Assembly (NCBI GenBank): GCA_009746045.1
Contig: RPFO01000059.1
Span: forward strand, 1,805,716 to 1,869,715
Origin: Mesostigma viride
Lineage: Eukaryota > Streptophyta > Mesostigmatophyceae > Mesostigmatales > Mesostigmataceae
Direction of reading: 5' to 3'
Length of the DNA: 64,000 nucleotides
Part shown: in pieces, positions 1-64,000 of the stretch
How the letters are laid out: each line of letters opens with the position of its first letter
Numbering within the stretch: position 1 is the stretch's first letter
Program-made: the position numbers and the translations under genes
The notes under the pieces: generated by a model
Databases searched by the model: none
Told to the model about the DNA's origin: nothing
What the model saw: only the letters and a program-made list of their open reading frames with translations

Positions 1-334
1 ACCACGTCCAACATGGTCACACAACCAGGGATTTTATTAGCATGCAACAGGTTGGTTACAGAGAATATATACAAATGTACAGCAACCTGTTAGAGCCAAC
101 ACTTGGGCTGCCCTTGCAGGGTCCATTCCATGAAGACCCAAGGCCCATTACAAAGTCCTTAAGACTCTTCTGCAGCTCCATGACAGAGCCAGGCGAAATT
201 CTCAGCCAGGGGAGTGACTCCACCCTGACCCCTGTCCAGCAGAGTGTGTCTGAACTCTGAAGGACCTGCTGTCAGCCACCACGTGGCTGCCCAGCCCACT
301 GGGATGCCTCCCACCTAGAGCAAGGCTGTTTGGT
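1..334 (-). other. Copia-A 3' untranslated region (partial)
   Basis: This stretch follows the RNase H stop codon of Copia-A on the minus strand. I see no coding domain. In Copia-C the equivalent region is about 950 bases long before the 3' LTR, which explains why no LTR is seen here. Confidence 0.6.
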
Positions 335-3300
335 CTACTCTGGCCCTCCCCCCTTGGAGGCCATGAGCCCACGAAGCAAAGGGTATTGCAGCTCAGCCTT
401 CTCCTCCAGCTTGGTGAGAGCATCTGCAGGGTTGTCCACGCCAGCCACATGTTCAATGTTAGCTAAGCAAGACATTTCCTTGAGCAACAAATAATCAAGG
501 TCCCTGCTCCTGGCCAGCTGCCTGTGCACAAACTGCACCATGCCCATGCTGTCAGTTCTTACCAGTGTGTGCATCTGCAACCGACAGGAAGCCACTTGAC
601 ATAGCTGGTAAAATAGCTCCCTCAAGTAAAGAGCAGTATGAAGCCCTTCACAGATTGCCCTGCACTCAGCAATGTCACTGCTGGGAGTTACCCTGTTTGC
701 AACCGACTGTACCAGCAGACCAGAGAGGACTGTTCCTGCACCAGGGATATTAATGCTGCTGCACGGCCCCTGACCTCTGTGACCTTCCTACTATCCATAG
801 AACTGTCCACATAGAGCATCATGTCAAAAGGCCTGTACAAATCCAAAGGACCCAGCATGAGAGGGGGAGACATGCGAACAGCCTCTACCACTCTCTCAGC
901 ACCCACCTCAACCAGTTGGGAATCGGTCAACCGACTCAGTACCAACAGGTCAGGAGCACAAATGCTGGCCAGCCATGCCAACATACCTCGTATTGTTGCA
1001 CATCTGGCCTGGGTGATGGGCTCCTGCAAGGCATCTATGATCTGCTGAGGATAATCCTTACCACCCTCCAGCTGGATGGACCATGTACCCTGCTGATGGA
1101 CCAAGGTCGCCTGCATTCCACAAAACACCATGGGCTCATTCTCAACCATGTACTGGATCTTACCCAGTTCAAACCGTTTCTGGATCCTGGCCAGAGTCAA
1201 CTCTTGCCAAGTGGGATGGCCCAGGAGATGCAGATCATCACCATGCAGGGAGGCAAACGCTGGCAGCCCCTCATAGCTACCCTGAAACAGACAAGGATCA
1301 ACTGGAGAGACTGAGAGACCACAGACAGACCTGAGGTACTTCTCCAAGCTCTTCCTCCAGATGATGGGACTCGATCTAAGGCCTTCCACGCCTTTGAGAA
1401 TCCTCAAATACCTCGTCTTCAGCTCTGCCCTCCACACTGCAGGCACCTTAACAAAGAAAGGGGGTATTGTGCGCCAAGTATCCTGTGCTTCCTGCTGATC
1501 ACCCTTAAGAAAAGCCCTCTTGAAATCTACCAACACAGAGCTATAGGGTATCCCCTTCTGCAGAAAAGACAATAAATGCACAACAAAATCCTCCATGTAT
1601 CATGCAGCATCCCTGGTGTGTAAAGCTCCTCATCTGCTAACTGTCCAGTGCCATGGTACTCAGTCACAACTGGTCTAACATGTGGCACCTGCACGCCATC
1701 TACCTCCTTGAGCTTGAGGACAAACATCAATCTGAGCAGCTGGTGATCCTCAGGGAGGACATCCACAGGCTCTGCACAGTTGGCAACTATCCACTCATGC
1801 CCAGAAGCAACAAAGCCAAGAGTCCATGCCTTAGCCATCTTGGGGCTTTGCATCATCTCCACTAGCTTGCGCCAAGGTACAGGACTCGTTCCTGGGATCT
1901 GGTACCTCTGCACACCCAACTCACGTGGGTCAAACGTAGTAGGGAGGATCAGCAGGTCCCCAGCAATGGGCTCCTTTGTATCAGGACCCTCTGCCTCTAG
2001 ACCCCTCACAGCCCTTACAGCCACACTAAGACCCTGGGAGTAGCGATATCTCTGCAAGGGAAGGCGGCCCTGCCCTTCTAATGCTAGCTCCTCAGAGGAT
2101 ATCCTCACCCCTGGTAAGCACAAGAAGTTCTGACCTAGAATGGCAGGCCCCTGATACCCTTCAACCACACTGAACGTGGTGGGCACCCCCAGGATAGGCA
2201 CACTCACTTCTCCCAAGATCTTCATGGACACATTCCCAGAGAAATCAGACACAGCTAGGCAGCTAGGGGATGACCACTGCAAGCCTGCAGCATCCTCTAC
2301 CCTTAGAATGGACACCTGTGAGTTGGTATCCACTTCTAGTGCTGGTGCCCCACATGACCCCCATCCCGTGAGCTTAGATACCTTGGGATCACGCTTGCTG
2401 TTCTGCAGAGCTCGAATGATGTCCGCCATAAGCAGCCCCCTGGACTGTGGTGCAGCCCTGGCCACCTCTGGCCTTGTGACAGACGTCTCAGCAGACTCCT
2501 GCTCACCCTCATCCATCCAGGACAGACCATAATCCAAGCATGGTGGGTTAGCATCTGCTGCCTGGCTCTCATCCTGCTCATCTCCCTCCAAGGGAGGATC
2601 AGGGCCGTCTTCAGGCCAGATTGCAGTTGGCCTTCTCTCCTTGACGTGAGCCCAGGATAGCCTGTACACGTGCTTGGGATTACTCTCCAAAGCCACCAGA
2701 CAAGAATGGTTAGCTTCCTCAACATGGGTTACCTGCCCATCTTGCCACTTGCCACGCTTGCCTGGTAATGACGGTTCCTTCCACATCCTGACCCTCAGTC
2801 CCACCTGGGGCCTCAGCATTTTCCAACCCTTGTCCTTACGCCTCAATCTGGAAAACACCCTGTCTGCCTTCTTCAGGCAGGCTGCCACCACGTCCTGTGA
2901 TAGCATACCAAACTGCAATGCCAGGGGAGAGACTGCCACACCATCATAGTAATAGGTTACCCTGTGGTTAAGCTGCTCCTCAATCCCCTTACACCAAGCT
3001 GCTTTCTCTAGAGCTGATGCCACAACAGGCACACTCCTAGCTGCTAGCACCACTGTTTTTACTTCACGTATAGATCTCTCTACAGCTCCCTGCTGCCCAT
3101 GGCATTCCCTAGGGACCACTACCAACTTACAAGGAAGCTGGTCAGCCAGCTTGATCAAGCAGTCAAACTGCAAGTCAGCTTGCACCTTGGTGTACACCCC
3201 AAAGCCTGGCAACAAAGACTGGAGACCCATCAACAGCTGATGCTCCTGCATTCCAGGAAGAATGGTCAGCAACCTATATCTGCTAAACCTATCCACCCCC

Positions 3301-3926
3301 ACCAACAGATACATGCCCCTGATGTGTTGGATGTCCACCTGGATATCCCCCCGCTCTCTAGCAGGTTCTCTGGCATGGGACTGTGGGAGGCGAACAGCAT
3401 TCTCCTGACAGACACAATTCTGAGCAGCTGCACTGCAGGCCTCTAGCAAAGGCTCCTTGCCAATCTTCCAAGCAAACATCTCTGCCTGCTTAGAGTGGCC
3501 AAAGATATGGTGTAGAGTGTTTCCAGCCTGAGCATAGCTCAACCCCCTGTCAGCCTGGCTGCACAGAGAGGAACGTGACAAAGACTGTGTGCTTGGGATA
3601 GCACGACCCACCTGCTGTTCTCTTGCTCCAGGGACCTCCTCCAAGGTAGCTCGGCTCCCAGAGCCAGCCCCGGTTCCCACAGAAGCTGCAGGTCCTTCCA
3701 GTCTGGCGGCTTGACTCCCAGAGTCAACCCCAACAACTGGAGACCCTGCACCTGCCACAGGCACAGGGAATTCCACTGCTGCAGCAGCGTTATTGCAATC
3801 ATTGAGTGGAAGCACCTCATCATTCCCAACCCCTTGCTGCTGCACAAGAGGGACACCCCCATTACTATGTACAACTGTTCGTCCCACTAGGGGTGATTGA
3901 CTATTTACAGGGGACAACATCTCAAG
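335..3926 (-). pseudogene. pol: Copia-A pol: integrase, protease-like, RT, RNase H (frameshifted)
   Basis: The frame opens directly after the gag UGA (3927-3929). In order it has a Ser/Pro-rich linker, a gag-pre-integrase HHCC zinc motif (HHIFGH ... CVC), an integrase core with D (QVDIQH), D (QADLQF) and E (AVERSI), an SH3-like tail, a retropepsin-like block with EVDTNSQ and ILGQNF, an RT with VDFKRAF and HGDD (1234-1245), and RNase H with YVDSSMD, RTDSMGM and NPADALTK. The protease lies after integrase, unlike the usual copia order. Frameshifts near 1575 and 695 split the frame into three. Catalytic residues survive, so the decay is recent or partly due to sequence error. Confidence 0.85.
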
Positions 3927-3929
3927 TCA
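3924..3929 (-). promoter_or_regulatory. gag/pol boundary: in-frame UGA-CU, candidate stop-codon readthrough site
   Basis: On the minus strand gag ends CCA TGA CTT and the same frame continues as pol without another stop. Copia-C has TGA CTG at the same place. The shared in-frame UGA followed by CU suggests regulated readthrough, as in some gammaretroviruses. No stimulatory RNA fold was evaluated. Confidence 0.55.
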
Positions 3930-5274
3930 TGGCTTACCCACCTGGCCAGAGCCTGCTCCAGCAGACTTGGCCTGGTCTGGGCAGTCACGTCGCCAATGAC
4001 CCGTCCTGCCACATCCAAAGCACTTGTCATCCTTCCCAGCAGCAGCCTTCTTCAGGCCACCCTGGTTCTGGCTGCTCTGACTGGCCTGGGTGCCCTGGCC
4101 CTGGCTCTTGCCTTGCCCTTGGCCACCCTTGTTCTGCTGACCACCCTGGTGACCACCAGCCTGCTGCTGACCCTTGCCTTTGGATCCCTGCTGCTGGCCC
4201 TTGCCACCCTGGTTACCATTCTGCCTGCGCCTGTTAGCCCTCTGACGCCTACTAGGTCTGGTTTCTCCCTGAGCACCCTGCCCAGGGGCGTCACCATGGA
4301 CCTGATGAGCGGAGGCTGAAGGGGCACCAGTCACCTGGATTGCCTTGCAAGCAGCATTGTCAGATGGACGGATATTGAAAATAACCTTTTGCAAGGCTGG
4401 CCACGTCCCATCTGTCTGATCAGCAAACATCCTAGCTGCATTTCTCCCATCCACACTCAGCCCCATGCGATCCAGGAAGTAATCTGCCACTGCTCTATCA
4501 GTCAGATTGAAGCCATGCTTGGCCCCCTTCTCCCTGATGCGTGTGAGCCGCTGCAGCTCCTCAGCTATTGTGCCCTTGATCTCAAAGGTATCATAGCTGA
4601 GCTTATAGTGATTAGTGAGGTTGAGTACCTTATCAGAAAACTCCTGACGTAGGCCCTCTAGGAACTGAGACCAAGTCAGCTTGTCCTTGACAGCTGCCTA
4701 GCCTTGTCCCTCACCCGCTCACTTGAATCCCTATTAGTCGTGGATGTGTGGAATACCTGCACAAGGTTGACAGTGGGATCTACAGAGCATGAAACTAGCT
4801 CCATATCCTCCAACCACTTGTCTAGCTCTTCCTGTCCCACAGGAGGCTTGAGAGGCTTCTGGCCATTCATCACAGCCACAGCACTCATATGAGGTCTAGT
4901 CCCAGGCAAAGCACGAGGGTCACTGCCAATGACAGCAGCTCCTACTGGTGCTAATGGCGCAGGAACATAGCTGCAGGAACACCAGACGGAGGCACACATG
5001 GTCTCTTACCAGGTGCTTGCCGTTCAGCATCATTCTGGCCCTCCCCCGTCAGCACCACGCCGTCGGTTGGCCACCCTGCACGCTCCTCCCCTTGTGCCAC
5101 CTCTTTCCTCTTCCGGTTGGATGCCCTCCTGCCATTGACGCCCTCTGCCGTTGGGATTGCCTGTCCCTCTGGCACGACGTTGGCGGGGCCTCCCGTGTCT
5201 GCCCTTGCCTCACCCCCGCCATCCTCCGCTCCCGCCCCGCTCCCGCTGCCGCCCCCGCGCGTGTTACGAAGCAT
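3927..5274 (-). pseudogene. gag: Copia-A gag (frameshifted)
   Basis: The likely start is the ATG at 5272-5274 (MLRNTRGGG). The N-terminal part has a basic stretch (GRRASNRKRKE) that could be a nuclear localisation signal. Capsid-like sequence follows (NGQKPLKPP ... DKWLEDMELV; then LTWSQFLEGLRQEF), then a Gln/Gly/Lys-rich linker and one CCHC zinc knuckle (CFGCGRTGHWRRDC). Frame changes are needed near 4960 and near 4680. The linker at 4050-4230 is low-complexity (GQQ and KGQ repeats). The zinc knuckle and its position before pol support Gag; the exact N-terminus is uncertain. Confidence 0.7.
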
Positions 5275-5336
5275 TATAGAATACCACAGAAAACACACGC
5301 AGATATGGCTGCTGGAACCCTCTCAGGCTCACGCAC

Positions 5337-6464
5337 TTACTCCAGACGAGGCCGCCTCCTGGCTTGCACTCGCCTGCCCCTCCTCACGGTCTGGACGCTG
5401 CTCAACACCCTCAGCAACCGGGTGGCTGCTGCTGCCTCTGCGACAATCTGGAGGTCTGGGTTAAACTCTCCCAGCACGCAGGTCACAGGTCGCCCGTCTT
5501 CCTTGCGTTCGACTGGATGTTGTGTCTCACCTGGGTTGCGATGCCAAGCAAGATCGCGTACCCACCGCTTACCGCCGCCGACAAGCTCGTTCTGCTCGCC
5601 TCGGCCGTAACGATCATACTCGTGAGTCACCTCACGAGGGATATGCAGATCAGCTCTCTGCCTTGCCTCGTAGGTCTCGGTAGTGCCGTCGCCCTCGTTT
5701 ATCTGCTGGGCTGAGCGCTTGACGGAGCCCTCTGGCTTGTCAGTCCACTCAAAATGGACGTCTTCAGGCGTCTTCTCGACCCCTGTGACAATCTCCACCT
5801 CCGGACCCCACGCAGTGGTGGTTTCCGGCCTCGGTGTATCAAGCCTGGAGTACACTCCGAAAGGCTGCGTGGTAATATAGAACCTGTCTGCGTACCCTCT
5901 CGACTCTTGCAAAAGGACAGCAACAAGATTCTCAATGGTTTGGGCAAATACCTCCGCCGTGCTCCAAGGATTCACCGCCTCCCGAGCACGCGCGTTCCGG
6001 ATGATGTCGGCGTCTGGTACCCCCTCTCCTAGCACTGCTGTCGCCACCCAGTGGTTGAACAGTCTGGTGCTGCCGAGCGCTGTTGCCACGATCTGGCTAA
6101 GCGCCTCCCTGGCTAGGTCGAGACCGGCAAGCGTGATATGGGCGCCCTGATAAGCGACCTCCACACGATTAGCAGTTTCAGCTAGCGCGTCACGAATGCG
6201 CACCAACTCTTCCACCGCCACTCGCCCCGTCTCACCTGGAGAAATCACGACGCGAGCCCGTTGTATAATCGGGTCCGCCGCCGCTGGCCTGCTGCCTCCC
6301 CCACTCACCGCCACCCACCCCTCTTCTGCCAAGTGCCTCGCTACGTAGGCCGCTTGCACGAATGTTGGAGCGTTTGCTTGGTTACGGTAGGGGAAAAACG
6401 CTTGCGCGTCTCTCTGCTCGTTCGCCTCACCAGCACCGTGGCTGCTTGACGATGAACCAGACAT
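5337..6464 (-). CDS. Copia-A accessory ORF1 upstream of gag, unknown function
   Basis: The ORF has about 375 codons from the ATG at 6462-6464 (MSGSSSSSHGAG); an upstream TTG also opens the frame but is unlikely to be used. No catalytic motif is recognised. It has a Ser-rich start, an Ala-rich probably helical centre and a basic C-terminus (RRGRRVQARRRPR). A central block (NLVAVLLQES ... FYITTQPFGVYSR) resembles one in the Copia-C ORF1 (NLVAFLSALRE ... FLTILTNPLRIVTR), which sits in the same place between 5' LTR and gag. The region is visibly richer in CpG than gag-pol. It may be a nucleic-acid-binding accessory protein or a captured gene; function unknown. Confidence 0.6.
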   Translation of the reverse strand: MSGSSSSSHGAGEANEQRDAQAFFPYRNQANAPTFVQAAYVARHLAEEGWVAVSGGGSRPAAADPIIQRARVVISPGETGRVAVEELVRIRDALAETANRVEVAYQGAHITLAGLDLAREALSQIVATALGSTRLFNHWVATAVLGEGVPDADIIRNARAREAVNPWSTAEVFAQTIENLVAVLLQESRGYADRFYITTQPFGVYSRLDTPRPETTTAWGPEVEIVTGVEKTPEDVHFEWTDKPEGSVKRSAQQINEGDGTTETYEARQRADLHIPREVTHEYDRYGRGEQNELVGGGKRWVRDLAWHRNPGETQHPVERKEDGRPVTCVLGEFNPDLQIVAEAAAATRLLRVLSSVQTVRRGRRVQARRRPRLE

Positions 6465-6483
6465 GAAAGCGCTTGGAAGCAAT

Positions 6484-7045
6484 AGTACGATTTGCGCAGC
6501 AACTCGTCAGCAGAGCTTGTGAGCTCCTGGTCCTTGCCGGCTGGAATGACCCTAGGCTGCTGGCTAGCAACCTTTATCCTCACACCAGGCCTACGACCCT
6601 CGATAGGCTCGCCACTCGTCGTGACGACCAAGGTTCGTGTGTGAAGACGCTCGTTGCCTCGTTGAGCCTCGAGCTATATGCAACCTCGTTCCATCCTTGT
6701 TCCTCGGTCATGAGCAACGCTGGGCAACGCTACATTGCCAGAGCCTCGTATCGCTGCCCTGCATCCTCGTTGCATGAGCATACAGGAATCTCTGGCTATC
6801 CTGTGTCTAGGACAGCACAGTACCTGCCACAGTCCTGCAAGGACTTACATCCTTGCAGACCTGCTGGCTGGCTACTGGCTTCTACTAGCCACAGTACCGT
6901 TGAGCCCTCAGTACACTGTGTCCCAGTCACGTGAGAGTACAGGCTAAGCCTGTGCAGGCACGGCCTGCCACGTGTCCTGTCCACTATGCCCTGAGTGTGC
7001 CCCGCCCTCGCCCACCGGTCGGCAGTACTTCGGGACTTGATAACT
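6484..7045 (-). repeat. Copia-A putative 5' LTR
   Basis: Boundaries are inferred by analogy: on the minus strand the segment begins AGTTATCAAG, like the AGTTAA starts of the other copia LTRs, and ends in a TACT just before ORF1. It holds a TATA-like GCATATAGC on the minus strand. The partner LTR is not in the window, so both ends are tentative. Confidence 0.4.
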
Positions 7046-7533
7046 TTCTAGTCCCTTGTCTGTTCTAGGCGGTTGACACGGCGTTGGAAAGGTCTCCTCA
7101 ACCTGCATCCATCTAGCACATTGGTGCCCCAATATGCTAACTGATGCAGCACCTCATCCTCCTGCAGGTGACTAGTGACTAGATGCTTGGATGACAGAAC
7201 ATCAGCCACAGGCGTACGTGACTTTCCCTTGATCTCAGCTGCCAAACCCCTGGACTTGGACAGCATCCCTGGCTCCAGTATCCATTTCCTGGGCCTCCCC
7301 CTCCCCCTCTTGTGATTCTCTGCTCTTGGCTGCATTGTGGGAGTGGACTGGCTACCAACAGAACCCCCCCTAGGACTGCCTTGCAGTGACTGGCCACCCA
7401 CCTGGACGCCTGTCAACCCTGGGACAGAGCCCTGGTCAATGAGCATCTCGTGACTAGAACTAGCCTCTACAGGGGGTGGACCCAGCTGGGAGGTTTGCTG
7501 ACTAGCTGTCTGTGCTCTAGTGACAGCACCACA
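7046..7533 (-). pseudogene. Coding fragment with AT-hook motif, unassigned
   Basis: The minus strand is open across this segment; the frame runs into the flanking LTR only by chance. The peptide is Gln/Ser/Gly-rich and holds a canonical AT-hook (KRGRGRPRKW), then a moderately charged tail (VADVLSSKHLVTSHLQEDEV). I do not recognise a domain. It lies between the Copia-A 5' LTR and the Copia-BD 3' LTR, so it is probably a remnant of an older element or host DNA. Base composition resembles copia gag-pol (CpG-poor). Confidence 0.3.
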
Positions 7534-8167
7534 AGTTAAAGAAACTGTGGCTGAACTGTGGTTCAGCCTGCACTGATTAATATCTACAGAGGAAGTAGTT
7601 ATATTAATCAATAGGTTTACGTTGCTGGTTATGTCCAGATACCAGCACAGAATGCACGAGGCACGTGAGAACGGTCGCCGAAGGTGCGAGGACACAGGTG
7701 CAGGGAAAGTGGTGCTACCAAGTGGCAGCGCCCTGCTCGTTATATACTAATTGTGACGCAGTCACATCCAGATGACTGATAGGACATGGATCATCTCACA
7801 ATATTGCTGTCCTTCACTCTGGACCGGCAGATCTCGACTCGTTATCCATAAATAGTCACATCAATGTCCTGTCGCACAAGTCCTGTCACTATTTGTTACG
7901 TCTAATCCATAGCATTGAATAGACCGCAGTGTCGGAGACTAAATGTCCTATCGTACACTGTGACAAGACGCCGTATGCCACGCGTCACTTGAAGAACCAC
8001 CGTAGAATCACCGAATCCAAGTAGAATGTAGTAGAACAGTATCTTGCTCATATCTCGAGCAATACTCATAAGAATGAACCCGTTTCTGGATTGTAGTAAC
8101 CGGAAGTAGAATCTCTACAAGCTAAGTAGCTTAGTAGAATAATATTGCTTGCCAGGCAATATTAACT
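7534..8167 (-). repeat. Copia-BD 3' LTR
   Basis: This segment matches 62775-63406 over its whole length with roughly a dozen small differences. Its ends are AGTTAAAG and ATTAACT. On the minus strand it follows a purine-rich tract (8168-8195), as a 3' LTR should. The right end holds a hairpin (AATATTGC/GCAATATT). The flanking CCACA at 7529-7533 does not match the GCTAT next to the partner LTR. Confidence 0.75.
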
Positions 8168-8951
8168 CCAGCCCTTTCTTCTCTTTTAGAGCTTGGACGT
8201 AACAGCCATATTAACTCCAGCCCTTTCTTTCTTTTAGAGCTGTTAGGCTTGGCAACACATATATAGAACAACATGCATAGCACTTGACATCCCTCCCAGC
8301 TCTCTGTAGTCTCTGCTCGGGATTAATCAAGCACCAGATCACAACACATCTCAGCCATGACGAATTACAATGAATTCCCTATCCATTGGAAGTAGAAAGC
8401 CAAGTGTTTGGAATAGCAGCTTGTGGCTAACCAGAATAATGACCAAAATGGAATCATCACCATAATGGCTCCTGATAATTGGAACCCCACAAGTTACCCA
8501 CAAGACCTTATCAGGTAGACATTGATAGTTATCAGAACTGGCGCCCACCATGGACTGAGAAATAGCACATCACAGAATATACTAAGCACATGACAAACTA
8601 CCTTCCTCTGTCTGGGACAAAACTAGGAGGACCTGTCGCCACCTCACCAGCAAGGTTGATGGGCCAGCCAATCCGGGAAAATCCGCCTCCAGATAAGCAG
8701 CCCCAGGGAATCGAACCCTGCCCTATAAAATCCCTTTGGTTGAGACAAACCTCAAATTGAGGACAAACCCCCAACCAACATCATGCTCCATGACTGAGCA
8801 TTACATAGAATACAGTATTATACATATATGTACACAGAGTATTACTGCCCTCAGAGCATCACAGCTCTCAGCATAACAGAGCCCAGCTCTATGTTAGCTC
8901 TTCTCACCCAATCAGTCACCAAACTCAAAGCTCAAACTGGAATTGCTCAAC
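8168..8951 (-). other. Copia-BD 3' untranslated region with duplicated polypurine tract
   Basis: There is no coding domain. Next to the LTR, about 50 bases that include the LTR end (ATATTAACTCCAGCCC) and the pyrimidine-rich tract occur twice, near 8158 and 8209; on the minus strand the tract is the plus-strand priming polypurine tract. A tRNA T-arm-like block is at 8703-8730. Confidence 0.6.
8703..8730 (-). other. tRNA T-arm / B-box-like motif in copia 3' UTR
   Basis: The minus strand reads GGGTTCGATTCCCTGG preceded by TATAGGGC. The same block, differing at about one base, lies in the 3' UTR of Copia-C (17561-17586). The core fits the RNA polymerase III B-box consensus GGTTCRANYCC. Confidence 0.5.
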
Positions 8952-10411
8952 TCACACAGAGGAGCTCATCAGCTTATAAAGAAGCTTGTATTGCTCAGGA
9001 GACTTGTGAGGCAACTTGGTCAAGGCATCAGCAGGATTTTCAGAACCTGGAAGATGTTGAATATCTACCAGACCTGCCAACTCCTTCAACAGGAGATAAT
9101 CCAGATCTCTGCTTCTGGCCAACTGCTTGTGCACAAACTGGACCATGCCCATGTTATCTGAAAGTATCAAGGTCTCCAGCTGAAGAGTATGAGGAGTCAC
9201 TGAAGCCATAGCTAGCAACAGCTCCTTGATGTACAAACTGGACTGAATCCCTTCACAAATGGCTCTGCACTCAGAGACATCTGAACTCACAGCAACCCTT
9301 CTTTGAAGACGACTGTACCAGCCAGGCCACAAGACTATAGGCCTATGTTGTTGAAGCACAAACAAGCCAGCTGACCTGCCTCTGACCTTAGAAACTTGCC
9401 TGCTATCCATGGAGCTATCAACATAGATATCCAAGGAAAATGGCAAAGACAAATCAATCCCAGCTAAAGTAATACCAGGAGACTTGTTAACATGTGCAAT
9501 AATCTGGGAAGGCTCCTCCAGAATCAGCACATCATCAGGGGATCTGCTATGGACCATCATGTCAGGCCCACAAATGCTGCCATACCAGGCCAACTTGCCT
9601 TTCAGCTCAGGTGCAATGGATGACGTCATGACCTCTGGAACAGATTGAAGAATGGTACTCTTGTAGTTATTGCCCGCCTGCAACTTGATCAGCCACTGAC
9701 TCCCCTCCTGAACCAATGTAGCCTGCATTCCACAGAACGTGACAGCCTCTCCAGGCTTCTGCCACAATTCTTTTCCCAAAGGAAATGCATCATTAATGAT
9801 GGGCACAAACTGACTCAACCACTTAGTGGGAGCAATCAAGTGCAAGTCATCACCATGCAGGCTAGCATATACAGGTAAATCATGCCACCTACCCGGCAAT
9901 AAACATGGGTCCACAGATGACACCTTCAACCCACAGTGCTTAGTCAAGAAGTCTTCCAGGGTGAGCCTCCAAATGATGGGACTGGACCTGAGACCTTCTA
10001 GACCCTTCAAAATCAGCAGGTAGCTTGACTGAAGCTCTGCCTGCCAGGCTACAGGAACTGGCACATGAAATGGAGTTTCACAATGCCACACCTGCTGAGC
10101 CACACTGGGATCACCCTTCAGAAATGCTCTCTTGAAATCTAGCAGAACTGAAGACATATCAGCACCCTGGTTCAGCATACCGACATACAGGCACAATAAA
10201 ATACGCCATGTATCATGTAGCATCCCAGGTGTATACAACTCCTCGCCCAGAAGATCCCCAGTACCACGGTATTCATTGAGAACTGGACGCACATGGGGAA
10301 TAGACACCCCCTCCACCTCCTTCTGCTTGATGACGAATCTGAGCTTCAACCCTGACAGTACTGTATGGGGGAACTTCATTCACAGGCTGACAGCAGTCAA
10401 ACTGCAACCAC
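8952..10411 (-). pseudogene. pol: Copia-BD pol 3' half: RT and RNase H
   Basis: Reading leftward from 10411, the first residues (EWLQFDCCQPVNEVPP) match the region just before RT in Copia-C. A frame change near 10340 leads into an intact stretch of about 470 codons. RT has VLLDFKRAFLKGD and SLHGDDLHL (HGDD at 9846-9857); RNase H has IYVDSSMDSR, SDVSECRAICEG, LSDNMGMVQF and NPADALTK. The stop is at 8952. The upstream side is cut by the palindromic element Pal-2; protease and integrase are missing here. The matching 5' half (gag linker and integrase) lies at 59984-61274 on the same strand. Confidence 0.8.
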
Positions 10412-10850
10412 TCCTCGCCGGTATCTATTCCGCGTTAACTTCACGTGAACGTGGCGCGGAATTGATACCGGCGAGTGGTTTTCGCCGGATAAATAGTGAC
10501 GGACCTAATTGCCCAAGTGGCAAAAAGGTTCCGTCACTATTTGTAATAACTAAAACGTCGTAGTGTGGGGGCCGATATCTATCATACCGCTGATGCCTAC
10601 TGCAGTACCGAATCTCGCCTTAACGATATTCCAACCGGGCATATTTTCCCTTCTGGCACTTTCGTTTGGCCTTCTGGTATCAATTCCTTCCGGTATTCGG
10701 AAATACCCGTGTCACCACAGGGATTCGAACCCCCGACTTACGAGGTCTTAGTTATTATAAATAGTGACGGAACCTTTTTGCCACTTGGGCAATTAGGTCC
10801 GTCACTATTTATCCGGCGAAAACCACTCGCCGGTATCTATTCCGCGTTAA
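10412..10850. repeat. Pal-2 left end: truncated palindrome, antisense spacer, half palindrome
   Basis: 10412-10551 is a palindrome missing its outer arm, centred on TTCACGTGAAC. 10552-10749 is the spacer. 10750-10850 is one arm of the central palindrome ending CGCGTTAA. Each arm contains a hairpin with stem CCGGCGA/TCGCCGG and 7-base loop AAACCAC, and a second stem AAATAGTGACGGAACC/GGTCCGTCACTATTT. This is the inverted counterpart of 59455-59983. Confidence 0.75.
10710..10749 (-). other. tRNA 3'-half-like sequence (Pal-2 left spacer)
   Basis: The minus strand begins at the palindrome border with AAGACC and continues to a T-arm (GGGGGTTCGAATCCC) and an acceptor-like TGGTGACA. It looks like the 3' half of a tRNA from the anticodon loop on. 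No 5' half is present, so it is not a functional tRNA gene. The right spacer (59572-59611) carries the same in the opposite orientation. Confidence 0.5.
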
Positions 10851-10995
10851 CCCATAGTCCGGGAATGGGTTTTTGGCATTTTTAGACCCCTGAAAATGCA
10901 AAAAATCATAACTCATAGGCCACAACTCCAAATACCCCCAACCAAGGTGCTAGGAGTATCTACACTTCAAGGGCTTTCAGAAAATGCAATAATAT

Positions 10996-11611
10996 AGTTA
11001 ACGTAAAGGATTTACGTTAGATGGATAGAGATTGTTACGCTCTTTCCAACGGCACCTTGAACGCCTCATTTGGTTACGGGACGTAAAAGTTATGACGTTT
11101 CCTAGGCTGTGCCGACAGTACCCGGCGCGCCACTGGGGGCGCGTACGGACACAGGATGTACAAGTGTCACTTTGATCGTCCGCAGGACGTTGACAGGACT
11201 TGTACGGGACTTGATGGTCAATTGATAGGTAGGCGTGCTGTAGCGCGCCAGGACCTATGAGACAATTGATGCTGAGTAGTGTACGGATAGGTCCACAGGA
11301 CTAGCCGTATAGACAATTGATAGATCTGCGCGCCAAAGGCGTGCCAGAGTCTGTGTAATCAATTGATTGACAGTTCAGCTGTGACAGTACAGCTGAATAC
11401 TTGGACGCGTCCCTAGCAAGCTATATGTGTGACTTGGTCGCACCGGGACGCTAGCTCTTGCGTGCACGCTCTCTTGGCACAACGACCCTGTCGTCTGTGC
11501 TACGTGCAGTCTCGGACTTGACGTGACTTACGTCTGTGTTTGCTTATTATAATAAAGGCAACTTTCCTGCAAGAGCCATGGATTCCCTCGGGGTTAAACT
11601 CTCACTCAACT
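10996..11611 (+). repeat. Copia-C 5' LTR
   Basis: Bounded by AGTTAACG and CTCAACT. The octamer CAATTGAT occurs four times at about 40-55-base spacing (near 11219, 11272, 11312 and 11360), a candidate U3 regulatory array. A TATA-like CTATATG lies near 11420 and an AATAAA polyadenylation signal at 11551-11556. The bases right after the LTR (CGTATTACAATC) are similar in Copia-BD (CGAATTACAATC) and are the candidate primer-binding site; the matching tRNA was not identified. Confidence 0.85.
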
Positions 11612-11638
11612 CGTATTACAATCTTCGTAACAAGAAAA

Positions 11639-12424
11639 ATGCCGGACTCGATGGAGTTCCGCATACCGAGGGATTCTGAAATTTTGGGCAGTCCAGCGGA
11701 CATCGCCGAATCTCCGGCTGGTCCTTCGACGACTCCTGTTCGTGAAGATCGTCCGGTTCTTAATCCGGCGTGGCAGCGTGTTGTTGACCAGGCGGTAGCG
11801 TCCAGCTCGGAGCTACGCGCTCAGCAGCAGGCACTGCTGCAAGGCTTACGACTGCCACCCCCGCCTCCGCAACCTTCGATTGTTTCGGGGTTTCGCGATT
11901 ATCTCGATTCCATTCGAGCTTTGCTTGCGGACTTCGAAGTCCATACCCGGGCGGGGTTGCAAGCGCCCAGCGCGGTTGCCGAGGTCTCTGAGGAGATCGA
12001 CAACGCGGTTTCATCACTTACAGGTTATCAGCGCAATCTCGCTAACTGGCTGTCGGTTCGTTCGGGCGTCATTCCGACGATCACAACCAACCTGTTTCAA
12101 GACCTTGCGATTCTGCAGTTGCTGTCGCGAGGCTTTCGGACGCGAGAGCGGCAATTGCTGCTCAACCTTGTCGCGTTCTTGTCTGCATTGCGAGAGTGGG
12201 CGCCGGACGGGTGGGATTTTCTAACGATTCTTACCAACCCGCTCCGCATCGTCACCCGCCGCCGTCGTCGCCGCATTGATCCGGTGACGGGCCGTCGGTT
12301 GGACCCCATCGTCATCGAAACTCCGGTGACGATTGAGGTAGGGCAAGGCCAGGAGGGGCCTGCGCCTGTCGTCAACGATCCAATTTACGACTACGACTAC
12401 TGCGATTTTCGTGGTCTCGACTGA
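11639..12424 (+). CDS. Copia-C accessory ORF1 upstream of gag, unknown function
   Basis: The first ATG (MPDSMEFRIPRD) is 28 bases after the 5' LTR; the ORF has 261 codons and ends well before gag. It has a Pro-rich N-terminal third (PPPPPQPS), a helical centre (SEEIDNAVSSLTGYQRN, then NLVAFLSALRE) and an arginine cluster (VTRRRRRRIDPVTGRR) followed by a short acidic tail. The helical block is similar to one in the Copia-A ORF1. It is CpG-rich, in contrast to gag-pol of the same element. No known domain is recognised; the basic cluster suggests nucleic-acid binding or nuclear import, which is inference. Confidence 0.6.
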   Translation: MPDSMEFRIPRDSEILGSPADIAESPAGPSTTPVREDRPVLNPAWQRVVDQAVASSSELRAQQQALLQGLRLPPPPPQPSIVSGFRDYLDSIRALLADFEVHTRAGLQAPSAVAEVSEEIDNAVSSLTGYQRNLANWLSVRSGVIPTITTNLFQDLAILQLLSRGFRTRERQLLLNLVAFLSALREWAPDGWDFLTILTNPLRIVTRRRRRRIDPVTGRRLDPIVIETPVTIEVGQGQEGPAPVVNDPIYDYDYCDFRGLD

Positions 12425-12549
12425 ATTCGGCATGGTGGCGCGGTCGGCACCGGGGCAGGCGGCTTTTTGACAGATTGTACATATATACCTGTCTTTTGTT
12501 TTACAAGCTGCTTTGCTCAGGTCTATACATACAGCTAGTGTAGTGCATC

Positions 12550-13661
12550 ATGGCAGACGGGCGACGTAGCAAGGGCGCCCCAGCCAGTGGGAATAATGGT
12601 GGTGCTGGTAGTGGGACAGCTCACGTAGATGACGTGGGTGTCACCGGTGAAATAACCACTATACATCACAATAATAATAATGCACAAGCTGTTCATGGTT
12701 TTGACCTTACCACTCAGGGCTTATTAATTGTTAATCAGCTGCAACCTGTAACATCAGACTCCAAGCCTAAGCAGGCTGAAGAGTTTGTACGGGAAGGGTT
12801 TCCTAGTTTGTACGGGGGTACCAACTACTATCAGATCTGGATAGGCAGCAGCACGTTTGGCAAGTGCACTGATCAGATCAAGGACCTAACCAGGGAATGC
12901 AAGGTACTGCCAAGGCCAACAAGGCCTGGGCAGTATATGTAGCTGAGCTGAAGGAGTTGCTTGAAGACCAGCGCAAGAAGGTCGGCATCCATTGGCACGA
13001 CAAGTATCAAGGGTGGGAGGTCAAGGGGGATCTCATCCAGAATTTCCTTAGCTATTGCAAAATGGTTGAGGAAGGCAGGGCCCACGGTTTCAACGTGGCA
13101 GACAACATAGCCCTGACCAACTGGTTGAAGGTCTCTGGGCTGGATAAGGCCACACGTGGATCTTTAAAAGTCATGTGTGCCCCACACTCAACCCTCAAGG
13201 CCTACAAGGTCATAATCAAACAAGCACTCGAGGCAGAGGAGCTGTTTGAGGGTGGAGTGCCAGCAGTGAAGGCAACCCAGGCAGGTGGGCGTACCCAGGG
13301 GGGCTCCAAATCGTCTGAGGCTGACAGAAGCCAAGGAGGGCGTAGGGGCAACCACAACAAGCGGAAGGCCAATCATTCACCCGACCCTGACGGGAGGTCA
13401 CACTCCAAGTCGGTGTTCAGGCGGGTGGGTGGTCAGCCCAAGCAGGGCAACGCATCTGACAACGGGGGCGGTGGCCAGGGCAAGTCAAAGATCCAATGCT
13501 ACCTGTGCAAGGGGTGGGGGCACATCAAGAAGGAGTGTCCCAGCTTCAAGAAGACCCAGGGCCAGGGCAGCAACAAGAAAAACAACAACAAGAACAACAA
13601 CAAGTCCCAGGCAGGCCAGCCTTCAAAGGGCAGTCAACAAGAAGAAAACAAGGAGCAGTGA
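12550..13661 (+). pseudogene. gag: Copia-C gag (one frameshift)
   Basis: It starts MADGRRSKGAP. A first frame covers the N-terminus to about 12897; the second continues as capsid-like sequence (KANKAWAVYVAELKELL ... GFNVADNIALTNWL), a basic Ser/Gly-rich linker, one CCHC knuckle (CYLCKGWGHIKKEC) and an Asn/Lys-rich tail (NKKNNNKNNNK). A single-base change near 12897 would join the halves. Gag packages element RNA in virus-like particles. It ends with TGA at 13659-13661, and pol continues in the same frame. Confidence 0.8.
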
Positions 13662-13664
13662 CTG
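13659..13664 (+). promoter_or_regulatory. gag/pol boundary: in-frame UGA-CUG, candidate readthrough site
   Basis: The sequence reads GAG CAG TGA CTG TCT GAG. From 13662 to the pol ATG at 13803 the same frame is fully open (47 codons), so readthrough of one UGA would give a Gag-Pol fusion. Copia-A has the same arrangement. Confidence 0.6.
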
Positions 13665-16600
13665 TCTGAGGCAACCCCTACACACCTTAATTCACCCAAG
13701 GGGGAGGCCAGGTGCTCCAATGCAGATTTTATATCTGGGCAACAAGAGGGTGATCTCCAGGTTCAGGATGGCCCCAGGTCACCTGGAGAGGTACAGGTTC
13801 CTATGAAGACGTCCTTGACAGCTGGTGCAGCTGTAAGAATGTCTGACCCCATGCATCCTCGTGCTGAGCACGAGGGTGGACCTCTCATTTTGAGAGAAAC
13901 CAATGTACAACCACAGAGGGGTGTGAAGGCCTCTGGTGGTATGCATGTGGTCCCTGCTGGCGGTCCAGGTGTTGGGCATGAGCAGGGTGACTCAGGCTCT
14001 GAGTCAGAACAGGATGGAAGTCAGCATGGTGATGCTGGACAACCTGACAGCACAGTCCTGACTGTGCCAGGGACTGCTTCCTCTGTGTACCAGGAGTTGG
14101 GTGCCCGAATCCACAACATGTTTGGGCATGCCACTTCTCTGTCAAACAACTTTGCCTTCCGTATGGGCAGGGCACCCCTTCTTAAGGCGTGTCAGCAAGC
14201 TGCCTCACGGTGTAAGTGCCAGTTGTCCTCCAACAAGCCCAGGAAATCACATGCCAAAGCTCTACCTCAGAGCATTGGTGATCTGCAGTGTGATATCCAA
14301 CACATCAGGGGCATGCAACTGTTGGTGTGCGTGGACAGGTACACAAAATACAAGGTGCTGGAGCATTTACCTTCTATGAAGAACAGGTACTTGCTGGCTG
14401 CCCTGCAGAATGTAAGAGCCAAGTTTCCTACCACAAGGATCCAGGTGGACATGCAGTTTCAGCATCTCAAGGGTGATCCCACCCTTCCTGAGTTGCTGGT
14501 TACACCTAGGGAGGCTCATGGGCAGCAGGGTGCTATCGAGAGGGCAATCCAGGAGGTCAAGAAATTGATCATCTCTGAAGACTGGGTACCCTTGTCTGCA
14601 CCTGCACTTGTCAGGAGTGCATGGCTGAGGAACGTGGAGCAGCAGCTGAACAGCAGGGTTAACTTCTACTATGATGGAGTTGCTGTCAGCCCAATGGGTC
14701 TATATCATGGCCTGTGCCCACCACATGTGCTGGAGGGCTGGAAACATGCTGCACATGTCACCTTTGCCAAGCTGAGGGAGAAGGACCGGGGTTGGAAGAT
14801 GCTGGAGCCACAAGTGGGTCAGAAGGTCCTAGCTTGGAAGGAACCTAGCCTTTATGGCAAACGTGGTAGCTGGAGTCCTGGGGTGGTTACCCAGGTTGAT
14901 GAAGCTAGCCACGCATGCTTGGTCAGCATGGAGGACGAACCAAAGCATGTGCACCGGCTGAGTTGGTCATATGTCAAGCCTAACCTGATGAATGAGGGCA
15001 GTCAGGCACAAGGCTCACAGGACCTGCAGGATTTTCAGGTCCCAAGTGACATCACTGACGCAACGACCACATCTGTTGCAGGGGAATCTGTCAGCCCTGG
15101 CCAGGTTGCAGAGGTACCTGTTGAACAGGCTGCAAGGTCAACAGCTGGGGAGTCAACTGTCAAGCCCAAGGCTCTAACCAAGCCCAGGGGGACAAGTTTG
15201 GCTGGATTGATTGGGGCTCTGCAAAGGGCCAAGAAGCAGCCCAAGGTAGCCAAGCTCAGGTGGCATGGCAATCTGGGGCTGGACACTGCCTTAGAGGTAG
15301 ACACTAATTCTCAGGTTTCCATCATTGGGACCAGAGCTGCAGCAGGGTACAGCATGACTGAACCCAGCTATCAGTTTGTGTCTGACTTCAGTGGCGGGGT
15401 ACACGTGAAGGTACTGGGTGAGGTATCATTCCTATCCTTGGACAGGACACTGCTTTTTGTGTCTTGGAGGGCTATCAGGGACCTGCTCTTCTGGGGCAGA
15501 ATTTCCTATGCCAGGATGGGGTAGTGATCACGTCCTCTCTCCTGACTAAGGAAGGGGCTGGTCAGGTCCCACTGATTAATTTCAGGACCACTCACCTATC
15601 ACGTGCAGTAACCAGGACGGTTAAGCGTGTGCAAGTGTGCCAGGGGCAGGAGCCCTTGGTTGATGACCTCATATTGCCAGCTGCTAGTCATCCAAGCAGT
15701 TTGGGCATTGGTCCTCACTCACTTGCTGGACACAGCCCTATCAACTACCAAGGCCTGGTGAAGCTCATGTCCTCTCCCATTATGTGTCCCCAGGTCACAC
15801 TGGGTCTGATTAAATCTGGGGAGGACTGGATCTCCAAGAAATGCGTGGAACCTGTCAATGACCTGCCTCCTGCACGACGTCTACTCAAGCTCAAGTTTGT
15901 CATCAAGATGAAGGAGGTGGACGGGGTCAAGGTACCACATGTCAGGCCAGTGCTGAATGAGTTCAAGGGTACTGGTGAGTGCACTGCTGAGGAGTTGTAT
16001 ACCCCTGGCATGCTGCATGACACTTGGAGGCTGCTGCTGTGTGTATTTCTAGGCCTTCTCAACAAGGGCTTGGACTATGGCTCAGTGGTGGTAGACTTCA
16101 AGAGGGCATTTCTGGAGGGGGATGCAGATGTGGCACAGGAAAAGTGGGAGGGCAAGACGCCTTTCTATGTCAGGGTGCCTGCTGTATGGAAAAGGGACAT
16201 TCACACTGAGTTCCTTAAAATCCTCAAGGGCCTGGAGGGCCTGAGGTCAAGTCCAATAATCTGGAGGGAGACTCTCAACCGTTTCCTGAAGGAGCATTGC
16301 AACTTGAAGGTCTCTCCTGTAGACCCCTGTCTGTTTCTGGGGCAATGGGAAGGCCTACCAGTGTATGCTTCGCTGCACGGGGATGACCTACATCTGATAG
16401 CTCCCACGTCGTGGCTTAAGGAGCTGATCTCCATCATTAAGTCCAAGTTTCCTCTGGGTAGGGAGCAATGGCAGGTGGAGAATGAGCCTCTGCTGTTTGT
16501 GGGCATGGAGGCCACACTGGTGAAGAAGGGGGGGAGTGGCGTATGCTGCTGGTGGGGGGCAATGATTATCAAGAGACCCTCATTAGCAAGCTTCCTCCAG

Positions 16601-17286
16601 TCATCACACAGGCACTGTGTCCCATGGTGAGGGGCATGGTTGCTTGGGTGGCAGGCATTTCCAGGCCAGACCTTATGGTCATAGCCAGGTTGCCTGATGA
16701 CATGCTGATGGAGCTAGGGTCTGCCAAGGTGGCTGATCAGGTCAGGGCTTCATCTGGCATTCTGTTGTCTGCAGTGGATTTATCACAACCCATTTGCATG
16801 GAGCTGTATGTGGATAGCTCAATGGACAGCAGGCAGGTCTCCAAGGTCAGGGGCAGGGCTGCAGGGCTCTTTGTGCTCAGACAGGAAGGCCTGGGGAGTT
16901 TGGTGAGCTGGTTTAGTCGCCTGCACAAACGGGTGGCTGTCAGCAGTGATGTGGCAGAATGCAGGGCTATTTGTGAAGGCATTCACACAAGCCTTTATCT
17001 GAAGGAGTTGCTTCATCAGATGACTTCTAACACTCCTTGGCCACTTCAGGTTACCACTCTTCTCAAAACAGACTCCATGGGGATGGTGCAGTTTGTGCAC
17101 AGGCAGATGGCCAGAAGTAGGGACTTGGATTATCTCCTTCTTAAGGAATTGTCCTCCTTGGCCAATATTGAGCATATCCCTGGGGTTGACAATCCTGCTG
17201 ATGCTTTGACCAAGCTAGTGCAGAAGGCAGCAGTGCAATACAAGGTTCTTCAGTCTCTGATGGACCCATCTCAGCAAGCTGTCTAA
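13662..17286 (+). pseudogene. pol: Copia-C pol: integrase, protease-like, RT, RNase H (two frameshifts)
   Basis: Domains in order: pre-integrase HHCC (IHNMFGH ... CKC, about 14110-14220); integrase core with D (QCDIQH, about 14287), D (QVDMQF) and E (AIERAI, about 14540); SH3-like tail to about 14980; retropepsin-like block (EVDTNSQVSI from about 15295; LLGQNF near 15500); RT (VDFKRAFLEGD; HGDD at 16376-16387); RNase H (YVDSSMDSR, AECRAICEG, KTDSMGM, NPADALTK). Breaks are near 15430 (one C short) and near 16530, where a G run has 7 instead of 8. Protease after integrase and HGDD for YxDD are shared with Copia-A; HGDD is also in Copia-BD. Confidence 0.85.
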
Positions 17287-18236
17287 GCTGGTGCCTGGTT
17301 ATAGGGCATTGGAGAGCAGATTGTGTGGTAGTGTCAGCATTGTGACTGGCATAATACCTGTATTTTAGTCTGTACTAAGGCTCATGGACCATGGTACACT
17401 CACTCTGATTTTAATCAGGATACAGCCAGGTTTTGGCTGGGGTTCATGCTGTTGACTACACAAGGTTGACAGGTCCATTACAGACCATGTATTCTATTTT
17501 AAAAGAAATGTATATTTGTACATACCTCTCACAATGGTCTGGGAACCTTTATTCTGGGGTTTATAGGGCGGGGTTCGATTCCCTGGTATTATGTTTCTAC
17601 AAGCTGGCCTGCTCAGGTGTTTTACCTGTTCAGACTTCCCTAGTTCCCCAGGGCAGGATTTAATTGTTGCCTATGTGTTTCATTTTGTCATTTGTTTGCT
17701 GTGGCAATTTATCATCTGACAAGTAGACGGGCGCCATAAGACGGGCGCCAATACTAACCTGTTGAGAGTATGACGGGGAAACTATTGTAATACGTCTTAC
17801 TTTGTCAAGTGGTATTTAATTGTCATGGATTTATTATGCTTATATTGAATATGTACTGGGTTTTATGGGATTAGTATCTGGGATTAATGTAACTCACCGC
17901 CAGAAGGTCATTGTACTGGAGGCTCTACCGAGGTGATGGGATTAATTCCTGGAGAAGACCTCATAGAATTAACCTGTATGTATTTAATTTTGTGTGTTTC
18001 TAATATCTGGTGGTACTCTGTAATGCCACTTCCATAGGTTTTTATCCATTTCTCATGGAATGGTTTTCCCTGTGGCAGATCTGTTTCTTTTCCAGTTCCT
18101 TAAAAGAAAGGGCTGGGGGAATGGCAATGGCCATTAAAGACATCTGTTCAAGCTTCAAGCTGGAGTGAAGGACATTTCAAGCTACTTCAAGGGTCCCTGG
18201 CAGGGGATGTGATCCCTAAAGAAAAGAAGGGATTGG
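17287..18236 (+). other. Copia-C 3' untranslated region
   Basis: Long non-coding stretch between RNase H and the 3' LTR. It holds a T-arm/B-box-like block at 17561-17586, a short repeat GACGGGCGCCA near 17727-17752, and a purine-rich tract (AAAGAAAAGAAGGG, 18218-18236) directly before the LTR, which is the plus-strand primer site. Confidence 0.65.
17561..17586 (+). other. tRNA T-arm / B-box-like motif in copia 3' UTR
   Basis: TATAGGGC followed by GGGGTTCGATTCCCTGG. It matches the motif in Copia-BD (8703-8730) at the same relative place, about 240-280 bases after the RNase H stop. Confidence 0.5.
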
Positions 18237-18852
18237 AGTTAACGTAAAGGATTTACGTTAGATGGATAGAGATTGTTACGCTCTTTCCAACGGCACCTTG
18301 AACGCCTCATTTGGTTACGGGACGTAAAAGTTATGACGTTTCCTAGGCTGTGCCGACAGTACCCGGCGCGCCACTGTGGGCGCGTACGGACACAGGATGT
18401 ACAAGTGTCACTTTGATAGTCCGCAGGACGTTGACAGGACTTGTACAGGACTTGATGGTCAATTGATAGGTAGGCGTGCTGTAGCGCGCCAGGACCTATG
18501 AGACAATTGATGCTGAGTAGTGTACGGATAGGTCCACAGGACTAGCCGTATAGACAATTGATAGATCTGCGCGCCAAAGGCGTGCCAGAGTCTGTGTAAT
18601 CAATTGATTGACAGTTCAGCTGTGACAGTACAGCTGAATACTTGGACGCGTCCCTAGCAAGCTATATGTGTGACTTGGTCGCACCGGGACGCTAGCTCTT
18701 GCGTGCACGCTCTCTTGGCACAACGACCCTGTCGTCTGTGCTACGTGCAGTCTCGGACTTGACGTGACTTACGTCTGTGTTTGCTTATTATAATAAAGGC
18801 AACTTTCCTGCAAGAGCCATGGATTCCCTCGGGGTTAAACTCTCACTCAACT
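18237..18852 (+). repeat. Copia-C 3' LTR
   Basis: It has the same length and ends as 10996-11611, with about three substitutions seen. An AATAAA is at 18792-18797. It is followed by AATAC, the likely target duplication. Confidence 0.88.
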
Positions 18853-18885
18853 AATACAGTATCCCGAGTCCATTCAGTGCTTTGC

Positions 18886-19458
18886 TGTTACGCCCAGGCT
18901 CTACTCGATCCCAAACCCCGCGCCTAACCTTACCTAAACTAGTGAGGGTACCTAGCGATGAGGAGCTGTATTGGCTATAAGACCTAGGACGCGACGACTC
19001 TGCTCTCAATGCATTCCGATACATGCGGTTACTGTACGCCATATACCAAATAATGCCGGGACACTACGAAGTAAACACTGGTAAATTCACGACCCAAAAC
19101 GATGTATTACAATTCCATAATACACGCCGAGTGCGATTCACGAAGGACAACCGCTGCATAAATGATCGCCGACATGCGTGTATGCTCGGGCCGACACCGA
19201 CCCTCGCCTACAGGACCAACGCATGTCCACAAGGTTCAAACGGAGGATAAAGGACCACTACTAAAGTACGCAGCGCGGCGCGACTGCACCAAGCCACCAT
19301 ACTGTACGATTGCCACGTCACAAGGCCCGGTACCAACCGGCCAAAAAGGTCCTAACTACACGTAAGCTTAAGAAAGTCAATGGACTGTCTCGAAATGGCT
19401 GAGGCACAAAGGACCTAATTTACGTCCGTAACAACAACAAAAGTTACGCGACGTAACA
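18886..19458 (-). repeat. Gyp-2 3' LTR
   Basis: Ends are TGTTACGCCC and GCGACGTAACA. On the minus strand it is preceded by a purine tract (TGTGGGGGGGGAGG, 19459-19472). Confidence 0.9.
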
Positions 19459-19594
19459 CCTCCCCCCCCACAAAGGTAGGGAGCCCTCGCCCTACGTACA
19501 CGGAGGAAACCAAACGAGAAGGAGGATCTAAAGCACCCAACAAAGCCTAACACAATCGACAGGCCATCCAAGGTACAAAGCACCAACATGTTAA
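19459..19594 (-). other. Gyp-2 3' UTR, distal part
   Basis: It contains the polypurine tract beside the LTR and matches the Gyp-3 3' UTR near 43859-43990. It is interrupted at 19600 by Gyp-1 and resumes at 32955-33185. No gene. Confidence 0.75.
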
Positions 19595-19599
19595 CTCGG

Positions 19600-20186
19600 T
19601 GTTACGTCCCGGCCCTTTAGGACCGTCGGACGTAACAATGGAATAAATTACTAAGGCCTTGTGGCCGTTGTACTAAGTTTTAGGGACGTTGGTTATTGTG
19701 TGAATTGGACTAGTTATCTTGGTCCTAGGTTGCCCTTTTAGGAGCCGGTGCTGTGGCGCCGCGCCAGTTCTGAGTCTGTCCGAAGTACTAGACGTGGATC
19801 CTGTAGTTGAGGGTCGATGTCGGCCCGGATCCTACGTGGAATGATTGGCTTGGATTGTTCCAGGGAAATTGGCGTGTATCTGCGCCGCAATCAACCTAGG
19901 TTAAATTGGTCCGAGGACGAGAGTCTCGTCCTCTTGGTTTGATGAATGATAAGTGCGAATACGCCTACACATTGAACCCGGGGCAATTATCCATTTGTAT
20001 TTGGTGTTGCTAGCCATTATAAGTGTGTACTAATTAGCTTGGCATCAAGCCGTGATGCCAGATATCTCACGACTCACGTCGTGAAGCGCAACCTACTTTA
20101 GGCTACCTTGAATTATTCCTAATTCCGGCAAGAAGGGTCTTTCGCTACGTAGCTCAGGCTAGGTGTGTCTGGGCTGGGACGTAACA
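19600..20186 (+). repeat. Gyp-1 5' LTR
   Basis: 587 bases with 11-base inverted ends. An AATAAA lies at 19642-19647. It is followed after one base by the PBS. Confidence 0.92.
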
Positions 20187-20187
20187 C

Positions 20188-20200
20188 TGGTTATCGGAGG
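20188..20200 (+). promoter_or_regulatory. Gyp-1 primer-binding site
   Basis: TGGTTATCGGAGG starts one base after the LTR, as expected for a tRNA primer 3' end (…CCA). Gyp-2 (TGGTATCGGAGG) and Gyp-3 (TGGTTCCGGAGG) have related sites. Confidence 0.7.
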
Positions 20201-20935
20201 AAATGTGCTGGAAAGGTTAGCTAACTCTCGCGGAGAGGGTTAGTGAGCCAATTAGGATACCAAGGCTGAGTTTGACGTAGGTAGAGGTTCCGGAATTCAA
20301 CGACTGCTGACTGGTCGGCGGCCAGCCCGTAAAGGGATTCAACGACGACCTAGCCAGCAAGCGGCCAGTCTGGGATACTCGGCGCGGGGCTAGCAATAGT
20401 CCTGTGGTGAGGTGCTGTAAACGATAGCGTTCAGCTCTCCTGCTTTCAACGACACCTAGTGGCGGCCAGGGCTTGCCTTCAACGACACCGGGTGGCGGCC
20501 AGCTCAGGAGGATTTAACGTCATCGAATATGGTTCGTCCCCTAGATAGGTTCTTTTCTTTGCAAGCGATGCCTGTGGAAGGCTAGCTGGCGTGCTTGCCT
20601 TCTCTCCGGGACCGCACGCGTAGGGGGTTCTTGTTATACGTTGTGCTTCTATAGGTTCGTTGTGAATGTCGTTGGTGCCAATGGAAGTCGCGGATGACGA
20701 CCATTCGTTGTTTTACATGTTGTGGGGGTGAATACCGTCTGGCTGTTGCCGACTGTGTTGACGGTGTTTACCTCCGTGTAATCATTGTATAGCCCCTTTG
20801 CCGCGGAAGGCTAGGGGCGTGTGCTGTGCTACACTCCGTGCTCTCTCCTCGTTTGTTTAAGGTCACTGCATTAGAGGTAGCCTGGGTTTCCCCTTTCTCT
20901 CCTGCTTGCAAGCCGCTGCCAGACTATGATGTAAC
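20201..20935 (+). other. Gyp-1 leader
   Basis: 735 bases between PBS and ORF0 without a coding domain. It holds short repeats of the type TTCAACGAC...GGCGGCCAG near 20300-20500, which may be structural (packaging) RNA. Confidence 0.5.
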
Positions 20936-21274
20936 ATGCCACGACGTAAAATAAACAAGGGTGGACAGTCTGGATTTCCTTACTACGCAGTAGCTCACGA
21001 CGGGGATAAGGGTAGACCCGCTATATTCTACAGCTGGAAGACTTGTGAGGAACACATTAAAGATAAGATATTGTCCCAAGGCTCTAGTGCTAAGTGGAAA
21101 GGGTTTGATAACATCGCAGATGCAGATAGGTTTGTTAGGGAATACATGCCATTGCCTGAGGGGATGCACATCACACGTGAATGCTCCAAGACACCCACGC
21201 TCAGCAGCCAGGGGGAGGGAACCGCAGTTACAGTTACCTTCTCTCAGTTGACCATTGGCCCTAGCAAACAGTAG
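20936..21274 (+). CDS. Gyp-1 ORF0: viroplasmin/RNase H1-type hybrid-binding protein
   Basis: 112 residues from ATG at 20936. Residues about 14-70 (FPYYAVAHDGDKG, FYSWKTCEEHI, KWKGF, DADRFVREYM) fit the pattern of the small domain at the N-terminus of eukaryotic RNase H1 and in caulimovirus protein VI (YYAV..G...GI...W..C......G....KF.....A..F). In RNase H1 this domain binds RNA/DNA hybrids; here it may bind replication intermediates, which is inference. Gyp-3 (52572-52964) and Gyp-2 (55844-56279, broken) have an ORF in the same place. It lies 127 bases before gag in a different frame. Confidence 0.7.
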   Translation: MPRRKINKGGQSGFPYYAVAHDGDKGRPAIFYSWKTCEEHIKDKILSQGSSAKWKGFDNIADADRFVREYMPLPEGMHITRECSKTPTLSSQGEGTAVTVTFSQLTIGPSKQ

Positions 21275-21401
21275 AGGATACTATTACTAGGAAGCAATAC
21301 TAGGTTCTATATCTATAGATCCATAGCACGTGGTTGCTCTTTCTCTCTCTCTTCTTCCTGGGGAGGTGATGCCTGCTGTGTAAGGTACCGGTACGAGCAC
21401 C

Positions 21402-23672
21402 ATGCCAACACGGTACCAAACAAGGAACGCCAGAGAGACAGAAGACGAGCTTAGGGAGAGAGATTCAGATAATAGAGAGATAGAACCGGTAGACAACCAC
21501 GAGCACGGTACAGAAGGGCTAAAGGTACCACCACTAGTAGAGACAGGTACAGGTGAGGTCATGGAGAGACCTGTGGAAGGCTCCCTACGATCCAGACCTA
21601 GCTCCCCAGCGGATGGGGACAATTTAGACGCCTTGACAAGGCAGGAAGAGGACAGAAGTGACCAAGAGATACTCCAGGGGGGCTCGCAGCAGCAGCAACA
21701 GCAGCAGCAGCCGCAGCAACGACAGCAACAGCAGCAGCAGCAGCAACGACCGCAGCAGCAGCAGCAGCAACCACAGCAGCAGCAGCAGCAACAACGGCAA
21801 CCCCGGTTACAGCAACAACAACTCCAGACGAGACCACAATGGCCACCATCGGACCCTGAGCAGCAGGGGGACGAGCATGAAGATACCCTGCACTACCGCC
21901 ATCAGCATCCAGCCACCGGGCGGCCAACGCATCCTTGGGCAGGTCGGGGGCGGCCCCAGGGACCTCCACCGGGCCCCACACACCGGGGCAGACGCAGAGT
22001 GTCCTTCGGCAGCACGTCTCTGTTACCCACGGCGCTCTGGTATTCGGATGAGGAAGGGGAGATCCCAGGGGCAGATGGCGAGTTCGATGACCTGGAAGGG
22101 ACTAACGAGGCGGACGAGGGAACTGTCACGCAGGGCCCGCCCGTTGGTACTCATAGACCACGGACCAGCCCAGGGGAGACCAGGAGCAGTGTCACCACCA
22201 GAGACGAGGAGACTCACACGCCAGTCCAGCGCCAGGCACCTCAACCGCAGCGCCCACGGGTGCTTGACCAAAGCGCGGTCCCCTCGCCAGTGCCTGCTGG
22301 CAACCTCAGTTTCAGCAGGGTGGCCTTGGATGACCCGGGGTACGAACACCCCTCATCCGTCCAGGTGCGGCGGACTCATGGTACGCCGCCCAGATCCAGC
22401 TCTCGCCCCCGATCGCAGCCCCCCGACCTCGGCGATATCCCCCACGTAGACGTCGGTGGGCCCGTCACCGCCGCGGTAAAGGCCCCACCGATGCCCAATT
22501 TCAAGAATGTACCCAAGCTGCACGCGGACATGAAACCGCGCGAGGTAGAGGAATGGGGACGCATGTGGCGACGGCAGTATACCATCTGGCGCAACCATCA
22601 CAACTGGCAGCTGGCCACCAGCGACCTGATTGATCTCGTGATTAACTCCTGTATGGACCCCTCGGTGATAAGCATCTTGAACTGTGAGAGCATCGCGTCC
22701 CAGTCATACCCGCAAACCTTGGCGGAACTGATGGACCGAGTGCGTCGCAAGCTGGTGCCCCCAGATGCTACACTCCACGAGCGGATGGCCTTCAGCAAGC
22801 TGCGCCAGGGGACCACCCCATATCGCGAGTTTCTGTCTAAGTTCGAGTCCAGCGCCGCCTACCTGGCTGACATGACCTGGTACGAGTACAAGAGCAGGTT
22901 CATCGAGGCACTCTGCCCCGAGCTGCAGGACGAGGTATTCAAGCACTATGCTGATGTCCCTTGGGAAGAGTGGGACATCTTGAATATCCAGAGGTATCTC
23001 CTACAGGTGGCCGACGTAGTGGCTCGCGGGCGTGCCCCCTCAGTGCGCCGTTTCTTCAGACCTGCTCCCCCGCGACGGGTGAATCAGATGTACTCCACTG
23101 ATTTCGCCGGCGAGGAGGAGGACGAGTACCTCGACGACCCTGACGAGGGCTACACTGACCATGGCGTCAACGCGATCGACGCTAGCAAGGCGCGCTGCTT
23201 CATGTGCAGCGAGGTGGGGCACCTCAAGCGCGACTGCCCCAAGCTCCGGGGCAAGAACGCCAGTCGTGGGACAGGAGAAGGGACACCCAGTGTTCGTTTC
23301 TCCGGCCCGGCCTTCGGCAGCCGCCCCGACTCCTCCGGTCCTCGGGACCGACCCCGCAACGCGGGTGAGCGTGCGGCTCGCCTGCAGCACGCCAGACAGG
23401 TCCCGACGCAGTACCAGCAGCCGCGACCACCCGCGACCAGCTCTACCAAGGGTGTGTTGCGCGCGGTCAACGAGATTGAGGCGCGGCGACAGTCCTCCTC
23501 TTCCGGCCAAACGCAGGCAGTGGCTGGCTACGAGTATGACGACGAGGAGGGGGCTGACGAAGAGGAGGAGGGGGGGAAGAGGGCGGGTGGTCGGGCGAGG
23601 CGGCCTCCCGTCCCACCGCTCCTCGGGAGTAGTAGCCCTGCCCATGGGCTTGGGTCCCGGGGTAGGGGATAG
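21402..23672 (+). CDS. gag: Gyp-1 gag with polyglutamine tract and zinc knuckle
   Basis: 756 codons from ATG at 21402 in good context (CACCATGCC). The N-terminal half is disordered, with a long Gln-rich tract from CAG/CAA repeats (about 21685-21830). The capsid-type core (residues about 365-560: WGRMWRRQYTIWRNH, LMDRVRRKLVPPDA, YREFLSKFES, FIEALCPELQDEV) is of the retrotransposon Gag type. One CCHC knuckle (CFMCSEVGHLKRDC) follows. The C-terminal tail overlaps the pol frame. The 3' end is rich in Glu/Gly. It is intact. Confidence 0.85.
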   Translation: MPTRYQTRNARETEDELRERDSDNREIEPVDNHEHGTEGLKVPPLVETGTGEVMERPVEGSLRSRPSSPADGDNLDALTRQEEDRSDQEILQGGSQQQQQQQQPQQRQQQQQQQQRPQQQQQQPQQQQQQQRQPRLQQQQLQTRPQWPPSDPEQQGDEHEDTLHYRHQHPATGRPTHPWAGRGRPQGPPPGPTHRGRRRVSFGSTSLLPTALWYSDEEGEIPGADGEFDDLEGTNEADEGTVTQGPPVGTHRPRTSPGETRSSVTTRDEETHTPVQRQAPQPQRPRVLDQSAVPSPVPAGNLSFSRVALDDPGYEHPSSVQVRRTHGTPPRSSSRPRSQPPDLGDIPHVDVGGPVTAAVKAPPMPNFKNVPKLHADMKPREVEEWGRMWRRQYTIWRNHHNWQLATSDLIDLVINSCMDPSVISILNCESIASQSYPQTLAELMDRVRRKLVPPDATLHERMAFSKLRQGTTPYREFLSKFESSAAYLADMTWYEYKSRFIEALCPELQDEVFKHYADVPWEEWDILNIQRYLLQVADVVARGRAPSVRRFFRPAPPRRVNQMYSTDFAGEEEDEYLDDPDEGYTDHGVNAIDASKARCFMCSEVGHLKRDCPKLRGKNASRGTGEGTPSVRFSGPAFGSRPDSSGPRDRPRNAGERAARLQHARQVPTQYQQPRPPATSSTKGVLRAVNEIEARRQSSSSGQTQAVAGYEYDDEEGADEEEEGGKRAGGRARRPPVPPLLGSSSPAHGLGSRGRG

Positions 23673-26500
23673 GGTAGAAAAATCAGATGGTAGCCCAGAC
23701 GCGGAGTCAACTAGAGTAGAGGTAGACGTCAATAACGTGGCCGCAGACGCGTCCACCCAACCGGCGGCGCGTGCATCTCAAGGAGATTCGCGGCATCTGT
23801 TTCTTTTCAGCGGAGGGTTACTGGTCCCTCCCACCGTCCTTGATCCGTATTTGAAGGAGAAAACGATCATGGACGTGAAGTTCCTGGTCGACACCGGCGC
23901 CTCCACGTCCTTCATCAACGAGGCCCTGGTGCGTCGGCTGGGCCTGGTACCCCGACCTCACACCACGGCAGTATATGTCACATACTCAGACGGTCGGCGA
24001 CACCAATCGCCGGGCCTAGCAGACATCAAGGGTGTACTGCAGGGCACGCCGGTGGACCTGGTGGCGACTATTGCGCCGTTGGGCGCTGCCGACATCATCA
24101 TTGGAGTGGACTGGCTGGACAAGCAGGATGTGGACATCAGTGTGCGCCGGCGGGTAGTTTGGTTTCCGGATGGTTCATTCTGGTGCCCAGACAGCGAGTA
24201 TAGGGCACAGGCCGCGGAGGTCCATAACATTACACACGAGCGCTCGGCGGACGGGCCCCGACCAGCGTCCCAGATCCTGATGAGTAGCAAGACGCTGGCG
24301 CGCCAGCTCCGGAAGGGCAAGGAGTACGCGATGTATCGCATAGACCTGGACAGCACTCAGGCTCTGCTTAACGAGATTGGTGCCGGTTTCACACCGGACG
24401 AGCTGGCGCGGTTCAATGCCGTCCTGGAGAAGCGCACTGCCCTCTTCGCAGATCGCACCCCCCAGTTCCCTCCCAATCGATCGGTGTTACATCGTGTCCA
24501 GCTCCAGGAGGGTTCCGGGCCTACTGTGTCTCCCATGTACCGCATGGGCCCAGTCGAGCTGGTGGAGCTCAAGAAGATCCTCATTTCACTACTCGACGCT
24601 GGGCTCATTGAACCCAGCAACAGCCCCTTCTCAGCGGGCGTGCTGCTCGTTCCCAAGCCAGGGGGCAAGTGGCGTCTGGTGACTGATTACCGGAAGCTGA
24701 ACGCCATCACCGTCAAGTCCCGGTATCCTCTACCGCGGATCGACGACATCTTCAACCGTGTCCAGGGGGCTACGTGTTTCACCGTCATCGACTGTGCGGA
24801 CGGGTTTTGGCAGCTGCGCATCGCGCCAGAAGACTGCCACAAGACCGCGTTCGCTACGCCCTTCGGTCACTATCAGTTTCGGGTGGCGGCAATGGGGCTG
24901 TGTAATTCGCCTGCGTCCTTCCAGATGCTGATGAATGACATCCTCCGTCCGGTGATGGGCACAGCCCACTTGCCGCAGGTCTCCCAGGACCTGGCGGACC
25001 CGCAGAAGGGGGCGCGCCCGCCCTGGACCTACAAGCGCACGTGCGCGCTGGCGTATCTGGACGACATCCTGGTGTACTCCAAGACGTTCGAGGAGCACCT
25101 GGAGGATGTGGACGCCGTGCTGCAGATCATGGAGGATGAGCACCTTTCGGCGCGGAAGGCCAAGGTGCGCGCCGGTCGCTGCGTGCCGTTTCTGGGCCAT
25201 ACCCTGTCCGCGGACGGCATCGCGACCGACCCTGAGAAGATCGAGTCCGTCCAGCAATGGCCTGTCCCTACGGACGTGAAAGGGGTACGCAGCTTCCTGG
25301 GATTGGCATCTTACTACCGACGGTTCATCCCGCGGTTTGCCACCATCGCCGCCCCGATCAACGCTCTTCTCAAGAAGGGTACCCGTTCCTTTGGGCTGAG
25401 CAGTGCCAACAGGCTTTCGAGGCGCTCAAGCGCCACCTCACCACAGCGCCAGTCCTTATCCTGCCGGACCCGGCCCTTCCTTTCGTCGTGGCTACGGACG
25501 CCAGCAAGGTGGCCATCGGGGGTGTTCTCCTGCAGGACCACGGCAAGGGCCTTCAGCCCATCGAGTACATCTCACGAACGATGATTCCGGCGGAGCGGAA
25601 TTATCCAGTGCATCAGCAGGAACTCCTGGCAGTCGTCTACAGCTGCCACACGTGGCGTCATCATCTCTTGGGGGCCCAGTTTTCGGTGGCCATCAGTGAG
25701 CAGGGGGATCTCGACCCCCATCGCCTGGTGATCCACACGGACCACCGGCCGCTCACCCACCTCCTGGTGCAGCCCAACTTGACGCCCCGCCAGGCGCGGT
25801 GGATGGAGTACCTGTCACAGTTCGCGCCGTTCAAGATCCAATATGTCAAGGGCGCGGACAATGTGGTGCCCGACGCTCTCTCGCGACGGGCGGACTATTG
25901 GTTCTACGAGGACATGGACGTGCTGCATACCACCTGTGTCCCAGTGGCCGCCCCGGGGACCGCCTACGGTGTGGAACCACGGTCTCCCCAGGCCCGCCAC
26001 TTGTTTCATCTTGGGCACACCACCATGGATGACCTGTCACCCCTCCCGGAGGAGACGGTTCACCAAGAGCCCACGAGGACGTGGACACCCCCGGGGAGGG
26101 GGAGGGGTCGCATGCGCGCGTGCCCCTTAGTCATGTGGTGCCGCCCCAGGGAATTTTTCAGCTTCAGCCGCTCGGCCCTCCCACAGTCTTCTCAGAATTC
26201 GTCAACCAGGCGGGTACGGATGCGGCAGAACCGGCTGCGGACGCGTTCACAGTCACGTCGGACTTGGAGATGCTGATCAGCCGTTTCACAATCACGGAGG
26301 AAGCAGCACTTGAAGCCATCCGGGCACATCCCCAGCAGATGGGGGCCTATCCTTGCAAGTTCCAGGAGGGGAAACTGTTCGTGAGTCCCCAGCCGGAGGA
26401 ATGGCGGCTGTATGTTCCTGAGCTCTGTAGGGCTGCCTTGCTTCACGAGCTCCATGATTCTCTTTGGGCGGACATCAGGGAAGTCACCGTCTCCTTCCCC
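23673..26500 (+). pseudogene. pol: Gyp-1 pol part 1: protease, RT, RNase H (frameshifted)
   Basis: The pol frame is open from before the gag stop. Protease has FLVDTGASTSF and IIGVDWL (about 23880-24120). RT has LVPKPGGKWRLVTDYRKLN, an FTVIDCADGFWQ block and YLDD (about 25053) in AYLDDILVYS. A one-base loss near 25379 shifts the frame into RNase H (ATDASKVAIGG, HQQELLAVV, HTDHRPLTH, DALSR). A further shift near 26085 leads to the integrase N-terminal region (LLHELHDS). All catalytic residues are visible, so damage is limited to single-base indels. Confidence 0.85.
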
Positions 26501-27777
26501 GGGCACGTAAGCACTTCTACTGGCCAGGGATGAAGGAGTATATCGAGACGTATGTGCGCCAGTGCCCCTCGTGTCAGATCATGAAGTCCAGGAACACGGG
26601 CTCTCAGGCCGTCCCTAAGACGCTGCCGGATCCTATGGGTCCTTGGGATTCTATCATGATGGACTTCATCGGCCCGTTCAAGAAGACGAAGAACGGCAAC
26701 AGCATGGTCTTGGTGTTTGTGGACCGCCTGACGCGCATGTGTCACCTGGCCCCGTGTCCGGTCGACCTCACAGCGGAGGAGTGCGCCAAGATATACCTGA
26801 CGCACGTGTTTCGGTTTCACGGGCTCAGCCGGCAGTTCATCTCTGACCGCGACAAGCTCTTCACGGCCAAATTCTGGCAGGAGTTCTTCGAGCAACTGGG
26901 CACCAAGGTGTCGCTGGGCACGGCCTACCACAGCTCGTCGTCGCACCTGGTGGAGCGGTTGAACCGCACGGTGCAAGAGACCATGCGACACTACACCGAC
27001 ACGGTGGGCAGCAATTGGGAAGAACTTCTGGGCTTGGTGGAGTTTTCCCTGAACAATGCCCCCCAGGCCGCCCATGGGTTCACCCCCTTTTTCCTCAACT
27101 CCGGCCGACACCCTCTCACACCGCTCGACTTGCTTGGGAGCCACGAACTGGGAGAGGATCAGGTCAAGCTGGATACCCTGCAAGGGGTCGAGCGGTTGCT
27201 GCAGCGGATGCACCAAGCGCATAACAGCGCGGTTCAGGGCTATCGCGCAGCGGCAGCGCGGTATCTGGAGAGGACAGCCGGCAAGCGGGATCACAGGGCG
27301 CCGTCCATCGAGGTGGGCGATTGGGTCCTGGTTGAGGGCCCGCAGATCGGGCGATTTTCGCACAAGGTGGAGAAGGAGCTGAAGACTAAGCTCCGACCCA
27401 TGTTCCTGGGACCCTACAAGGTCCTCACCAAGTTCGATGATGTCATGTTCCAGGTGGACATTCCAGTGTCATGGAACCTCACGTCCAACCGTTTCCACCG
27501 TGACCAGCTCAAGTTGTATCACCAGAACACCATTCAGGGTAGGGTCAATCCCCCAGCCCCACTGGAGTTCAATCCGGATACGGGGGAACAGGAGGACGAG
27601 GTGGCCGCAATCGTGGGTCACCGGGATGTCAAACGGGGACGAGGGGTCCAGCGACAATATCGGGTGCGATGGCGATTCGCACAACACGAGTCTGAGGACT
27701 CCTGGCGCACCGCTACCGAGTTAGCGGGGTGCGCCCGCTTACTAGAAGCATACAAGAAGACGCACCAGTTGCGTTAG
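26464..27777 (+). CDS. pol: Gyp-1 pol part 2: integrase with C-terminal chromodomain
   Basis: After a frameshift near 26467 the ORF holds the second zinc pair (CPSCQ), the integrase core with D (MDFIGPF), D (SDRDKLF) and E (VERLNRT), the GPY/F-type region (LRPMFLGPYKVL) and a C-terminal chromodomain (AAIVGHRDVKRGRG, QYRVRWRF, ... WRTATEL, CARLLEAY). Chromodomains of this group of gypsy elements direct integration to marked chromatin. It ends at 27777. It is otherwise intact over 430 codons and collinear with Gyp-2 and Gyp-3. Confidence 0.88.
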   Translation: MGGHQGSHRLLPRARKHFYWPGMKEYIETYVRQCPSCQIMKSRNTGSQAVPKTLPDPMGPWDSIMMDFIGPFKKTKNGNSMVLVFVDRLTRMCHLAPCPVDLTAEECAKIYLTHVFRFHGLSRQFISDRDKLFTAKFWQEFFEQLGTKVSLGTAYHSSSSHLVERLNRTVQETMRHYTDTVGSNWEELLGLVEFSLNNAPQAAHGFTPFFLNSGRHPLTPLDLLGSHELGEDQVKLDTLQGVERLLQRMHQAHNSAVQGYRAAAARYLERTAGKRDHRAPSIEVGDWVLVEGPQIGRFSHKVEKELKTKLRPMFLGPYKVLTKFDDVMFQVDIPVSWNLTSNRFHRDQLKLYHQNTIQGRVNPPAPLEFNPDTGEQEDEVAAIVGHRDVKRGRGVQRQYRVRWRFAQHESEDSWRTATELAGCARLLEAYKKTHQLR

Positions 27778-27991
27778 CAGACCACAGCCGGTAGGGTGTA
27801 GGGTGAGGGTGGTGCGTGAGCCAGGTATTTGGTACGCGTCGACTAACGCCCTGACATCTTGTGTGTGGGCTGTGCAGGGGGACGCCGCGGAGGCGCTTCC
27901 CAGAGACCAGACTCCCGTCGGCGCCGTGGAGGCTGCTGACGCAGGATTCCGGGTTGCAGATGGGGAGTCCAGTGAGGGGGATTTGGTCGAC

Positions 27992-30365
27992 ATGGATATA
28001 CCCGACGATCCGGAGGTCCCAGAACCGGAAGTGGGGGTAAGGACGCAGATAGCTCGTGGAGAGCCTGCGGTCCGAAGGGATGCACCAGGGGCCGGGGGCT
28101 CGAGAGACGGTGGCGGACAGATGGGGCCCTCCTCTAGTCGCGAGCGCCGGCAAGAAACCTCGTCAAGGCCGGGAGCACCGGACGCGCGTACGTTGGAGCT
28201 GGTAAAGGAGCTGCACGAGGAGACGTTCAATCCCCGGGTGTTCTTGCGAGACTACGGTCGGGAGGGGGAAGCCCTGGTGGAACGACGACGGCGTCGTCGT
28301 AACCAAATGTCGTCGCATCTCCGCGCTGATTCTATCATGGCGCGGGTCGGCCCTGTGCAGATGGAGACTTTTCGGGGGTTCGTGCGGCGCAACGTGAGGT
28401 TCCGGATCGAGACCCGCACGGCTGCGCGCAACGGTGTGGTGGTCGGGACCGACTGGGAAACACATGAGCGGGAATGTGCCTGTCACGGGTGCATGAACAC
28501 GCTGGAAGCGGGTCTGGCATTCCCACGGCTCCTTCTCCTCTTACTTCCACCCCCAGTGCGGAAGCTGCTGGGATACCACTTCCCCCGGTATCTTCCACCA
28601 GAGGGGGCGCTACAGGGTGAAAATTGCCTGCGAGAAGGGCAGCCGGTATTCGTTGCGGCAGGCTCTGGATCGCATCGTGGCGATGGATGATGAGGACCAG
28701 GATGATGGGAGTGAGGGGTATGACTCCGGTTCCGACGACGACCATCCTCCACACCCTCCCTCTCGTTCCCCCCCGCGGGATCCGCCTTCTCGGGGTTCCC
28801 AGGGGAGCGGCGGAAGAAGCCGTCCTGCGCCTCGTTCTGAGGCGCCACCGCCGGCGACGGGCTGGGGGCGACCTTCAGGGCGCGAGACGCGGAGTCTTCC
28901 GAGGGCTACCGGATGGGGTGGGGGCAGCCAAGCCGCTCCTCGACGTGTTCCGGAGTGGCCGGCACGTCGTCGCTCGCCATCTCCGCCCTCCCGTTCGCGT
29001 TCCCACTCGGACTCCGGGACTGATGTACGCCCCGCTCGCCACGCGTCGCCACCACCTCGCCGACTAGAGGATCGGCAATGGGAGCGCACGTGGGGGTCGG
29101 CGGTGGAGTTGGAGCAAGAGCGAGAGAATCGGCGACGGCGCACGGATCCAACAGAGACCGCGGTGGCCAGGGCCGAACGGCCGGCTAGAGAGGAGCCGAT
29201 TGATGAGGTTCCCGCTAACAACCCGCCCGAGACGGGCCAAGAAGAGACTACCTTCCATGTCTCCCTGGAGCCTCGCTCCCGAGTGGAAGAGGTCCCATCG
29301 GAGCCCCACTTCCTGGTTTCCTTGGAGCCTCGTCACCGGCCTGCCCAGGACGGATCGTCGATGTCACGTCCTGCGGAGGGACCGAGCTTACCTAGTACCG
29401 TACAGAATGCCGCGGAGGGTCCTAGTGTGGCGGGTGTCATGGTGCCGGCGGAACCCGTGGTTACCCTTGAGACGCTCGTGGCAGCGGTGCAATCAGGGCA
29501 GGGTCTCATGCAGCGGATGCTGGACCAGCTCGGGCGCCAGGGCGATCACTCAGTCGCCACCTCAGTAGGCTACGAGGCCGCTTCCCGGGCAGCCTCACAC
29601 GAGGAGTGGTCGCTGGGGGACTTCATACGAACCATTCCGGGAAGGACCGTAAGACACGGTGGGCCGGGGCCTCGAACGGAGAAGTTGTGTGTGGTGTTCG
29701 AGGGACCCTCGTTCCCGGTCCCTCCTGGTATGCACCTGCCAGCCCCTTTGGTTTTTCAAGCGGGCCCTTGGTGCGCGGTTGACCGTGGTGCTTACTGGGA
29801 ACAACTAGAGATCACCTTCTTCCCACAGGCGCCGCTGCCCTTGCCGCAACCTGACGACCTTCGTTTTCCCCGGACGGTGGGCCACACGGTGCGGTTCGGT
29901 ACCGAGGATTGGTGGGATTGGAGGTATCAGGTGGATGGGGTGGGGCACGTGGTTACGCCGCCCAAGGTGGCCCCGGCGGAAGGGCGTGCCTTCCTGGAAC
30001 GGGTGGTGCCGGACATTGTAGGGGCCCCTAGGGCGACCATCCTTGAGGATCACGTGCGCACCGAGGTATTTATGATGGGGGTGAAGTTTGTTCGTGATCA
30101 CCGCTGTGGGGTGGCGGATTGGTTGGCGCTGACCCTTCTCTTTACCCACCCCCAGTATCTCGCTGGGTTCCTGGCCATGTGGCCCCGGGGCACGTGGGTG
30201 GAGCTGTCCCGGTTGGGTCGGCAGAAGACGTCCCCATATCAGATCGCCTTCGAGGTGGACCTATGTGCGCATCCAGGGGTGATGACTCATATTATGACCC
30301 CCGTGGGGCGACGGGCTCTCCTTGAGGCCCAGCAGCTGCGGCGGACTACTAGCGGCGGACGCTAG
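27992..30365 (+). pseudogene. Gyp-1 ORF3: large unknown protein after pol (one frameshift)
   Basis: The ORF is open from just after pol; the first in-frame ATG is at 27992 (MDIPDDPEV). The N-terminal part has a Cys/His group (HERECACHGCMN) and FPRYLPPEG. A frameshift near 28617 leads to a disordered Ser/Pro/Arg-rich middle, a short helical block (LVAAVQSGQGLMQRMLDQL) and a folded C-terminal domain (ADWLALTLLFTHPQYLAGFL). Blocks line up with ORF3 of Gyp-2 and Gyp-3 (IRDIFPWLPAEG; FLDWARGQVVLTQHRYYWAFL). No signal peptide or clear membrane anchor is seen, so an envelope role is not supported. Function unknown. Confidence 0.6.
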
Positions 30366-32366
30366 AGTAAATAGTTCAGTTTCGGGATGGATAGCGGAGT
30401 CCAATCCCCAAAGTTTTGGCTACTACGTCAGTGTCCAAAAGCCTGCAAAAAGTCCTAAATTTAGGACGCTGGGGAATGCGTATTTAATCATGTAAACAGT
30501 AACATTTGACCCTGCCATTTGTGCCACTGAGAAATAATATAGTTTTTTAATTTCTATCAAAGACCTAGGTTCAAATAACGACGTTTAGTACCAAAACTGG
30601 CCCTGCCCCATGGGAGACCTCGAACGAAAAAAATGGCCCAAAATTGAAACTAGGACTTTTTAGGACCACCATGTATATCACCCATCACCACGCCACCCAC
30701 ACAGTCCCATGAGCTTCTTACCAATCCTCAGGGCCCCACGGGACCCTACGCGGCCTTGGGGAGGTGGGGCAGCGTATAACAAGGCCGTACCGTGCTGTGG
30801 CTGCACGTATATATACGCGTGCCTAACGGTGTCACAGATGGGGCAGATCATGCAATATAAGGTTGTATGGTTGCTGAGGTTGCCTGGCTTGAACATGACC
30901 CACCCCTTACGGCAAACTCTCTCCAAGCATATACCATAGCTTGTTTAATGTCACGGGCATGCTGGCCACCACCCAGGAAGGAGAGGACACCACATTTGTA
31001 TGGCAACTTACACAGGATAGCAGCCAGATGAAGTTGTTAAAGGGCACTGTCCAACATGCCACACTTTGCATGCATTCTAGGGGGGGGGGGAGCTGTAAAA
31101 GCATCACATATAGGCAGCATAAGAACAGCTAGAACAACTGCAAGCAATGGGCCCATGGCTGATAATGAACGCAACCGTAACATAGCTGGGAAGCATGCGT
31201 AACTTGGCAGCAGCGAACAAGGAAGCTTGCGACGATAGAAGGTACATGCCGTAAACCAACTACGTAAGCCATGTACATGCACAGAAACTGTCCTGTCTTT
31301 CAGGCATAGCCGGCTGACACTTACTGCTACGACTACGCTACCCCTTACACCTAACCACAGAGAGAACCCGGCACAAACCTGCTTGTTACGTCGCCACGTC
31401 CAGGTGGATGCATTAAGAATCGCGGATATCCGCAGCCAGCCAGCTTTCCGGCACAAGAACGCAGCCAAACTTACAAAATGGTTCGAAAGTAACGTAAGAC
31501 ACGCCGGAGCATTGTTCTAGGCCCAAGAGAGATCAAAAGACAAGTCCTCTCACGTGCGCTCGCTACCCAGCCTTGACGTTCTGTAAAATGGTCGACAGTA
31601 AACTTCGGGCAAGAACACCCAGGCCCGGGCGCTCCCTTGTCAGATATACCGTTTCCAAACTCTATACTACGATTAAAATCAAGCGCAAAAACTGCCTGGC
31701 CTGCTGCGGGCAACGTTTCCTCACGCACTGACATGTTTGTGCTCAAAATCGACCGTCCGGGCGCAGGCGATCTGTGACCTACTCATGTTGAGCAGCCGTG
31801 CTACACATGCAAACGCAAATAATTTCGTAACCAAATTAAGACCCTTTAAGCATAAGTACCAAGCTTTCGTTCTTGCTACTGGGCGCCCAAAACGATAAGC
31901 TCACGTGAAAATGCCGCCCATATTTGTCAGGTCGCCATATCCGCCGCACATCATTCCCGCACCCACTTTTTTGGCCCAAAATCTCTGTATTTTTGGTCGA
32001 GGTACGTACATTCCCGCGCATCTACCCGGTACCCGGTACGGAATCCGGGTACGATGTACCAGTATCACGGGTAGAGTACATCTTGGAGGTCACGGTCCAC
32101 TAGGGGTATGGACCATATAGTGACCCCCCCTGCCCAGTACCTCAGTTATAGTGACCTTAGGACTTTTTAGGACGAAGTCCTAAATTTAGGACGGCCGGCT
32201 GATTAACATCAGGGTTGGGCATGTGTATCAACCTCTAGAGGAACTGGCATTACTGATCTGCGGGTGAACCGAGGTTGGGACATAGTACTCTTATAGTAGT
32301 CTTGTTTTGTGATCCTATTCTACCTTTGTACGGTAGGGACTACCGACCCCCGTGGGGGGGGAGGAG
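30366..32366 (+). other. Gyp-1 3' UTR, unusually long, with palindromic repeats
   Basis: Two kilobases without a convincing ORF, against about 370 bases in Gyp-2 and Gyp-3. A perfect 16-base palindrome GTCCTAAATTTAGGAC occurs near both ends (about 30446 and 32178), and AGGACTTTTTAGGAC occurs at about 30653 and 32159; these suggest a decayed insertion of about 1.75 kb. A hairpin lies at about 32091-32126. A G-rich polypurine tract (32353-32366) ends at the LTR. Confidence 0.5.
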
Positions 32367-32949
32367 TGTTACGTCCCGGCCCTTTAGGACGGACGTAACA
32401 ATGGAATAAATTACTAAGGCCTTGTGGCCGTTGTACTAAGTTTTAGGGACGTTGGTTATTGTGTGAATTGGACTAGTTATCTTGGTCCTAGGTTGCCCTT
32501 TTAGGAGCCGGTGCTGTGGCGCCGCGCCAGTTCTGAGTCTGTCCGAAGTACTAGACGTGGATCCTGTAGTTGAGGGTCGATGTCGGCCCGGATCCTACGT
32601 GGAATGATTGGCTTGGATTGTTCCAGGGAAATTGGCGTGTATCTGCGCCGCAATCAACCTAGGTTAAATTGGTCCGAGGACGAGAGTCTCGTCCTCTTGG
32701 TTTGATGAATGATAAGTGCGAATACGCCTACACATTGAACCCGGGGCAATTATCCATTTGTATTTGGTGTTGCTAGCCATTATAAGTGTGTACTAATTAG
32801 CTTGGCATCAAGCCGTGATGCCAGATATCTCACGACTCACGTCGTGAAGCGCAACCTACTTTAGGCTACCTTGAATTATTCCTAATTCCGGCAAGAAGGG
32901 TCTTTCGCTACGTAGCTCAGGCTAGGTGTGTCTGGGCTGGGACGTAACA
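32367..32949 (+). repeat. Gyp-1 3' LTR
   Basis: 583 bases; differs from the 5' LTR by loss of 4 bases near its start. The CTCGG duplication follows. Confidence 0.92.
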
Positions 32950-32954
32950 CTCGG

Positions 32955-33185
32955 TTCCACCACCACGCCGGGTGGTGTAGGGTTAGCCAGCACCAAGCCT
33001 GGTGGGAGGTTCCCCTAACTGCCTGGAACAGAGTCCTTGCCGGGGGGGGACGGCACTGGGCAGGACACACAGAGTAAACAAATCAGTACCAAGGACCAAG
33101 AACGACCAATCAACTGGCCAGAATCTGAGGGCGACTCTATATACCGGAGGGACAACACCCTCAGGTCGGGCCTAGAGCCCTCTGT
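32955..33185 (-). other. Gyp-2 3' UTR, proximal part
   Basis: Continues the Gyp-2 3' UTR beyond the Gyp-1 insertion and matches the Gyp-3 3' UTR at 43993-44224 (shared CAGCACCAAGCCTGGTGG). No gene. Confidence 0.75.
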
Positions 33186-35434
33186 CTACACACCAGTAGC
33201 CTGAAAAGTACCACGGGTGGCCAAAAGCACATCCAGGTACGCCCGGTGATGAGCAACATCAGCAGGGTTATCATGCCTGTCTACATGGAGGAACACATCC
33301 TCCCAGACGCCATCAGGATACATGCCGAGGAAAGCCCAGTAGTAACGATGCTGTGTCAGGACCACCTGTCCACGGGCCCAGTCAAGGAACCCACACTGAA
33401 ACTGTCGCACGAAGGGCTCTGCCGACAGCAGAAGGAGGGCGCGCAGGAGGAACCGATGGAAGACCAGCTCACCACGAGCAACAGAGGTGAAAAACAAATC
33501 CAGGAAACGTTCCACGTTGCCGGGCCACAGACGCACGTGCCGAATCTCACGACCCTGCCAGCGGCGCAAGCACTGACGGGAGCCGTAAGTCGACAGGTGG
33601 GTACCCGTCGTACGCGGAGGCTGGAACCCAGGCTCATCCAGCCCCTGACCCGGAAGGGGCGCAGGGCGACAAGCATCCCACTGCAGGCCCGGCTGGATGC
33701 GCAGGGAGTAGAGAGCACCCGCAGGGACAGGACGACTGAAGTACATGGCATCCGAGGGCATGATCCACAGGGGCTGAGGATACGCCCACTGGACATCACC
33801 ATAGGTATAGCAAGGATCGTTAGCAGCCCGCGCCCAACGATATATGACCCTCTGCGCCCGCACCTCACCATCAAACAACGGATCGGCCAGCACCACCATA
33901 TTAAACGGAGGCCTATCCGTCTCTAGTGGGAGGTTCATCTCCTGAGGTAACGAGGAGGCGTAGCAAAACTGAGACGATGACACCGTGTTGGTAACTACAC
34001 TGGCCACACGAGGGAGAGCCACAGCCCGACAGAGGGCGGCGGACATGGCCAGTCCAGCGACCGCAACATCGGACACCTGCGGATCTAGATGGGCCACTGT
34101 CGGAAAACGCTCACGGTCCGCGGCGGACAACACACTGAGCAGTTCTACCGCCCTGACATGCCGGAACTCTACCTCACTGACACGCGTGACCGAAGCCGAG
34201 GACGCCGCAACAGGAGCAACGCGCGGTCGGTGGACGACGGCGGAGGCAGGCGCGACAGAAGAGGCGGTGGCGGCGGAAGTGGCGACAGGGGAAAACGTTG
34301 TGGCCGGTCGGGCGGAGGTCCAATCACCCATGGCCGAATCATACGCATCCTCGGTAGTGTCAAACACCCACTTGCCCGTCGACGCCTTGCCCAAATCTGG
34401 ATGACGCTGAGGCTCGGTCGGCTGAGCAGGCGCGGCGGCGGCCGCCACGGACAGAGCGACAGCGGCCGGCTGAACAGGCGTGACGGAGGGCTCCACAGAC
34501 GGAGCGACAGCCGCCGGCTGAACAGGCGTGACGGAGGGCTCCACAGACGGAGCGACAGCGACCGGCTGGACAGGTGTGACGGAGGGCTCCACTGGCGGAA
34601 GGTGGGCGACCGGTTGAACAGGCGCAACGGAGGACGCCACGGACACAGGTCCGACAGCCGGTCGAACAGGCGCGACGGAGGACACCACGGACGGAGGCTC
34701 GACGGCTGGCTGAGCGGGAACCGCAGACGGAGGTGCCGCGGTGAATGCAGTGAATGCCGACAACAACGCCTGGAATTGCGCTTGCATCTCCACGACGACG
34801 GTCGAGAGACTGGCGACAGCAGGGTCAACGGCGGAGGAAGAGACTCTGCAACCGAGGAGACCGTCACCGACGACCCTGGACCAGAGGAACCCGGCCGCCC
34901 GAGGTCCGGAGGAAGATCCGTGAGGGGCATGGAAGCTAGAACCTCCGCAGCCACGGCTGGTGGAGCTGAGGTTGCCTCATCTTCACGCTCCATGAATTCA
35001 ACAGCCCTCACGAGGTCACAAGGGAACTCATCGAGCTCCGCATCCCCCTCAGCCGGAAGCCAGGGAAAAATATCCCTAATGCGCGCACGCCCATCCGGAG
35101 TCGATAGGTATGAAAAAATGCGCGGGCCCTGCAGCACGGCCTCTATCTGTGCAAGCGCAGGACAGCGTGAGCCACACCCGAGGACACAACGGCCAGCGTC
35201 ATCGAAGCTATGCACAGCTAGATGTTGGCCCAGAGGGTCGGAGGCATGCCACGAAATACCGCACAGCGCTGTCCGGACTAAGGCCGCTCGGTCAGGCGTG
35301 AGGGCCGCATGCACGCGGCCGCCCGGGAAGCAGCTCCGCGAGACCCATCGGCCTGGGAGCACCTCGTGGAATAACTGAGGATCTGGAGACGGAGGAGCAG
35401 CCAGGCGCTCCTCGTGAGGAGTAAGCGTCGCCAT
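33186..35434 (-). pseudogene. Gyp-2 ORF3: conserved unknown protein after pol (one frameshift)
   Basis: Likely start MATLTPHEER at 35434, about 75 bases after the pol stop. The N-terminal domain (LPGRWVSRSC, HSFDDAGRCVLGCGSRC, IRDIFPWLPAEG) is closely matched in Gyp-3. A frameshift near 34800 leads to a helical MEMQAQFQALLSAF block, then a Pro/Val/Ala minisatellite of about 16 residues (VEPSVTPVQPAAVAPS; 34440-34700), then the C-terminal domain (DRPPFNMVVLADP, LRRWQGREIRHVRLWP, GFLDWARGQVVLTQHR). No known family recognised. Cys residues in the N-terminal domain may bind metal, which is inference. Confidence 0.65.
34440..34700 (-). repeat. Minisatellite inside Gyp-2 ORF3
   Basis: Four to five imperfect copies of a roughly 48-51-base unit encode VEPSVTPVQPxAVAP-type repeats. 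The corresponding part of Gyp-3 is Pro/Ala-rich but not repeated in the same way. Confidence 0.6.
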
Positions 35435-35509
35435 GAAGGCTGTGGAGGGGGGGGACAACCATCCGCCCCATACACAAAAGGAAGAACATAAGGCAAGGAG
35501 GACAAACAA

Positions 35510-38500
35510 CTAGAGATGGTGCAGGTTTTTGTACTCCCTCAAGAGGCGACTACACCCATCTAACTCCGACTCGGAGTACCATACTCTATCTACCTCCCCA
35601 CGGGCATACAACCACTTAACCTTGTACTGGCGTTGAGTACCGCGGCCCCTTTTTACATCTCTGTGGGCCACGATACTCTCTACCTCATCCTCTACTTCAC
35701 CAGTGTCAGGGTTATGTTCCAAGGGAGCAGGAGCTAACTCTCTACCAGCAAACGTACTCTGATGATACAGTTTGAGCTGACTCCTATGGAAAGAGCGAGA
35801 GTGGGTCTGCCAAGAGGAGGGAATATCTATTTCATAGAGGAAATTGCCTACTCTAGAAAGCACACGGAAAGGGCCAAGGAAAGCGGGCCTAAGCTTCACC
35901 TTCAGCTCCGCCTCAAACTTATGGGCGAAGCGCCCCACACGAGGGCCTTCTACCAATACGAGGTCGCCTACTTCTATCTCTGGGGCCCTTCTATCCAGTG
36001 AGGAACGCAGCCTATCTAAGTATTTGGCCTGTGCCTTGTGGTATCCTGCGATGGCCTGGTCATGAGCGTTTTTCATCTTAGACAGCAATTCATGAACACC
36101 AGCAATCGTTTCACGAGACACAGTATCCTTATCACGGAGAGGACTAGCTAAAAGAGAGGTGGGGGTTAAGGGTTGACGACCAGTGTCAAGGAAGAAAGGG
36201 GTCAATCCATGCGCAGCTTGAGGACAGTTGTTCAAAGAAAATTCAACCAAACATAGGTAATCTTCCCAGTCACTACCAGACCCATTTACATAATGTCTGA
36301 GGGCTTCTTCTACCACTCTATTTAAACGCTCTACTAGGTGTGAGGAGGAGGAATGGTACGCAGTGCCAAACGTCACTTTAGTACCAATAGCAGCAAAGAA
36401 CTCTGTCCAAAAGTCTGAGGTAAACAACTTGTCCTTATCAGAGATAAACTGCCTGCTCAACCCATGGTAACGATAAACATTCTGAAGGTACAGCTGGGCA
36501 CAGTCACGAGCAGTAAGCTCCAAGGGACAAGGGACAAGATGACAACGTCTAGTAAGGCGGTCTACAAACACGAGGATCTGCGCATTGCCTTTAGGATTCT
36601 TTTTAAAGGGACCCACAAAATCCATCATAATGGAATCCCAAGGCATTATAGGATCAGGGAGGGTACGAGGTTCTGCTATCTGACCCACATTACTAGGTTT
36701 CATTTCCTGGCATGACTGACATGTCCTAACATATTCATCCACATCACTGAGGAGGGAGGGCCAGAAGTATGAACGGGTTACCAAATCCCGCACACGCTTC
36801 CCGCCCTGGTGAGCAGCTAGATCATGTAACTCAAACAACAAGGAGGAGCGGCAAATCGGAGGAACATACAAACGCCATTGCGGAGGATCATCCTTTAACA
36901 GCACATACAAGAAGCCACCCACAAACTTGCACGGGTACTTCCCAAATTTTTGAGGGTGTGAGGAGATTGCGGTCAAGGCTTCCGGCTCAGTGGCCGTAAA
37001 TCTACTGATGAGACGCTCTAAATCCGACGTAGGATTGGCTACCGAGGTATCTACAGAGGGTTTGAACAAGTCACCCACAGCTTTACCGAAAAGGAGGGGT
37101 GGACCAGAAGGAACAACATTACCATACGACTTCCCAGCCCTAGTGGAAACATGACTTAGGGGACAAGAAATAATTTTATTAGTATCCTCCCCCTCCCCCA
37201 AGGTGACAGGTGTGCCCTCACACCGCAGAGAAAGGCCTACATGGGAGAGGAGATCGGGAAAACGGACAGAGGTATGGAAAAGGTAGGTATACTGCCCGTC
37301 ATCAGGGACGTCACCATAGGGGAAAACACCAAGAGGAGTAGGAACGAGGGTGGTAGTGAGGACATCTAGATCCTCGAAAAAGGAATAGTCAGGACGTCGG
37401 GATAAAGCATCAGGGACTATATTATCTACGCCCTTGACGTATTGCAATTTAAATGGGGCGAATTGCGCAAGGAATTCCATCCACCGCGCTTGCCGAGGAG
37501 TGAGGTTAGGTTGTGACAGGAGGTGAATCAGAGGACGATGGTCGGTTTGAATAATCAACCGGTAAGGGTCAGCATCACAAGGTTCGCAGATACAGACATC
37601 GAACTGGGCCCCTTTGAGGAAATGTTGCCAAGAGTGACAGCAATATACCACAGCTAATAACTCTTGTTGATGAACTGGGTAGTTGCGTTCAGCAGGTAAC
37701 ATAGTCCTAGAGATGTATTCGATGGGTTGCAAACCATGACCCTGGTCTTGGAGGAGAACACCCCCAATCGCTACCTTACTAGCGTCAGTAGCTACTACAA
37801 ATGGTCGTGAGGTATCGGGCAAGACGAGGACCGGAGGCGAGAGTAAAAGAGACTTGAGGGTTGTAAAAGCTTGTTGGCACTCAAGGCCCCAAACAAAAGG
37901 AATATCCTTCTTCAGCAGGTGGTTAATAGGAGCCGCGATAGTCGTGAACCGAGGAATAAAACGTCGGTAATAGGAGGCAAGACCGAGGAAGGGAACACTA
38001 CGACCAGACCGCACTTTAGCTCGCCTAGCCCACAAGGAATTAGCGGCCATAATATCTAGAACCTTTTTGAGGTCCACGAGATGGGTTTCGAAGTCAGGGG
38101 AATAAATAAGGATATCGTCTAGGTAAGCTTGTGCGCAAGAACGATCATGTTCAGAGATTTGAACCGAGGAAAAAGTGGGATCTTTGAGGTCAGAGGAGAC
38201 TTGAGGTAGGTGTGAGGTACCCATGACGGGTCTGAGGATGTCATTCATAAGCATCTGGAAGGAGGAGGGAGAATTGCATAAACCCATTGCCGCAACCCTA
38301 AACTGGTAGTGTCCGAAAGGAGTGGCAAAGGCAGTTTTGTGGCAATCCTCCGGAGCTATCCGCAACTGCCAAAACCCATCCGCGCAATCAAGGACAGTGA
38401 AACAGGAGGAACCCTTAACTTTATTAAAAATATCGTCTATTCTAGGCAAGGGGTATTTAGATTTTACAGTAATGTCATTCAATTTACGATAATCAGTAAC

Positions 38501-38740
38501 CAGGCGGAACTTGCCATTTGGCTTAGGAACTAGCAAAACACCAGCGGAATATGGGGAATTGCTGGGTTCTATTAAACCTGCCTCTAAAAGGTCTACGAGA
38601 ATCTGCTTTAATTCTTTAAGCTCTGTAGGGCCCATTCTATACATAGGGGAGTGCGTAGGAACAGCACCATCTTTAATCACAACACGATGCAAAACAGGAC
38701 GCGGAGGAGGGTATGAGGGGGTCTTTTCTTCAAAGACCTT
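35510..38740 (-). CDS. pol: Gyp-2 pol: RT, RNase H, integrase, chromodomain (internally deleted)
   Basis: A single open frame of over 1,060 codons. RT has LVPKPNGKFRLVTDYRKLN and YLDD in AYLDDILIYS; RNase H has ATDASKVAIGG, HQQELLAVV, QTDHRPL and DALSR; integrase has H-H (LHDLAAHQ), CQSC, MDFVGPF, SDKDKLF, VERLNR; the chromodomain ends ...LLREYKNLHHL. Between RT and RNase H, 35 residues present in Gyp-3 are missing in frame (VPFLG joined to LASYYRR), a deletion between two FLG repeats. The upstream end is cut from the protease by PB-2. Confidence 0.88.
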   Translation of the reverse strand, partial: KVFEEKTPSYPPPRPVLHRVVIKDGAVPTHSPMYRMGPTELKELKQILVDLLEAGLIEPSNSPYSAGVLLVPKPNGKFRLVTDYRKLNDITVKSKYPLPRIDDIFNKVKGSSCFTVLDCADGFWQLRIAPEDCHKTAFATPFGHYQFRVAAMGLCNSPSSFQMLMNDILRPVMGTSHLPQVSSDLKDPTFSSVQISEHDRSCAQAYLDDILIYSPDFETHLVDLKKVLDIMAANSLWARRAKVRSGRSVPFLGLASYYRRFIPRFTTIAAPINHLLKKDIPFVWGLECQQAFTTLKSLLLSPPVLVLPDTSRPFVVATDASKVAIGGVLLQDQGHGLQPIEYISRTMLPAERNYPVHQQELLAVVYCCHSWQHFLKGAQFDVCICEPCDADPYRLIIQTDHRPLIHLLSQPNLTPRQARWMEFLAQFAPFKLQYVKGVDNIVPDALSRRPDYSFFEDLDVLTTTLVPTPLGVFPYGDVPDDGQYTYLFHTSVRFPDLLSHVGLSLRCEGTPVTLGEGEDTNKIISCPLSHVSTRAGKSYGNVVPSGPPLLFGKAVGDLFKPSVDTSVANPTSDLERLISRFTATEPEALTAISSHPQKFGKYPCKFVGGFLYVLLKDDPPQWRLYVPPICRSSLLFELHDLAAHQGGKRVRDLVTRSYFWPSLLSDVDEYVRTCQSCQEMKPSNVGQIAEPRTLPDPIMPWDSIMMDFVGPFKKNPKGNAQILVFVDRLTRRCHLVPCPLELTARDCAQLYLQNVYRYHGLSRQFISDKDKLFTSDFWTEFFAAIGTKVTFGTAYHSSSSHLVERLNRVVEEALRHYVNGSGSDWEDYLCLVEFSLNNCPQAAHGLTPFFLDTGRQPLTPTSLLASPLRDKDTVSRETIAGVHELLSKMKNAHDQAIAGYHKAQAKYLDRLRSSLDRRAPEIEVGDLVLVEGPRVGRFAHKFEAELKVKLRPAFLGPFRVLSRVGNFLYEIDIPSSWQTHSRSFHRSQLKLYHQSTFAGRELAPAPLEHNPDTGEVEDEVESIVAHRDVKRGRGTQRQYKVKWLYARGEVDRVWYSESELDGCSRLLREYKNLHHL

Positions 38741-38742
38741 AG

Positions 38743-40441
38743 CCCCTAAATGGTCTGGCTGCCGATTTTCCGCCTAAAACTGAGTTACAGCCGACACGTC
38801 GGCCCCTTCTCGGGGGACCAAATGCCGCGAAAACTATTGAGAATTAGGAAACGTTTAGCTGAGAAGATCGAAAGTTTATAATTTTCCTCACAGCATGGTA
38901 CTAGGGTTTGCATACTTCTGACAAAGTTATAGAGGTGTTCTGGCCGGTCAAAGTACAAGGGGTCAGGGTACTTTTTCACGTACAACGTGCATTCCGGAAA
39001 ACGACGACCTGGCCATGGCGGCTTGCGCCCACGCATGGCATTTACGTTTGCGTTCGAATTTTCTGACCAAACTCAGGAAATTGATTTTATACGTCCTAAA
39101 GATGATACAGGCCAAGTTTTGGGTCGCGGGAATGCCATTTGATAGGTGTCGGCAGCGTTCTTGCTGGAAAAAACTGCGATCAGGCCGGACGATAGAAACG
39201 TTGACAGCAATACCTTTCCGGCGTATTTTAAAGGATATATTGGTTTCTTTGTACTTTTTATGATACATAGTAGTCGTAAACGTGCAAGGGTGGCCAGAAT
39301 TCGCCGAATCCAGCGACCATGCTGCACAACTTTGGTGTGCCGAAATGCGCCATTTTGCGGCCACCGCCTGGGCCAAGGTAACGCCATCTATGCCTGGTAA
39401 AGCTTAAGCATCGTTTTCATATCGATGTTTGACGTTTATATATACGTTTTAGCTTGTGTAGCACATTCTTTTTGCATTATTCATGCTCTTTCTTGACCCT
39501 GGCCTGGCCCCTTTCTAAAACACCCTTCTTAGATGCTTCCCTCAGTCAGTTGACCTGCCACAGGGTGATGGTGATAAGTTTTAGAGGCTGTATGGGTTTG
39601 AATACCTCCATATATGTTTGTTATACATTTCCCACACACATATTGCATGAGTGTGAGGCAGTTGGCTGGTCTCTGTGGCATCATCAAGCATGTAACCGGT
39701 GAGTAGAAGCTTCCCATTGTCAGCATGTGCCACCAGGTGTGCTGGCCATCACCTGGCAAGCTATAGCAGCTTAGGCCTAGTTTATCCTTGCTAGGGCAAG
39801 CTGAAATAGGCTTAAAATCACTAGTTTGTTGGTGGCTGCCTCCTAGAATGCATGCCTTGCGTAGGGTATCCGTACCACGTTACCTACGTGCATGGACAAG
39901 GTGGCACCTGCACATAGGTGCCATGTAAGGGCAGTGTGATGATGCAGTTATGTTTCCCCATCATTGTGGAAGGGAAATGTATTGTGTGGCATAGTTGGGG
40001 GCCATATTAGTAGGTATTAGTAGGTAGTATGCCCACTCCTACCCCCTTGGTTGCTTTTTACCAACGGTACCCCTATGGGCTGTACTGGGTGTAACTGCTG
40101 GTATACCCACCCAAATGATGACCCCAATGGCTCAAACTGTTCAGCAACTAATTGTTTATCATCCCTGAAGTGGTAGGTGCCTAGCTCTTACAACATAACT
40201 CAAAATGCACATTCTACCAAAAATGAAAACGCTCGTCTTGACCCCCCTGACTTTGACGGCAGTTATACATGGCCTACCCTGCATATATGTAAGGTTGTGA
40301 TATACCAACCCGAAGGGCAACTCATGGACATGCTTGGCCCCCAAGGACAGCCATTGGATATGGGTGGGTTGGATGGCATCTGGTTTGCAAAATTGTGAAG
40401 TTACAGCCGATGCATCGGCAGTATTTCTGCCCATTTAGGGG
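38743..40441. mobile_element. PB-2: non-autonomous TIR element in Gyp-2
   Basis: Perfect inverted ends CCCCTAAATGG (38743-38753) and CCATTTAGGGG (40431-40441) with TTAG on both sides (38739-38742, 40442-40445); removal restores the Gyp-2 codons for DSSKVFEE. No convincing ORF and no transposase. Near each end is GTTACAGCCGA followed by a small palindrome (GCCGACACGTCGGC; GCCGATGCATCGGC). C-rich ends with a TTAA-like duplication suggest a piggyBac-type or TTA-targeting family. Confidence 0.7.
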
Positions 40442-40445
40442 TTAG

Positions 40446-41249
40446 AGGAATCAATAACAGCCATGTAGCGGGCTAACTCCGTTTTGTCAAACCCTACTCC
40501 TATTGCATTGGGTTTATCAGGATCTATTCCCACATTATTAATAGGTATTTCTTGTATTTCCAATAGGAGGAACATACATAATAAATATCCATTTTCCATT
40601 AGTTCTGCTCGTAATTGATCTTTAGTCATTATGACATCAGTTATACTACGCCTAGGAGGAGGCTGAGGAGGAGGCGGAGGAGTAATATCCACCAAGGAAA
40701 GATTTTCTACCTTATAGTGTCGTTCAGGCACCCAATAAGAATTGTCAGGGAACCAGATAACCATAGTGTCATAATTAATAGTGATTTTGTGGTCTTGATG
40801 CCAATCTAAGCCCAACAATATATCCGCAGTCGTTATAGGACCTATGGTCGCCACCAATTTAATCTGGCGACCCTGAATGAGGAGTGGTAAGGATACAGTC
40901 CCAGGAGAGTGACTGGTGCGACCATCAGCATAGTGTACAGTCACTGGAGAGGCATGAGGGGTAGATACTAATCCTAGTCTCCTAACAAGGGCCTCACTTA
41001 CAAAGGAGCTGGCAGCCCCACTATCTACGAGGACAGAAACATTGAGGATATCATGAGGACGCAGAAAAGGGTCTACCACGGTAGTAGGAACGGTAAGGCC
41101 ACCATTTAGAAACATCAAAGGACGCACACGCAGGGGTGCAGAGGATGCAGCATCCACAGTAGTGACAAAAACAGGTAAACAAAAATTTTCAGGGCTTGGG
41201 GTACTAGCTGAGGACCTGACCAGGCTACCCCCTGCTGACAGGTCTACTG
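40446..41249 (-). pseudogene. pol: Gyp-2 protease region of pol
   Basis: Minus-strand frame from the gag overlap (TVDLSAGGSLV...) through the aspartic protease (VSVLVDSGAASSF, LLGLDWHQD) to MAVIDSS, where PB-2 interrupts before RT. Matches the N-terminus of the Gyp-3 protein closely. Catalytic DSGA is kept. The protease cleaves Gag-Pol in the particle. Truncated only by PB-2. Confidence 0.8.
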
Positions 41250-41256
41250 TTTTCCC
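41244..41256 (-). promoter_or_regulatory. Gyp-2 gag-pol -1 frameshift site
   Basis: The minus strand reads G GGA AAA C just before the gag stop (TAG at 41244-41246). GGGAAAA is a canonical -1 slippery heptamer, and the -1 frame is open from here through the protease. Gyp-3 has GGGGGAAC at the same place (50715-50722). Confidence 0.6.
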
Positions 41257-41362
41257 TCCCCCCCTACATCATCCAAGGGAACGAACCCCGGAGGAAACCC
41301 GGGTGAGAAGGCCATTGCTGGAGAATCACGCGGGTATTGAGAGGGGACGGCATCCTGATCAG
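41244..41362 (-). pseudogene. gag: Gyp-2 gag C-terminal remnant
   Basis: Encodes DQDAVPSQYPRD ... GFVPLDDVGGEGKQ, matching the Gyp-3 gag end. The rest of gag lies at 54301-55601, separated by the tandem dimer and Gyp-3. Confidence 0.8.
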
Positions 41363-43281
41363 AATCGGATTTCTCTGAAAATAGTTTATTAAACAGAATG
41401 CGGGAAAGAAAGGGCCGCCACAACCTTGTGGCTGTACATGCAGAGAGGCTTGTTAGACGAATGGGGACGACTTGTTGTTTACCGGGGAATCCTACTGGCA
41501 ACTAGCTTTACCTTTTGTAAGTCAGGCGCCGTTTGTTTGAACGGCCGGCCATGTGTGGAATGCTGACGGAAGTTGCGTCAAAAAGCTGTAATAAAATCTG
41601 ATGTAACCAGCACTCACCAATTGATTGGTGTGCTGCTTGGTTGGGTAGTGTGTTCAGGGTTGCATTCGAAGAGTACACATGGCCTGACAGCTCAGAGGTG
41701 TGACAGATGAGCTGGCTGGCTGAATTATTAAATTGTCAGCGTTAGGATATTTCTGGTTTTGCCGTTTTCCATTTTGACGGTAGGCTTGATAAGCATGGTC
41801 GGCGGGTTGTGACCCGTAGTAATTGTTTCTTTGAATGTGCTCACTGAAGCAGTATGAGCGGCCTCGCTGCTATGGCGGCGGGGCTAAAGAAAATTAGGCA
41901 AAGACCCCGTCCTTGCCTGCTATGAAGTCGCGGGCTATGCGACTTTACGGCAGGTAGGGGCGGTTTGAACGGAACGGAAATTTCACGTTACCAATGTGCC
42001 AAGTGGTTCTGGTTGGCACCTTGCTGGGCAGCGTCTCGGTGGTCATAGAAAGTGGGCTGGGCGCCCCGCCCCGGCTGCTGGTAATTCCAGCAGCGGAGCC
42101 AATCATGTCGACTAAGAAGTCCGCAGCTAATGCGGAAACTGTGCGAAGGTCAATAGATTAATTTGGATTCCATGAGACTGCGCTGGTAGTCAGTCAGCGG
42201 CCCACAGCCTAGGGCGCTGCATGGCGCTGCCTTCGGCTTGGTGCGCGGCCCTTTTTTGTTATGGGCCAGCGAGGGATATAAGGGTGACGCGCGGCCGGCT
42301 AATTTCTTGCGTTCCGGAAGAAAATATATTTGCAAAATTCCCACAAAAGGAACCGAGTATCGGAAAGGCGTCTCGGCTGGCAGTGGCAGTGCCTGGCCTT
42401 GTCGTCTCTCCCTGCTCAGCACCCGGCAGGTAGCGGTTCAAACCCTGGTGGCGTCGGAATGCGAATTTTCTGGGTTTTTATCTGGAAAAATATTTTGCTG
42501 AGGCGGCTCCGCGGATTCGCTAACCTTTTATCGTCGGGCCCCTTAGAGGGTTATTATAGCCTTGTGCGGGCTGAGTCGCCATGAAGGAGATGTTGCGACA
42601 CGCCCCACTTTGTGGTCTTTTTATGGAAGCGGCTACCCTCGAGGCTGCCTGGAAGAGGGGGGGGGATTCTTCTTCTTTTCTTTGTTCACTGTTATTGGGG
42701 CAACAGTGATCCTATCAAGTTTTGTTTCCTGAACGGCGACAGTGCGGGGGAGGAGGGCAATGGCGCCAGGGACTGGGGTGGATCGGGGGGCTCTTGCTCG
42801 TGCATGCGAGGGAGACGAGATGACTACTTAAACCTGCCTTTGGCAGGGGCTCTACTCATTGTTTTCAATCAAATGCTGGTTTTCTTGGGAGCTCAAGTGT
42901 CATAATCGGATTTCTCTGAAAATAGTTTATTAAACAGAATGCGGGAAAGAAAGGGCCGCCACAACCTTGTGGCTGTACATGCAGAGAGGCTTGTTAGACG
43001 AATGGGGACGGCTTGTTGTTTACCGGGGAATCCTACTGGCAACTAGCTTTACCTTTTGTAAGTCAGGCGCCGTTTGTTTGAACGGCCGGCCATGTGTGGA
43101 ATGCTGACGGAAGTTGCGTCAAAAAGCTGTAATAAAATCTGATGTAACCAGCACTCACCAATTGATTGGTGTGCTGCTTGGTTGGGTAGTGTGTTCAGGG
43201 TTGCATTCGAAGAGTACACATGGCCTGACAGCTCAGAGGTGTGACAGATGAGCTGGCTGGCTGAATTATTAAATTGTCAGC

Positions 43282-43858
43282 TGTTACGCCGCGGATATCT
43301 ACCTCCACCTCTACCTCTAATGGGCCTGATACTACCTAAACTGGTCAGGCCTCCTCTACTTAACCCTCTGGCGAAAGACGAACGTGACGGAGCTGATCTC
43401 AATGCATTAACGTAAGTGTTACTATAATACGCCATACAACCATTTATCAAAACCCGTTTACTCCAGGAATAGAGGAAGGAAACACAACTACACTGCCGTG
43501 ACCCAAGCCTAAATGTGTCAATTCACTTAACACACGCCGAGTGCACACACAAGGGGTAGAACGCGCATAAATGGTCACCAACGGTCCAACACGTGCGCTC
43601 GGGCCGACATGGCCCTCGCCTACAGATGCACGCTGGTCCACTAAATCTACTGATGCACGCTGGTCCACTACATTCTGCCACAGGATCAGGACCACTAATA
43701 AAGTACGCGGCGCGGCGCCCAACGGCACCCAATGTACCACAGTACTGTTACGAGGACAATAATGTCCCGGTAGGAGCCTAAACGTAAACCTAGGGACAAC
43801 CGAGGCAAAAGACCTAATTTACGTCCGTAACTACAACGAATTGTTACGCGACGTAACA
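43282..43858 (-). repeat. Gyp-3 3' LTR
   Basis: 577 bases; on the minus strand it follows a G-rich polypurine tract (43859-43874). Contains a short internal direct repeat GATGCACGCTGGTCCACTA near 43624-43671. Confidence 0.9.
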
Positions 43859-44224
43859 CCTCCCCCCCCACAAAGGTAGGGAGCCCTCTCCCTACGTACA
43901 GGGAGGAAAACAAGGGGTAGGAAACCTAATGCACCCAGCACACACTAACACAGTCAGCAGCCATCCAAGATACAAGGCACCAATAGTTCACACGGTCTCC
44001 ACCACCACGCCTGGAGGTGTAGGGTTAGCCAGCACCAAGCCTGGTGGTAGGTTCCCCTAACTGCCTGGAACGGAGTCCTTGCCGGGGGGAACGGCACTGG
44101 GCAGGACACACAGAGTAAACCAATCAGCCAAGGACCAAGAACGACCAGTCAACTGGCCAGAACATGAGGGCGACTCTACATACCGGAGGGACAACACCCT
44201 CAGGTCGGGCCTAAGGCCCTCTAT
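43859..44224 (-). other. Gyp-3 3' UTR
   Basis: Polypurine tract and non-coding sequence, matching the two pieces of the Gyp-2 3' UTR. No gene. Confidence 0.75.
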
Positions 44225-46503
44225 CTAATGGCCATCCGTCTGGTAGGTACCACGGGAGGCCAGCAGGACATCCAGGTAGGCCTGGTAATGGGCCACATCC
44301 TCAACATTGTCATGCCTATCTACGGTGAGGAAAACATCGGCCCACACGCCGTCAGGAAAAAGGCCCAGAAAGGCCCAGTAATACCTATGCTGAGTAAGAA
44401 CGACCTGGCCCCGGGCCCAGTCCAGGAAACCGCAGGCAAAGAGGCGTAGGAAAGGCTCTACCGCGATCAGGCAGAGAGCCCGAAGGAGCAGGCGATGATA
44501 CCGGATCCGAGGGCGCATACCCGTCGGGAAAAACAGATCTACCAGGGGCTCCACGTTGGACGGCCACAACCGGATGTGCCACCGACGCGTACACTGGCGC
44601 GACCCGAATGTCTCTAGGTAGTCGCTGGCCCGAGGAGGAGGGTGACCGCGGGAGTCTAGACCCTGGCCCGGGAGGGGCGCCGGACGCCGGGCATCCCACT
44701 CGAGGATGGGCTGGAGGACCGTGGTGTACGTAACACCCGGCACCGCAGGAAACTCTACCGTAAGGGCATCCGAAGCCATAATGCCCAGAGGCGGAGGGTA
44801 AGCCCACTGGAACCCACCGTAGGTGTCCAAGTCGTTGTGGCGCCTAGCCCAGCGATACAGAACGCGCCGAACCAGGATCTCACCCTGGAACACAGGATCA
44901 GCTAAAATAACCATGTCGAAAGGAGGCCGATCAGTCTCAATGGGTAGGCCACGATCCCGAGGCGCCCGACACACCTGGGAAAACCCGTAGGACATGGGCG
45001 AGATGGCAAGCTCGGCGGAGGCGCGCGGCAGGTCACACTGGCGGCAGGCGAGTGCGGACATACCACATCCAGGCACGGGCGTGTCGCGCGACTCCGGCGT
45101 CGCATGCACCACAGAAGGAGCCCTGTCCCGATCACCCTGGGACAACTCCCGGAGGGAGTCGGAAGCGCGGGTAGCGCGAGGATCCTGGCCGGTGGACCGA
45201 ACAACCGCAGCCAAGGACAGAGAGGCCGAAGGGGCAGGGGCCGAAGCAGGGGCAGGAGCCGACACCGACGCAGGTGACACTGGTACAGCAGACGGTCGCG
45301 CCGGACCCGAAGCCAGGGGGCCGTGACGGACCCGCCACCGAAGCTGGCGCGCCGGTCTCGGTGGCCGGTGCACCCTCAGGCCACATGTTAAAAATGGGGC
45401 CCGTAGGGACAGGCAGTCCTGCATAAGATTGACTACCATCCAGGCTCCAGTCAGGAACCGGAATCCTCTGCGGGGGACCACCCTCCCAAAGCCTGGGCAG
45501 TCCGCTAGTGTCGCCAAAGAAGCCCCGCGACGGCTGCGACTGAGCTGGTGGAGGCTCGGAAGCAGCGACAGCGGGCGCGGTCACAGGGGCAGGGGACTCG
45601 CGCGTAGGCGCAGGTACAGCGGTCACAGGCGCAGAGGCAGCAGGAGTCGCAGCAGCCGCCGGAACCACAGCGACCGCGGGCGCAGCGGGGGCGCGGGCGA
45701 AGCCGTAGTCGCCGGGGCAACAGAAGGGGTAGGAGGCGCGGATCCAGCTGGCGTAGCCGGGACCTGCGCCTGGGCCGCCAGGAAGGCCCCAAACGCCGTG
45801 GTCAGGGACTGGATCTGAGCCTGCATAGCCGAGACCGTCGCCGAAAGAGGATCAGGCAAACCCGAAGGGGTAGGCTCCACTGCAACACCCCGGGTCGACC
45901 GAGGGGACGACGGGACCGGAGAGGGAGGAACAGACGCCGAGGAGGCGGACGCAGCGCTCGAGGCAGAATAATCTGGAGTATAATGTACCTCGGCTGGGGC
46001 GCCCGAAGGGGCAGGACCATCAACCGCTAGTCCCGCCGCCTGATCAGCTATCTCCATGAATTCTACGGCCCGTAAAAGGTCGCAGGGGTTCTCATCTACC
46101 TCAGCATCACCCTCAGCCGGAAGCCAAGGAAACACCTCCCGTAGGCAGGTACGGCCCACAGGGGTAGAGAGGTAGGAGAACACACGGCAGCACCGGAGAA
46201 CCGCATCTATCTGTTCCAAGGCGGGACAGCGGAACCACACCCCAACAAACAGTGTCCGGCATCGTCGAACCCGTGCAGGACAAGCTGGTGCGGCTCATTA
46301 GGGGAAGGACCATACCACGTGACCCCGAAGAGGGCCGCCCTGACTAAGCTCGCATGTTGGGCCTGAAGGGCCGGCTGCACAACGCCACCCCGGTAACATG
46401 ATCGCGACACCCAGCGGCCCGGAAGGGCCTCGAAATACAGCTCAGGGTCCGGTAGGGGCAGGGACGGCAGCGGGCTCTCAGCCGGAGGGGTAGGCTCTGT
46501 CAT
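44225..46503 (-). pseudogene. Gyp-3 ORF3: conserved unknown protein after pol (frameshifted)
   Basis: Start MTEPTPPAES at 46503, 77 bases after the pol stop. N-terminal domain LPGRWVSRSCYRG, HGFDDAGHCLLGC, RCPALEQIDAVL, LREVFPWLPAEG; helical AMQAQIQSLTTAFGAF; Pro/Ala-rich middle; C-terminal domain DRPPFDMVILADP, RRWHIRLWPSNVEP, FLDWARGQVVLTQHRYYW. Frame changes near 46225, 45640 and 45340. High similarity to Gyp-2 at both ends with a fast-changing middle indicates selection on two folded domains. No signal peptide. Function unknown. Confidence 0.65.
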
Positions 46504-46579
46504 GACGGCTGCGGAGGGGAGGGGACAACCAACCACCCGTCGACAGCAGACATAACATAAGAGAGGAGAAGGCCTACGA

Positions 46580-48180
46580 CTAGAGCTTGTGCAGGGTTTT
46601 ATATTCCTGCAGCAGGCGACTACACCCATCTAGCTCACTCTCCGTATACCAAACCTTATCTACTTCACTACGAGCATACATCCACTTCACTTTATACTGA
46701 CGCTGGGTACCGCGGCCCTTTTTGATATCTCGATGGGCCACGATGCTTTCTACTTCGTCTTCTACTTCCCCAGTGTCAGGATTATGCTCTAAAGGGGCAG
46801 GCGCTAACTCCCTGCCAGCGAACGTACTAGGGTGGTACAGTTTAAGCTGGCTCCTATGGAAGGTGTTTGAATGCGTTTGCCAAGAGGTAGGGATATCGAC
46901 TTTATACAAGAAATTTCCTACCCTAGACAACACATGGAAGGGTCCTAAGAAGGCAGGCCTAAGTTTGACCTTCAGTTCTGCTTCAAACTTATGAGCAAAA
47001 CGGCCAACACGGGGGCCTTCTACTAATACTAGATCTCCTACTTCTATCTCAGGTGCTCGTCTATCTAAGGAGGCACGCAACCTAGCAAGGTACTTAGCCT
47101 GAGCTTTTTGATACCCTGAGATCGCGTGGTCATGAGCAGTTTTCATTCTATCTAGTAAGGACTGTACACCTTCTACAGTATCTCGGGACACATCATCCTT
47201 GTCCCGTAGAGGACTAGCTAAGAGAGAGGTAGGGGTAAGGGGCTGTCTCCCAGTATCTAAGAAGAAGGGCGTATATCCATGCGCAGCTTGGGGACAATTG
47301 TTGAGGGAGAACTCTACCAAACATAAATAATCCTCCCAATCACTACCCGAGCCATTAACATAGTGCCTAAGCGCTTCTTCTACTACTCTATTAAGACGCT
47401 CTACTAAATGAGAGGAGGAGGAGTGGTAGGCAGTACCGTAGGTAACCTTGGTACCGATGGCAGCGAAAAACTGCTGCCAAAAATCTGAGGTAAATAATTT
47501 ATCCTTATCACTAATAAACTGCCTACTCAATCCATGATATCTATATACATTATTGAGGTATAGGCGTGCGCAATCACGTGCGGTGAGTTCTAAAGGACAC
47601 GGCACAAGATGGCACATACGAGTAAAACGATCTATGAACACAAGGATTTGGGCATTGCCCCTATCATTCTTTCTAAAAGGTCCTACAAAATCCATCATGA
47701 TAGAATCCCAAGGCATGATAGGGTCAGGCAAGGTCCTAGGTTCTGCTATCTGTCCTACATTATTGGGTTTCATTTCCTGGCAAGATTGACAAGTTCTAAC
47801 ATACTCATCCACATCCTTATAAAGGGAAGGCCAGTAATAAGAGCGGGCTACTAGGTCCCGTACCCGTTTACCACCCTGTGAGCAGCTAAGTCATGCAACT
47901 CAAAGAGCAAGGAGGAGCGACAGATAGGAGGGACATACAGGCGCCATTGAGGGGGAGAATCTGCTATCTGCACATATAAAAACCCACCTACAAATTTACA
48001 AGGGTGCTTGCCTAATTGTTGGGGATGTGCAGCAATGGCAGCTAATGCTTCCGGCTCAGTGGCCGTAAATCTACTAATAAGGCGTTCAAGATCAGAGGTA
48101 GGCATCGCTACAGAAGTATCCAGAACAGGTTTAAAGAGATCTCCTACCGCCTTGCCGAAGAGAAGGGGAGGTCCTAGGGG
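46580..48180 (-). pseudogene. pol: Gyp-3 pol part 2: integrase and chromodomain (one frameshift)
   Basis: The N-terminal zinc part (SLLFELHDLAAH) is separated by a one-base loss near 47875 from CQSCQ, MDFVGPF, SDKDKLF, VERLNR and the chromodomain (ESIVAHRDIKKGRGTQRQY ... LLQEYKTLHKL). Another small frame change at about 48180 separates it from RNase H. Collinear with Gyp-2. Confidence 0.87.
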
Positions 48181-50655
48181 ACTACGTTTTCATAAGACTT
48201 TCCTGACCTAGTCGCTATATGGCTAAGCGGTATAGAAATTTTATTTTTCCCCTCCCCCCCCACCGAGGCCACAGGAAGGGCCTCACACGGGAGAGAGAGT
48301 CCTACGTGAGAAAGGAGATCAGGCATGCGAACAGCTGTATGAAAGAGGTAGGCATAGGAATCATCATCAGGTAGTTCACCATAAGGGGTTACACCCATAG
48401 TAGTAGGAACTAGAGTAGTATTGAGAACATCAAGGTCCTCGAAGAAGGAATAGTCTGCACGACGAGAGAGTGCATCTGGTACTATGTTATCTACACCCTT
48501 GACATACTGAAGTTTAAAAGGGGAAAACTGTGCTAAAAATTCCATCCAGCGCGCTTGCCGAGGGGTAAGGTTGGGTTGGGAGAGAAGATGGGTAAGGGGA
48601 CGATGATCCGTTTGGATAACTAACCTATAAGGATCTAGCTCACAGGGTTCATTCAGGCAGACATCAAATTGAGCACCTTTAAGGAAGTGCTGCCACGCGT
48701 GGCAACAATACACCACAGCTAAGAGTTCCTGCTGGTGGACGGGATAGTTACGCTCCGCAGGGAGCATTGTCCTAGAGATATACTCAATTGGCTGTAAGCC
48801 CTGACCCTGATCCTGGAGAAGGACACCACCTATAGCTACTTTACTAGCATCTGTAGCCACAACAAAGGGTTTAGTAGTATCCGGTAGGATGAGTACAGGA
48901 GGGGAAAGGAGTAGGGATTTTAGGCACTGAAAAGCAGACTGACACTCACTACTCCAAACAAAGGGGATATCCTTCTTTAATAAATGATTAATAGGGGCTG
49001 CTATAGTTGCGAAACGCGGGATAAAACGCCTATAGTAAGAAGCAATTCCTAGGAAACTACGTACACCTTTAACGTCGGTAGGAGTAGGCCATTCCTGAAT
49101 TGACTTAGTTTTATCCGGGTCGGTAGCGACCCCGGCATCTGACAGAACGTGCCCTAAAAATGGGACACTCCTACCCGAACGCACTTTAGCACGGCGCGCC
49201 CACAAAGAATTTTCAGCCATTATTTCTAATACTTTCTTTAAATCACGTAGGTGCGTTTCAAAATCAGGAGAGTAAATAAGAATATCATCTAAGTAAGCTT
49301 GAGCACAAGAACGGTCATGCTCAGATAAAGAAACAGAGGAGAAGGAGGGATCCTTTAGATCAGAGGACACCTGAGGAAGATGAGAATTTCCCATAACAGG
49401 TCTAAGCACTTCATTCATTAACATTTGAAAAGAGGCAGGCGAGTTACAGAGTCCCATAGCCGCTACTCTAAACTGGTAATGACCAAAAGGGGTAGCAAAG
49501 GCGGTTTTATGGCAATCCTCAGGAGCTATCCGCAACTGCCAAAAACCATCCGCACAATCCAGTACTGTGAAACAAGTGGAACCTTTAACCTTATTAAATA
49601 TATCATCAATACGAGGTAGAGGGTATTTAGATTTCACAGTAATATCATTCAACTTCCTATAATCAGTAACTAGGCGAAACTTGCCATTTGGCTTAGGAAC
49701 TAACAGGACACCAGCTGAGTAGGGGGAGTTACTAGGCTCTATCAATCCTGCTTCTAATAATGACACTAAAATCTGTTTTAGTTCCTTTAACTCGGTAGGG
49801 CCCATTCTATACATCGGAGAGTGCGTAGGAACTGCACCGTCCTTGATAACTACACGGTGTAAAACAGAACGAGGAGGAGGATAAGAAGGAGTCTTTTCTT
49901 CAAATACTTTTGAGGAATCTATCACAGCCATGTATCTTACTATTTCATTTTCAGTAAATCCTACTCCTATTGTATCCACTGTATTTACATCTATATCCAC
50001 ACTATTATTAGTGATAGGTATCTCTTGTACTTCTAACTGAAGGAACATACATAATAGGTATCCATTTTGCTTTAATTCAGAACGTAATTCGTCATTTGAC
50101 ATTAATACTTCAGGTATAGGTCTTACAGGAGGATCAACAGGTGTAGGAGGAGTAATATCTACCAAGGATAAATTTTCCAATCTATAATGACGTTCAGGTA
50201 CCCAGTAAGAGCTATCTGGAAACCAAATGACCATGGTATCATAATTAATAGTAATCTTATTATCCTGGTGCCAATCTAATCCTAGTAATACATCAGCGGT
50301 AGTGATAGGGCCTATAGTGGCCGTCAGGTTGACAGTACGTCCTTGTATAACCATGGGAAGGGACACCGTACCCGGGGAATGACTGGTGCGACCATCAGCA
50401 TAATGAACAGTAACGGGTTTGGTGTGAGGGGTAGGGACTAGTCCTAAACGTCTAACTAGGGCCTCGCTCACAAAGGAGCTAGCCGCACCGCTATCTACCA
50501 ACACAGAGACATTCAAGAGTTCATCAGCATGCAAGAAGGGGTCTACAACAGTGTGAGGGACGGTTAAACCACCATTCAAGAACATAAGAGGACGCACACG
50601 TAGTGGTAGGGAAGATTCAGCTCCTACAGAGGTTATAAAAACAGGCAGGCAAAAA
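48174..50655 (-). CDS. pol: Gyp-3 pol part 1: protease, RT, RNase H
   Basis: About 800 intact codons. Protease NVSVLVDSGAASSFV and LLGLDWHQD; RT LVPKPNGKFRLVTDYRKLN, FTVLDCADGFWQ, AYLDDILIYS; connection VPFLGHVLSDAGVATDPDK (the segment missing in Gyp-2); RNase H ATDASKVAIGG, HQQELLAVV, QTDHRPLTH, DALSRRADY. The frame ends with a stop at ENVVP where homologues continue, owing to a small indel. Upstream, the -1 frame from gag hits a stop near 50655, probably from an extra base in an A/T run. Confidence 0.88.
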
Positions 50656-50709
50656 TTTTATCTGGGGTACTATCTAAGGACCTGTCCAGGTTACCCCCGG
50701 CTGACAGGC

Positions 50710-52448
50710 CTACTGTTCCCCCTCCCCCCCCAAATCCATAGGAACTAACCCCGAAGAAGACCCTGGCGAAAAAGCCACTGCTGGAGGGTCACGAGGGAGC
50801 GAAGAGGGTGCGGGAGCCTGATTATCATAGGGGAACCCTGGGGATCCTGTCTGCACAGCATTCAGCCTACTAGGGGTAGCTGAAGGAATGCGTCCTGAAG
50901 TAGGACGAATAGGAGCACGCTGAGGGGTACGAGGAGGGCGAGCGTCGGGATGAGGGGGAGCACCCGAAAGGAACTTGGGGCACTCACGTTTAAGATGACC
51001 TACTTCCTTACAATGATAGCATGTGATATGAGAGACATCAAGGGCTGAAAGGTCAGTAACACAGATATCTAATTCTTCTACATAGGAGTTCTCCTCCTCA
51101 GGGGTAAGGATAATATTATTAATACGGGAACGGGTAGGAAGAGAAGGGGTGGTGAAGAAATCTGCTACACGCAAGAGATGCTGGCGCACATGCTTGAGGG
51201 GCAGATCAGTAAAACGGTAGGCAGAGAACTGGCGCTTGACTTCACGTAATAAGGGTCTACTGAGGCCTTGGAGGAAGCGAGCACGTACTTCTGCACCCGA
51301 CAAATCCCTAATTCGTACCATCTGAGCATCAAACTCTTTCATATACTCCTTAAATGATTTAGTACCCTGCTGCAAGGTACCAAAGGCTAATCTATCCTGC
51401 CAATCTGAATCAGGAGGGACTAAATGGTTCTCTAAACGCTTAAACAATTCTGCTACAGAGTTAGGGTAGGCATGAGAGGCCAAAGACTCACACTGAATGA
51501 GGTTAGCAAGCTCAGGAGTAATACAGGTTGTGAGATAGTGAGGAACTAATACAGCATCAGAAAGACGCCATCTATTATGATTCTGCCACGACTCCGTGTT
51601 CTGGGTAAGCAACATAATAAAGGTGAAAAACTGTTGAGGGGTAGACTTGACATCCAGCTTGGGAAGGTTAGCAAAGAGGGGAAGAGCAGGGGGCTTAGGG
51701 GGATTAGAAGAGTCAGTTTTTCCCATAGGGCCACTATCTTCCACTGCTACATAAGCGGGATAGAAGGAAGGAAGAGGAAAAGTCTTGGGTAGGGGTCTAG
51801 AGGGGCCACCGTTTCAGGCTGGTGCCCATAAGAGAAGGGGACAGTATATTGCTCACGAAGAGAGGAATAGGCAAAATGATCATAATTTCTGTCATCTAAG
51901 GGCATGGTGCTGAAATCACTATTAACTTCTAAATCAGCCACACGGGTAGGGACCTGGGCTGCCTCATAGGCCGTCTCAGGGTAGGACCAGGAAGCAGGTG
52001 GGTAAAAGGGAACTGCACTAGGGCGCCCAGAAGGACCGACAGGGGCAGAGGCACGACCCGTGTTAAGAGCAGGCATGGAAGGAACAGGGTGGGAAGGAGG
52101 CCTAAAAACATTGTTAGTTAGTGAGGACCTGCTGGAGGGTTGAGCCAAGGTTGCAGGAGGGGCAGGGGCCTGGTTCAGGGTAAGGGAAGGGTCATCACTA
52201 AATCTGACTTGCATACGTTGACGTTGTTCATAGGTAGGAGGGGTAAGTGAGGGACGACGGCGACCATCAGCAAGAGGAGAAGGAGGTGAGGCACGAAGAT
52301 TACCTTGAGGAGTGAGATGGTGCACCGTTTCAAGTGAGTCCCGTCGGTTACCACGATTGTTGTTATGGTTGTTATTATTATTATTATTATTACTCATAGT
52401 AGGAGTATTGGTAGGTATAGGCGACATGTTACCACCCACTGGATCCAT
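50710..52448 (-). pseudogene. gag: Gyp-3 gag (one frameshift)
   Basis: Starts MDPVGGNMSPIP at 52448 with an Asn run (NNNNNNNN). The N-terminal disordered part is joined by a frame change near 51770 to the capsid-type part (KSTPQQFFTFIMLL, LIQCESLASHAYP, LVPPDSDWQDRL, GAEVRARFLQGL) and one CCHC knuckle (CYHCKEVGHLKREC). It ends GLVPMDLGGEGEQ at a TAG beside a slippery-like GGGGGAAC. Confidence 0.82.
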
Positions 52449-52571
52449 TTTTGTTTAAGTAAATGATCAAAAATCTAACTGAAAGCAACAAGGATAAAGG
52501 ACAAGGCCTAATATAAGGCAAGGAAAGAAAAGGAAAAGATTTTAATGGCTTAAAAGAAGGAACAATTTAAA

Positions 52572-52964
52572 TCAATCCTTTTTAACAACAGTAATGGATA
52601 GGGAACCGAATTCTAAGGTGAGAGGAGTATCTAAGCTAGATGAGGATGCAGCCCTCTTAGGGGGAGACGAAGGAGGGGTAGCAAAATCTAGAGCTTCTAC
52701 AGGAGGGCGACCATGAGGAGTAGAACGTACGTGTAGGCCTAGATCTGATACGCTATGGTCTATAAGGAATTGTTGAGCTTCCTCGAAGGTAACAAATTTC
52801 TTATACCTAATTACATTATATGTACGGTTTTGCACTATCTTCCTAGCATCTGACCAAGAGAGGAAAATGGCTGACCATTGAGGGGTAATAACTACGTAAT
52901 ACTTAGCTAAACTATTATCACTAGATGAATGGGAAGGCGCAGTAAAAACACGACGTTGACTCAT
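52572..52964 (-). CDS. Gyp-3 ORF0: viroplasmin/RNase H1-type hybrid-binding protein
   Basis: 130 codons from ATG at 52964. Residues about 21-70 (AKYYVVITPQWSAIFLSW, DARKIVQNRTY, RYKKFVTFEEAQQFLIDH) follow the hybrid-binding domain pattern: YYVV start, Trp, K-F-x-T-x-x-E-A-x-x-F. The C-terminal tail is Ser/Pro-rich and ends LTLEFGSLSITVVKKD, a tail nearly identical in the broken Gyp-2 copy. It lies 123 bases before gag. A role binding element RNA/DNA hybrids is inferred from family knowledge. Confidence 0.7.
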   Translation of the reverse strand: MSQRRVFTAPSHSSSDNSLAKYYVVITPQWSAIFLSWSDARKIVQNRTYNVIRYKKFVTFEEAQQFLIDHSVSDLGLHVRSTPHGRPPVEALDFATPPSSPPKRAASSSSLDTPLTLEFGSLSITVVKKD

Positions 52965-53496
52965 GATAACTCACCTGGCGTGTCTTGTGATGTCAAGCTA
53001 GACGAGGTAGGGGTAGGCGACTTAGCTTGACGATCTGGATCACCGAAAGAAGAAGGAGGGCGGGAGTTTCCAGCTCTCGTCCTAAGTCAGCGGCCGGATA
53101 TCCAGCGCTCGTCCTAACACAGCGCCCCGTAACTCTGCGGGTGCGGCCGTCTAATAAAGCAGCAGCACAAGGAAAAAGGTGTAGGTACTGCGACGCTAAT
53201 CGTCTCCGAACAGTAATACTCCCCTATCTAAGACAGGAAACAACCGTAAGCAGGAAAACAAGGCGAAGGACAGGCTAACTACGAAAGGATTTATCCGCTG
53301 TGAGCAGGTCTAGCTTCTAGGTAGAGCGTGTCCCGAAACGGGCAGCACGACTCTCCTAGCTTGAAGGCGACCCGCCCATTACCTATCAAGGAAGTGTCGA
53401 CTTCTTGTTCCTGGACGCGGAAGGGGTCTTGAAAAGGTGTATGTGGCAAGGGATAGTCGTCTCGTTCACTACCTACTGAAGTTCCTCCGGAACCAT
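52965..53496 (-). other. Gyp-3 leader with primer-binding site
   Basis: The PBS TGGTTCCGGAGG is at 53484-53495, one base inside the LTR. The remainder is non-coding and partly matches the Gyp-2 leader (GAGCAGGTCTA...GGCGACCCGCCC). Confidence 0.7.
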
Positions 53497-54069
53497 TGTT
53501 ACGCCGCGGATATCTACCTCCACCTCTACCTCTAATGGGCCTGATACTACCTAAACTGGTCAGGCCTCCTCTACTTAACCCTCTGGCGAAAGACGAACGT
53601 GACGGAGCTGATCTCAATGCATTAACGTAAGTGTTACTATAATACGCCATACAACCATTTATCAAAACCCGTTTACTCCAGGAATAGAGGAAGGAAACAC
53701 AACTACACTGCCGTGACCCAAGCCTAAATGTGTCAATTCACTTAACACACGCCGAGTGCACACACAAGGGGTAGAACGCGCATAAATGGTCACCAACGGT
53801 CCAACACGCTCGGGCCGACATGGCCCTCGCCTACAGATGCACGCTGGTCCACTAAATCTACTGATGCACGCTGGTCCACTACATTCTGCCACAGGATCAG
53901 GACCACTAATAAAGTACGCGGCGCGGCGCCCAACGGCACCCAATGTACCACAGTACTGTTACGAGGACAATAATGTCCCGGTAGGAGCCTAAACGTAAAC
54001 CTAGGGACAACCGAGGCAAAAGACCTAATTTACGTCCGTAACTACAACGAATTGTTACGCGACGTAACA
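53497..54069 (-). repeat. Gyp-3 5' LTR
   Basis: 573 bases, same ends as 43282-43858; lacks 4 bases (near 53808) present in the 3' LTR. Confidence 0.9.
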
Positions 54070-54300
54070 TCAGCGTTAGGATATTTCTGGTTTTGCCGTT
54101 TTCCATTTTGACGGTAGGCTTGATAAGCATGGTCGGCGGGTTGTGACCCGTAATTGTTTCTTCCCACCCATCCCACCCTTGGGGGGCTCTTGCTCCTGCA
54201 TGCGAGGGAGACGAGATGACTACTTAAACCTGCCTTTGGCAGGGGCTCTACTCATTGTTTTCAATCAAATGCTGGTTTTCTTGGGATCTCAAGTGTCATA

Positions 54301-55601
54301 ATGGGGATTCACTAAGGAGCCTGTCTGTACAGCATTTAACCGAGAGGGTTGAGGAGCAGAAGAGGAACGACCAGAGGGTGGGCGAAGGGGAGAGGCCCGC
54401 TGAGGAGTACGCGATAAGCAGAAAACTGTTTCTTAACTTCACGCAAGAGGTTTTTATTAAGACCTTGCAAGAAGCGAGCACGGACTTCCGCACCCGAGAG
54501 GTCTCGAATGGGTACCATCTGGGCATCAAATTCGCGTTGATATTCCCTATAAGTTTTATTGCCTTGCTCAAGGGATCCAAAGCTAAGGCGTTCTTGCCAA
54601 TCAGCGTCTGGAGGCACTACATGATTTTCCAATCTCCTAAACAATTCTGCTACTGAGTTAGGGTATGCATGTGACGCGAGGGACTCACATTGAATAAGGG
54701 TGACAAGGGCAGGAGCCACACACGTGGTAAGGTAATGAGGGACAAGAACAACATCAGGAAGTTTCCACCTATAATACTGTTCCCAAGAGGCCGTCTGCTG
54801 AGTGAGGAGCATAAGAAAGGTGAAAAACTGCTGAGGAGTGGAACTGGTATCTAACTTAGGCACACTAGTAAAGGTGGGAAGGGGAGGGGGCTTAGATGCA
54901 CGAGAAGGATCAGTTTTATCCATAGGCCCACTCTTTTCCACAGGCACATACTCAGGCAGTAACCAATTATGAGGAGCAGGATAGGTCTTAGGAAGAGGAC
55001 GTGAGGGCGCCACAGAGTCAGGTTGGTGACCCGAGGTGTGAGGAACAGTATAGGCTTCTCTCATTGTGGAATAGGAAAAATGATCATAGTTTTTATCATG
55101 GAGAGGCATGGTGCTAAAATCCTGATTAATCTCTAATTCTGCTACACGCGACGGGAATTGGGCTGCTTCATAGGCCGTATCAGGGTATGCCCAGGAAGCA
55201 GGAGGATGTGTAGGAATGGCAGTAGGATACCCAGTAGGGCCCACAGGAGCGAGACTACGTACACCACGAGGGGCTGACACCTGAGGAGCCTGAGAGGGTA
55301 CAGACACAGAGGGATTCCCAGCACTACCAGGAGGAATAGCAGAGGATGGGGCATTAGCCCTAGTACGCGCCTCAAACGTAGGAGGAGGAATAATAGGTGA
55401 ACGGTGAAAGGACGGAGTAGAGGGAGTACTGTCAGAACGTACACTCTGAGGCGGAGGAGTCAAGTGATGGACAGTGTCCAAGGAATCACGTCTATTACCC
55501 ATAGCCAACTGAGGAGTACCAGGATTAACACCAGGAGTAACACCTGAGGAACGTTGGTTAATGGGAGACATACCCCCACCAAGAGACGGTTGAGAGGACA
55601 T
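54301..55601 (-). pseudogene. gag: Gyp-2 gag, N-terminal and capsid part (zinc knuckle deleted)
   Basis: Starts MSSQPSLGGGMSP at 55601. Pro/Ser-rich N-terminus, capsid-type core (SSTPQQFFTFLMLL, TLIQCESLASHAYP, VVPPDADWQERL, AEVRARFLQGLNK). At about 54410 KKQFSAYR jumps to RTPQRASPLRPPSG, deleting the ~90 residues that contain the CCHC knuckle in Gyp-3, with a frame change. It continues to LNAVQTGSLVNPH where the tandem dimer cuts in. Confidence 0.85.
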
Positions 55602-55843
55602 GTTTGAGGTGCAAAGGAAAGAAATACACTGGACGAGGAAAAGTTAAAAAGCTGAACAAGGATACGACAAAAATCTGGTCAAGGACCGAACAAAAATCTG
55701 ACCACAACTAAAATAAAATCAGATCAAGGATAAAAGAAAATCAGGTCAAAAAGAAAATAAATTCAGGTCAAATGGGGCATGACCAAGAAAACAAAGGGAA
55801 GTGGCATCCACTTTAGCAAGGAAAAAGGAAAGAACAATCTAGC

Positions 55844-56279
55844 TCACTCCTTCTTGGTCACGGTGATTGACAAGGAACCAAATTCCACGGTAAGAGGGGT
55901 TTCAATAGAGGAGGAAGAAGACCCACGTTCATGGGTAGGATCGAGAAGGTAAAGGAGTAAGGAAGCTGTCAGGGATATGAGGAGGAGAAATATCTGCAGT
56001 GGGAATTTCAGGAGGAGGACGTGCATGTAGGGCGAGAATGGAGTCCTATGTCGGTTTGACTATACCAAAGGCAAAACTGTTGTGCTTCTTCAAAGAGGTG
56101 AAACTTCCTATATCTAAGAACAGGAACAGAGGAATTATTAATCACGGAACATCAGCCCAAGAAAGGAAAATACAAGACCAAGAAGAGGTGATGACCGCAT
56201 AGTATTTAGCACGGCTATTATTACTAGAGGAACTGGAACGAGGACGGTTAGAAAAACGCTGGCGCCCAGCACCCTGCAT
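55844..56279 (-). pseudogene. Gyp-2 ORF0: broken hybrid-binding protein
   Basis: Starts MQGAGRQRFSNRPR at 56279, then RAKYYAVITSSWSCIFLSW, the same domain start as Gyp-3, then a stop/frameshift. A later frame shows FEEAQQF, and the tail LTVEFGSLSITVTKKE ends at 55844. The gene is dead in this copy. Confidence 0.65.
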
Positions 56280-56783
56280 GGTACGTACCTTGTTTAGGTG
56301 ACTCTGAGGGACTAGACTTTACAGTAGGTGTAGGCTCGGCTGTCGTTGCCGGGTCTGAAAGCAGAATCCAGAAAGTAGACGAGGAAGCCAGCACCGGTTT
56401 AATTGTATGTGAGCAGGCGGCTCAAGGCTCTGCACGAGAAATCATCTAAACAAACGCAGCAGCAAGCACGGAAAAGAGGTGGAGTCTTCCGAGACGCTAT
56501 TCGTCTCGCTAACCGGCACAACGGAACCGGCCAACCCACTATCTAACGTCAAACAGCACCCAGCAAGGAAATGCACACACAGAAGGAAGAGGAAAAGAAC
56601 TATCTACGTGAGGAGTTATCCGCTTTGAGCAGGTCTAACTTCTAAGCAGGGCGTGTCCCGGATCGGGCAGCACTACCCCCCTAGCTTGCAGGCGACCCGC
56701 CCCTTACCTGTCAAGAGGATGTCTTCTTCTGTGCCCTGGCCGCGGAAGGCCTCTGGCGTATAGTGCTGCAAGGGAGCTTCGTC
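56280..56783 (-). other. Gyp-2 leader
   Basis: About 500 non-coding bases between ORF0 and the Pal-1 insertion, with partial match to the Gyp-3 leader. No gene seen. Confidence 0.6.
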
Positions 56784-57078
56784 GCGTCAGTTACGTTAAA
56801 TAGTGACGGAACCTTTTGCCGCCTGAGGCAAATCGGTCCGTAACACTATTTTGCCCGGAATAACCACTTCCGAGCACCCAAGTTAATTCGGCCGAATTAA
56901 CTTGGGTGCTCGGAAGTGGTTATTCCGGGCAAAATAGTGTTACGGACCGATTTGCCTCAGGCGGCAAAAGGTTCCGTCACTATTTAACGTAACTAAAACC
57001 TGGCCTCGTGGAGGGGGGACGAAGAGCCCGAGACATCCGCCTAGGCCGCTGAGCACGCACCACTAAATGCGCCGGAGC

Positions 57079-57126
57079 TGCCTCAGTGAGGATTCGAACC
57101 CCTGACCTCCAAGGTGCACGGGTTTT
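57079..57126 (-). other. tRNA 3'-half-like sequence (Pal-1 left spacer)
   Basis: Reverse complement of 57333-57380. On the minus strand: AAAACCC at the palindrome border, a T-arm-like AGGGGTTCGAATCCTC, then CTGAGGCA as acceptor strand. No 5' half. Confidence 0.5.
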
Positions 57127-57332
57127 AGTTACGTTAAATAGTGACGGAACCTTTTGCCGCCTGAGGCAAATCGGTCCGTAACACTATTTTGCCCGGAATA
57201 ACCACTTCCGAGCACCCAAGTTAATTCGGCCGAATTAACTTGGGTGCTCGGAAGTGGTTATTCCGGGCAAAATAGTGTTACGGACCGATTTGCCTCAGGC
57301 GGCAAAAGGTTCCGTCACTATTTAACGTAACT

Positions 57333-57380
57333 AAAACCCGTGCACCTTGGAGGTCAGGGGTTCGAATCCTCACTGAGGCA
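57333..57380 (+). other. tRNA 3'-half-like sequence (Pal-1 right spacer)
   Basis: Starts exactly after the palindrome's CGTAACT with AAAACCCGTG, then GGGGTTCGAATCCTC and CTGAGGCA. AARA at the start fits positions 35-38 of a tRNA anticodon loop (as in Leu-NAA or Phe-GAA); the identity is uncertain. Confidence 0.5.
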
Positions 57381-57683
57381 GCTCCGGCGCATTTAGTGGT
57401 GCGTGCTCAGCGGCCTAGGCGGATGTCTCGGGCTCTTCGTCCCCCCTCCACGAGGCCAGGTTTTAGTTACGTTAAATAGTGACGGAACCTTTTGCCGCCT
57501 GAGGCAAATCGGTCCGTAACACTATTTTGCCCGGAATAACCACTTCCGAGCACCCAAGTTAATTCGGCCGAATTAACTTGGGTGCTCGGAAGTGGTTATT
57601 CCGGGCAAAATAGTGTTACGGACCGATTTGCCTCAGGCGGCAAAAGGTTCCGTCACTATTTAACGTAACTGCGTCTACCTAAA

Positions 57684-57695
57684 CCTCCGATACCA
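57684..57695 (-). promoter_or_regulatory. Gyp-2 primer-binding site
   Basis: TGGTATCGGAGG one base inside the 5' LTR. It implies a primer tRNA ending CCTCCGATACCA; a U at position 72 would fit an initiator-type A1-U72 pair, similar to the initiator-Met PBS known from plant retrotransposons. Confidence 0.65.
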
Positions 57696-57696
57696 T

Positions 57697-58269
57697 TGTT
57701 ACGCCCAGGCTCTACTCGATCCCAAACCCCGCGCCTAACCTTACCTAAACTAGTGAGGGTACCTAGCGATGAGGAGCTGTATTGGCTATAAGACCTAGGA
57801 CGCGACGACTCTGCTCTCAATGCATTCCGATACATGCGGTTACTGTACGCCATATACCAAATAATGCCGGGACACTACGAAGTAAACACTGGTAAATTCA
57901 CGACCCAAAACGATGTATTACAATTCCATAATACACGCCGAGTGCGATTCACGAAGGACAACCGCTGCATAAATGATCGCCGACATGCGTGTATGCTCGG
58001 GCCGACACCGACCCTCGCCTACAGGACCAACGCATGTCCACAAGGTTCAAACGGAGGATAAAGGACCACTACTAAAGTACGCAGCGCGGCGCGACTGCAC
58101 CAAGCCACCATACTGTACGATTGCCACGTCACAAGGCCCGGTACCAACCGGCCAAAAAGGTCCTAACTACACGTAAGCTTAAGAAAGTCAACGGACTGTC
58201 TCGAAATGGCTGAGGCACAAAGGACCTAATTTACGTCCGTAACAACAACAAAAGTTACGCGACGTAACA
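57697..58269 (-). repeat. Gyp-2 5' LTR
   Basis: 573 bases; one substitution seen relative to 18886-19458. TTTGC duplication follows at 58270-58274. Confidence 0.9.
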
Positions 58270-58274
58270 TTTGC

Positions 58275-59454
58275 AAGATATTTACTGCCAAAGTTGGACA
58301 AAAGACGATCATTTTCAGGCAAGGGAAATCCCCTTAGTAGTTTACCCCTGCAGGGAGGGTTCTAAAAAATTATTCTGGGGTTGGAAAATGTCAATAGATA
58401 GTGCCACCATGCTTTCCTTGGGTCAGACCGCACGGATAGCCCATCTGACCTATATAATGCGCTCACTTACGTGTGTGGGTTACGCGCGCGTAAGCAGCCA
58501 TCCATGAAATGCCACACACTTATGCATTGTATACAGCCACATAGGACTGTGAAAAGTGCTGGGAAACAAAGAAGTGCTAAACCAGCACTAACGGAATGGC
58601 ATCCTCCAAAGAAACACCACAAACTGAGCAGATTTGTTTGGGGCTAATAGCACTCATACAGCAGGCATGGAAACCTGCTGCAAGAGGCACTGATACACTC
58701 GTGTAAAATGGATGTATAAACGACAGATTCCCGTGCAAACGACATGCAAACACGTTGCCGTACCTGGCTTGATCACGACCTTTCCGGGTTCTGCTGGCCG
58801 GGACCCTCATATCTCACACTGGCTAATGCTTTCCAGGCATAGGCCGCCTTAGCCGCATAATGCATGCATCCGACATGATTACCAGGTTGATGTTCTGTGC
58901 AAAGATGACCTATAAACGCATCCGAATTCACAGGGACGCTGCTGCGGATGTCCCGTACCAAAACTGGGTGCTCGGGCTGGCGCAGACTGCCGGGCCATAA
59001 GAAGAAAATCGAAATATGGCATGCCATTACTCATCTGGTACTGACGACCAAGAAAGCAGTAATGTCCTACCTGTATTTTACCAATGCTATACATCTGGCC
59101 ACCCCTGACCTACGAAAATCACGCATCATCATTCTGAGCAACATTCTGAACCATTACAAGCCGCGAGATGCAAAATTTCCTTGATAACGGCACGCTAGCA
59201 GCCATATCTCGTTACGCGCGCGCGCGAGTGAAAATTTCCCGCCAAAGTCACGTGATACTGTCTCAATACACGTTGTATTTACCAGGCTATGGCGAATATT
59301 ACCCCCAAACCTATGCATCACCTTCGTCCTTAAGTGTTCCCAGACCCACCGGACCACTGACATCCGTCACAGGTGGCGCGGCGCTCCGGGAATTGAGCGC
59401 CGCGCCACCGGGGGTCAAACAGGGCGATATATCGCCCTGTTTCCGGACTATGGG
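58275..59454. other. PB-1 right part: no gene, terminal hairpins
   Basis: About 1.2 kb with no ORF that resembles a protein family. The right end has a hairpin with 14-bp stem (59372-59409), a perfect 26-base palindrome around CGATATATCG (59417-59442) and the terminal CCGGACTATGGG. A CG alternation (CGCGCGCGCG) lies near 59217. Confidence 0.6.
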
Positions 59455-59983
59455 TTAAGTTCACGTGAACGTGGCGCGGAATCGATACCGGCGAGTGGTT
59501 TTCGCCGGATAAATAGTGACGGACCTAATTGCCCAAGTGGCAAAAAGGTTCCGTCACTATTTATAATAACTAAGACCTCGTAAGTCGGGGGTTCGAATCC
59601 CTGTGGTGACACGGGTATTTCCGAATACCGGAAGGAATTGATACCAGAAGGCCAAACGAAAGTGCCAGAAGGAAAAAATGCCCGGTTGGAATATCGTTAA
59701 GGCGAGATTCGGTACTGCAGTAGGCATCAGCGGTACGATAGATATCGGCCCCCACACTACGACGTTTTAGTTATTATAAATAGTGACGGAACCTTTTTGC
59801 CACTTGGGCAATTAGGTCCGTCACTATTTATCCGGCGAAAACCACTCGCCGGTATCAATTCCGCGCCACGTTCACGTGAACTTAACGCGGAATAGATACC
59901 GGCGAGTGGTTTTCTCCGGATAAATAGTGACGGACCTAATCATGCCACTTGGCAAAAAGGTTCCGTCACTATTTATAATAACT
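59455..59983. repeat. Pal-2 right end: half palindrome, spacer, complete palindrome
   Basis: 59455-59571 is one arm with the centre GTTCACGTGAAC; 59572-59768 the spacer; 59769-59983 a complete near-perfect palindrome ending AATAACT. Copia-BD resumes at 59984 (CAGGGGTCTGG). Confidence 0.8.
59572..59611 (+). other. tRNA 3'-half-like sequence (Pal-2 right spacer)
   Basis: AAGACCTCGTAAGTC, then GGGGGTTCGAATCCCTG and TGGTGACA: anticodon-loop end, short variable loop, T-arm and acceptor strand. A complete tRNA is not present. Confidence 0.5.
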
Positions 59984-61274
59984 CAGGGGTCTGGCCAGGA
60001 CTTACCTGGGGATTACTTCCAGCCGGAACGTGATGATCAGGGATGACGTCATGACCAACTGGCAAGGTTGTCACATCAGGAGTTACTGCCTCTGCTTCAG
60101 CACCCCTTAGACGTACATATGACCACGACAGACGGTGCACATTCTGGGGAGGATCCTCCATCTTCACCCAGCACTTGTGCCCAGCTAGTTCCACCCTGGT
60201 CACTACTCCAGGGTGCCAGCTACCACGCTTGTCTGCAAGCTTGGGCTCTTTCCACACAATTACCCTTTGGCCAACAACAGGTTTCAGAACACTCCAGCCC
60301 TTGTCTTTCTGCCTCAACTTGGCAAACTTGAACATAAGGCTATCTTTCCAGGCTTGCTCAACCTCTGACAGTAGGGAGCTCCCGAAGATGCAATGATAAT
60401 GGAGTCACAGGGACCTCTCCAACATACATGGATGCCCTGACATTCAACCCGTCCTCAACTGACCACAACCAGGCGGTCTTGATAATAGCTGGAACCAATC
60501 TGGGAATCTTCTTCTCCGTCAGCAGAATAGTCTTGAGTTCTCTGATTGTTCTCTCCACCACTCCTTGACTGCCATGGGACTCCCTGTGTACAACAAATAA
60601 CTCAGGGAGGTCTTCATGCCCCATGCAGCACTCAAATTCTAAATCACACTGCAGCTGGATTACTGGTTTCATTCTGGATCTGATAGCCTGGAGCCCAGCC
60701 ACCAAACATGGCTTAGACTTGTCTTGCAACAGCTCCAGCACCTTGTACTTGGTGTATCTGTCAACACCAATTACCAACAAAATCAGTTTCTATTTCTTGG
60801 ATATCACATTGCACATATCCAGGCTGCAACACAGGTTGTCTGACACATGAGACTTCTTAGGCTTGGGAGCAACCAGCCTACAGGAACAAGCCTCAGCAAT
60901 TACCTGCTGTACTGCTTAGGTGATGTGCTTTGATCAGCACTATCACTTACAACCATGCTCCCCATTGCATCATTCAGGCCATCAGCCTCACCCTCCTCCT
61001 CTAAAGGAGCCTCCTGCCCTAAGGTAGGACTTTCACCCTCCAACATTGAAGGAGTACGCAAATTACCTCCAAGAGCCTTGTGGGAACGTTGTTGCCTTGT
61101 GGTAACTGCTTTCACCATGGTGACGTGGGAAGACCCAGTCACTACCCCATTGTGTTCTTCCTCCATGGATGCACTCTCAACCTGACAGTGCAGGGAGACT
61201 CTCAACCTCAAGTGGGAGACTCTCAACCTGTGCAGGGAGCAAATCAACTTCATCCAGAGTAATGGGGGGGTCAC
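59984..61274 (-). pseudogene. pol: Copia-BD pol 5' half: linker and integrase (frameshifted)
   Basis: From 61274 leftward: an acidic Ser/Glu-rich linker, a zinc part (CSCRLVAPKPKKSH), integrase D (QCDIQ), then after a frame change IGVDRYTKYKVLELL, D (QCDLEF), E (VVERTI), and after another frame change near 60370 the tail (LRQKDKGWSVL, KRGSWHPGVVTRV, NVHRLSWSYV). It ends in SPGQTP at the Pal-2 border; the protease region is missing. RT and RNase H of what may be the same copy lie at 8952-10411. Confidence 0.75.
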
Positions 61275-62774
61275 TCTTAGCCCCCTCCCTGGCGGACCCT
61301 AGCAAGCCCAGGGAAGGCAGAATCCGTCAGGTTGGGTTAAATTAATATACCCACCTCGGTTCACTTGCCAGTGCCAAAGAGGGCAATATGACCCTGTTTG
61401 CATGGCAGAAATAACATGTTACCCTGCGCTGCACCGCAGATCCAGGTGCTCCCCACTGGGCACCTACCCTGTTGAAGTGATTATCAAATAAATCACAACC
61501 TTGCTTGCAAGTGCGCCTTCACGCCAGGCTGCACTTCATGCAACAAAGGTATCAACAGTAACTCCACTTGTTGTTGCGTATAGCATTAAATCGTTTGCGA
61601 CACTCGCTGGCGACTGCTCACGATGAATTAACTGCACACTGGTGAAGCCTTCGCTCCCAACACGCTCAGCAGCTGCATTGAAGACCTTCATTGTCGATGG
61701 CGACAAATTCTGACAGCAGCTTGCGACATTTATGCTCTCTCCCGCTCTTGACAGCGTTACTCGTGCTCATTCCAGATCGCTGGCGACATTCGCAGCTGCC
61801 CGATCACTTCAGCACTCGCAGCCTCTCGCAATCAGCGCTTCATTTGCCTTCAGCGACACAGTTCGCTTGCTGCGACTGCGCGGGCGACCCGGCCACGCTT
61901 TCGCCTTCAATATCGACCTTGCAAACAAGTCATTACTCATTAACATGCAGCATTAATAATGCAAATGCATTAATTAGCATGAGCTTGTTCTGCACAAGAA
62001 AAATTTATACCGCATAATAAACCTTGGCATAATCATCATCGACATATATAGGACAAATATCCGACATGCCCTGCTAGCAATGCCAATGTTGTCATAGTGA
62101 CAACACTTAACTCCGCTGCATACGAAATTATATATAATTTTTCGTATCAATGCTTCCATCACAACTGCGCATATGCAGCAGCCAACATAAAATATTGAAC
62201 TAATTGCGCAATTCTGGCACAAAACAAACTTCGTATTACATTCGCAAAAGCGCAACACATCTGGACCAGGCCCCACCGACTCCATATTCGTAACTACGTT
62301 TTTCGTATAGCATACGTAATTACAACAACATATTTTCACGAAACCAAAAACCAGTTTCGCAGCACAAAATCCCGGCCTTGAAACAATAAAATCCAAAGCT
62401 TTTATTGCGAAGTCCGTGCACAAAAATCAGGCCAGAAACGGAATACAAAAGTCCGCTACAACATTCCCGTAAAATTCAGATCATAAAACTGAAATCCACT
62501 GCACGCGCAACTTAACTTTCATATATGGCGCATCCTGCTGCAGGCCGATTCGTACGTATACGTAGATGCTTGCCGACGATCTTCGAGATAACAAATTCGA
62601 CAACTGCTCCGCTGACGTTGAAATTGAGGCTTGACGAAGGATCCACCGCGCCTCCAGAGATGGTTCACGAAATTCACGCGTGCTTCCCATATTATAATGG
62701 AACAACACCGTAGACTTTGACGACACCAGAAATCAATGCCGTAATCAGTAGATTACGAACTCGATTGTAATTCG
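61275..62774 (-). other. Copia-BD 5' region, decayed; possible ORF1 remnant
   Basis: 1.5 kb between 5' LTR and pol in which a recognisable gag (no CCHC knuckle) is absent. 61560-61930 is rich in CTGGCGAC-type repeats; 61960-62480 is A/T-rich. On the minus strand near 62690 a short ORF (MGSTREFREPS ... LRQASISTSAEQLSNLL) weakly resembles the start of the Copia-C ORF1. Right after the LTR comes CGAATTACAATC, the candidate PBS. Confidence 0.4.
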
Positions 62775-63406
62775 AGTTAAGGAAACTGTGGCTGAACTGT
62801 GGTTCAGCCTGCACTGATTAATATCTACGGAGGAAGTAGTTATATTAATCAATAGGTTTACGTTGCTGGTTATGGATACCAGCACAGAATGCACGAGGCG
62901 TGTGAGAACCGTCGCCGAAGGTGCGAGGACACAGGTGCAGGGAAAGTGGTGCTACCAAGTGGCAGCGCCCTGCTCGTTATATACTAATTGTGACGCTGCC
63001 AGTCACATCCAGATGACTGATAGGACAGATCATCTCACAATGTTGCTGTCCTTCACTCTGGACCGGCAGATCTCGACTCGTTATCCATAAATAGTCACAT
63101 CAATGTCCTGTCGCACAAGTCCTGTCACTATTTGTTACGTCTAATCAATAGCATTGAATAGACCGCAGTGTTGGAGACTAAATGTCCTATCGTACACTGT
63201 GACAAGACGCCGTATGCCACGTGTCACTTGAAGAACCACCGTAGAATCACCGAATCCAAGTAGAATGTAGTAGAACAGTATCTTGCTCATATCTCGAGCA
63301 ATACTCATAAGAATGAACCCGTTTCTGGATTGTAGTAACCAGAAGTAGAATCTCTACAAGCTAAGTAGCTTAGTAGAATAATATTGCTTGCCAGGCAATA
63401 TTAACT
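62775..63406 (-). repeat. Copia-BD 5' LTR
   Basis: 632 bases matching 7534-8167 at roughly 97-98%. Ends AGTTAAGG and ATTAACT. The outer flank is GCTAT in the Gyp-4 RT. Confidence 0.75.
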
Positions 63407-64000
63407 GCTATAGTGGCGAAACGAGGAATAAAACGCCTATAATACGAGGCAATACCTAGGAAGCTACGTACACTCTTAACATCGGTAGGGGTAGGCCAGT
63501 CCTGAATAGATTTGGTTTTATCCGGGTCAGTAGCGACTCCGGCATCTGATAACACATGACCTAAAAAGGGTACACTCCTACCGGAGCGCACTTTAGCATG
63601 GCGAGCCCACAAAGAATTTTCAGCCATTATTTCTAAAACCTTCTTTAAATCACGGAGGTGTGTTTCAAAATCTGGAGAATAAATAAGAATATCATCTAAA
63701 TAGGCCTGGGCGCACGATCTGTCGTGCTCAGTCAAGGAAACAGAGGAGAAGGAAGGATCTTTTAAATCAGAGGACACCTGGGGAAGGTGAGAATCGCCCA
63801 TAACAGGCCTAAGAACTTCATTCATTAGCGTCTGAAAGGAAGCAGGGGCATTACATAATCCCATAGCAGCTACTCTAAACTGGTAATGGCCAAAAGGGGT
63901 AGCGAAAGCAGTTTTATGACAATCTTCAGGCGCTATTCGCAACTGCCAAAAGCCGTCTGCACAATCTAACACAGTGAAACACGTCGAACCCTTAACCTTA
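63407..64000 (-). pseudogene. pol: Gyp-4 pol fragment: reverse transcriptase
   Basis: Minus-strand RT sequence entering from the right edge: LDCADGFWQLRIAPEDC, AYLDDILIYS (YLDD), VPFLGHVLSDAGVATDPDK, SYYRRFIPRFATIA, where the Copia-BD 5' LTR cuts it. Very close to Gyp-3. The remainder is outside the window. Confidence 0.85.

Follow-up and report, generated by a model that had tools for sequence, protein, structure and literature searches.

tRNA-derived SINEs carry A and B boxes and a terminal T run and have no coding capacity, and foldback elements and MITEs are marked by long inverted repeats, hairpin potential and high copy number. Head-to-head joining of cDNA is usually regarded as an accident of reverse transcription. 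TRIM elements, in the excerpted text of one study, form arrays of the type TDRx_I(x-1), in which repeats outnumber spacers by one (PMC6934838), and the Cassandra TRIM is described, likewise in excerpt, as having a pol III promoter and tandem arrays (PMC7215508). For Penelope elements, the excerpted source reports head-to-head palindromic junctions from which self-priming was inferred, and its authors argued for an antisense template (PMC3846280).

The window, a 64-kb stretch of Mesostigma viride DNA, contains an 882-base element (56789-57670) that on self-comparison is identical to its own reverse complement at every position. The order is P-S-P-S'-P: three identical copies of a 206-bp perfect palindrome (P), built of two 103-bp arms and starting at offsets 0, 338 and 676, alternate with two 132-bp spacers (S) that are exact reverse complements of each other. 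The layout of three palindromes and two opposed spacers given in the original prediction was confirmed by this exact comparison, and the 5-base GCGTC duplication it had claimed borders the element as a direct repeat on both sides. The features are as follows.

56784-56788, no strand: target duplication GCGTC, left copy (direct repeat; a 5-bp duplication is found in 37 of 42 intact arrays)
56789-56994, no strand: P1, 206-bp perfect palindrome by self-complementarity, LTR-like terminal repeat
56995-57126, minus: S-, spacer with its tRNA-like strand directed leftward
56995-56998, minus: TTTT closing S-, possible pol III terminator by sequence, mirror of the TTTT of S+
57079-57167, minus: tRNA-like fold across P2 and S-, placed by exact symmetry from 57292-57380
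57127-57332, no strand: P2, pivot palindrome between the divergent S copies, its arms alike in the window copy
57292-57380, plus: tRNA-like fold of 89 nt, its 5' part within P2 (right arm) and its 3' part within S+ (Rfam 18.3 bits, cut-off 29)
57333-57464, plus: S+, spacer with ends AAAACC...GGTTTT
57359-57369, plus: B box GGTTCGAATCC, its letters identical in family 2
57461-57464, plus: TTTT closing S+, possible pol III terminator
57465-57670, no strand: P3, terminal palindrome by self-complementarity
57671-57675, no strand: target duplication GCGTC, right copy (direct repeat)

Elsewhere in the 64 kb no gapless perfect palindrome has arms longer than 13 bp, and chance is therefore excluded as the source of the symmetry. 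Ten matches to the 25-bp end (up to three mismatches) were found in the window against none expected, six within the element and four in a related family, family 2. Exact mirror symmetry is apparently peculiar to the window copy, as none was seen when the variant lists of the other arrays were read by eye.

The host genome (439,911,974 bases in 2,243 contigs) was searched for further copies. The 22-bp centre of P occurred at 1,339 sites (reversed control, 0), and a P end of one type, with GTTTT before it, gave 245 matches (control, 0). More than 1,000 copies of the P centre in one long-read genome bear on the cellular tolerance of long palindromes. We fetched 48 loci besides the window, one of them extended, and annotated P arms and S in each. 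This sample was non-random: 20 loci were the best arm matches, 18 the first P-centre sites, and 10 came from the list of GTTTT-preceded P ends. Counts of arrays, polarity and arms exclude family 2, fragments below 150 bp, L108 (an allele of L106), L140 (the window again) and L141 (no copy); junction orientation was counted within the fetched arrays. After exclusions there were 49 arrays, 42 with both ends intact within the stretch; four of the 49 were truncated (L102, L136, L149 and L150), and in three more the stretch or contig ended inside the array.

P behaves as the terminal repeat of modular arrays, P(SP)n with n from 0 to 4. P-S-P-S-P, previously taken as the unit, is thus one form in a series running from a lone P up to arrays of five P and four S. 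Orders of S in the 42 intact arrays were - + in 21, a single S in nine, - + + in four, and - -, - - + and - - - + in two each, with one - + - + and one array with no S. The flanking duplication was exactly 5 bp in 37 of these, 6 bp in one (in a C run) and absent from four (L114, L134, L145 and L147). The 37 five-base duplications are mostly different sequences, with 64% G+C. The solo P (L125) has CCCCC on either side, but within a C-rich repeat.

For some copies, flanks joined at one copy of the duplication match uninterrupted DNA elsewhere: those of L129 match window positions 26101-25799 (90%), those of L127 window positions 44527-44797 (82%), those of L117 match L123 (97%), and those of the window copy match 53314-53505 (75%, 195 columns). 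Several other joined flanks match the tandem repeats that house those copies. The window element is one copy of an abundant small mobile element of this architecture, and the family appears to have been recently active. Movement as one unit, claimed earlier for the window copy, is borne out by the exact 5-bp duplications and by these uninterrupted sites in related repeats; the proposed search for P-S-P-S-P copies with 5-bp duplications at unrelated genome sites was positive. The L106 insertion recurs on a second contig as L108; flanks, order and arm variants all agree, and the two differ in a C run only. Because copies occur at many sites and this insertion was found again, an assembly artefact is unlikely.

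L145 and L146, about 9 kb apart on the same contig, have the left flank CACAAAAGGT in common and S orders - - and - +, respectively. A common flank with differing S order, one of the two arrays having no target duplication, suggests duplication and recombination between arrays.

The spacers showed a marked polarity, a point absent from the original prediction. Of 53 neighbouring S pairs, 36 were - + (head to head), 16 had the same direction and one was + -. Opposite-orientation pairs were therefore head to head in 36 of 37 cases, with the tRNA-like strands diverging from a common P (p = 5.5e-10 against blind inversion, under which - + and + - are equal). The sole + - junction is in C100 (L142 with L152), which has four S in the order - + - + within an intact AAGGC duplication and looks like two head-to-head dimers in series.

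Copies carry recurrent arm variants, which are mosaic among arms. The two arms of a P were identical in 11 of 33 pivots (P between - and +), in 59 of 83 terminal P and in 8 of the 16 remaining internal P; the difference between terminal P and pivots was significant (Fisher p = 0.0003; p = 0.004 in a smaller sample, which agrees), although a few "terminal" P may be internal, as some fetched stretches end within an array. Arms were thus unlike in 22 of 33 pivots vs 24 of 83 terminal P, differences that can also arise by later mutation or gene conversion. In L109, L127, L133, L135 and L136 the spacers on either side of the pivot are mismatched at 9 to 21 positions, and L109 switches subfamily at the exact pivot centre, its left half belonging to one subfamily and its right half to another. 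Hybrid pivots seem to be joins of two different copies or molecules, and such joining seems common because snap-back would leave the arms of the central P identical, yet those of two thirds of the pivots (22/33) differ. The snap-back origin first suggested for the dimer accordingly fits the exact mirror of the window copy but not the arrays with unlike pivot arms.

Two copies of family 2 are present in the window.

59454-59983, plus: family 2 copy with a partial arm, S with a tRNA-like 3' half, and a full, imperfectly palindromic P
10414-10846, minus: second family 2 copy, 98.6% identical over 433 columns

The P of family 2 is related to that of the 882-base element (about 79% across the arm's first 80 bp), its S is different and longer, and both copies end abruptly near the P centre beside a common CCCATAGTCCGG.

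The Rfam tRNA model (RF00005) aligned at full length across the P/S border of the window copy (57292-57380, 18.3 bits), of L136 (23.1 bits) and of family 2 (17.4 bits). All are below the curated cut-off of 29, and the folds are therefore read as decayed or derived tRNA-like structures. The fold reads outward from P into S. In the window copy, the predicted acceptor GCCTCAG in P pairs fully with CTGAGGC in S over a span of 89 nt; the family 2 acceptor has other letters (GUCACUA with UGGUGAC). The tRNA 3' half with T arm that had been described in the spacer is present as a weak match, but the fold is larger, its 5' part lying in the P arm. ARAGORN at default settings reported no tRNA; at relaxed settings a tRNA-Cys-like (GCA) fold was placed on the P/S border of a tandem construct, in two of 18 places over four constructs. 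A search of 901 bases of the window copy against Rfam (E up to 5) listed no tRNA; what it listed there was a beta_tmRNA fragment, which overlaps the fold and belongs to the tRNA clan. With E values up to 3, the diverged S of L130 had no match to tRNA.

The B box GGTTCGAATCC is shared letter for letter by the 882-base element and family 2. Scored against the A/B-box consensus, the A box matches at 11 of 11 positions in family 2 and 10 of 11 in L136; the respective distances to the downstream B box, 52 and 60 nt, are tRNA-like. At the corresponding conserved place the A box is degraded in the window copy, whose single 10/11 match is 86 nt upstream; the A-box pattern is loose, each stretch having between one and four matches of at least 10/11. 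Based on these box motifs, the tRNA-like fold and the terminal TTTT of S, the P/S border would be transcribed by pol III.

Other readings of the fold were rejected. The idea that S encodes a split tRNA with P as its intron found no support from ARAGORN at default settings or with introns allowed, and at the relaxed threshold none of the 18 places was an acceptable P-spliced tRNA. Rfam searches (E up to 5 and E up to 10) had no ribozyme family among their matches, and the miRNA matches, below cut-off, are the hairpin itself. As a primer-binding site, the tRNA piece would lie on the wrong strand.

The surroundings of the element offer a comparison with LTR retrotransposons. It lies inside a gypsy-type element (18886-58269) with a TTTGC duplication and nested insertions; the right GCGTC is 21 bp from the host LTR at 57697. 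The LTRs of this host are 99.8% identical, and within its 39-kb span at least two other LTR elements are nested, at about 19599-32956 and 43282-54069. Both have 5-bp duplications, and the former was typed from its frames alone. Copia LTRs are also present in the window.

10996-11611 and 18237-18852: Copia LTR pair (copia1)
7534-8167 and 62775-63406: Copia LTRs (copia2)

These LTRs begin AGTTA and end AACT, the non-canonical AG...CT instead of TG...CA. The copia1 LTRs read AGTTAACG...TCAACT between flanks AATAT and AATAC (one mismatch); the copia2 LTRs read AGTTAA...TTAACT, the one at 62775 being a lone LTR without a duplication. P begins AGTTACG and ends CGTAACT, and so has AG...CT in common with both Copia families, and the gypsy LTRs of the window read TGTTACG...CGTAACA. 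Because three gypsy-type elements also have 5-bp duplications (TTTGC, TCAGC and, by eye, CTCGG), a Copia assignment rests on the terminal bases. The termini and duplication point to LTR-retrotransposon integration, and the "unknown class" of the original prediction is too strong. P as a relative of the window LTRs tested was rejected, since no score against the four exceeded the best of 200 shuffles.

One of five Copia frames matched a Pfam family, RVT_2, at 29.3 bits (cut-off 31.6), and the other four matched none. The five relatives of the Copia fragment were a metagenome protein (99%), two labelled Prorocentrum lima (58% and 53%), one labelled Mesvir1 (62%) and a fifth at 61%. Among the best 120 of 365 matches, the named relatives of the gypsy fragment were mostly green algae (Chara, Haematococcus and Closterium), with one labelled as an Oxalobacteraceae MAG.

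The family is like TRIMs, as these are described in excerpt, in having a terminal repeat of 100-250 bp (P, 206 bp), a tiny gene-free inner domain (S, 132 bp), solo repeats, and arrays with one more repeat than spacers (PMC6934838). The LTR-type duplication of 4-6 bp is shared too. It is unlike them in its palindromic terminal repeat and in spacers of both orientations under strict polarity; where TRIM inner domains have the same direction, inverted neighbours here account for 37 of 53 S pairs. Before the 3' repeat, where a polypurine tract was looked for by eye, S ends CCTCCACGAGGCCAGGTTTT or CACGGGTTTT with no purine run beside P. Cassandra carries 5S RNA inside its LTR, whereas the window element has a putative tRNA-type promoter across the repeat/spacer border, its tRNA-like 3' half adjoining P on the tRNA-sense strand; the Cassandra text, in excerpt, mentions no head-to-head rule (PMC7215508), and the window family has one. 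With tRNA-derived SINEs the family shares A/B-box motifs, a T run ending S and the lack of coding sequence, but its ends are precise, its terminal repeats palindromic and its duplication fixed at 5 bp, in place of the variable duplications and A-rich or simple tail of a tRNA SINE; no A tail was noticed.

The reading we prefer, tentatively and with slightly less than even confidence, is a non-autonomous TRIM-like LTR retroelement with a palindromic LTR, a tRNA-type promoter, dimerisation of cDNA on the side of the RNA 5' end, and a borrowed integrase. We infer the transcription and dimerisation steps. A pol III RNA would start in the P arm beside the tRNA-like fold and run via S into the next P, and the reverse transcriptase of an LTR retrotransposon would copy it. 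The antisense cDNA would then carry, at its own 3' end, the palindrome of the RNA 5' side. Folding back on itself, this cDNA would give an exact head-to-head palindrome such as the window copy; pairing with a second cDNA at the palindrome, it would give a hybrid pivot. Either route would yield P-S(-)-P-S(+)-P, that is - + and not + -. An LTR-retrotransposon integrase, most likely of Copia type, may insert the dimer, and same-direction repeats may arise when units concatenate or recombine, a route already proposed for other TRIM arrays. Joining at the palindrome of antisense cDNA would explain the polarity and the unlike pivots together.

Several points count against this TRIM-like reading. Neither a primer-binding site nor a polypurine tract was identified; in the putative transcript, the tRNA-like piece is in sense orientation; transcription starting inside the arm misses the P centre, so that a whole pivot requires an extra step; unlike arms could stem from gene conversion; and one array (C100) breaks the polarity rule. 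Self-priming at the RNA 3' end (GGTTTT on AAAACC), copying the arm, predicts like arms across one S and is not favoured, because arms across one S were identical in 29 of 71 cases, whereas within a single P the two arms were identical more often (58 of 104).

We consider it doubtful that the family is a distinct kind of retroelement, in which the palindrome would act as the LTR, bear the divergent promoters and be the site of welding, and two pol III transcripts would form a head-to-head dimer as a regular step of the life cycle. Under the preferred cDNA route, head-to-head joining would account for dozens of insertions with hybrid junctions and a polarity that is nearly absolute, and template choice and strand joining could be readable from sequence. 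No palindromic-LTR element of this kind was found in the open-access literature searched by title and start of abstract.

A foldback- or MITE-like DNA transposon, with the 103-bp arm as terminal inverted repeat, P as the minimal element and P-S-P as a composite, is likewise unlikely. A DDE transposase acting in trans would move stretches between inward-facing arms, and gap repair would make the inverted copies. Every P(SP)n is indeed bounded by inverted repeats, with precise ends and a short fixed duplication, as in a DNA transposon or MITE; long inverted repeats, hairpin potential and high copy number are common to both, and a solo P with a (low-complexity) duplication exists. However, among the 40 candidates scored out of 260, the clusters of arm matches turned out to be complete or truncated P arrays, the 36:1 polarity of S is given no reason, and the terminal AG...CT is the Copia LTR signature in the window. 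We know of no transposase for the window element.

Rearrangement after insertion, in which P-S-P inserts and cruciform breakage and palindrome recombination expand or flip S, is improbable. The mosaic of variants among arms and the different orders of L145 and L146 beside a common left flank fit it, but blind flipping predicts equal numbers of head-to-head and tail-to-tail junctions, against the 36:1 found, and the 5-bp flanks are kept in 37 of 42 intact arrays. More improbable still is a hairpin-ended replicon with parvovirus-like rolling-hairpin replication, in which P would be a self-priming terminal hairpin, P-S-P-S'-P a duplex dimer with one bridging hairpin, and poor resolution of one end the source of polarity. 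The architecture equals a rolling-hairpin dimer, with a single P at the junction and, in the window copy, an exact palindrome; same-direction neighbours (16 of 53 pairs) and unlike pivot arms are nevertheless not direct products of it, and one exact 25-bp pattern had no match in viral contigs. Prokaryote genomes, scanned with 16-mers, yielded 71 isolated matches at scattered places, which we attribute to chance. A Penelope-like derivative, with pseudo-LTRs joined head to head through self-priming, is very improbable: repeat-bounded units with head-to-head palindromic junctions are shared, and such junctions are, in the excerpted source, most frequent in Adineta Penelope elements, but duplication length and end precision differ, with 8- to 10-bp duplications, or none at all, and frequent 5' truncation there (PMC3846280) against 5 bp, mostly precise ends and four truncated arrays of 49 here.

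In L134 (1932-2474), one flank is the reverse complement of the other (GGGAGGGGGGGAGGG and CCCTCCCCCCCTCCC), in place of a direct duplication.
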